Shown here: piece by piece, positions 1 to 34,395 of the stretch
Layout: each line of letters begins with the position of its first letter
How positions within the stretch are numbered: position 1 is the first letter of the stretch
Made by a program: the position numbers and the translations under genes
Notes under the pieces: model-generated
Databases searched by the model: none
Told to the model about the DNA's origin: nothing
The model's input: the letters and a program-made list of their open reading frames with translations, nothing else
Origin: Candidatus Sumerlaeota bacterium
GTDB lineage: Bacteria > Sumerlaeota > Sumerlaeia > JAPLSS01
Direction of reading: 5' to 3'
Length of the DNA stretch: 34,395 nt
NCBI GenBank assembly: GCA_026398515.1
Contig: JAPLSS010000776.1
Location: 1-34,395 of the forward strand

Positions 1-48
1 CCCTCGTTGAAACGAGGGGTTAATGAAAAGACCCAAGAGGTTCGCCCC

Positions 49-543
49 ATGTCCGACTCCCCTATCACCCTCCGCGAAACGCCGACACCCCAGGACCGCG
101 AGAGCATCCGCGAAATCCTCGAGTCCACCGGCTTTTTCTACCCCGACGAGATTGAAACCGCGATGGCGCTGCTCGACGAACGGCTCGCGCGCGGCGTGGC
201 CAGCGGCTATCATTTTCTGTTCGCCGACCGGGACGGCCGGACCGTCGGCTATGCGTGCTTCGGCCCGATCGCGTGCACGCGCGCGAGCTACGAACTCTTT
301 TGGATCGGCGTGCGCGAAGACTGCCGCGGACAGGGGATCGGCAAGCAATTGCTGCGGGAAACCGAGACGATCATCCGCGGCATGGGCGGCGGGCGCGTCT
401 ACATCGAAACCTCGTCGCGCGAGTTGTATGTTCCCACGCGCGCCTTTTACCTGAGGGCCGGGTACCGCGAAGAGGCGACTCTGCAGGAGTTCTATGGCCC
501 CGGCGACGGGAAGGTCATCTACGTGAAAGCGTTCGGCGAGTAA
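49..543 (+). CDS. GNAT family N-acetyltransferase
   Basis: ORF 7..543; ATG at 49 preceded by AAGAGG; GNAT motif 'IGVREDCRGQGIGKQLLRETE' and 'RAFYLRAGYREEA'. Confidence 0.85.
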   Translation: MSDSPITLRETPTPQDRESIREILESTGFFYPDEIETAMALLDERLARGVASGYHFLFADRDGRTVGYACFGPIACTRASYELFWIGVREDCRGQGIGKQLLRETETIIRGMGGGRVYIETSSRELYVPTRAFYLRAGYREEATLQEFYGPGDGKVIYVKAFGE

Positions 544-603
544 GGGAACGTTCTTCGGTTTTGGATTTCGGGAACAAGTTTCGCTCCCGCCTCACGACCG
601 TAC

Positions 604-2061
604 CTATTTGGGCGCCTCGTCGGACACCGGCGGGGTTGAACGGCGGGCGAAGGCCGTCTTGGCCAGAATCGAAAAATCCAGCCACCACGACCACTCTTCG
701 ATGTAGCGGATGTCGTAGCGCACCCGCTGCTCGATCGACCCGTGCGGCCCGCACAGGCCGTTGACCTGCGCCCAGCCGGTAATGCCCGACTTGACCTTGT
801 GCCGCGCCATGTAACGCGGGATCGATTCCTTGAAGCGGCTGACGAAGAACGGGCGTTCGGGCCGCGGCCCCACCAAACTCATGTGCCCCAGCAGGACGTT
901 GATCAACTGCGGCCATTCGTCGATGCGGCATTTGCGCAAGGTCCGTCCGATGCGCGTCTCGCGCGGATCGTTCTCGCGCGCCATGATCGGCCCGGTGGCC
1001 TCTTCGGCGTCCTGGACCATGGAGCGGAACTTGATGATCTTGAACAGACGCCCGTCGACGCCCATGCGCTCCTGAAGATAAAAGGCGCTGCCCGGCGAAT
1101 CGCGCCGAATGAGCCAGGCGATCGCCGCCATGGGCGCGGCCAGGACCGCCAACGCGACGCCGGAGACCCCGACGTCGAATAGGCGCTTGAAGAAGGCGTT
1201 CCAGCCGGTCAACGGCGTCTCGTGCAGACCGAGGAACGGCACGCCGTCGATTTCCTCCACCACCACGCCGGAGAAGATCATCTCGGTCACGTCGGGGACG
1301 ATCCGGAATTCTACCAGATCCTTCTCGCATTGCGCGAGCAGTTGGTTTAGCCGCTCGCCGCGCAAGTCCGGCTGCGCCACGATCACCTCGTCGATCTGGT
1401 GCGTGCGGATAAGGTGCGGCAGGTCCTTGCCGGAGCCGAGGATCGGGCTCTTGGCGCCCAGCGAGTGTTCCGGCGACCCGTCCGGCAGCACGAAGCCGAC
1501 CACGTGGCGGCCCGCCTCGGGGAAACGCCGCAGCGACTTGGCCGCCTGCCGCGCGACGGGGCCGCCGCCGACGATCAACGTGCGCGCCATGGCCAGCTGG
1601 TGGTGGCGGCGCAGGTGGTGGACCAGCCGGTCCGCCGCCCACCGCGCCATGACCACCGACACGAACGTGCTCGCCAGCCAGGCCGTGGCCACCGCGCGCG
1701 AATACTCCGCCGCCGCCGCCGGGCGAAACGCCGAAGCCGGCCGCGCGAAAAACACGTAAGCCAGAAACAACCCGGTCGCGCCCAACGCGGCCTGGAAGAT
1801 TCGGCCCACGCCCTTCCAGTCCAGCACGCGTCCCCGCCCCGCGTAGAGTCCCAACGCCCTCAGCGCCAGCGCCCAGGCCGCCAGCGCCACCGGAATCAGC
1901 CGCAGATAGTCGCCCAGCGCGTAGCCGCCGCGCGGAGGGAAGAAGTGGGCCAGCGCATGAAAACGCAACACGTAAGCCGCGATCGACCCGGCGGCGACGG
2001 ACAGCATGTCGAGCGCGAAGATCGTGGCCAGGAGCCACGGGGGCTGGCGTTTGCGGTTCAT
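604..2061 (-). CDS. Polyprenyl-phosphate sugar phosphotransferase (exopolysaccharide/undecaprenyl-phosphate sugar transferase)
   Basis: N-terminal TM helices, CoA-binding-like middle, C-terminal bacterial sugar transferase motifs 'KIIKFRSMVQDAE', 'RIDEWPQLINVLLGHMSLVGPRPERP', 'ITGWAQVNG'. Confidence 0.9.
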   Translation of the reverse strand: MNRKRQPPWLLATIFALDMLSVAAGSIAAYVLRFHALAHFFPPRGGYALGDYLRLIPVALAAWALALRALGLYAGRGRVLDWKGVGRIFQAALGATGLFLAYVFFARPASAFRPAAAAEYSRAVATAWLASTFVSVVMARWAADRLVHHLRRHHQLAMARTLIVGGGPVARQAAKSLRRFPEAGRHVVGFVLPDGSPEHSLGAKSPILGSGKDLPHLIRTHQIDEVIVAQPDLRGERLNQLLAQCEKDLVEFRIVPDVTEMIFSGVVVEEIDGVPFLGLHETPLTGWNAFFKRLFDVGVSGVALAVLAAPMAAIAWLIRRDSPGSAFYLQERMGVDGRLFKIIKFRSMVQDAEEATGPIMARENDPRETRIGRTLRKCRIDEWPQLINVLLGHMSLVGPRPERPFFVSRFKESIPRYMARHKVKSGITGWAQVNGLCGPHGSIEQRVRYDIRYIEEWSWWLDFSILAKTAFARRSTPPVSDEAPK

Positions 2062-2167
2062 GTGGTTCGATGGCCGGAAGAATGCGGCGCCAGGCGCCGA
2101 TTCGCGGGAAGGATGCCCCACGAGCGCGCGGGCCGTCAATGGACGAAGTAGGCGGCGTGGACGGAGT

Positions 2168-2285
2168 GGACGGCATGGACAAGATGGACGAGATGGACGG
2201 GGTGGACAGGGCCGACGGATCCGACAGGTCAGACAAGTCCATTCCGTCCATCCCGTCCATCCCGTCCATCTTGTCCATCCCGTCC
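2168..2285. repeat. 9-nt-periodic GATGGACGG satellite arranged as a 40-nt inverted repeat
   Basis: Left arm 2168-2207 and right arm 2246-2285 match 37/40 as reverse complements; the MFS stop codon (2229-2231) lies in the loop. Confidence 0.9.
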
Positions 2286-3647
2286 ATTCCTGTCCAGATC
2301 CGCCGGCCCTTCAAACCGCACCCCCGCCAGCACCGCCGCGCCGACGACGAAGAAGACGATGAGCGAAAGGATCGCCGGGCGGCTGGAGCCGGCCAGCGAT
2401 CCGACGATGGCCATGATCGCCGGGCCGAGGATGCCGGCGAACTTGCCGCTGATGTTGTAGAAGCCGAAGAACTCCGCCTCTTTGCCCTTGGGAACCAACG
2501 TCGCGTACATCGAACGCGACAGCGCCTGCGAGCCGCCCTGCACCAGCGCCACCGCCAGCCCCAGCGCGTAGAAGTGCCAGATCTCGCGCATGAAAAAGGC
2601 GAACACGCAGATCCCCGAGTAGATCGCCAGGCACGCCAGGACCGAACGTTTGGCCCCGACGCGCTTGGCCGAGGCGCTCCACAACAGTGTGCACGGGACG
2701 CCGACGAACTGCACCATGAGGTAGACAGCCAGGATGTGCAGCCAGGGGTTCATTGGAACTTCATAGCCCAGGATGCGCAGAGGCGGGCTGCCGGCCTTCG
2801 CGCGGAAGATTTCCGCCGCGTAGATGGCCGCCATTTTGATGATCGTGCCGAAGCCGTCGCTATAGAGCCAAAAAGCCACCAGGAACTTGAGCAACTCGCG
2901 GTAGCGCCTGAGCTCGCGAAAAGTCTGCCCCAAACGCTCGAAGGCCACGCGCGGAGCAAAGGCCCCGGCGCGTTCGGCGCACGGCGGCTCAGGCACGCGA
3001 CGAAAGAGCGGAATGGCAAAGACGACCCACCAAACCGCGACGGCGAAGAACGAGATCCGCATGCCCACGATCGGGAATGACGCCTGTCCTGGGACGGGGC
3101 TCTGTTGAGGCAGCTTGTACATCGCCCCGATGGCCAACGCCAGCATCAACCCGCCGCCCAGGTAGCCCAGCGCGTAGCCGCCCGAGGAGACTTGGTCCAG
3201 TTTCTCGCGCCGCGCGACGGACGGCAGCAAGGCGTCGTAGAAGACGTTCGCGCCGTTATAGCCCAGGCTGGCCAGGATGAACAGGAGCGCGATCATCCAC
3301 CACCAGCTTGGCGGGCAGAAGGCGAACAGCGCCGTGGCGAGCACGCCGAGCGCGGCCAGTCCCCCAAGGCAGGCCTTCTTGCGCGCGGTGGCGTCGGAGA
3401 TCGGTCCGAGCAAGATGGCCGCCGCCGCGACCAGCGCCATCGAGATCGCCGAGGTCGCGGCCCACAGGCCGGTGGCGACATAGGCGCGGTCTTCCGGCAG
3501 CGTGGCCAGCGACACTTTGCTGAAATAGACCGGCAGGCAGGCGCCGAGGATGACCGTAGCGAAGGCCGAGTTGGCCCAGTCATACCACTGCCAGGCCCAG
3601 ATGCGCCGGCGTTCTTCGCGCGGATCGGTAGTCTCAACGAAGGACAA
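2229..3647 (-). CDS. MFS transporter, UMF1/Atg22-like family
   Basis: 'EERRRIWAWQWYDWANSAFATVILGACLPVYF' start typical of UMF1 family, multiple TM segments; TTG start at 3647 preceded by AGGAAAGGA; N-terminal extension to 4229 judged non-coding. Confidence 0.8.
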   Translation of the reverse strand: MSFVETTDPREERRRIWAWQWYDWANSAFATVILGACLPVYFSKVSLATLPEDRAYVATGLWAATSAISMALVAAAAILLGPISDATARKKACLGGLAALGVLATALFAFCPPSWWWMIALLFILASLGYNGANVFYDALLPSVARREKLDQVSSGGYALGYLGGGLMLALAIGAMYKLPQQSPVPGQASFPIVGMRISFFAVAVWWVVFAIPLFRRVPEPPCAERAGAFAPRVAFERLGQTFRELRRYRELLKFLVAFWLYSDGFGTIIKMAAIYAAEIFRAKAGSPPLRILGYEVPMNPWLHILAVYLMVQFVGVPCTLLWSASAKRVGAKRSVLACLAIYSGICVFAFFMREIWHFYALGLAVALVQGGSQALSRSMYATLVPKGKEAEFFGFYNISGKFAGILGPAIMAIVGSLAGSSRPAILSLIVFFVVGAAVLAGVRFEGPADLDRNGRDGQDGRDGRDGRNGLV

Positions 3648-3811
3648 CGCGGTTTGTCCTTTCCTCGACGTGGCGCGCCAAGCGTGGGCTTCTCCACGTG
3701 AATCGTCAAGGGAGGAGGCGGTGGCGTGGGCTGGCAGCCCACGCCACCCTAAACGCCGATCTCCGGGAGAATCCCTTATGGGCCCTCGCGGCGCCCAGAA
3801 ACGAACGAAAT

Positions 3812-3907
3812 CGGGAGTATGGAGTCCCGCCTCTAGGCGGAATGCTCGATGGCCAGCCTCGACGCGAATTGCAGCGTTCCGCCTGAAGGCGGGACTCCAT
3901 ACTCCCG
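3812..3907. repeat. REPIN-like nested palindrome, family 1 copy A
   Basis: CGGGAGTATGGAGTCCCGCCTCTAGGCGGAAtGC ... GCgTTCCGCCTGAAGGCGGGACTCCATACTCCCG; each arm holds its own palindrome CCGCCT..AGGCGG. Confidence 0.9.
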
Positions 3908-3932
3908 GTTTTCGGAGTGATTGGAACGGAAA

Positions 3933-4128
3933 TGTGGATAAGTCGCGGTTTTCTGGGGACAATCTGTGCATAAAATCAAAGGCGTCGGGGCAAAAAGATT
4001 GCGCAAAGTGCGAGAAAAATGTTGACAAATCCGATTGCCTCGCGGGAGGGGCGTTTTGCATCGGTTTCCTCCGTTCAGAGGATGTTTTGTGGACAAAGGA
4101 GGCCTTTGCGTGGAAAAGGTGTGGACAG
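3933..4128. promoter_or_regulatory. Cluster of DnaA-box-like 9-mers (candidate DnaA-responsive regulatory region or replication origin)
   Basis: TGTGGATAA 3933 (=TTATCCACA), TGGGGACAA 3954, TGTGCATAA 3965 (=TTATGCACA), TGTTGACAA 4020, TGTGGACAA 4088, CGTGGAAAA 4109, TGTGGACAG 4120; all in one orientation, in a visibly AT-richer stretch. Confidence 0.5.
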
Positions 4129-4198
4129 AAAGCGAAGAAATGGCGTAAGTTTATAAAAATCAGTCCCATACAAGATGTGGTCGGCCAAGAGCAAAAAG

Positions 4199-4252
4199 AC
4201 CCTATATCTTGCGCTCTTTTTCTTGACAACTTGGCCTCGAATGGTTCATGAT
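4199..4252 (+). promoter_or_regulatory. Possible NrdR box plus sigma70-like promoter upstream of nrdJ
   Basis: ACCCTATATCTTGCGC 4199-4214 matches 12/16 of a remembered NrdR box consensus ACACWATATATWGTGT; TTGACA 4223-4228, 18-nt spacer, CATGAT 4247-4252. Confidence 0.35.
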
Positions 4253-4399
4253 CAGCGGCTGTGGGTGAGGGAAAGGGCGAATGTCTGCCAGCTGCTCAAA
4301 CGGCATTTCGCTCTGGCTGAGTGGTTGTTTTTCCATTCCTATCTCGCTGGTTGACTCTCTAATTCCTTATCTCGCTGGCAGCCCCAAAGGAGATGCCCA

Positions 4400-7300
4400 A
4401 TGAGTATCCGTCGCTTGTTCACTACCCCGGGCGTCGACCCGCTCGACCGCGTCGACTACGAAAAACGGTCTTCCGTGATCACGAATCCCGACGGATCGGT
4501 GGTGTTTCAGATCCACAACGCCACCGTGCCGAAGGAGTGGTCGCAGTTGGCCACCGACATCGTGGCCTCGAAGTATTTTCGCAAGGCCGGCGTGCCCACG
4601 CCCGAGGGGAGAGAGACAAGCGTCCGCCAGGTCGTCACGCGGTTGGCCCGCACGATCCGCGAAGCGGGCGAGGCGCTCGGCGGCTACTTCGCGAGCATCG
4701 AGGAGGCGAGGGCGTTCGAAGCCGAGCTGGCGCATATTCTCGTGCATCAGATCGGCGCCTTCAACTCGCCGGTCTGGTTCAACCTCGGCCTTTACCACCG
4801 CTACGGCATCGCCGGCAGCGGCGGCAATTTCCATTGGGACGCGGAGCAGGGCGAGGCCGTCGAGATTAAGAACAACTACGAGTGGCCGCAGTGCTCGGCG
4901 TGTTTCATCCAGTCGATCGACGACAGTTTGATGTCGATCTTCGAGCTGCTGAAGAACGAGGCCAAGATCTTCAAATACGGCTCGGGCACGGGCACGAATT
5001 TCTCGCTCCTGCGCGGCAAGCAGGAGCCTCTGTCCGGCGGGGGCACCTCCTCCGGGCTGATGTCGTTCCTCGAGGTCTTCGACCGCGCCGCCGGGGCCAC
5101 GAAGTCCGGCGGCACGACGCGGCGCGCGGCGAAGATGGTCTGCCTCGACGCCGATCATCCGGAGATCATGGACTTCATCACCTGGAAGATGCGCGAGGAG
5201 CAGAAGGCGCAGGCCCTGATTCGCGAAGGCTGGTCGGCGGACTTCAATGGCGAGGCGTACCACACGATCTCCGGCCAGAATTCGAACAATTCCGTGCGCC
5301 TGACCGACGAGTTCATGCATCAGATTCTGCGCAAGGGCGAATGGAACACCCGCTACCGGTTGTCGAGCGAGATCTGCGAGACGTTCGACGCCGCCGACCT
5401 GTTCGACCAGATTTGCGAAGCCGCCTGGGCGTGCGCCGATCCCGGCGTGCAGTTCGACACCACCATCAACGACTGGCACACGGGGTCGAACACCGACCGC
5501 ATCCACGCCTCGAACCCGTGCTCGGAGTTCATGTTCCTCGACGACACGGCCTGCAACCTCGCCTCCATCAACCTGGTCAAGTTTCTGCGCGCGGACGGGT
5601 CGTTCGACATCAATGCGTATCGCCACGTCATCGAAATCCTCTTTGCCGCCCAAGAGATCCTCGTCGATTTCTCGTCCTACCCGACGAAACGCATCGCCGA
5701 GAACTCGCATCGGTTCCGTCCGCTGGGGCTGGGCTATGCGAACCTGGGCGCGCTGCTGATGCAGCTGGGCATCGGCTACGACAGCCCCGAAGCGGTGGCG
5801 CTGTGCGGCGCGCTGACGGCGATCATGACCGGCCACGCCTACGCCGCCTCGGCGCGCCTGGCCGAGAAGAAGGGGGCGTTCGAAGGCTTCGCCGCCAACC
5901 GCGAGCCGATGCTGCGCGTCATCCGCAAGCACCGCGAAGCGGCCCAAGGCATTTCCGCGGAGTTTTGTCCGAGCGGCCTGCTTGAAGCGGCGCGCCAGGA
6001 GTGGGACGAGGCGCTGCGATTGGGCGAGAAGGTCGGCTATCGCAACGCGCAGACCACCGTGCTGGCGCCGACGGGGACGATCGGGCTGCTAATGGACTGC
6101 GACACCACGGGGATCGAGCCCGACTTCTCGTTGGTCAAATTCAAGAAACTCGCCGGCGGCGGCTATTTCAAGATCGTCAACGCTTCGGTTCCCAAGGCGT
6201 TGCGGCGCATGGGCTATAGCGCCGAGCAGATCGCCGCGATCATCGAATACGTCGTCGGCCGCTTGAGTTTCGACGGTTCGCCGATCATCAACCGCCAGTC
6301 GCTGGCCGAGCGCGGCATGACCGAAGGCGAAATCGCGGCGGCGCAGGCGGCGCTGGCCGGCGCGTTCGACCTGCCCTCGGCTTTCGGGCCGCACATCATC
6401 GGCCCCGAGCCGTACGTGCGCCTGGGTCTGAACCCGAAGGACTCGTCGGGCGCCGATTGCCTGGCGCGTCTCGGCTTCTCGCGGGACCAGATCGAGGAGG
6501 CGGAATTCGACGTCTGCGGGCGCATGACGGTCGAAGGCGCGCCGTCTCTGCGCGACGAGCATCTGCCCGTGTTCGATTGCGCCAACCCCTGCGGCCGCCT
6601 GGGCAAGCGCTTTATTCCGCCGATGGGCCACCTGCGCATGATGGCCGCCGCTCAGCCGTTCATCTCCGGCGCCATCTCCAAGACGGTCAACGTGCCCAAC
6701 GACACGACCGCCGAAGAGATCCGCGAGATCTACATGGAAGGCTGGCGCATGGGATTGAAGGCCATCGCCCTCTATCGCGACGGCTGCAAGGCCAGCCAGC
6801 CGCTTTCGTCGAAGGCCACGCAGGAGAGCAAGGAACCGCTCGAACTCGACGCGGAGGAGCCGGCCGGGGAAGAGCCGCGGCCGGCGCCGGAGGCCCCGGC
6901 CAAGCTCGCCGCGGCGCCCGTGGCGGCCTCGGCCTCGGGCTCCTGGCCTCACAAGGCGCATCGGCGCCGTCTGCCCCGGCGCCGCAAGGGCATGACGTTC
7001 GAGGCCAAGGTTGGCGGCCACAAGGTCTTCCTGCGCACCGGCGAATACGAAGACGGCTCGCTGGGCGAGATCTTCATCGACATGCACAAGGCCGGCGCGG
7101 CGCTGCGCTCGATGATGAACTGCTTCGCCATCAGCGTGTCCAAGGGTTTGCAATACGGCGTGCCGCTCGAGGAGTTCGTCGACACGTTCGTCTTCACCCG
7201 CTTCGAGCCGCAGGGCACGGTCGACCATCCGAACATCCGCATGGCCACCTCGGTCATCGACTACATCTTCCGGCTGCTCGGCCTGGAGTACCTCGGCCTG

Positions 7301-7723
7301 ACCGATTTCTGCCAAGTCAAGCCCGACAGCGACGCCATTCCCGAGCAGACGGTCACCGACGCGGCGTTCGACGTGATGGATGCCGAAACGCGGCGCGCCA
7401 CGGCGTCGCCCGCGCCGTCGGGTTCCAATCGCGGCAACGGCCACGGGAACGGGCATGGGACGAGTCATGGACACGCCGAAGCGGCGGTCGGCCCCGTTAG
7501 CGGCACGGATCCGGCGCTGGAAGACGGCTTGGGCGAAGCCTCGTGCTGCCAGCAGGCGCAGCCGGCGGTGAAGGCCGTCGTCAAGGACCAAACAGCCCTT
7601 TCACGCCATCTGAAGCGCATGATGGGCGACGCGCCGTTCTGCGACGTCTGCGGCAACGTCACGGTCCGCTCCGGCGCCTGCTACAAGTGCGAGAACTGCG
7701 GCAACTCGATGGGCTGCTCGTGA
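4400..7723 (+). CDS. nrdJ: Adenosylcobalamin-dependent (class II) ribonucleoside-diphosphate reductase
   Basis: 1107 aa; 'NTRYRLSSEICETFDAADLFDQICEAAWACADPGVQFDTTINDWH', 'TTAEEIREIYMEGWRMGLKAIALYRDGCKASQPL', C-terminal zinc-finger-like 'FCDVCGNVTVRSGACYKCENCGNSMGCS'; SD AAAGGAG before ATG. Confidence 0.95.
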   Translation: MSIRRLFTTPGVDPLDRVDYEKRSSVITNPDGSVVFQIHNATVPKEWSQLATDIVASKYFRKAGVPTPEGRETSVRQVVTRLARTIREAGEALGGYFASIEEARAFEAELAHILVHQIGAFNSPVWFNLGLYHRYGIAGSGGNFHWDAEQGEAVEIKNNYEWPQCSACFIQSIDDSLMSIFELLKNEAKIFKYGSGTGTNFSLLRGKQEPLSGGGTSSGLMSFLEVFDRAAGATKSGGTTRRAAKMVCLDADHPEIMDFITWKMREEQKAQALIREGWSADFNGEAYHTISGQNSNNSVRLTDEFMHQILRKGEWNTRYRLSSEICETFDAADLFDQICEAAWACADPGVQFDTTINDWHTGSNTDRIHASNPCSEFMFLDDTACNLASINLVKFLRADGSFDINAYRHVIEILFAAQEILVDFSSYPTKRIAENSHRFRPLGLGYANLGALLMQLGIGYDSPEAVALCGALTAIMTGHAYAASARLAEKKGAFEGFAANREPMLRVIRKHREAAQGISAEFCPSGLLEAARQEWDEALRLGEKVGYRNAQTTVLAPTGTIGLLMDCDTTGIEPDFSLVKFKKLAGGGYFKIVNASVPKALRRMGYSAEQIAAIIEYVVGRLSFDGSPIINRQSLAERGMTEGEIAAAQAALAGAFDLPSAFGPHIIGPEPYVRLGLNPKDSSGADCLARLGFSRDQIEEAEFDVCGRMTVEGAPSLRDEHLPVFDCANPCGRLGKRFIPPMGHLRMMAAAQPFISGAISKTVNVPNDTTAEEIREIYMEGWRMGLKAIALYRDGCKASQPLSSKATQESKEPLELDAEEPAGEEPRPAPEAPAKLAAAPVAASASGSWPHKAHRRRLPRRRKGMTFEAKVGGHKVFLRTGEYEDGSLGEIFIDMHKAGAALRSMMNCFAISVSKGLQYGVPLEEFVDTFVFTRFEPQGTVDHPNIRMATSVIDYIFRLLGLEYLGLTDFCQVKPDSDAIPEQTVTDAAFDVMDAETRRATASPAPSGSNRGNGHGNGHGTSHGHAEAAVGPVSGTDPALEDGLGEASCCQQAQPAVKAVVKDQTALSRHLKRMMGDAPFCDVCGNVTVRSGACYKCENCGNSMGCS

Positions 7724-7760
7724 CAGCGCCTCATGACGCCTCGCGGCACTCGGAAACGAA

Positions 7761-7870
7761 CGAAAATCGGGGGTATGGAGTCCCGCCTTCAGGCGGAATG
7801 CTGTAAGCCGGGGTAAAGCCAGCCACCGCGGATTCCGCCTGACGGCGGGACTCCATACCCCCGATTTTCG
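7761..7870. repeat. REPIN-like nested palindrome, family 1 copy B
   Basis: CGAAAATCGGGGGTATGGAGTCCCGCCTTCAGGCGGAATGC ... GCGGATTCCGCCTGACGGCGGGACTCCATACCCCCGATTTTCG; flank 'GAAACGAACGAAA(A)TCGGG' also shared with copy A. Confidence 0.9.
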
Positions 7871-7892
7871 GACGGAAGGGAGAAGGAATCGA

Positions 7893-7963
7893 GGACGAAG
7901 GACCAAAGAACCGCATTTCGTTCGGGGGGAAAAGGGGTTGGTTCGTCCGTTTGTCCTTCGTCC
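7893..7963. repeat. Low-complexity inverted repeat (GGACGAAGGAC / GTCCTTCGTCC)
   Basis: Perfect 11-nt arms 7893-7903 and 7953-7963 in a GTCCTTCGTCC-type tract. Confidence 0.7.
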
Positions 7964-8316
7964 TTCATCCTTTCTCTTGCGTCTCGGCGCGCAACGGCAT
8001 ACGATGTTTTGCGGTTGTTTTGGAGCGTTTCGTTGGATCAACGGGACATTCGGATTTGCCGGGGAGGGTGGGGACAACCCGCTACACCCCCTAGCTGAAC
8101 AACCCCTCTTCCCTTGAACCCTGCGCGGGCAGGGCAGGCCGTTGGCGGCGACGCCGGCGGCCTGGGGTCAACTCCAGTTCCCCCCTCAACGCTGACACCG
8201 TTCCCATCTCCCCGGCAAAGTTGTCAGCGCGTGTTTGTATCTGATTCTTCGATTTTCAACTTGAACCGCGAGGAAACCCGCGGAACCCAGCGGACTAGAG
8301 AGGGGGAGGCAAACCC

Positions 8317-8409
8317 ATGCGCCCTCCCTCCGGGCGCATCCCGCCGTGTAGCTTCGAATGAGGAAGAATGCGCGAAGCGCTTTGGAGTGCGCGCGGCTGG
8401 GAAGCTACA
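8317..8409. repeat. Compound palindromic element upstream of the PQQ gene
   Basis: ATGCGCCC-tccctcc-GGGCGCAT 8317-8339 (8-bp stem) and TGTAGCTTC 8347-8355 / GAAGCTACA 8401-8409 enclosing GCGCgaaGCGC. Confidence 0.7.
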
Positions 8410-8637
8410 TCACGGGACGCGCCCCCCTCCCTCCGACGGAGCTTCAGGAGCCTTGACATTTTCGGATGTCCGGTGAACTTTGAGTGTCGCGGCGGCTCGT
8501 TCTCAGCGCGCAGGGACCATCCCATCTTCACCACGGACCAGAAGACGCCGAGGCCGGCGGATTCGGACCGAACCGCCGAAGGGGGGCTGCGTGCGCCCGC
8601 GACGGCCCCGCCGCCATGCCTGTTGGGGGTGTCTGCA

Positions 8638-11600
8638 ATGAGATGTCGCAGGTTCGTATCGCTGGTGTGCGCGGCCCTTTTCGCGTGCGCCGCTCTTTCC
8701 GCCCTTGCCGCTGAACCCGGCGCGCCGCCCGAGAAAGGGCAAGCCCAGGCCATCCTCGACGCGACTGGCGTCAAGGGCGGCGTCATCATCCACGTCGGCT
8801 GCGGCGACGGCCGACTGACCGCCGCGCTGCACGCGAACGACAGTTACGTCGTTCAAGGCCTGGACGCCGACGCGAAGAACGTCGATGCGGCTCGAAAAAA
8901 CATCCAGACGCTTAGCCTTTATGGCAAGGTAACAGCCGAGCCGTGGTCCGGCAAGCAACTGCCCTATATTGAGAATTTTGCCAACCTCGTCGTGGTGGAG
9001 GACGCCAACGCGGTCCCCATCGACGAGGCGATGCGCGTGCTGGCGCCGAACGGCGTGGCCTACGTGAAAAGCGGCGGCCCTTCGGCCCCTTCGACAGGCT
9101 CAGGGCTGGCAGGCTCAGGGCAGGGCCAATGGACGAAGGCCGTCAAGCCGCGCCCCCAGGACATCGACGAATGGACGCACTACCTGCACGACCCCAGCAA
9201 CAACGCCGTGGCGCACGACAAGGAGATCGCCCCGCCGACCCGCTTGCAGTGGATCGAAGGGCCGCGCACGTCGCGCCACCACGACCACATGTCGGCCATC
9301 AGCGCCATGGTCTCGGCCAACGGGCGCAATTTCTACATTTTCGACGAATCCCCGCGCGAGTCGATCCTGATCCCCTCGGAGTTCCGGCTGGTGGCGCGCG
9401 ACGCCTTCAACGGCGCCGAACTGTGGGAACGCCCCATCGGCCCGTGGGAGACCCAGCTGCTGCCGCTCAAAAGCGGCCCCTACATGCTGACCCGCCGGCT
9501 GGTGGCCGCGGGCGACCGGGTGTATGCGACGCTGGCGCTGGACGCGCCGTTGACCGCCATCGACGCCGCCACGGGACAGACGGTCCTCACCTACGAGGGG
9601 ACCGCGGCGACCGAGGAGATCATCCTTCTGGATGGCACGCTCTACTTGATCGTGGCCGACCCGGCGCAGGTGCATGGCAACCCGGACAATCGCCCTTTGA
9701 AGACCCTTACGGAGGCCGTGAGCCTGAAGTCGGATCCCTCGTGGGGCGCCTCGCCACGGGCGGTGATGGCCGTGGACGCCGCCACCGGGGCCATCAAGTG
9801 GCGGGCGACATCGCCCGTCGTTCCGATGACGCTGGCGGCGGATAGCCAGGGGGTGTACTTCCACGACGGCGGCAAGATCATCTGCCTGGACCCGGCCACC
9901 GGCCAGCTGCGCTGGCAATCGCCGCCGATCCCGGTGCGCGAGTCGATGTTCAGCAAGGACTCGACGACCTTGGTCGTGAAAGACGGCGTCGTGCTCCTGG
10001 CGGGCGGGGAAATCTCCCAGGTTGCCGCCAAGAGCCAGGACGGCGCCAAACGCCAAGCCGTCCCACGGCGCGCAGGCGCCGCAAAGTCGGCAACCGCCAC
10101 AAAATCGAAAGGCGCCGCAAAATCGGCAGGCCCCGCGAAACTCGCGGAGGCTGCGAAAACGCCGGAAGACGCCGAGGCAGCGGACGCCGCGGAAGCGGTG
10201 GATGGCGGCGCAGCCGCCAAGCGCGGCCTCGGCAGGCAGACCGGCCTGTGCGCGGTCTCGGCCGCCGATGGCTCGCTGCTGTGGAGCGCCTCCGAGCCGT
10301 ACACGTGGGGCGGGGCGCTCATGGACGTTCTAGTGACGGACGGCCTGGTGTGGAGCGGCGACGTGGCCTCCGGCTCCAATTCCGGGACGATGATCGGCCG
10401 CGACCCGCGCACCGGCGAGATCAAGAAGCAGTTCCCTCCCGACGTCGACATCTTCTGGTTCCATCATCGCTGCTACCGGGCCAAGGCCACCGACAACTTC
10501 CTGCTCTACTCGCGCACGGGCATCGAGTTCGTCGATCCCGAGGAGGAGCATTGGATCACCAACCATTGGGTTCGCGGCGGCTGCCTGTACGGGATCATGC
10601 CGTGCAATGGACTCGTCTACAACCCGCCACATCCCTGCGCCTGCTACAGCGAAACGAAGTTGTATGGCTTCAACGCCGTCGCGCCGCCGTCGAAGACATG
10701 GACCCCGCCGCGCGAAGTCCCCGACGACGGTCGCCTCCAATCCGCCCCTGCCGCGGCTCAAATCGAAAACCCAAAACCCCAAATCGAAAATCCTTCCGAC
10801 TGGCCGACCTATCGCCACGACGCCGCGCGCAGCGGCGCCACCGCGGCCGCCGTGCCGACGGCCGGTCTGAAGAGGAATTGGCAAACCGAACTCGGCGGCC
10901 GGCTGACCCCGATGACCGTCGCCGGCGGCAAGGTGTTCGTCTCGTCCATCGACACGCACACGGTTCACGCGCTGGACGAAAAGACCGGCAAGGCGCTCTG
11001 GTCGTTCACCGCCGGCGGGCGAGTCGATTCGCCGCCAACGATCTGGCGGGGACGCGCGCTGTTCGGTTCGACCGACGGCCACGTCTACTGCCTGAACGCC
11101 GCTGACGGCCAACTCCTGTGGAAGTTCCGCGCCGCCCCCGAAGAGCGCTTCCTGGGCGCGTACGACCAGATCGAATCCGTCTGGCCCGTTCCGGGAAGCG
11201 TTCTGATTCAGAATGACCCTTCGGCAGGCTCAGGGCAGGCGTCGCTGTATTGCGTCGCCGGCCGATCGATGTTCCTCGACGGCGGGCTGCGCATGCTGCG
11301 GCTCGATCCGGCGACCGGCCGCAAGATGTCCGAGACGATCATGGACCAGAACGACCCGGCCACCGGCCAGAACCTCCAGAGCCACGTCGTCGGGTTGAAC
11401 ATGCCGGTGGCGCTGCCGGACATCCTCTCCAGCGACGGGCGCTACGTGTACATGCGCTCCTTGCCGTTCACCCTGGATGGGCAGCGCAAGTTCGTGGATT
11501 ACGTGGACGTGAAGGATCAGCAGGGCGACGACCGGCACCTGTTCAGCCCGACCGGCTTCCTCGACGACACGATGTGGCATCGCTCGTATTGGGTGTGGGG

Positions 11601-12273
11601 GCGCGCGTGGGCGTCGGGCGCCGGCGGCTATCACAAGGCCGGGACCGTCACTCCCGCCGGACGCGTGCTCGTTTTCGACGATGCGAACGTCTACGGATAC
11701 GGGCGGCTGCCGCAGTATTACAAGTGGACCACGCCGATGGAGTTCCGCGTGTTCGCTATGAACAAGGATGCGCAGCCGGCTCCGGCCGCCAAAGAGCGGC
11801 CCAAGGCCGGCGAACCCATTAGGTCCGAACTCTCGAAAAAGGAGAAAAAGGCCGAGAAGAATGCCGGCCCGGGGCCGTCGGGGCCTGCCGCCGAGTGGAG
11901 CGCGGAGGCGCCCGTGCAGGTCTGCGCCGCAACGCTCGCGGAGAAGACGCTGTTCCTGGCCGGGCCGCCCGACGTGGTGGACGAGGAATTGGCCGCGCGG
12001 TCGTTCGGCGATCCCGACACGCAGAAACGGCTGGCTGAGCAGGAAGCGGCGTTTGAGGGCAAGAGGGGCGCGATCCTGCTGGCCGTGTCGGCGGCGGAGG
12101 GGAAGCCGCTGGCCTCGTACCGGCTCGATTCGACGCCCATCTTCGACGGCATGGCGGCGGCCAACGGGCGGCTCTATGTCACGACGATGGACGGCAAGGC
12201 GCTGTGCCTGGGCGCGGGCGAGGGCCAGCCGCTGCAACTCGCGCCGGATGCGACGGCGGCCGGCAAGAAATGA
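8638..12273 (+). CDS. Exported protein with methyltransferase-like Rossmann domain and PQQ-binding-like beta-propeller
   Basis: Signal peptide 'MRCRRFVSLVCAALFACAALSALAAEP'; motif I 'VIIHVGCGDGRLTAAL'; many propeller blades 'VFVSSIDTHTVHALDEKTGKALWSF', 'VYCLNAADGQLLWKF'. Confidence 0.85.
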   Translation: MRCRRFVSLVCAALFACAALSALAAEPGAPPEKGQAQAILDATGVKGGVIIHVGCGDGRLTAALHANDSYVVQGLDADAKNVDAARKNIQTLSLYGKVTAEPWSGKQLPYIENFANLVVVEDANAVPIDEAMRVLAPNGVAYVKSGGPSAPSTGSGLAGSGQGQWTKAVKPRPQDIDEWTHYLHDPSNNAVAHDKEIAPPTRLQWIEGPRTSRHHDHMSAISAMVSANGRNFYIFDESPRESILIPSEFRLVARDAFNGAELWERPIGPWETQLLPLKSGPYMLTRRLVAAGDRVYATLALDAPLTAIDAATGQTVLTYEGTAATEEIILLDGTLYLIVADPAQVHGNPDNRPLKTLTEAVSLKSDPSWGASPRAVMAVDAATGAIKWRATSPVVPMTLAADSQGVYFHDGGKIICLDPATGQLRWQSPPIPVRESMFSKDSTTLVVKDGVVLLAGGEISQVAAKSQDGAKRQAVPRRAGAAKSATATKSKGAAKSAGPAKLAEAAKTPEDAEAADAAEAVDGGAAAKRGLGRQTGLCAVSAADGSLLWSASEPYTWGGALMDVLVTDGLVWSGDVASGSNSGTMIGRDPRTGEIKKQFPPDVDIFWFHHRCYRAKATDNFLLYSRTGIEFVDPEEEHWITNHWVRGGCLYGIMPCNGLVYNPPHPCACYSETKLYGFNAVAPPSKTWTPPREVPDDGRLQSAPAAAQIENPKPQIENPSDWPTYRHDAARSGATAAAVPTAGLKRNWQTELGGRLTPMTVAGGKVFVSSIDTHTVHALDEKTGKALWSFTAGGRVDSPPTIWRGRALFGSTDGHVYCLNAADGQLLWKFRAAPEERFLGAYDQIESVWPVPGSVLIQNDPSAGSGQASLYCVAGRSMFLDGGLRMLRLDPATGRKMSETIMDQNDPATGQNLQSHVVGLNMPVALPDILSSDGRYVYMRSLPFTLDGQRKFVDYVDVKDQQGDDRHLFSPTGFLDDTMWHRSYWVWGRAWASGAGGYHKAGTVTPAGRVLVFDDANVYGYGRLPQYYKWTTPMEFRVFAMNKDAQPAPAAKERPKAGEPIRSELSKKEKKAEKNAGPGPSGPAAEWSAEAPVQVCAATLAEKTLFLAGPPDVVDEELAARSFGDPDTQKRLAEQEAAFEGKRGAILLAVSAAEGKPLASYRLDSTPIFDGMAAANGRLYVTTMDGKALCLGAGEGQPLQLAPDATAAGKK
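9078..9126. repeat. In-frame insertion of CCCTTCGACAGGCTCAGGGC-type dispersed micro-repeat (two partial units)
   Basis: GGCCCTTCGGCCCCTTCGACAGGCTCAGGGCTGGCAGGCTCAGGGCAGGG; encodes GPSAPSTGSGLAGSGQGQ. Confidence 0.8.
10760..10793. repeat. In-frame low-complexity repeat AAATCGAAAA(C/T)CC
   Basis: AAATCGAAAACCCAAAACCCCAAATCGAAAATCC; encodes QIENPKPQIENP between propeller segments. Confidence 0.75.
11217..11240. repeat. In-frame insertion of CCCTTCGGCAGGCTCAGGGCAGGC micro-repeat
   Basis: Same core as 9078-9126 and 13068-13085; encodes DPSAGSGQA. Confidence 0.8.
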
Positions 12274-12283
12274 GATCCCCATA

Positions 12284-13057
12284 ATGCCCCCGCAACCGCC
12301 CCGCGTGTGCGCCTTGATGGCGCATCCCGACGACATCGAGTTCATCTGCGCCGGAACGCTGATCGCCCTGGGGCAAGCGGGGTGTCCCATCACGATGATC
12401 ACCATGACCGCCGGCGATTGCGGCAGCCGCGAGCACGACCAGCAGGCCATCGCCGCGATCCGCCGCGCCGAGGCCGCGCGTTCGGCGCGACTGCTGGGCG
12501 CGGAGTACGTGTGCCTCGAGTTCGAAGACCTGCGCATCTTCCGCGACAACGATTCGGCGCAGCGGGTGACGGAAGCTCTTCGCCGCGCGCGTCCGGACGT
12601 CCTGATCACTCATTCGCCCGTCGACTACATGGGCGACCACGAGGAGACGAGCCGGATGGCCCGCGACGCCTGTTTCTTCGCGCCGATTCCGAACTACCGG
12701 ACGTTCGCGGCCGACGTGGCGCCGATCCTCGACGCGGCGCCGGCGCTGTATTTCGGCGACCCGATCCAGGGGCGCGATTACTTTCACAACCTGATCGAGC
12801 CGCAATTCTACGTCGACATCGCCGACGCCATGGAGAAGAAGGTGGAGATGCTCTGCTGCCATGCCAGCCAACGCGACTGGCTGCGGGCGCAGCACGGCGT
12901 GGACGAATACGTAGAAATGCTGAAGGAGTGGAACGCCATGCGCGGGGCCGAGGCCGGCGCGCCGTACGCCGAGGCCTTTCGTCAATACCTCGGCCACGGC
13001 TTCCCGCAAGAGAACGTGTTGGCGCGGTGGATCGGCGAAAGAATCAGGACGAAGTAG
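12284..13057 (+). CDS. PIG-L/LmbE family deacetylase
   Basis: 'VCALMAHPDDIEFICAGTLIAL' (AHPDD motif), 'LITHSPVDYMGDHEETSRMARDACFFA'. Confidence 0.92.
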   Translation: MPPQPPRVCALMAHPDDIEFICAGTLIALGQAGCPITMITMTAGDCGSREHDQQAIAAIRRAEAARSARLLGAEYVCLEFEDLRIFRDNDSAQRVTEALRRARPDVLITHSPVDYMGDHEETSRMARDACFFAPIPNYRTFAADVAPILDAAPALYFGDPIQGRDYFHNLIEPQFYVDIADAMEKKVEMLCCHASQRDWLRAQHGVDEYVEMLKEWNAMRGAEAGAPYAEAFRQYLGHGFPQENVLARWIGERIRTK

Positions 13058-13067
13058 GCCCGCCTTG

Positions 13068-13085
13068 CCCTTCGACAGGCTCAGG
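13068..13085. repeat. CCCTTCGACAGGCTCAGG micro-repeat, intergenic copy
   Basis: Same core as the copies inside the PQQ gene. Confidence 0.8.
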
Positions 13086-13148
13086 AACCGCGTCCGAGGC
13101 TGGCTTTGGTAGCGGGCGCCGGCATCCAGTCTACCCCGGACATAGTCC

Positions 13149-13168
13149 CCGAGCGAAGCCGAGGGGCA
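13149..13168. repeat. CCCCGAGCGAAGCCGAGGGG micro-repeat
   Basis: Second micro-repeat type within the same convergent intergenic gap; CCCC...GGGG ends. Confidence 0.6.
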
Positions 13169-13176
13169 GGGGAGGC

Positions 13177-14232
13177 CTACTTCCCCAACGCGGGCGGCGG
13201 GGTGGTGGTCAGGCGCGCCAAGGAGACGCGAGTGACCAGCGGAACAAACCCCGCCTTCGCCTCGACCTCATACGCCATCCGGGCGTTGTCCTCGTTGACG
13301 CAGTAGTCGACCGTGAACACCGGCAGGCCCGCCTTGAGATACTTCTGATATTGCTCGGTCCATCGCGCGGTCGACGATTCATCCTTGTAGCGGTTGGCGA
13401 TGTCGCCGCCCTTGGGGCTGTCCCACTTGGCGTTGGCCTTGCCGCGGAAGCAGATGTCCTCGGCGCCGACGCCGTCGATGGCTTTCGCGTAGCGCGGGTC
13501 CTCGTCCAATAAATCCGGGGCGTTCTGAGCGACGACGAGGAACTCCGGGTCTTCCTTGCGGGCGGTCTCGCGCAATTCGAGGATGAAGTCGACCATCGCC
13601 TGGGCGGGATTGTCGATCCCGGCCTTCTTCGCGGCGGCCTTGACCTTCGGCTCTTCGTAGGCCCCGACCCAGTCCATGTAGATGCCGTCGTAGCCGTCGG
13701 CCAGCGCCTTGCGCAGGAGACTGTCCTTGCCGCTGATGGCGATGTCGCGCCATTGCGGGTCCCAATACGCCGCCGGGTAATCCTCGCTCCAGCCGTCGGG
13801 ATCGGCCATGAGGAGAAACGCGGGAACGCCGGGGCCGTCTTTGGTCGGCGTCTTCCAGTCCGCCTGCCAATAGGTTCGGTACGACTCGGCTTCCGCGACG
13901 GAGACATAGGCCAGAACGATCCGGCCAGGCCGCGCGGCCCTAAGACTCTGCACGGCGCCCTTGGAATCCCAGTCTTCGTCGCCTTTGAGCGTGTTGGTCG
14001 GCTCCAGGACGATCAGGTCGTAGCCCGTGTTCGCCAGTTCCTCGATCGCGCCTTTGCGGCTGACGTCGTCGATCAGGTACATCCAAGTTTTGGCGTTTTT
14101 CAGCCGCTCAAACCGGCTGCCGGCGGCGGGCCGGCTTTGAGCCGGCGTGTCCGCGCCGCGGGCGAGGAAGACGCATAGCGCAAGACAGATCGGAAGAATG
14201 GCGAATCTTAGAGATTGTGAAATCCAAAGCAT
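13177..14232 (-). CDS. Exported TM1410/GH114-like putative glycoside hydrolase (endo alpha-1,4 polygalactosaminidase-like)
   Basis: Signal peptide 'MLWISQSLRFAILPICLALCVFLARG'; 'TWMYLIDDVSRKGAIEELANTGYDLIVLEP', 'GYDGIYMDWVGAYEEP', 'VFTVDYCVNEDNARMAYE'. Confidence 0.8.
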   Translation of the reverse strand: MLWISQSLRFAILPICLALCVFLARGADTPAQSRPAAGSRFERLKNAKTWMYLIDDVSRKGAIEELANTGYDLIVLEPTNTLKGDEDWDSKGAVQSLRAARPGRIVLAYVSVAEAESYRTYWQADWKTPTKDGPGVPAFLLMADPDGWSEDYPAAYWDPQWRDIAISGKDSLLRKALADGYDGIYMDWVGAYEEPKVKAAAKKAGIDNPAQAMVDFILELRETARKEDPEFLVVAQNAPDLLDEDPRYAKAIDGVGAEDICFRGKANAKWDSPKGGDIANRYKDESSTARWTEQYQKYLKAGLPVFTVDYCVNEDNARMAYEVEAKAGFVPLVTRVSLARLTTTPPPALGK

Positions 14233-14250
14233 TGGATGATTCCTTTGCTT

Positions 14251-14333
14251 TGTATGGAGTCCCGTCTTCGAGCGGTTCGTCAGCGAAACGCAACGACTCA
14301 CGACGAAGACCACTTGAAGGCGGAACTCCCTAC
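14251..14333. repeat. Decayed family 1 nested palindrome (copy C)
   Basis: TGTATGGAGTCCCGTCTTCGAGCGG...CTTGAAGGCGGAACTCCCTAC. Confidence 0.65.
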
Positions 14334-14337
14334 TCAA

Positions 14338-17300
14338 TCATTCCAATTCGAACAGATCCACGTCCCACGGCTTGACCGTGGTCTCGCCTTCGTGGCGCTC
14401 GCCGGTCAGGAGGCTGCGCCAGCGCGCCGGCTGGCCGTCGATCTCGATGCGCGCTTTCGCCGGCTCCTTGCCCAACCCCACGACATAGCCGAGGCGCCGT
14501 CTGCCCCTCTCCGCCGTCCGGAACTCCACCGGCTTCGACGTCTTCCCATCCGGCCCGATGCAGCGCGCGAGGCGTTGGATTCCGGCCCCTTCCAGCGCTT
14601 TCTCGAATGCTTGGCTGTCGGCGGCCTCGATCACCACGCCCTGGATCGCCGGCGGATTCGCGATGGGCGTTCCCTGAGGCGTCAAACTCAAGCATTCCTT
14701 GCCGATCAGGATCGTCGTCACTCCTTGCCCGGCGAGTCCGGCGACCGCCTCGCGCACGCCGGGGGAGGCGTGGCGCGCTCCGGCGACGACGAGCACGTCG
14801 AAGTCCTTGAAGCCGCCGAGCAGCATCTCTTCGGTCGCGAACCCCTGCGGCGCGTCCAGCCAACCGACCGCGTCGTAGGCGGCGATCTGCGTGTCGAGAT
14901 AGCCGACGTCGAGAATGGCCGACGGCTCCGAATACAGGAACCGGACGCGTGGCGCCGCGTCCTGGAAGGCGGCGATTTCGGGGGCGTGGCGCTGCACGGC
15001 GAGACTGTTGCGCCCGAAGGCGTCGAGCAACTGCGGCTGCGCCATGATCGAGCCTTCGAACCATTGCGTCTTCGGCTCCGTCCCCGTGCGCGACCACCAC
15101 CAGGTCATGTTGGCCTTCATGCCGTGGAGGTACGACAGCGAACGACATGAACGGCAGCGGATAGGCGATGCAATACTGCTTCGATTCCATGGTGGGGCGG
15201 GTGTCGCTGCCTTGAATGTCCAGAAAACGCGACAACGCCCAACGGTCGATCCCCTGGTAGTGGCGGCTGACCGACTGCGTCTGCCCCCTCTTGCCCTCGG
15301 CGCCTTGCAGCGTGATCTCGTTGGGAATCTTGACGTGCGCCGCCGCGTTGGGATCGCCGCGATGCACGGCGTCGGCCAACGCCTGAATGAAGGCCGTGAC
15401 GCGCGCCTCGTTCCAGCGGCACCAGTCGGTGTAGGCCGCCGGCTGCCCCGGATCGCGGGTGACGGGCTTGACCTGGTCGAACGTCTGGTAGTCCGAACCC
15501 CACGCTTCATTGAGTTTGTCGATCGACCCATAGCGGGCCTGCATGTCGGCGCGGAAGCGGGCCAGCCCGCGCTTCGAGATCTCCTCGTAGTTGGCTTCGT
15601 TCCACAGGTGATAGGCGAAGACGCCCGGCTCGGCGGCGAGGCGGCGCGCGGCCTCCTCTTGCGCCTTGCAGGCCAGATCGACCGCCTCCGGGCAGTCGAT
15701 GTCGAAGTCCATGAAGTGGCCCTTGGTCTTGCGAACGTCGGGGTAGTCCTTGACGAACCAATCCGGAACTCCCAGTTTGCCGGAGACGTCGGACCGAATG
15801 CCGAGTGCCGCGGCGGCGCGAATCCGCTCGCGGGCGGCCTCGATCGGCGCGTCCTCCGGCGCCGGCCCTTTGCCGAAGACGCGGCCGGCGCCGCCCGTGC
15901 TGGCGCCCGACAAATTGCAGCCCAGGCGCGACAACATGTCGTTGTGGTCGGGGTCCATCTGGTTGAAGCCGATGGGGAACATCAAGCGATCGCCGACGAA
16001 CCATCCGCCCTCGCGCAACTTGGCTTCCATCGCGTTGGGCGGCTGGACCGGCGGATGCGCGTCGGGCTGGGCCAGGATCGCTTCGGCTTCCTGGATCGCC
16101 TTGTCCACCAGCGGGGCCAGGCGTTCGACTTCGCGCTGGGCGAGGGTTTCGTAACCGCCGCGCGCCAGATCGGCCGGAATCCATTCGCCGAACAATTCCG
16201 CCGTGGCGAGCGTCACGTCGGGAAAGGCCATGTCGGCCTTCCGGTCGCGGCCCTTGGCGATAAGGTCCCTGAGCGTGTTGACGCGCTCTTCCAGTTGCGC
16301 AAGGCCTTTGCGCGTCTCTTCGGCCATGGCGCGAACCGGCAGGATTTCGAACCGCCAATCGCTGGAGAGCTTCCCGGAAGAAACCGCCGCGCGATGGGCG
16401 CCGGGCGCCAGGGAACCCGGCTCGAAGACAAAGGGAACCTGCGTGGCGCCGTACGAGGTCGCCGCATCGCGCCGGGCGGTCCGGGCGTCGGCTCCGTCGT
16501 CGAGAGTCAACGTCAGCGGCGCCGTTTGCGTTTCCTTGGCCACCGAAACCAACCAGGCCGTCAACTGCAGCGGCGCCGTGTCGGCCACCGGCGCGGGCGG
16601 CCCGTCCAAACTAAGTCCGAGCGTTTCGCCGCGCATCAGCAGGAGCGTGCCGAAATCCGCCGGGCGCTTGGCCTTCACGATTCCCGGCGTCCATTCGGCC
16701 CACTTCCGGCCGCCGCCGTCGCTGTCGTTGACGACGAGGGAGAATCCGAGGCGCTGGTTGTGCGTCGGCGCGCCCAGGCCGAGGCCGCTCCAGGGAATCG
16801 CGGCCTCGATCGCATAGCCATCGGCGGTCTTGGCGAAGCTCGCATGGATGTCTTCGACCGTTAGCGCGCTATCCTTGGGCGCGTAATCAATGTAGACCGG
16901 CGGCTTCTCCTTGGCCGTTCCGATGCCGAGCGCGTAGTCGCCTTCCCCGAAGCCGTCCGTCGAGCGCCGGTATTTCGTGTCGATCGCGAATTGAACGCTG
17001 TCGCCCTGCCAATAGGGTTCGGACGGATGAATGACGTCGTCGGTGACGTTGACGAGGAGATGGAGAGCATGCGCATCATGACGCAACCCGAACGAGAAAC
17101 TCAGATCGCGCTCGCCCTTCGAGACCTCGCGTTCCATGACGATGGCTTCGGCGTCGGAGACTTCCACGCTCTTTCCGACGCGCGCCATCGGCGTGCCGGC
17201 CCAGCCGTCGGCCTTCTCCATGACGGGATACACGCGGGACCGGGAGAACGGCTCCGTCTCCGGGCCGGCGGCGGAGGCGAGTTTCACGTCATCCAACCAC

Positions 17301-17821
17301 ACCGAGCCTTCCCCGTGCATGGCGAGGCGAATGACGGCCGACGCCGTGCCGGGCGGGGCGGTCAGGTCCTTCTTGACCAGGACCCACTTCGGCCCAACGC
17401 CCGACAGGCTGATTTCGCCGGATTCGACAACGTCGCCTTTCGCGTTGAGGAACCGCAGGGCTAAATGCGCCGCGTATGGTTTGCCCTCGCAGCGCGCCCA
17501 GCCGCTCAACCGGCGCTTTTCGCCGGGCGCCATCTTCTCGATCTTTAGGTCCCACCAGAACCAGGGGGTCTTCTCCTTGTAGGCGCTGACGATGCCGATG
17601 CAGCGCGCGCCCGAATGCGGCTGTTGCGCGTCCCAGACGAATTCGACTCCGGTCTGTTTGGTTTTGCTGGGAGTCCAGCCCAGGGGCAGATTCTTCCGGC
17701 CAGGGGATTCGAACCCGCCGTTTTGCGCGAGATCGGCGGCTTCAAGGGGTTTCGGTTCGGCGGCGAAGGCCGTGGCGATGAACCATGTAGCGAAAATCGA
17801 GAACAAGAGAGCAGATTTCAT
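14338..17821 (-). pseudogene. Exported CBM-containing GH42/beta-galactosidase-like enzyme, interrupted by a frameshift near 15130
   Basis: ORF 14330..17821 is enzyme-like down to 'CIAYPLPFMSFAV', then becomes nonsense; frame 14338..15531 resumes 'SYLHGMKANMTWWWSRTGTEPKTQWFEGSIMAQPQLLDAF...WDVDLFELE'. 'FAYHLWNEANYEEISKRGLARFRADMQARYGSIDKLNEAWG' is GH42-like. Confidence 0.8.
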
Positions 17822-17849
17822 TGAATGCGCCTTGGGGAGATTGGGCGGC

Positions 17850-17944
17850 GAGTTCGGAGTGACGCCTTTAGGCGTTATTCCAGGCGTTTCCGCAACCGCT
17901 CAAGGAACACCAGGAATAACGCCTAAAGGTGTCACTCCGAACTC
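17850..17944. repeat. REPIN-like nested palindrome, family 2
   Basis: GAGTTCGGAGTGACGCCTTTAGGCGTTATTCC 17850-17881 versus reverse complement arm 17913-17944, 31/32 identical; inner palindrome ACGCCTTTAGGCGT. Confidence 0.92.
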
Positions 17945-17952
17945 ACGGCGGC

Positions 17953-19779
17953 TCAATCCGTCGTGTCGAAACGCAGCGAGGCCGCGCCCCATTCGTCCTT
18001 GGTGAAGACCTCGAGCGCGCCGGCGGCCGGCAGCGTCTTCTCGGACTTCACCACGCCGATGGCCCGCGCCAGGTTGTTCACCATGTCGGTCATGTCCGCC
18101 GGCGCGTCGATGGAGCGCATGCCGCCGGCCTCCACGCCTTTCGACAGCGACTCCATCTTCAGCGGCTTGGCGCTGACGATGGCCTTGACGAATTCGCGCC
18201 CGGTGGGCTTCATGACCTGAAGGTCGTATTTGTCCGGCTGCGGAAGGACAATGTCCTTTTGCGCCTCGATCTGGCCGTCGGCGGCATACTGGTTGGGAAA
18301 GAGAACGTGCAGGCCGCCCTGGCAGTCGATGTTGACCAGCGAGAGATAGCCCGCCTTTTCCGACCGCACGATGAACTGCACCTTCTCGCCGAGGCGCAGG
18401 CGCGTGCCGCCCGATCCCAGGCGCACGGCCACCTTGTAGGGCGATTGCGGGTTCTCCATCCGTTGCAGGTTTTGGACGGCGTAGATGCGCTTGAGTTCGT
18501 CCACGAGCGGCTTGAGGCCCGCGGCGTCGAGCTGCGGCACGGTCATGCGCGTGGTGACCGGGCCGCCGGGGATCGCGGTCCCGACGGTGGCCGGCGCGCC
18601 TTTCTGGTAGAAGACCACCGCGTCGCATTCGGGTTTGGCCGGATCGGTCAGAGTCAGGAAGGGCTGCGCGCCCAACTGCGCCTTGAGCGCCGATTCCGTC
18701 GGCTCGTCCTTGCCGTCCTGCCGTCCCTCCAACTCGCCGAGCGACACGAGGCGGACGCGCAGCTGCCCGACCGTCTCGGTTTGTTGTGGAATCTGCACGC
18801 CGGAATCATACGGCTTGACCGGCGCGGGCGCCGCGTCGAAGGCGCGCAGCAGCGGCTTGTCCAGGAGAGGCTCCGCGGATTCGACGGACGGCAGCTGGCG
18901 GTTGCCCTCGATGACGATGGGTTGTTCGAGAAGCGACTTGATGTCGCGATACGTCGCCGGCTTGGTCGGGTCCAGCGTCTCGCCGCTGAGCGCCTTGACC
19001 AGCTTGACGGTGAGCGCGCCGTGCTCCTCGGTCTTGCCCTTGATCTCAAACGGCATTTCCCGCGCGCGCTCGTCGGGCTGGCAGGCGGCGATGAGAGTGG
19101 CGGCGCCTTGGTCTTCCGCGCCGCGGAAGTCGCGGTACCAGACTTCGCCGAGGGGAGTGGGCTGGACCGGGTCGTCGATCCCGCGCGTCCCGGCGCCCGG
19201 CTCGATCATCGGAATGTAGCGGGCATGGACCTTGGGATCCGCGACAAATTCCAGGCCACGCAAGCCCGTGCCGGAATGGCAGCAGTCGAAGATGGCGACG
19301 AACTCGCGGCCCGCCATCTCCGCGGCCCACTGGCCCAGTTCGTCGTCAATGACGCAGTTCTCGAATCCCTTCGCCTCGGTTCGCTGGCAGTCCGAGGGGA
19401 CGATGAACTCGTCCAGTTGGTCGGCTTCGTCGCCGTTGGTGTCGGGGATTTGCGAGCCATGGCCGCTGAAGTAGAAGACGGCCGTATCGCCCGCCTTCGT
19501 GCCCTGAATGAGAACCGTGCGGAACGCTTGGCGGATGCCGTCGGCGGTGGCCTGGCGGTCGAGCAGCAGGTGAACGTTGTCCTTGGCGAAGGCGAATCGC
19601 TCGATCAGCAGTTCGGCCATGAGCCGCGCGTCGTTCGTGCAGCCTTCGAGGGTCCATTGGGGGTTGTGGATGTACTCGTTGACTCCGACGAGCAGAGCAT
19701 AGCGTTCGGCATGGGCCGCGCCGCCGAAGGCGAGGGCGAAGACGAAAAGCAGGCAGAGAATTGCGCGTCGTCGTTTCAT
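17953..19779 (-). CDS. Exported caspase-family (peptidase C14) protein with C-terminal DUF4384-like domain
   Basis: Signal peptide 'MKRRRAILCLLFVFALAFGGAAHA'; 'YALLVGVNEY', His motif 'VFYFSGHGSQ', Cys motif 'AIFDCCHSGTGLRG'; C-terminal 'LRLGEKVQFIVRSEKAGYLSLVNIDCQGGLHVLFPNQ'. Confidence 0.88.
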   Translation of the reverse strand: MKRRRAILCLLFVFALAFGGAAHAERYALLVGVNEYIHNPQWTLEGCTNDARLMAELLIERFAFAKDNVHLLLDRQATADGIRQAFRTVLIQGTKAGDTAVFYFSGHGSQIPDTNGDEADQLDEFIVPSDCQRTEAKGFENCVIDDELGQWAAEMAGREFVAIFDCCHSGTGLRGLEFVADPKVHARYIPMIEPGAGTRGIDDPVQPTPLGEVWYRDFRGAEDQGAATLIAACQPDERAREMPFEIKGKTEEHGALTVKLVKALSGETLDPTKPATYRDIKSLLEQPIVIEGNRQLPSVESAEPLLDKPLLRAFDAAPAPVKPYDSGVQIPQQTETVGQLRVRLVSLGELEGRQDGKDEPTESALKAQLGAQPFLTLTDPAKPECDAVVFYQKGAPATVGTAIPGGPVTTRMTVPQLDAAGLKPLVDELKRIYAVQNLQRMENPQSPYKVAVRLGSGGTRLRLGEKVQFIVRSEKAGYLSLVNIDCQGGLHVLFPNQYAADGQIEAQKDIVLPQPDKYDLQVMKPTGREFVKAIVSAKPLKMESLSKGVEAGGMRSIDAPADMTDMVNNLARAIGVVKSEKTLPAAGALEVFTKDEWGAASLRFDTTD

Positions 19780-19848
19780 TTCAGGCATCTTCCTTCCGTG
19801 TGCTCGCAAAGCCCGTAAGCCACCCTGCGCGAAGCGCCTTGGAGACCC

Positions 19849-19924
19849 ATGGCGGCATAGGTTTTGCCGGATCAACCCCGGACAGGAGGTTTTCCACGGA
19901 TGGGCGCAAAACCTATGCCGCCAT
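19849..19924. repeat. Inverted repeat upstream of the caspase gene
   Basis: ATGGCGGCATAGGTTTTG 19849-19866 and perfect reverse complement CAAAACCTATGCCGCCAT 19907-19924. Confidence 0.9.
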
Positions 19925-20071
19925 ATAAGTGCGCCGCCAGAGCGAAGCGGCGACGGCGCACTCCAAGAAGGGCTAAAGCGATGTCTTATGACAAGCAACG
20001 CAGGGGCGGCGCGTCGCGCGCCGCCCCTGACAGAGTCGCCCTGGGACCCTTCTTCCAGCCGCGATCATCCG

Positions 20072-20662
20072 TTACCGATGCTGCAGGCCGACCTCGGCGA
20101 AGAGGAATTCCGGCGGTTCCTTCGACATGATCGTGTACTGGGTATACTGCTCCTTCACCGTCTTGGTCAGGGTGTAATCGCCGGTCATCGACCCCTTGAC
20201 TTTGTCGAGGGCCTTGGCGATCTCCTCCGACGGCGGGTCCTGTTTGTCGATCAGGTCGGTGAGCGCATCGGTCTTGTGCTTCGAGATGATCACGTAGAGC
20301 CATTCCGTGCCGGGCGTGTCGCCGAACTTCAGCCACTCGGTTTCCTTATAAGGGATGCGGACGGGCTGGCCGGTTTTCACTTCGTACGGCTCCATGCCCG
20401 ACGGCGACCGGGGAAACAGCGAGTGGTACTCGCCGCTGGAGCCTCGGTGGAACACGTAGCAGAAGCCGCTGAACGCCGGAGTGACCAGCAGGCGCATCTG
20501 GTCGCCGGTGCGGAATTCGAGCTTGTCCGGCGAGATGGCGGCCTCGGGCCTCTTGTCGATGGCCACGGCCACTCTCGTCGAGAGCTTCTGGCCGCACCCC
20601 GTCAGCGACAGCGACGCCGCGGCGACCGCCGCCAGGACGAACATGGAGCCCCGCCGTGTCAC
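20072..20662 (-). CDS. DUF4384-like lipoprotein
   Basis: Lipobox 'VAAASLSLTGCGQK'; 'LEFRTGDQMRLLVTPAFSGFCYVFHRGSSGEYHSLFP'; GTG start at 20662 overlaps the upstream stop, internal ATG at 20644 also possible. Confidence 0.75.
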   Translation of the reverse strand: MTRRGSMFVLAAVAAASLSLTGCGQKLSTRVAVAIDKRPEAAISPDKLEFRTGDQMRLLVTPAFSGFCYVFHRGSSGEYHSLFPRSPSGMEPYEVKTGQPVRIPYKETEWLKFGDTPGTEWLYVIISKHKTDALTDLIDKQDPPSEEIAKALDKVKGSMTGDYTLTKTVKEQYTQYTIMSKEPPEFLFAEVGLQHR

Positions 20663-21417
20663 GGAACATGCTTCAATTCGATCTGGTGAATCAGGATCGG
20701 CGACTGGGTCACGACGTAGCCCACCGACGGCTCCTGATGGTTCTCCTCGCCTTCGAAGCTTTCGGATTCGAAGTACAGGTCGCGCTTGCCCCCTTCGCCC
20801 TTCTTGGTCTCCGAGGTCACGGTTTGCCAGCCGTTGTCGTCGACGTTGGAGTTTTCGTCCGTACGAAGGGTGTTGAGGGAATCGATCGGCTTGGGCGCCA
20901 GGAAGATGTAGAGTTCCTCCTTGCCGGTCTTCTTGTCGAACTTGAACCAGCCCTTGTCCTGGCCGACGCGCGGCGGAATGGTCACCTCGGTGTACTTCTT
21001 GATCTTGTTGCGGCCTTCGTTGATGCGCGGATCGGGGAAGAGCTGCACGCCCTTGCTGGAGGCGCCCTTGTGATAGATGTAGAGATAGCCGTCGATGTTG
21101 CTTTCAAAGACAAAGCGGATGCTGTCGCCAGTGCTGAATTTGAACCGGTCCGTCACCGTGCGGATGTCGCCGTCGAGGTCCTTCAGGATGATCTTGTAGC
21201 GCAGGCCGATGCGCGGCGGGGCGCCCGGCTGCGATCCGCCGGATTCGTAGTACAGGTCCTTGGCTTGCTGCCCCGACGCGGCGGCGGCGGGCTTGCCCTT
21301 GGCCTCCCCGGCTTTCTTCTCGGCGGCGCCGGTCCACTGGGCGGCCAGCAGCAACACGCCGGCGAAGAGGGCGAGGCCCAGCAGGATTGGACGATACGAC
21401 ATGGATCTTGGCTTCAT
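20659..21417 (-). CDS. Exported DUF4384-like protein
   Basis: Signal-like 'YRPILLGLALFAGVLLLAAQWTGAAE'; 'FKFSTGDSIRFVFESNIDGYLYIYHKGASSKGVQLFPDPRIN'. Confidence 0.78.
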   Translation of the reverse strand: MKPRSMSYRPILLGLALFAGVLLLAAQWTGAAEKKAGEAKGKPAAAASGQQAKDLYYESGGSQPGAPPRIGLRYKIILKDLDGDIRTVTDRFKFSTGDSIRFVFESNIDGYLYIYHKGASSKGVQLFPDPRINEGRNKIKKYTEVTIPPRVGQDKGWFKFDKKTGKEELYIFLAPKPIDSLNTLRTDENSNVDDNGWQTVTSETKKGEGGKRDLYFESESFEGEENHQEPSVGYVVTQSPILIHQIELKHVP

Positions 21418-21507
21418 CGCAATATCCCCTTTCGTTCGATTCGTCATCGGGCGGGACGATCCCTGCCCGGGCGGGACGGTCCGCGTGCGACGATCCGTCC
21501 GCTCTCC

Positions 21508-22293
21508 TTACGCCTCATGTTTGAGCGTCAGATAGATGGTGATGGGCTCATGGAATCCCTCGGAGCTTTCGTCGGTCACGTAGTTGCCGGGCGTCTCGCC
21601 GGGGCCGGGATTTTCGTCCTGCTCCAGCACGAGATCGCGGCTGTTCGCGCCTTTCTTGCCGAAGACCTTGCCCTTGTTGGCGAGTTTGTCCCAGACCTTC
21701 TTCTGGTCCGTGCTCAGGTCAAACGCGCGCGATCCCTGGGCTTTGCTTTGCGCGTCGGCGATGTCCTCGAACTCCTGAATCTTCTCCGGGGACAGGACGA
21801 GGCACAGTTCCTCGTCGCCGGGTTCGCCTTTGAATTGGAACGCGCCTTTTTCCGTCGGCATGGTGCGGGTCTGGCGCGCCTTGACGAAGTTCTCCCGGCC
21901 GGCGGGCCCGGGATACAGCATGGTCACATCGCCGGACGTGCCCTTGTTGACCAGGTAGCAGTACGCGTTGACGTTGGCGGCAAACTTGAAGACGACCTTG
22001 TCGCCGGTGTGGAACGTCTCCTCGTCGGTGTCGGTGACGTAGTCCAGGTCCTTCTTGCCCTTCTCGTCTTCCTGCGTCCAGCGCTCGACCCAGAACTTCA
22101 CGGTCGGCTTGACCTGATCGGGCGGCGTGTCTTGATCCAGGTAGAGGTCCTTGTTGTGATGCTTGGTTTCCTTGCTCTTGCCCTCGGCGGCGGATTTCCC
22201 GCCTCCGCTCGGCGCCGCGCCCGCCAGCGCCGCGGCCAGCAGGAACAGACCAACGTGCAAACCTGCCTGGGTCCACCCTTTGCGGAACATCAT
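21508..22293 (-). CDS. Exported DUF4384-like protein
   Basis: Signal peptide 'AGLHVGLFLLAAALAGAAP'; 'ETFHTGDKVVFKFAANVNAYCYLVNKGTSGDVTMLYPGPAGREN'. Confidence 0.78.
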   Translation of the reverse strand: MMFRKGWTQAGLHVGLFLLAAALAGAAPSGGGKSAAEGKSKETKHHNKDLYLDQDTPPDQVKPTVKFWVERWTQEDEKGKKDLDYVTDTDEETFHTGDKVVFKFAANVNAYCYLVNKGTSGDVTMLYPGPAGRENFVKARQTRTMPTEKGAFQFKGEPGDEELCLVLSPEKIQEFEDIADAQSKAQGSRAFDLSTDQKKVWDKLANKGKVFGKKGANSRDLVLEQDENPGPGETPGNYVTDESSEGFHEPITIYLTLKHEA

Positions 22294-22458
22294 CGCATGC
22301 CCCTCCTTTTGTGTGGTTGCGGATTGCTGCTATCCGATGTCGCCGGCGTCAGGAAATCTTGCCGGGAAAAATCCGTGCGCCAACGATGACCGGGCGCGAT
22401 GAAACTTGCAACGCCGATTTTCTCCATCGGGGGAGAGACTCGACGCGCCGAAACGCCG

Positions 22459-22680
22459 CTACTCCTTTCGCCGCCCCGCTCGCACGAATCGCACGATTTC
22501 CTCGCGACTCAGGCCGAGATCCAGCCCCGGAACATCGAGCGGAGAGCGCGTCGCGGAATCCGGGCGAAGAACGAACACCTGCCCGTCTTTTCGGCGGATC
22601 CGAACCGCGCCTTCGCGCCGGGCTTTTTCCAATACTGTGGCCAGCTGCTGCCTAGCCTCGGAATACGTAAAGACCCTCAT
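22459..22680 (-). CDS. Phd/YefM-like antitoxin
   Basis: 'MRVFTYSEARQQLATVLEKARREGAVRIRRKDGQVFVLRPD'; start overlaps toxin stop by 4 nt (ATGA). Confidence 0.82.
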   Translation of the reverse strand: MRVFTYSEARQQLATVLEKARREGAVRIRRKDGQVFVLRPDSATRSPLDVPGLDLGLSREEIVRFVRAGRRKE

Positions 22681-23075
22681 AACTTCACCTCGATAACCCG
22701 AATTCCCGCGGAACAAGCCGCCTGAATCAGACCCTTGTCCAGGGCAAGAAGCTCGCATCCCTGACGCTGGGCACATGCCAAAACATAGGCGTCGTACGCA
22801 TAGATCCTGTGCCGGGCAGCGATCTCCAAAGACGTATCGAGGTCGACTTCCACGAATCGTATCGAGATCTGCCGATACACGATCAAGACTTCGAGGGCCT
22901 GCCGCAGAGTAATGCGATTGCGCTTCAGCATGGCAGCCAGCGCGTTCCCGATCTCCCAGTGAACCGAAGCAGGAGCGATGAGATCGGCGCCGCGCGTGCG
23001 CTCGACCAGGGCTTTGCGTTGAGGTTCGCTGGTCAAGACGGCGATGAGCGCGGAAGTATCGACGACGAGCTCCAT
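22677..23075 (-). CDS. PIN-domain (VapC-like) toxin
   Basis: 'MELVVDTSALIAVLTSEP', 'SVHWEIGNALAAML', 'YAYDAYVLACAQRQGCELLALDKGL': full set of PIN acidic residues. Confidence 0.88.
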   Translation of the reverse strand: MELVVDTSALIAVLTSEPQRKALVERTRGADLIAPASVHWEIGNALAAMLKRNRITLRQALEVLIVYRQISIRFVEVDLDTSLEIAARHRIYAYDAYVLACAQRQGCELLALDKGLIQAACSAGIRVIEVKL

Positions 23076-23174
23076 GGCATCACCTATGTACAATTGTACG
23101 TAGATTGGGCCCTGCGCGTCTACAACAAAACCCCTGGAAACAGCGCGATCGGTCGCGCTGGCGCGGCAATGAAC

Positions 23175-25250
23175 TCACTCGCTCCGCGCGTAGTAGCCGT
23201 TGAACTCCAGCCCCTTCGTCACCCGGAATTGATAGAACTGATTGGAAAAATAGGCCGCCGACAGCGCCGGGCTCAGCGCGTAGTGGCACTTCATCACGTT
23301 CTTCGACGAAAGCTCCAGAGCGATCTTCGCGCCTTCGGAGTTGGTGTAGCTCAAGCGCTTGCCGTCGGACGACAGGGTCGGCGCGTACGTCTCGACCCCG
23401 GTCGGCAGGGCGGGATTGCGGTTGACGAGGCTCCATTTGCCCCCTTCGCGAGAGATGGCCACCGTGCCCTGCGCGTTGGCCGTCACGATCTGGTTGACGA
23501 AATTCTGGCGGATGGTCGCGCGGAACTGCTGGAGGTCGACTCCGGCCTGCGCGGCGACCTGATCCAGCGGCATGCCTTGATCGCGGAAGAGCTGCTCATA
23601 GAACGCAAGGCAGTCCCTGCCGACGGAATCCGACGTCTTCTCCACGTCCAGCCGCCATACGCCCTCGAACGCGGGCGCGGCGGCCACGGCGGTCTCGGGC
23701 GTCGGCTTGACGGGCGCCGCCGGCGTGGAGACGACCGCGGGGGGCGCGCCGGCGGCTTCCACGGTGAACTCGAGGGAGGAGGGCTCCGAGCGCCCTCCGC
23801 GCGCGTCCTCGGCCCTCACGGTCAGCGTGCGCGGACCCGCCTTGAGTTTCGACATGCGGATCTGGGGCGAAGAGGACTCGGAGTCGGACGACTGTCCATT
23901 GAGACGGTAGCAGTATTTCGCGATGGCGTCGCCGTCCGGATCGCTCGCCACGACTTCGAACAAAACGTCTTCGCCCGCCTGGATGGTCTCCTGCGTCAGG
24001 TTGATGGATTCGATGATCGGCGGCTTGTTGCTCGGCGCCGCCGCGGCGGCGGGCGTGGCGAGGGCCGGCGTGGGGGACGGCGTGGCGGCGGAAGGAGTCT
24101 CTTGCAGCAGTTGGTCGATGTACTGCGGGCGCAACTTGCCGTTCGCGACATCCAACGCCGCTTGCTGGCGGTTGGAGTCTTTCGAGGCCAGCGCCTTCTG
24201 CGCCAGCGCGTGCTGTTCAGCGGTCAGTTTCCCGTCGGCGAACATTTGCGAGAGGGTCTGCGCGGCTTGAATCAACTCCTGCTTTTGCCGCGCGAGTTGA
24301 TCGAGATAGGCGCGGCTGACCGCCAGCGGCAGGTCGCCGGTGGCTTCGCGCAAATCGAAGCGGGGCGATTGCTTCCCGCCCGGCTGCGTGCGGCTCCACT
24401 CCTCGACCTGCTGTTTGACCCACTTCGACAGCGAGGAGGCGGTGATCAACCCGTCGGGGCCGGCCGGGGCGCCGCCGCGCAGGCCCTGCATCAGGAAATA
24501 CGTGAACGCGCCGTGGCCCTGTTCGGGCATCTCGTAACTGAACTGTCCTTGGTCGCAGGACATCAGCACGGCGAAGCCCTCGGCGGTGGAGAAGGCTTTG
24601 GCGAACTGCTCCGACATGCCGCCGCTCAGAGCGCGCTGGCCGTCGTTGGCGACTTTCTCGCGGCAGGCGTCGAAGAACAGCAGCCGGCGCGGCGAGCGGG
24701 AGCCGTTCAGGTAGTCCTCCACGCGCTGGAGCGGAATGGCGGAATCCTCGAGAATCGCGCGCTGGCTGTCTTCAGCCAGCACGTAGCCTTCGATCCCGTG
24801 GGTCGACAGGTCGACGACGAGGCAGCCGTTGGGTCCGGCGGAGTCGGCGGCGAGCTTGATCGCCTTGAGGATGTTCGAGCGGGTGGGGGCGTCCTCGCCG
24901 GTCGCGCCCGTGATCAGCAGGCGCGTGTTCTCCGGCGGCAGGTAGCCGAGTTCGCCGACGAAGCACTCGCGCATGGACTGGGCGTCGGCGGCCGCGTATT
25001 TCAGCGAGACGATCGTGGAATCGCTGGGAAATTGATCGACGCCGACGAAGACGCCGTAGCTTTGCGAACGTTGCGCGGCGTACTTGTCGGGGTTCGATTG
25101 CGCCAGGGGAACCACGCCGATCGCGCGGCTGCCGCCGGACGCCGCTTCGGCCGCTTCCGCGGCCAAGGCGCGCGCGAACGAACCGGACAGGGCGAATGCG
25201 ACAACCAGGGAAGCGCCAAGTCGGGACCGGCGGAAACAGCTAACCTTCAT
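23175..25250 (-). CDS. Exported caspase-family (peptidase C14) protein with C-terminal Ig-like region
   Basis: Signal peptide; 'YGVFVGVDQFP', His motif 'VVDLSTHGIEGYVL', Cys motif 'RLLFFDACREKV', 'GFAVLMSCDQGQFSYEMPEQGHGAFTYFLMQGL'; Ig-like 'PPIIESINLTQETIQAGEDVLFEVVASDPDGDAIAKYCYRLNG'. Confidence 0.85.
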   Translation of the reverse strand: MKVSCFRRSRLGASLVVAFALSGSFARALAAEAAEAASGGSRAIGVVPLAQSNPDKYAAQRSQSYGVFVGVDQFPSDSTIVSLKYAAADAQSMRECFVGELGYLPPENTRLLITGATGEDAPTRSNILKAIKLAADSAGPNGCLVVDLSTHGIEGYVLAEDSQRAILEDSAIPLQRVEDYLNGSRSPRRLLFFDACREKVANDGQRALSGGMSEQFAKAFSTAEGFAVLMSCDQGQFSYEMPEQGHGAFTYFLMQGLRGGAPAGPDGLITASSLSKWVKQQVEEWSRTQPGGKQSPRFDLREATGDLPLAVSRAYLDQLARQKQELIQAAQTLSQMFADGKLTAEQHALAQKALASKDSNRQQAALDVANGKLRPQYIDQLLQETPSAATPSPTPALATPAAAAAPSNKPPIIESINLTQETIQAGEDVLFEVVASDPDGDAIAKYCYRLNGQSSDSESSSPQIRMSKLKAGPRTLTVRAEDARGGRSEPSSLEFTVEAAGAPPAVVSTPAAPVKPTPETAVAAAPAFEGVWRLDVEKTSDSVGRDCLAFYEQLFRDQGMPLDQVAAQAGVDLQQFRATIRQNFVNQIVTANAQGTVAISREGGKWSLVNRNPALPTGVETYAPTLSSDGKRLSYTNSEGAKIALELSSKNVMKCHYALSPALSAAYFSNQFYQFRVTKGLEFNGYYARSE

Positions 25251-25387
25251 CGCGTGTCCTCCCCTCGGGCGGCGAGCCGCGCCCTTGCGAAGAAGCAGAC
25301 TTCAATGCGTCCAAATGTTCGATCCTGAAATGCGAAATCACTTTAACGCAAAGCGCGCCAGGGATGCAATGAATTCGAGCATCACGA

Positions 25388-25653
25388 TAGGGGTAGGAAG
25401 AGCGCATTGATTTGCGCCCCCCCTCCCTCCGAACCGCACGTGCGGTTCTCCCGCATCCGGCTCTCCAGTTGAGGGTTGGCCGCCAGGCGGGTCGACCGGC
25501 GGCGGCGCGGGCGGCCCCAAGGGAGAACAGCCCGCGCGCAGCAAAGTAGGCGTTGGGCCAGCGTTGGGGGTCGGCTCCGCGGGCGCGGCCTTGGAGTTTG
25601 CGTCGCTTGCGCAGGATGCCGCGCAGGCGGCTCTTCGGCTGCTCCAGCATGAA
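25388..25653 (-). mobile_element. Truncated group II intron 3' end: maturase C-terminus plus domain V/VI
   Basis: Reverse strand GAGCCGGATGCGGGAGAACCGCACGTGCGGTTC (25463-25431) reads as domain V, followed by a DVI-like GCGCAaatcaaTGCGC hairpin; preceded by 'RLRGILRKRRKLQGRARGADPQRWPNAYFAARGLFSL', typical of intron RT/maturase C-termini. Confidence 0.78.
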
Positions 25654-25991
25654 CTCCGCCCCGGTCCCGCGCAGGCCTCCCCGGTCCGTCGTCTCGACCT
25701 TCCGACCATTCCGCCGCCACCCATTCCGCAGGCCCCCGGCGCCGCTTTCGCCCGCCCCCCTCAGCTCGCCGGGTCTCCTCCATCTACCAGGTCAAGGCCT
25801 CGTCTTTCAGCCGCAGACTCGCCGTCCTGCAAAGCCGAATCGCGTTCGTCTCCTGCGGACTGGCCGTTCGGTCCCCGCGGCTTTCCACCCCGCCTCGCGG
25901 CGACGCAGCGGCGGTTCCCTCCGGGCTGCTAGGCGTTTGGCCCGAGGAAGACTTCCACCTCCCCGATCGAGACACTGCCGGGCGCACTGGT

Positions 25992-26054
25992 GCGGACAGC
26001 CTTGCCCGCGCACGATGTGAAATGCCCAACGAATGCGCGGACAAGGCTGTCCGC
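25992..26054. repeat. REPIN-like nested palindrome, family 3
   Basis: GCGGACAGCCTTGCCCGCGCA 25992-26012 versus TGCGCGGACAAGGCTGTCCGC 26034-26054 (20/21); inner stem GCGGACA-aggc-TGTCCGC. Confidence 0.85.
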
Positions 26055-26146
26055 GCCGCGCACGCCGCATCGTTGTCTTCGAATCCCTACGGTTTCCAAG
26101 AGGCAGGCAGATTCGATGCTTCGGACGCATCCCGTGGTTCAACGAG

Positions 26147-26236
26147 AAGCGTGAAACCAGAGACGAGAATCGTGAGACAAGAGACGTGAGACGTGAAACC
26201 AGAGACGAGAAACGTGAAACCAGAGACGAGAAACGC
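26147..26236. repeat. About 4 tandem copies of a 21-nt unit (GTGAAACCAGAGACGAGAAAC)
   Basis: + frame reads RETRDENRETRDVRRETRDEKRETRDEKR. Confidence 0.85.
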
Positions 26237-26266
26237 CTTGTGGTTCAATCGCCGTTCGGCCATCGG

Positions 26267-26806
26267 CTATTGGCTATCGGCTATCTTCTTTCTCCGCCGC
26301 GCCGTCCCCAACTTCAGGAGCACCGCCTGCTCGCTGCAGTTGGGGAACTTGTGGCAGCGGATGCACTCGCCCCAGATCTTCTGCGGCAGCTTGTTCTTGT
26401 CAATCAACTGAAAGCCCAGGCGCAGGAACAAACTGGGCCGGAAGGTCAGCGCGAACACCCGCGGCACCCCCAGCGCGCGCGCTTCGTTGAGCGCCGCCTC
26501 GATGAGGAGCGACCCCAGGCCGCGGCGTTGCGCCTTCTCGGCCACGGCCAGCGACTTGATCTCGGCCAGATCGTTCCAGATCAGATGCAGCGCCACCCCG
26601 CCGAGGATTCGGCCATTCGCCTCGCAGACGGTGAAGTCGCGCACGCTTTCGTAGAGTTCCCCCAGGGTGCGCGGCAGCATGATGTCGCGCTGCGCGTAAC
26701 GGTTGATCAGCTCGTGCAGGGTCGGCATGTCGTCCAGCCGCGCTTTGCGCAGCGTGGAACGGTCGGTCTTCGACTGGGGCACGGGAACTCTCGCTTTCCC
26801 TTCCAC
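26267..26806 (-). CDS. GNAT acetyltransferase, short ArgA (N-acetylglutamate synthase)-like
   Basis: 'AVAEKAQRRGLGSLLIEAALNEARALGVPRVFALTFRPSLFLRLGFQLIDKNKLPQKIWGECIRCHKFPNCSEQAV'. Confidence 0.8.
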   Translation of the reverse strand: MEGKARVPVPQSKTDRSTLRKARLDDMPTLHELINRYAQRDIMLPRTLGELYESVRDFTVCEANGRILGGVALHLIWNDLAEIKSLAVAEKAQRRGLGSLLIEAALNEARALGVPRVFALTFRPSLFLRLGFQLIDKNKLPQKIWGECIRCHKFPNCSEQAVLLKLGTARRRKKIADSQ

Positions 26807-26972
26807 GGGCGCGCCGCTTCGATGGCGCCGCGGTCACGCTCCACGCTCGCTGTAATGTAGGCGCATCGTCGGGTCAAGCGCAAAGGAACGTTTGTCAGAC
26901 ACGAGATTCACCGCAAAGGCGCGAGGGCGCAAAGAAGAACGACCCCAGGCGCTTCAGGCGAATCGACGGTTT

Positions 26973-27048
26973 GTGGCGTAAGCTTTCCAGCCTGCGCGCC
27001 GTTAAGCCGTCGCACGTCCCGGAGCGCAGGCAGGAAAGCCTGCGCCAC
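26973..27048. repeat. REPIN-like nested palindrome, family 4
   Basis: GTGGCGTAAGCTTTCCAGCCTGCGC 26973-26997 versus GCGCAGGCAGGAAAGCCTGCGCCAC 27024-27048 (22/25); inner stem GCGCAGGC-aggaaa-GCCTGCGC. Confidence 0.85.
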
Positions 27049-27169
27049 TCGCAGCGGTTTTTCTTGATTCCTCCGCGAGCCTCCTATAAAAGGCCTTGCT
27101 CCACTCTTCGGGGATTGGGAAACCGATGCCGGTCGCCGCCTTTGCGGCGGCGGGGAAGCGAGGCGCGCC

Positions 27170-28108
27170 GTGACGCCGATCATCTTGCCGGGAAGTGCTT
27201 CGCGCGATCTGGTGGACGAGATCTGCGCGCCCATCGGTTTTTTGCCGGCGGACCTTGAAGTGAAACGATTTAGCGACGGCGAAACGCGGGTCAAGATCAA
27301 CGAAAACGTCCGCGGGCGCGATGTCTACATCGTCCAGTCGACCCACGCGCCGGTGAACGACAACTTAATGGAACTCCTGCTGCTGATCGACGCGGCCAAA
27401 CGGGCCTCGGCCGACCGCGTCAACGCGGTGGTTCCCTACTTCGGCTACGCCCGCCAGGATCGCAAGGACGAGGGCCGCGTGGCCCTCAGCGCCAAACTCG
27501 TGGCCAACCTGATTTCGGTGGCCGGGGCCGACCGCGTGATCGCCCTTGACCTGCATTCTGGACAAATCCAAGGTTTCTTCGACATTCCGGTCGACCATCT
27601 CTACGCCGGGCCGCTGCTGGCGGAATTCGTGCGGGAGATGGAATTGGGCGATTGCGTGGTGGTTTCGCCCGACTTGGGGAGCGTGAAACGGGCGCGCGGC
27701 TTCGCCGAGCGGCTGGGCGCGCCGATGGCCATCGTCGACAAGCGGCGCCAGCGGGCGAACGAAGCCGAAGTGATGAACATCATCGGCGACGTGCGCGGCG
27801 CCAAGGTGATCATGTTCGACGACATGATCGACACGGCGGGCACGATCTGCTCGGCGGCCGAGGCGCTGTTGGCCAAGGGCGCCACGGCGATCTACGCCTG
27901 CTGCACGCACGCCGTGTTTTCCGGGCAGGCTGTCGAACGGCTGGCCGCCAGCCCGCTCAAGGAGTTGATCGTCACGAACACCATCCCGCAGGCCCGCCAT
28001 GGGGGGCCGCTGGCGGGCAAGCTGCGGGTGGTGTCGATTGCGCCGTTGATCGGCGAAGCGATTCGCCGCATCCACAATCATCAATCCGTCAGCTCGCTGT
28101 TCAGCTAA
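27170..28108 (+). CDS. prs: Ribose-phosphate pyrophosphokinase
   Basis: 'VVPYFGYARQDRKDEGRVALSAKLVANLI', 'VVSPDLGSVKRARGFAERLGAPMAIVDKRR', 'VIMFDDMIDTAGTI'; GTG start. Confidence 0.96.
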   Translation: MTPIILPGSASRDLVDEICAPIGFLPADLEVKRFSDGETRVKINENVRGRDVYIVQSTHAPVNDNLMELLLLIDAAKRASADRVNAVVPYFGYARQDRKDEGRVALSAKLVANLISVAGADRVIALDLHSGQIQGFFDIPVDHLYAGPLLAEFVREMELGDCVVVSPDLGSVKRARGFAERLGAPMAIVDKRRQRANEAEVMNIIGDVRGAKVIMFDDMIDTAGTICSAAEALLAKGATAIYACCTHAVFSGQAVERLAASPLKELIVTNTIPQARHGGPLAGKLRVVSIAPLIGEAIRRIHNHQSVSSLFS

Positions 28109-28149
28109 TCCAGCGAGCCGACGCGCCGCCCGGGGAGGGCGAGGGGACC

Positions 28150-28821
28150 ATGGCAGAACAAGAGATGTTGAACGCGCAACCGCGCACGGAACACGGCAAA
28201 GGGCCGGCGCGCCGCCTGAGGGCCCAGGGCCTGATCCCGGCCATCCTGTACGGCGCGGGGGAAGCGCCGGTGGACCTGGCGTTGCCCCAGAAGGAGATCG
28301 AGCGCCTGCTGGCCATCGACCGGGTGCATACGATCATCAACCTGCGCCTGGCCGGCGCCGATGGGGCGCAAGAGCAGCAGGTGATGTTCCGCGAACTGCA
28401 GCGCGACCCGGTGACCCGCCGGCCGGTGCATGCCGACTTGATTCGCGTGCGCGCCGACCAGGAGCTGCACGTCACGGTCGAGGTGCACGGCGCGGGCACG
28501 CCGACCGGCGTGCGCGAAGGCGGCATCCTGGAACGCCCAGTGCGCGAGGTCGAAATTCGCTGCCTGCCGGCCGACCTGCCCGAACATCTCGAGGTGGACA
28601 TCTCGGGACTCAAGATCAACGGGTCGTTCCACGCGCGCGAACTGCCCTTGGGCGGCAGCATGCACCTGGTCACCGATCCGGAGACGGTCTTATTCCACGT
28701 GGCCATTCCGCGCGCGGCGGCGGCGGTGGAAGCGGAGAAGGAGGCCGCCGAGGGCGAGGAAGCCGAGGAAGGCGAGCCTGAGGTCATCGGCAAGAAAAAG
28801 GCCGAGGAAGCCGAGTCATGA
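28150..28821 (+). CDS. rplY: 50S ribosomal protein L25/general stress protein Ctc
   Basis: 'HGKGPARRLRAQGLIPAILYG' and TL5/Ctc-type C-terminal domain; acidic C-terminal tail. Confidence 0.93.
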   Translation: MAEQEMLNAQPRTEHGKGPARRLRAQGLIPAILYGAGEAPVDLALPQKEIERLLAIDRVHTIINLRLAGADGAQEQQVMFRELQRDPVTRRPVHADLIRVRADQELHVTVEVHGAGTPTGVREGGILERPVREVEIRCLPADLPEHLEVDISGLKINGSFHARELPLGGSMHLVTDPETVLFHVAIPRAAAAVEAEKEAAEGEEAEEGEPEVIGKKKAEEAES

Positions 28822-29429
28822 AATTGATCGCCGGCCTGGGCAACCCGGGCCCTAGCTATATTGGGACGCCCCACAATCTCGGCTACGAAGTGGCCGAGCG
28901 CTTGGCGTCGCGCTTGGGCGTGCGTCTGCGCGAATCGTCGGAGACCCAGGGGTTGGTCGGCTGCGGCCAGTTGGCGGGCGAGGAGGTCATTGTCATCAAG
29001 CCGACGACCTTCATGAACCTCAGCGGCGCGGCCGTGGCGCTTCTGGCCCACGGCCACCGACTGAGGCCGGAGGATGTTTTTGTCCTGGTGGACGACGTGG
29101 ACCTGCCGCTGGGGACGTTGCGCTGGCGGCGCAAGGGCGGCGACGGGGGGCACAAGGGCCTGCGGTCCGTCATCGAGGAGTTGGAAAGCGACGGCTTTCC
29201 CCGGCTGCGCATCGGCGTGCAGCCCCAGGAGCGGCCGGACGACGTGGAGTCGTACGTGCTGACCGCGTTCGCCGAAGACGAGCGCGAGTGGGTGGAGAAG
29301 ATCGCCGAGGCGGCGGCCGCGTCGGTCTTGTTGGCCGTCGCCCACGGCGTGGAGACGGCGGCCAACCGCTTCAACGGCGCGTCCATCGCCAGCCCGAGGA
29401 AGAAAGTGCTGACGATCGAAGAGGAATAG
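28818..29429 (+). CDS. pth: Peptidyl-tRNA hydrolase
   Basis: 'MKLIAGLGNPGPSYIGTPHNLGYEVAERLA', 'VIKPTTFMNLSG', 'VLVDDVDLPLG', 'GGDGGHKGLRSV'; overlaps the rplY stop. Confidence 0.96.
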   Translation: MKLIAGLGNPGPSYIGTPHNLGYEVAERLASRLGVRLRESSETQGLVGCGQLAGEEVIVIKPTTFMNLSGAAVALLAHGHRLRPEDVFVLVDDVDLPLGTLRWRRKGGDGGHKGLRSVIEELESDGFPRLRIGVQPQERPDDVESYVLTAFAEDEREWVEKIAEAAAASVLLAVAHGVETAANRFNGASIASPRKKVLTIEEE

Positions 29430-29548
29430 ACTTGATCTCCACCTCGAACCGCGATAGCAAACGCGGCTCCATTTGAGCGATTCACGTTCCGCCGCCGGCA
29501 GGCAGGGCTGGGCCTCTGCCGCGGAGGCGGTGGCGCGAACCTATCCCT

Positions 29549-29586
29549 GCTCCGGCGTCGCCCGGCGAAGGCGAGTCAGCCGGAGC
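29549..29586 (+). promoter_or_regulatory. Stem-loop in the rpsF leader (possible S6:S18-type autoregulatory structure)
   Basis: GCTCCGGC 29549-29556 / GCCGGAGC 29579-29586, inner TCGCC/GGCGA, asymmetric internal loop; ends 19 nt before the rpsF ATG. Confidence 0.35.
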
Positions 29587-29605
29587 GGAATCCAGAGGGA
29601 GTCCC

Positions 29606-30199
29606 ATGAAGTCGAAGGATTACGAATTGGTGGTTATCTTGGACGGCACGCAGCCGGACGATCAGGTCCGGGCGGCCGTCGAGCGCCTTCGCGAGATCCT
29701 TCTCTCGCATAACGTCGAATTGACGTACGTGGAGGAGTGGGGGCGCCGGCGCATGGCCTTTCCGATCAAAAAGAAGGTCGAGGGCTTTTACGTCATCTAT
29801 TATTTCCGCGTCCCCGACGCCGATTCCCCCCTGGAAGACGTCAAGAAGTTCGCCCGCATCACCGACATCGTGCTGCGCCAGCTGGCCGTGCGCGTGCCGA
29901 AGCTGAAGACCGAAGCCGACGCCCGGCGCGAGGAAGCGCTGCGCGAAGCCGAACGCAAGGCCGCCGAAGAGGCGCAGAGGAAACCCGCGGTCGAAGAGAA
30001 ACCCCCAGCCGAAGAGAAAACCGCGGCCGAAGAGAAGCCTGCCGAGGCGGGGGAACAGCCCGCCGCGCCGGAAGCGCCGGCAACTGCGCCGGAGGCGCTG
30101 GCAACTGAGCCGGAAGCGCCGGCGGTCGTCAACGAGTTTAGCGAGAAAACACTGGACGATGAGCCGCCGCCTGAGAAGGATTCTTCCGTCAGCGAATAA
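29606..30199 (+). CDS. rpsF: 30S ribosomal protein S6 with long E/A/P-rich C-terminal tail
   Basis: 'YELVVILDGTQPDDQVRAAVERLREIL', 'EEWGRRRMAFPIKKKVEGFYVIYYF'. Confidence 0.95.
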   Translation: MKSKDYELVVILDGTQPDDQVRAAVERLREILLSHNVELTYVEEWGRRRMAFPIKKKVEGFYVIYYFRVPDADSPLEDVKKFARITDIVLRQLAVRVPKLKTEADARREEALREAERKAAEEAQRKPAVEEKPPAEEKTAAEEKPAEAGEQPAAPEAPATAPEALATEPEAPAVVNEFSEKTLDDEPPPEKDSSVSE

Positions 30200-30277
30200 A
30201 GTGTCAGGCGAACCCGGGTTTGGAGCGGCGGCTTCGGCCGTTCGACGCCAAGGGCCTATCTCCGCAGGAGGCGAACC

Positions 30278-30748
30278 ATGGATCTCAACAAAGTGATGCT
30301 GGTGGGCAATTTGGGGCGCGATCCGGAAGTCAAATACCTGCCATCGGGCGACGCGGTCTGCGATTTCTCGATCGCCGTGAACCGCTCGTACAAGGATCGC
30401 CAGGGCGAAACGCAGAAGGAAACCGCTTGGGTGCGGATCACCGCCTTCACCAAGCTGGCGGAGTTTTGCAGCAACTTCCTGAAAAAAGGCAAAGCGGTGT
30501 ACGTTGAAGGACGCCTGCGGGAGAGAAGCTGGGAGACGCAGCAGGGTGAGAAGCGCACGGTTCTGGAAGTCGTGGCCGAGCGCATCCAGTTCGCCTACCC
30601 GAAATCAATGGAAGGCGGCGGCGAGGGCGCGGCGCCGGAGGCTCCGCGGCCGGCGATGGCCTCCGCGCAGCCGGCGGCATCCGGCGCGCCTCAGGGCGCC
30701 GGCGCCCCGGTCGAAGGCGCGGCGACGGAAGACGATTTGCCGTTTTGA
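30278..30748 (+). CDS. ssb: Single-stranded DNA-binding protein
   Basis: 'DLNKVMLVGNLGRDPEVKYLPSGDAVCDFSIAVNRSYKD', C-terminal 'EDDLPF'. Confidence 0.97.
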   Translation: MDLNKVMLVGNLGRDPEVKYLPSGDAVCDFSIAVNRSYKDRQGETQKETAWVRITAFTKLAEFCSNFLKKGKAVYVEGRLRERSWETQQGEKRTVLEVVAERIQFAYPKSMEGGGEGAAPEAPRPAMASAQPAASGAPQGAGAPVEGAATEDDLPF

Positions 30749-30774
30749 GCGCGGGCGCGAAGCGGGTGCGCGCG

Positions 30775-30918
30775 CGGAGCAAGTCGGACGATGGCGCGCC
30801 AGCGCCATCTTGGAATGCGGCGGCGTGCCGCCGCTCTTGCTCCGAGGGGGCGCAATGCCCGACGCCTTGCGAATGCGGCGGCAAGCCGCCGCACCCCAAA
30901 ATGAGGCTGGCGCCTCAT
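30775..30918. repeat. Array of four hairpins between ssb and rpsR, two enclosed by a 9-bp stem
   Basis: GATGGCGC-gcca-GCGCCATC 30790-30809; GCGGCGGC-gt-GCCGCCGC 30817-30834; GCGGCGGC-aa-GCCGCCGC 30875-30892; ATGAGGC-tggc-GCCTCAT 30901-30918; CGGAGCAAG 30775-30783 / CTTGCTCCG 30836-30844. Confidence 0.9.
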
Positions 30919-30982
30919 AGAGGAAAGAGCGATCCAGAAGGACGGAGCGTTTGCACACTACTCGAGAAGGATAGAGGCGGCG

Positions 30983-31387
30983 ATGAGCGAGAATGAGAAC
31001 GCGATGGGCGATGCCTTGCCCGGTGAACCCGCGGCTCCGGCCAAGACGGCGGCGCCGGCTGGCCGCGAAGGCGCGGGCGAAGGCCCCCCGGAGCGCCGGG
31101 GGCCGCGAGACCGCGATCGAGATCGAGACAGAGGCGGCGCGCGCGGGCGCGGCGACCGGCGGATGGGCGGACGGCGCCGGTGGGGCCGCGGCAAGGTCTG
31201 CGCGATGTGCGTGGAGAAGATGAATTACGTCGATTACAAGGACGTCAAACGGCTGCGCCGGTTCATGAGCGACCGCGCGAAGATCCTTTCGCGGCGCGTG
31301 TCGGGCGCGTGCGCCAAGCACCAGCGCATGATCAGCCACGCCATCCATCGCGCGCGCGTCCTGGCGTTGCTGCCTTACAAGGCATAG
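30983..31387 (+). CDS. rpsR: 30S ribosomal protein S18 with Arg/Asp-rich N-terminal extension
   Basis: 'KVCAMCVEKMNYVDYKDVKRLRRFMSDRAKILSRRVSGACAKHQRMISHAIHRARVLALLPY'. Confidence 0.95.
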   Translation: MSENENAMGDALPGEPAAPAKTAAPAGREGAGEGPPERRGPRDRDRDRDRGGARGRGDRRMGGRRRWGRGKVCAMCVEKMNYVDYKDVKRLRRFMSDRAKILSRRVSGACAKHQRMISHAIHRARVLALLPYKA

Positions 31388-31430
31388 GGCCTATAGGACC
31401 TATAAGTCCTGTAAATCCTTGGGGTCCTTG
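31383..31430. repeat. Degenerate 9-nt-periodic satellite (GGACCTATA-type)
   Basis: AGGGCCTATAGGACCTATAAGTCCTGTAAATCCTTGGGGTCCTTGGG immediately after rpsR. Confidence 0.65.
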
Positions 31431-31460
31431 GGCTCTTAGAAAAGGAGTTCCAACCATCGC

Positions 31461-32417
31461 ATGGCCCCCATCGGCCAGTGGATTGTGGTGGGCTTGAGCG
31501 CTCTGGGCGTGCTGGGCCTGAGCTACGTGGGGATGTATCTGTTCTCCCTGGCCCTTCTGGCGGCCCCGTTCATCATGGGGCTGAGCGCCTGGGCGTTCCT
31601 CGCCGCGCCGAAAAGACTGGCCCTGCCGGTTCTGGGCGGCGTATGCGCGATCGTCGCGGCGTCGGACCCGAATACCGCCTGTTTCACGGGGGCGGCGGTG
31701 TTGTGCGGGTTTCTGCTGCCGACGTTCATGGCCCATCGGCCCGGCGAGGATGGCTGCTACCACCTGATCCCGCTGGTCTTTCTGGGGATCGTGGCCGCCG
31801 CGCTGTTCGCCGCCGGACGGGCGTCCGACGACGCCGGCTGGAGGCCGTGCCTGAAAGCGTTCCAGGATTCGGTGGCGGAAGCGCGGGGAATTCAGCGCGA
31901 TATTCTGGCGCGCATGCCCCTTTCGCCCGAAGAAACGTCGCGCTGGCAGGAGGCCGACCGGCTTCTGCCGTATCGGGCGACGGGCGTGGGCGCGGCGGCC
32001 ATCGGCATCGTGTTCTACACGGCGCTGGCGTGGGCGCGCCGCTGGTTGTCGCCGGTTCCGTTGTTGAAGAACCGGTTCGCGCACTTTCGAATCAGCGAAG
32101 GCTATCTCGGCTTCCTGATCGCGGGGTTGGGGTTGATGGCCGTGTGGGTGGCGCGGCCGTGGCCGTGGCTGGGGCATGCGGCGTACGGCCTGCTGTTTTT
32201 CGCCGTGGGCGGCTTGCTCCTGGAGGCGGTGTCGCTGGCGGTCTTCTTCGCGAGCCGGGAAGAGCGGCGCGGCGCTCCGGCGCTGGCCGTCGTGGCGGCG
32301 GTCGTGGCGCTGGCGATCGCGCCGGTCCTGGCCGTGCCGGCGGCGGCGGCGGGGTTGGCCGACGTGTGGCTGGATTTTCGCCATTTGGATCGGGTTTTGG
32401 AAGGCGTTCGGGAGTAG
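31461..32417 (+). CDS. Polytopic membrane protein, DUF2232-like (between rpsR and rplI)
   Basis: Multiple TM helices; gene position typical of DUF2232/YybS-like proteins. Confidence 0.7.
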   Translation: MAPIGQWIVVGLSALGVLGLSYVGMYLFSLALLAAPFIMGLSAWAFLAAPKRLALPVLGGVCAIVAASDPNTACFTGAAVLCGFLLPTFMAHRPGEDGCYHLIPLVFLGIVAAALFAAGRASDDAGWRPCLKAFQDSVAEARGIQRDILARMPLSPEETSRWQEADRLLPYRATGVGAAAIGIVFYTALAWARRWLSPVPLLKNRFAHFRISEGYLGFLIAGLGLMAVWVARPWPWLGHAAYGLLFFAVGGLLLEAVSLAVFFASREERRGAPALAVVAAVVALAIAPVLAVPAAAAGLADVWLDFRHLDRVLEGVRE

Positions 32418-32550
32418 AAGGAGACGCGGAGACACGGAGACGGGGAGACACGGAGAAGAACCCGCGCGTTGGTTTGTCAGGATGTCCTTGTTGTCCTTTT
32501 CGTCCTTGTAGTGCCTCTCGTCCTTTGTGTCCCTTGTGTCTTTGTGCTGA
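32418..32550. repeat. Low-complexity GGAGACACGGAGAC and TTGTCCTT(T/G)TCGTCC tracts
   Basis: GGAGACGCGGAGACACGGAGACGGGGAGACACGGAGA then GTCCTTGTTGTCCTTTTCGTCCTTGTAGTGCCTCTCGTCC. Confidence 0.7.
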
Positions 32551-32578
32551 GTTTGCTCTCTATAGGAGGCGTTCGCAG

Positions 32579-33031
32579 ATGAAAGTCATCCTGTTCGAGG
32601 CGGTCGACAACCTGGGCCGCCCCGGGGACATCGTGGAAGTCAAGTCGGGCTATTATCGCAACTACCTGGGCCCTCGCGCGCTGGCCGAGGAGGCCTCGCC
32701 CTCGAATCTGAAACGGCTGGCGGCGAAGCGCCGGCAGCTGGAGGCCATGGCCGCCTCGCAATTGGAGGCCGCCAAGGCGCGCGCGTCGCAGTTGAAGGAA
32801 GCGCGGATCGAGTTCCGCCTGCGGGCCAGCGAAAAAGGGCAGTTGTTCGGCTCCATCGGCGTGGCCGACATCGAACGCGCGCTGGCGGAAAAAAAGATCG
32901 AGATCGAGCGGCGCGACATCTTGTTGAAGGCCCCGATCAAGACACTCGGCGAGCACGAAGTCGGCATTCGCCTGCACGCCAGCCTGGTGGCGCCGATCAA
33001 AGTGGTCGTGGAAAAACTCGAGGAAGCGTAG
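32579..33031 (+). CDS. rplI: 50S ribosomal protein L9
   Basis: 'MKVILFEAVDNLGRPGDIVEVKSGYYRNYLGPRALAEEAS'. Confidence 0.97.
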   Translation: MKVILFEAVDNLGRPGDIVEVKSGYYRNYLGPRALAEEASPSNLKRLAAKRRQLEAMAASQLEAAKARASQLKEARIEFRLRASEKGQLFGSIGVADIERALAEKKIEIERRDILLKAPIKTLGEHEVGIRLHASLVAPIKVVVEKLEEA

Positions 33032-33060
33032 CTAGCGGCGGGGGGCGATGGCGGATCGTA

Positions 33061-33115
33061 TGGAGTCCCGCCTTTAGGCGGAATGACGCGCATTCCGCCT
33101 AAAGGCGGGACTCCA
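33061..33115. repeat. REPIN-like nested palindrome, family 1 copy D
   Basis: TGGAGTCCCGCCTTTAGGCGGAATG 33061-33085 and its perfect reverse complement CATTCCGCCTAAAGGCGGGACTCCA 33091-33115, 5-nt spacer. Confidence 0.95.
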
Positions 33116-33214
33116 AGCTCTGGGCAATCCCCCCTCGCTTTTTTCCCTCGCCTTTTTTCGTCCGCCGTCGTTCACTCATTGCTCATCACTCTTCCCTCAT
33201 TGCAGCGATGTCCC

Positions 33215-34395
33215 ATGGCCGCACGAACGCCTGACGAGCCTACGGCTCCCCCGCACAACCTCGACGTGGAGCGAGCGGTGCTGGGAACCGTTCTGCTCGA
33301 TCCCAAGGCCTTCGTCGCCCTGCAAGACCGCGTCGCGGAAACCGATTTCCACTCGGGCGCCCACCGCCAGATCTACCACGCCATGCGCGCGCTGGCCGAT
33401 CGCTCGCAGCCGATCGACCCGACCACTCTGGCCGAGGCGCTTCGCCAGCGCGGCGACCTGGAGGCCGCCGGCGGGCCGGCCTATCTGGCCACGCTCGAAT
33501 CGTACGTCTTCACCTCGGAGAACCTGGCGCAATACACCGAACAGCTGCTGGATCTCTCGCGCCGCCGCCGGCTGATCGAAGCCTCCGAGACGATCCGCAA
33601 GGAGGCGTTCAGCTCGCCGCGCAGCGTCGGCGAGATCCTCGACGAATCGGAAAAGCGCATCTTCGCCCTGACCCAGGAGGGCGAGCGGCGGGAATTCCTC
33701 CACGTCAGCGACGTGGCGTTCGAGGCGATGGACGAGGCCCACGCGCGGTTTCACAACCGGCAGGAAGTGGCGGGGCTGTCGACGGGCTTCCCGCGGCTGG
33801 ATGAAAAGCTGACCGGGTTGCATCCATCGGAGTTGATCATCCTGGCGGCGCGGCCCTCGGTGGGCAAGACCGCCCTGGCGCTCAATATCGCCACCCACGT
33901 GGCGCTGCGCGAGTCGAAGCCCACCGCGATCTTCAGCCTCGAAATGAGCGCGCCGCAAATCGTCCAGCGCATCCTGTGCAGCATGGCGCGAATCCCCATG
34001 CAGAAGATGCGCACGGGCTCGCTGCACCGCGCCGACCTGGGCCAGATGGACGAGCAGGCGCGGCGCCTCAGCGTGGCGCCGCTGTACATCGACGATTCGC
34101 CGAGCCTGTCGGTCCTCGAGGTGCGCGCCAAGGCCCGGCGCCTGGGGGCGCAGGTCCGCGACCTGGGGTTCCTCGTCATCGACTACCTGCAGTTGATGCG
34201 CGGCCACGGGCGGGTCGAGAGCCGCCAGCAGGAAGTGGCCGAGATCGCGCGCTCGCTCAAGGCGCTGGCGCGCGAGATGAGCCTGCCGATCCTCGCCCTC
34301 AGCCAATTGAGCCGCGGCATCGAGCAGCGCAAGGGCCGGGATAAGACGCCGAAGCTGTCGGACCTGCGCGAATCAGGGGCCATCGAACAGGACGC
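33215..34395 (+). CDS. dnaB: Replicative DNA helicase (partial, continues beyond window)
   Basis: Translation from ATG 33215: MAARTPDEPTAPPHNLDVERAVLGTVLLDP..., Walker A 'ARPSVGKTALALNIA', 'FLVIDYLQLM', 'ILALSQLSRGIEQR'; no stop before window end, so missing from the ORF track. Confidence 0.97.
   Translation, partial: MAARTPDEPTAPPHNLDVERAVLGTVLLDPKAFVALQDRVAETDFHSGAHRQIYHAMRALADRSQPIDPTTLAEALRQRGDLEAAGGPAYLATLESYVFTSENLAQYTEQLLDLSRRRRLIEASETIRKEAFSSPRSVGEILDESEKRIFALTQEGERREFLHVSDVAFEAMDEAHARFHNRQEVAGLSTGFPRLDEKLTGLHPSELIILAARPSVGKTALALNIATHVALRESKPTAIFSLEMSAPQIVQRILCSMARIPMQKMRTGSLHRADLGQMDEQARRLSVAPLYIDDSPSLSVLEVRAKARRLGAQVRDLGFLVIDYLQLMRGHGRVESRQQEVAEIARSLKALAREMSLPILALSQLSRGIEQRKGRDKTPKLSDLRESGAIEQD

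Follow-up and report, generated by a model that had tools for sequence, protein, structure and literature searches.

In E. coli, ribonucleotide reductase (RNR) expression is known to be controlled by DnaA, for class I and with a class III site recognized by ChIP-seq, and such control has been suggested for B. subtilis and C. crescentus. The E. coli nrdAB operon carries three DnaA boxes, and the level and nucleotide state of DnaA switch between activation and repression, with DnaA-ATP and DnaA-ADP acting differently (PMC8203912). E. coli DnaA prefers pairs of boxes with 2-3 bp gaps, that is, 11-12 bp from start to start, and the DnaA site of nrdA, TTATCCACAaagTTATGCACT, is such a pair; DnaA also binds upstream of nrdD (PMC11317965). 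No report of DnaA control of a class II nrdJ was found in the open-access papers searched.

The locus described here resembles E. coli nrdAB in that two NrdR boxes accompany DnaA boxes, among them a tandem pair separated by 2-3 bp (PMC11317965, PMC8203912, PMC12176259). It differs in that nrdAB encodes a class Ia enzyme and has three boxes, while the enzyme here is class II and the boxes are seven; Fis, IciA, and H-NS are further regulators of nrdAB. The E. coli nrdDG operon is similar in having a ChIP-seq DnaA site upstream of an NrdR-binding RNR operon (PMC11317965), although its product is an anaerobic class III enzyme. The proposals for the RNR genes of B. subtilis and C. crescentus (reviewed in PMC8203912) concern hosts from other phyla, in which the link between DnaA and RNR is little studied.

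The nrdJ Locus and Its NrdR Sites

The window, which is the whole stretch of 34,395 bp that was analyzed, is contig C763 of a 7.6-Mb MAG (1012 contigs, completeness 92.6%) and belongs to the class Sumerlaeia. The nrdJ gene (4400..7723, plus strand) encodes a class II adenosylcobalamin-dependent ribonucleotide reductase of 1107 aa with the Pfam domains Ribonuc_red_2_N, barrel, and TSCPD. No other RNR large subunit was detected in this 92.6% complete assembly. An intergenic region of ~0.7 kb lies between nrdJ and a minus-strand gene for an Atg22-like MFS transporter. A cobalamin riboswitch upstream of nrdJ was considered and rejected, as Rfam gave no noteworthy match in 3700-4420. In the nrdJ genes of L018-L028, from the related families f8 and f13, the match is interrupted around query residue 275 although the long open frame continues; this is the pattern expected of an in-frame insertion, for example an intein.

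Two NrdR boxes, absent from the initial annotation, are located on the plus strand just downstream of the DnaA-box cluster: ATACAAGATGTGGTCG at 4168..4183 and ACCCTATATCTTGCGC at 4199..4214, 31 bp apart from start to start. All window positions were scored with author-chosen weights against the NrdR consensus acaCwAtATaTwGtgt. The second box has the best score and the first box the second-best, and they constitute the best pair in the 34-kb window. An nrdR gene is present in the genome (E 3.8e-55), and the locus shows both features of an NrdR-regulated RNR promoter, two boxes ~31-32 bp apart and the gene for their regulator. The NrdR pair beside the cluster indicates that the cluster sits in an RNR regulatory region with standard repressor sites, and the order of DnaA cluster, NrdR pair, and nrdJ suggests that the gene has a composite promoter. 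A putative sigma-70-like promoter, TTGACA-18-CATGAT at 4223..4252 on the plus strand, is a candidate by consensus match only (10/12).

A Phased Cluster of DnaA Boxes Upstream of nrdJ

Seven DnaA-box-like 9-mers are found at 3933-4128 (196 bp), all in one orientation, reading on the minus strand. Box 1 (TTATCCACA, 3933..3941) is a perfect consensus. It is followed by the DnaA-like boxes 2 (TTGTCCCCA, 3954..3962) and 3 (TTATGCACA, 3965..3973), which have an 11-bp pitch, and by the DnaA-like box 4 (TTGTCAACA, 4020..4028). Box 5 (TTGTCCACA, 4088..4096) precedes the DnaA-like boxes 6 (TTTTCCACG, 4109..4117) and 7 (CTGTCCACA, 4120..4128), again with an 11-bp pitch. Two of the seven follow TTRTCCACA strictly, and the other five differ from it by one base.

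The initial annotation had described seven same-orientation 9-mers with identical 21/11 spacing in two triplets, and all of them were recovered on a single strand, with offsets of +21 and +32 in both triplets (steps of 21 and then 11). The pairs 3954/3965 and 4109/4120 have 2-bp gaps, within the 2-3 bp of a DnaA double box. Segment comparison showed the triplet segments to be dissimilar outside the boxes, which therefore do not derive from a recent duplication. The region was also correctly described as AT-richer than its surroundings (GC ~52% vs ~65%). The stretch AAGTTTATAAAAATCAG, which had been likened to an unwinding element, is no more than AT-rich DNA separating the DnaA cluster from the NrdR boxes.

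An inverted repeat at 3812-3906 is located immediately upstream of the cluster. The genome contains 296 copies of its arm TATGGAGTCCCGCCT and none of the reversed pattern; the repeat is a dispersed REP- or MITE-like element.

The seven boxes in 196 bp compare with six in the remaining 34.2 kb of the window (0.18/kb). The AT-richness of the cluster region would favor a chance build-up of boxes in AT-rich intergenic DNA, but in 2000 composition shuffles of 3900-4260 the number of boxes averaged 0.27 and never exceeded 3, against the observed 7, and permuted motifs never attain the counts seen in related genomes; the probability of such a build-up is negligible. The strict motif TTRTCCACA has 30 copies in the 7.6-Mb assembly (45 for the reversed-pattern control), and the copies at 3933 and 4088 are the only pair within 200 bp. 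Around these 30 copies, which seeded the survey so that clusters of solely imperfect boxes would escape, the nrdJ region is the richest in boxes (seven), and contig C96 is the next (six). A DnaA-box cluster beyond chance is thus present upstream of this RNR gene.

Recurrence at nrdJ in Relatives and Other Phyla

The upstream regions of nrdJ from this and related genomes (26 regions) contain 3.22 boxes/kb vs 0.41/kb in their flanks, and eight tandem 11/12-bp pairs vs none in the flanks; the window itself supplies 7 of the 41 boxes and 2 of the 8 pairs. Permuted motifs yielded a mean of 5.2 and a maximum of 16 boxes against these 41, and a mean of 0.02 pairs, never reaching the observed 8. Other intergenic DNA of the class has 1.03 boxes/kb around dnaA and 1.10/kb around folC. 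Same-strand spacings gather at 11-12 bp (10 cases), 21-23 bp (7), and 32-35 bp (7), values that approximate whole numbers of helical turns. The 21/11 pattern itself, whose conservation in relatives had been suggested as a check, is not conserved and represents one case of a broader 11-bp phasing.

The boxes lie upstream of the NrdR pair in the window and in L009 and L010, and downstream of it in L018, L021, and L022; L016 has TTATCCACAaagTTGTCCCCA upstream of nrdJ. No box was found upstream of nrdJ in the close orthologs L007, L011, L013, and L017, nor over 377 bp in L008. Since several close orthologs are without a box, DnaA boxes are not universal at nrdJ: they are statistically enriched upstream of the long nrdJ and missing in several orthologs.

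Among 80 further named nrdJ loci, mostly from other phyla, the density is 2.07/kb vs 0.70/kb in other intergenic DNA. This enrichment is ~3-fold, with a Poisson P of ~1e-16 that overstates independence because loci within a phylum are related. It is strongest in Bacteroidota (4.45 upstream of nrdJ vs 0.94/kb in other intergenic DNA) and Myxococcota-type genomes (1.60 vs 0.28/kb) and was not observed in two Gemmatimonadota among these loci. In Bacteroidota, L114, L116, and L117 all have two DnaA-like boxes upstream of nrdJ in opposite orientations, 46 bp apart.

As a negative control, 18 regions preceding another, shorter RNR gene in Sumerlaeia and other phyla were scored. NrdR pairs are frequent in them, but DnaA-like boxes stay at the background level (1.20/kb). 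The presence of NrdR boxes there without DnaA enrichment indicates that the DnaA association is specific to the long nrdJ lineage. The association does not extend to all RNR genes, nor does every long nrdJ ortholog show it.

The DnaA Protein of the Genome

The DnaA encoded in the genome has the N-terminal, AAA+, and C-terminal DNA-binding (helix-turn-helix) domains in Pfam. It contains GARDHSSVMHA, which closely resembles the usual DnaA signature. The 9-mers could instead be sites of another regulator resembling the DnaA box, as the one-base deviation of five of the seven from TTRTCCACA would allow; this is quite unlikely, given that, in several phyla, variants of TTDTCCACA recur at the spacing of the E. 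coli double box and that a standard DnaA DNA-binding domain is encoded in the genome.

DnaA-domain matches were also seen in long frames (mostly >1000 aa) in most relatives searched. The frame at L068:1170-6425 (G000:C18) is 1751 aa long and rich in TPR repeats; a DnaA AAA+ domain is located toward the C-terminus, and no Bac_DnaA_C match was found in it.

Unlikely Alternatives: Replication Origin and DnaA Titration

The initial annotation had considered a chromosomal replication origin, citing rpsF/ssb/rpsR/rplI/dnaB genes about 25 kb away. These genes were confirmed with Pfam at 29.6-34.4 kb, and the cluster, locally AT-rich as an origin might be, is denser than any other detected around TTRTCCACA sites. 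However, two of the checks named for an origin gave contrary results: GC skew has no inflection near 4 kb in the 34-kb window, and dnaA and dnaN are on other contigs, C481 and C447, of an assembly whose fragmentation restricts the conclusions. Linkage of dnaA and dnaN to oriC is common, not universal. The boxes moreover track nrdJ in many phyla, and six DnaA-like boxes in mixed orientations at L162:4880-5220 (G000:C96), in AT-rich intergenic DNA following folC, look more origin-like. An origin at the nrdJ cluster is accordingly considered highly improbable.

The C96 region would be a better, though putative, candidate for oriC; no skew sign change was found at this site. A conserved origin beside folC in the class was rejected, as only this genome and L182 have a cluster of at least three boxes there. 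A box cluster at dnaA was likewise rejected: no DnaA box occurs in the 6.2 kb of C481, and the dnaA boxes of relatives are merely sparse.

The cluster could also be a datA/DARS-like site of titration or nucleotide exchange, holding or recharging DnaA, with the proximity to nrdJ being secondary. Like datA and DARS, it is a DnaA-box cluster away from the origin, the densest found around the TTRTCCACA sites of the genome. IHF/Fis sites matter for E. coli DARS2. The seven boxes over 196 bp exceed the three at E. coli nrdAB (PMC8203912), which would suit such a role. This reading is unlikely, as the boxes accompany nrdJ in different phyla and adjoin NrdR boxes; datA and DARS are not RNR promoters, and the adjoining NrdR boxes suggest transcription control here.

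Predicted Control of nrdJ by DnaA and NrdR

DnaA control of RNR, the other reading in the initial annotation, gained support from the NrdR double box adjoining the cluster, from box enrichment and helical phasing at nrdJ in relatives and other phyla, and from the standard DnaA with a helix-turn-helix domain. The intergenic region is thus quite probably a composite nrdJ promoter, whose predicted control by DnaA and NrdR couples dNTP supply to initiation. The analysis shows the sites, their excess over chance, their spacing, their recurrence at nrdJ, and the genes for DnaA and NrdR; that the proteins bind, whether they activate or repress, and where the promoter lies are what we infer. DnaA would bind cooperatively to the 9-mers at 3933-4128, which are phased and on one strand, and would modulate nrdJ transcription depending on how much DnaA is present and on its nucleotide state. 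NrdR with bound ATP/dATP would repress through the double box at 4168-4214. On the model of E. coli nrdAB, though with a class II enzyme, DnaA would tune nrdJ and NrdR would repress it at high dATP, and the two together would tie dNTP supply to both initiation and dNTP feedback.

More tentatively, with slightly less than even confidence, DnaA control may be an old, recurrent partner of RNR expression, class II RNRs of Sumerlaeota, Bacteroidota, Myxococcota, and Alphaproteobacteria included, and would operate there through a helically phased DnaA array beside NrdR. If DnaA control of class II nrdJ is confirmed, the coupling between dNTP synthesis and the replication initiator would span RNR classes and reach an uncultured phylum.

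Other Features of the Window

An apparent L9 fusion at 31478-33031 was rejected, since the longer frame is spurious and the L9 gene has an ATG start of its own within it. On the minus strand, 25387-25465 matches the group II intron family RF00029 with 52 bits and is probably the end of a degraded intron.

Follow-up and report, generated by a model that had tools for sequence, protein, structure and literature searches.

Predicted exported caspase-like proteases beside DUF4384 proteins in Candidatus Sumerlaeota: a candidate envelope proteolysis module

Caspase homologs have been known in bacteria for more than two decades, mostly without substrates, and the DUF4384 domain has, to our knowledge, hardly any mention in the open literature. 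A stretch of 34,395 nucleotides from a Candidatus Sumerlaeota bacterium (hereafter the window) places the two side by side, which raises the question of whether its two caspase-like proteases, three DUF4384 proteins and a toxin-antitoxin (TA) pair belong to one system, and what such a system might do. An earlier note on this DNA had proposed an undescribed system; its observation is confirmed here, and its interpretation is partly supported. We read the locus as a module for proteolysis in the envelope in which DUF4384 serves docking or sensing, with proteolysis-gated signalling as the most likely output, a reading to which we assign a probability of about one half.

Gene content and predicted export

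Seven ORFs occupy the minus strand in the order caspase-1, PIN, Phd, DUF4384 proteins A, B and C, and caspase-2, and an ORF check recovered all seven genes claimed by the earlier note, with essentially the same coordinates. The features are as follows.

17845 to 17949, strand not given: 44-nt inverted repeat, dispersed REP-like element
17953 to 19788 (19779 in the earlier note), minus strand: caspase-2, predicted exported metacaspase-type C14 protease (Pfam C14 E=1e-21)
19849 to 19924, strand not given: dispersed element 5' of caspase-2, a perfect inverted repeat of 19 nt
20001 to 20029, minus strand: strong terminator-like hairpin of 13 bp, G+C, between protein C and caspase-2 (region z=-2.2)
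20072 to 20662 (alternative start 20644), minus strand: DUF4384 protein C, predicted lipoprotein with LTGC lipobox (Pfam E=8e-9)
20659 to 21447 (likely start 21417), minus strand: DUF4384 protein B, predicted exported (Pfam E=4e-14)
21508 to 22293, minus strand: DUF4384 protein A, predicted exported (Pfam E=2e-15)
22459 to 23093, minus strand: PIN toxin and weak Phd-like antitoxin, overlapping genes, toxin first
23088 to 23122, minus strand: promoter-like site and GTACAATTGTAC palindrome before PIN
23133 to 23160, minus strand: 8-bp hairpin 3' of caspase-1, possible weak terminator
23175 to 25250, minus strand: caspase-1, predicted exported C14 protease (Pfam C14 E=3e-20; signal peptide by rule)

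Both caspases match Peptidase_C14 (PF00656) at 73.3 and 77.8 bits, against a curated cut-off of 21.4, and their predicted His/Cys dyads, aligned to the C14 model, are intact, with both motif pairs of the earlier note found: STHG (His151) and FDACRE (Cys196) in caspase-1, SGHGSQ and FDCCHSG in caspase-2. Caspase-2 also carries an acidic DGDE/DE motif, and its fold is predicted to be of the metacaspase type, as suggested by phmmer comparison with plant metacaspases in the PDB (E down to 2e-15) and by Foldseek matches of its model to plant metacaspases (E=3e-15) and to GSU0716 (E=7e-12). Caspase-1 contains a PKD/Big-like region at residues 408-500 and a variable C-terminus that differs between paralogs; the catalytic parts of its paralogs in the same genome are 54-74% identical. 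A scan of the caspase-1 alignment against the named genomes returned zero relatives, and the caspases score 70.4 and 53.7 bits with the EACC1-associated caspase model NF047832, below its NCBIfam cut-off of 140.

The three paralogs match DUF4384 (PF14326) at 57.0, 52.9 and 36.0 bits against a cut-off of 27, so that all five protein assignments lie above the Pfam thresholds. Export of these five proteins, as anticipated earlier, is predicted solely by simple rules on hydropathy, charge and cleavage site (basic n-region, hydrophobic core, then AxA or lipobox), and the expected LTGC lipobox is that of the third paralog, protein C. The suspected likeness of the caspase-2 C-terminus to the paralogs also held, as Pfam places a DUF4384 domain at residues 464-542 (E=2e-18), making the protein a C14-DUF4384 fusion. 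DUF4384 would be a beta-sandwich for docking or sensing outside the cytoplasm, joining caspases to regulators or substrates and acting in cis in caspase-2 and in trans as proteins A-C. The occurrence of one domain both fused to a caspase C-terminus and supplied in trans beside a caspase also agrees with the idea that the DUF4384 proteins inhibit or chaperone the exported caspases as trans-acting prodomains and are neither substrates nor sensors; nothing specific speaks against this idea, which overlaps with the docking or sensing explanation and to which we give a very low probability.

The TA pair, transcription units and paralogous clusters

The earlier note counted the TA module as a member of the system. 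PIN exceeds its Pfam cut-off and Phd falls just below it (28.1 bits versus 29.8), and the GC3 of the pair is 0.68 versus about 0.85. The genome holds a second cluster (C323, locus L002) with a caspase-1-type protease (68%), a caspase-2-type protease (46%) and several DUF4384 proteins, together with a subtilase-DUF4384 protein, an ECF-type sigma factor and a transmembrane (TM) protein resembling an anti-sigma factor, and it contains no TA genes. Because PIN/Phd is absent from C323 and is preceded by a promoter-like site and a palindrome of its own, we reject it as a system member and judge it to look like an inserted cassette outside the system.

For the suggested altruistic death, no positive evidence was found. 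If the locus were a cell-death or fratricide module, the exported caspases would kill the cell or its neighbours, and the TA pair would add to the toxicity. Caspase homology, the match of a generic PADLOC caspase model at the locus, and the proposal that exported metacaspases serve programmed cell death or fratricide (PMC3501461) are in keeping with such a role. However, the TA genes do not travel with the caspases, which also lack a pore-former and any immunity or defence partner, and caspase paralogs are numerous within single genomes. Predicted export, moreover, sets these proteins apart from the known cytosolic death caspases of bacteria, and we find a killing function improbable.

A single seven-gene operon is also unsupported. 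Terminator-like hairpins and dispersed palindromes argue against it, the hairpin before caspase-2 in particular, as do gaps of 90-283 bp between genes; the 44-nt repeat has 88 BLAST matches in its own genome, each palindrome matching twice, and the 19-nt repeat has 12. The seven genes are probably transcribed as three or four units, if not more.

Elsewhere in the genome, C139 spreads A-, B- and C-like DUF4384 domains over two genes, with two domains fused, and includes a paralog 61% identical to protein A; C517 and C604 carry caspase-1-type genes without DUF4384, and C139 and C457 carry DUF4384 genes without caspases, and such lone occurrences weigh against the proposed module. The exact window arrangement had no close relative outside its own genome. 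A full-length relative of protein A adjoins a C14-DUF4384 gene in Blastocatellia (L091). An LFEKK C-terminal motif, considered as a system-wide tag, was rejected, its exact pattern being confined to C323 plus chance-level matches.

Association with C14 proteases and sigma factors across bacteria

Standalone DUF4384 genes beside caspases, an arrangement to which the earlier note had drawn attention, are widespread: a survey of 233 sampled genomes counted 24 separate DUF4384 genes no more than 6 kb from a C14 gene, spread over 14 other genomes that each represent a different family. Since 0.7 would be expected, the association exceeds chance. Among the named non-alphaproteobacterial loci, C14-DUF4384 fusion loci had standalone DUF4384 in 9 of 15 cases versus 0 of 38, and several caspases in 14 of 15 versus 7 of 38. 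In most of the class, one DUF4384 and no C14 was detected. A loose neighbourhood, in which caspase and DUF4384 genes gather in gene-rich accessory regions with no joint action, would fit the hairpins and repeats that separate the window genes and the occurrence of each family alone, but it is at odds with the observed excess and with fusions, split genes and recurring gene order across unrelated families, and we hold it to have a small chance of being right.

The expected fusions of DUF4384 to C14 and to kinases were both found, and the partners of DUF4384 in other lineages bear on its output. There, a cassette comprises an ECF sigma factor, a zf-HC2-like anti-sigma factor that has a single TM helix and carries DUF4384 on its outer side, and an exported caspase; of 20 loci read in the two related genomes G255 and G257, 18 have it, as do six loci in four sampled genomes. 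Some lineages have 17-18 anti-sigma-DUF4384-like copies per genome. Membrane topology was assigned by hydropathy, zinc-finger matches lie mostly just below the Pfam cut-off, and in relatives a Ser/Thr kinase-TM-DUF4384 protein adjoins an ECF sigma gene. No sigma, anti-sigma or kinase gene was found in the window itself, which counts against the proposed module; an ECF sigma gene is present in C323. Over all 79 named loci, the presence of ECF sigma genes within 10 kb did not clearly exceed what a rough estimate gives for chance, and only direct adjacency (Bacteroidota, cassettes) is counted as informative. The neighbours at C323 and in other lineages support the envelope-signalling flavour of the earlier proposal.

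An exported processing or scavenging set would account for part of this pattern without signalling: the caspases would process or break down proteins that are secreted or sit at the surface, and DUF4384 would bind polymers or substrates. The AlphaFold2 model of protein B is a beta-sandwich (pLDDT about 90 across the domain) with no significant PDB match in a fold search, its best, non-significant matches being binding domains, and these are in line with such a set, as are the subtilase-DUF4384 fusions in C323 and Riflebacteria (L152) and the exported LPP20-like + DUF4384 proteins that adjoin caspases. It leaves the anti-sigma-TM-DUF4384 and kinase-TM-DUF4384 proteins near ECF sigma unexplained, and we deem it unlikely. 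In relatives, DUF4384 is the outer part of membrane anti-sigma factors and Ser/Thr kinases near ECF sigma genes, and proteolysis-gated signalling is therefore the likeliest output of the envelope module, which would comprise the two C14 proteases and the three DUF4384 proteins, all exported and one of the latter a lipoprotein. A caspase may be held or targeted via DUF4384 until an envelope cue leads to cleavage of a partner and release of a regulator; we infer the physical interaction, the cleavage, the signal and any output for the window copy. More tentatively, a widespread trans-envelope pathway can be envisaged, in which exported caspases make the first cut on membrane anti-sigma factors bearing DUF4384 and act on, or are gated by, soluble DUF4384 proteins such as A-C, with the window locus as a soluble-partner branch.

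The recurrent association suggests caspase-based signalling from the cell envelope. It would give bacterial caspases concrete candidate substrates and regulators, and DUF4384 a testable function.

Comparison with known systems

C14-DUF4384 fusions are already known: 23 orthocaspases of cyanobacteria are listed with DUF4384 as an accessory domain (PMC8283722), and exported orthocaspase or metacaspase forms have been predicted (PMC3501461). These proteins share the C14 domain and the H/C dyad with the window proteases, whereas most DUF4384 domains of the window belong to separate exported proteins encoded next to two differing caspases. Alphaproteobacterial pseudo-orthocaspases (trypsin-like, p20(QC) and DUF4384; PMC6426788) likewise combine a protease, a caspase fold and DUF4384, but in one polypeptide with a mutated dyad, which the window proteins retain. 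The papers found do not describe clusters of caspases and DUF4384 with anti-sigma and subtilase partners, and the ECF-group classification (Casas-Pastor et al. 2021) might mention the cassette. ECF54 contexts resemble it in having an ECF sigma factor near subtilase and caspase-fold (CHAT) proteases, reported without an anti-sigma factor, and C14 and DUF4384 go unmentioned there (PMC8999054).

The CRISPR CASP/Craspase system (Csx29-Csx30-CASP-sigma; PMC10028731) joins a caspase-fold protease, a sigma inhibitor and an ECF sigma factor in one locus, as the relatives' cassettes do, but it is cytoplasmic and uses a CRISPR-gated CHAT-TPR protease, whereas the window has predicted exported C14 proteases and no CRISPR parts; with respect to CHAT-TPR with Cas7-11, Pfam gives C14 in both caspases and TPR in neither, and no Cas gene was seen in the part of the window ORFs that was scanned. 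In DegS-RseA-SigmaE, an envelope protease heads a pathway that runs through an anti-sigma factor in the membrane to an ECF sigma factor; the analogy is to the cassettes of relatives, not to the window locus: there a caspase would replace DegS, with DUF4384 as the outer domain, which would put a caspase in a DegS-type role in envelope stress signalling, with the window proposed to hold a soluble branch of such exported-caspase pathways.

Caspases and DUF4384 proteins of the window

The minus strand of the window encodes two C14 proteases and three DUF4384 paralogs, all with Pfam matches above the curated cut-offs, together with a toxin-antitoxin pair:

23175-25250, minus strand: caspase-1 (Peptidase_C14)
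22459-23093, minus strand: PIN toxin and weak Phd-like antitoxin
21508-22293, minus strand: DUF4384 protein A
20659-21447, minus strand: DUF4384 protein B
20072-20662, minus strand: DUF4384 protein C
17953-19788, minus strand: caspase-2 (Peptidase_C14 and DUF4384)

The earlier note had proposed two proteases with His/Cys dyads, three DUF4384 paralogs and a caspase-2 end resembling the paralog domain; these assignments are upheld, since both dyads are intact and caspase-2 is a C14-DUF4384 fusion by Pfam. Export of all five proteins, one as a lipoprotein, is likewise predicted by simple sequence rules. Caspase-2 is metacaspase-like, both in sequence comparison and by its AlphaFold model, and caspase-1 belongs to another subtype: four paralogs retain its catalytic half, while its C-terminus is swapped (PKD/Big-like in the window copy versus Sel1 repeats in the paralog on contig C604 of the same genome).

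The toxin-antitoxin module had also been counted as a member. The PIN/Phd pair is judged not to be one, in view of its lower third-position GC, its own promoter-like site and palindrome (GTACAATTGTAC), and its absence from contig C323, the genome's second cluster with both caspase types. In addition, a 13-bp hairpin separates protein C from caspase-2, and the palindromes flanking caspase-2 on both sides are repeats dispersed in its own genome; several transcription units fit the locus better than a single operon. These REP/MITE-like elements (17845-17949 and 19849-19924) have 88 and 12 BLAST matches in the genome, respectively, palindromes being counted on both strands.

Just upstream of caspase-1, a fragment resembling the C-terminus of an intron-encoded protein accompanies a group II intron domain 5/6 (25387-25465, minus strand; Rfam RF00029, 52 bits); no intact RT was seen at this remnant, which extends to about 25700. 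A large glycoside-hydrolase-like ORF, predicted to be exported (14330-17821, minus strand), appears frame-shifted near 15.1-15.5 kb, its second half running on in an overlapping ORF (14338-15531).

Related loci in the same genome

On C323, the following genes share one orientation: DUF4384, subtilase-DUF4384, DUF4384, a caspase-2-type C14 (46% identity to the window copy; frame broken ahead of another DUF4384), a caspase-1-type C14 (68% identity), an anti-sigma-like membrane protein with a TPR region and, last, an ECF-type sigma factor. No sigma gene was found in the window itself. Contig C139 carries two DUF4384 genes akin to proteins A, B and C, with two of the domains fused, and no caspase; C517 and C604 encode caspase-1-type genes, and DUF4384 was not detected on either contig. 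Each part thus also occurs by itself, yet the combination of the two caspase types with DUF4384 is present twice, in the window and on C323.

Four neighbouring C323 proteins (positions 962-3556, 3471-4832, 5726-6742 and 9004-10164 of locus L002), in this cluster only, share a C-terminal L-G/E-x-LF-(E/K)KK-like motif, with variants LGNLFQ in the anti-sigma-like protein and LEGLFKK in the subtilase. The caspase-1 copies on C517 are decaying: an in-frame TAG interrupts one paralog (10186-12075 of locus L069), and a further truncated caspase-1 N-terminus lies nearby, at about 5646-5894.

Recurrence and sigma-linked cassettes

Among 39 genomes of the same class, DUF4384 was detected in 33 and the rarer C14 in at least 9, a lower bound because the search missed caspase-1 itself; a caspase adjoins a separate DUF4384 gene in three other genomes of this class. 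A caspase-2 scan of named genomes gave 79 loci from many phyla. Within the 53 non-alphaproteobacterial loci, standalone DUF4384 genes accompany 9/15 loci with a C14-DUF4384 fusion versus 0/38 others, and more than one caspase is present in 14/15 versus 7/38. In a Blastocatellia cluster (L091), which also contains a kinase-DUF4384, the fusion gene is directly preceded by a full-length relative of proteins A/B. A sample of 233 genomes, drawn with less bias, contains, outside the window's own genome, 24 separate DUF4384 genes no more than 6 kb from a C14 gene, where density predicts 0.70; the 14 genomes concerned all belong to different families. 'Separate' means differing open frames here, so a small number of the 24 could be fusions with a broken frame. 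The earlier suggestions of standalone DUF4384 genes beside caspases, and of DUF4384 fused to C14 and kinases, are borne out, and of the proposed neighbourhood, the caspase/DUF4384 adjacency recurs, while the toxin-antitoxin pair is not conserved with the caspases.

In Rhizobiales loci (L101, L103-L107 and others, ~5.5-9.0 kb), a large DUF4384 protein (~1100 aa) stands ahead of two tandem caspases, of which the second carries a DUF4384 fusion; in L104, the one scanned, the large protein has cytochrome c domains.

Six loci in four genomes of the 233-genome sample share the order ECF sigma, anti-sigma-like-DUF4384, exported caspase, the caspases having intact dyads and predicted export. The middle protein has its anti-sigma-like part, with weak zf-HC2 matches, at the N-terminus and DUF4384 at the C-terminus; hydropathy indicates a transmembrane helix between them in 5/6 proteins (L174 is below threshold), which places DUF4384 outside the cytoplasmic membrane, in the compartment predicted for the caspases. 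A profile of the anti-sigma-DUF4384 proteins matched 17 times in genome G255 and 18 times in G257, and all three genes occur together at 18 of the 20 loci read there, which are not independent since the two genomes are related. Most of the anti-sigma-DUF4384-like genes there (loci L192-L211) have an ECF sigma gene in front and an exported caspase gene behind; with up to 17-18 copies per genome, this is a large expansion that looks undescribed.

In some sampled loci, Ser/Thr kinase-TM-DUF4384 proteins adjoin ECF sigma genes, as in L173 (7205-9851) and L175 (3763-6271), where no caspase was detected. In Bacteroidales loci L121, L129, L146 and L147, a caspase gene is directly followed by a sigma-70-type gene, without DUF4384.

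Proposed role of DUF4384 and known systems

All of this is most simply unified if DUF4384 is the module by which exported-caspase pathways dock or sense outside the cytoplasm. Some caspases would carry it in cis; soluble or lipid-anchored proteins, A-C among them, would supply it in trans; and in membrane regulators it would form the outer domain. The DUF4384 partner may be cleaved by the caspase, or may gate it, so that a regulator would be released; we infer the binding, cleavage, signal and output of this pathway.

C14-DUF4384 fusions are known from 23 cyanobacterial orthocaspases (PMC8283722) and from QC pseudo-orthocaspases (PMC6426788). Exported metacaspases, multi-metacaspase operons and the presence of sigma factors in certain metacaspase operons have been described (PMC3501461), as have ECF54 contexts in which subtilase and CHAT proteins occur (PMC8999054). 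DUF4384 is named in just five papers of the open-licence literature, and no description of gene clusters was seen in those searched for the term; targeted searches of this literature, on caspases together with anti-sigma factors, likewise gave no description of the sigma/anti-sigma-DUF4384/C14 cassette, which may thus be new. The proposed release of a regulator, through cleavage of the DUF4384 partner or gating by it, would be analogous to DegS/RseA and to CRISPR CASP, whose caspase-fold protease cuts an inhibitor of a sigma factor (PMC10028731).
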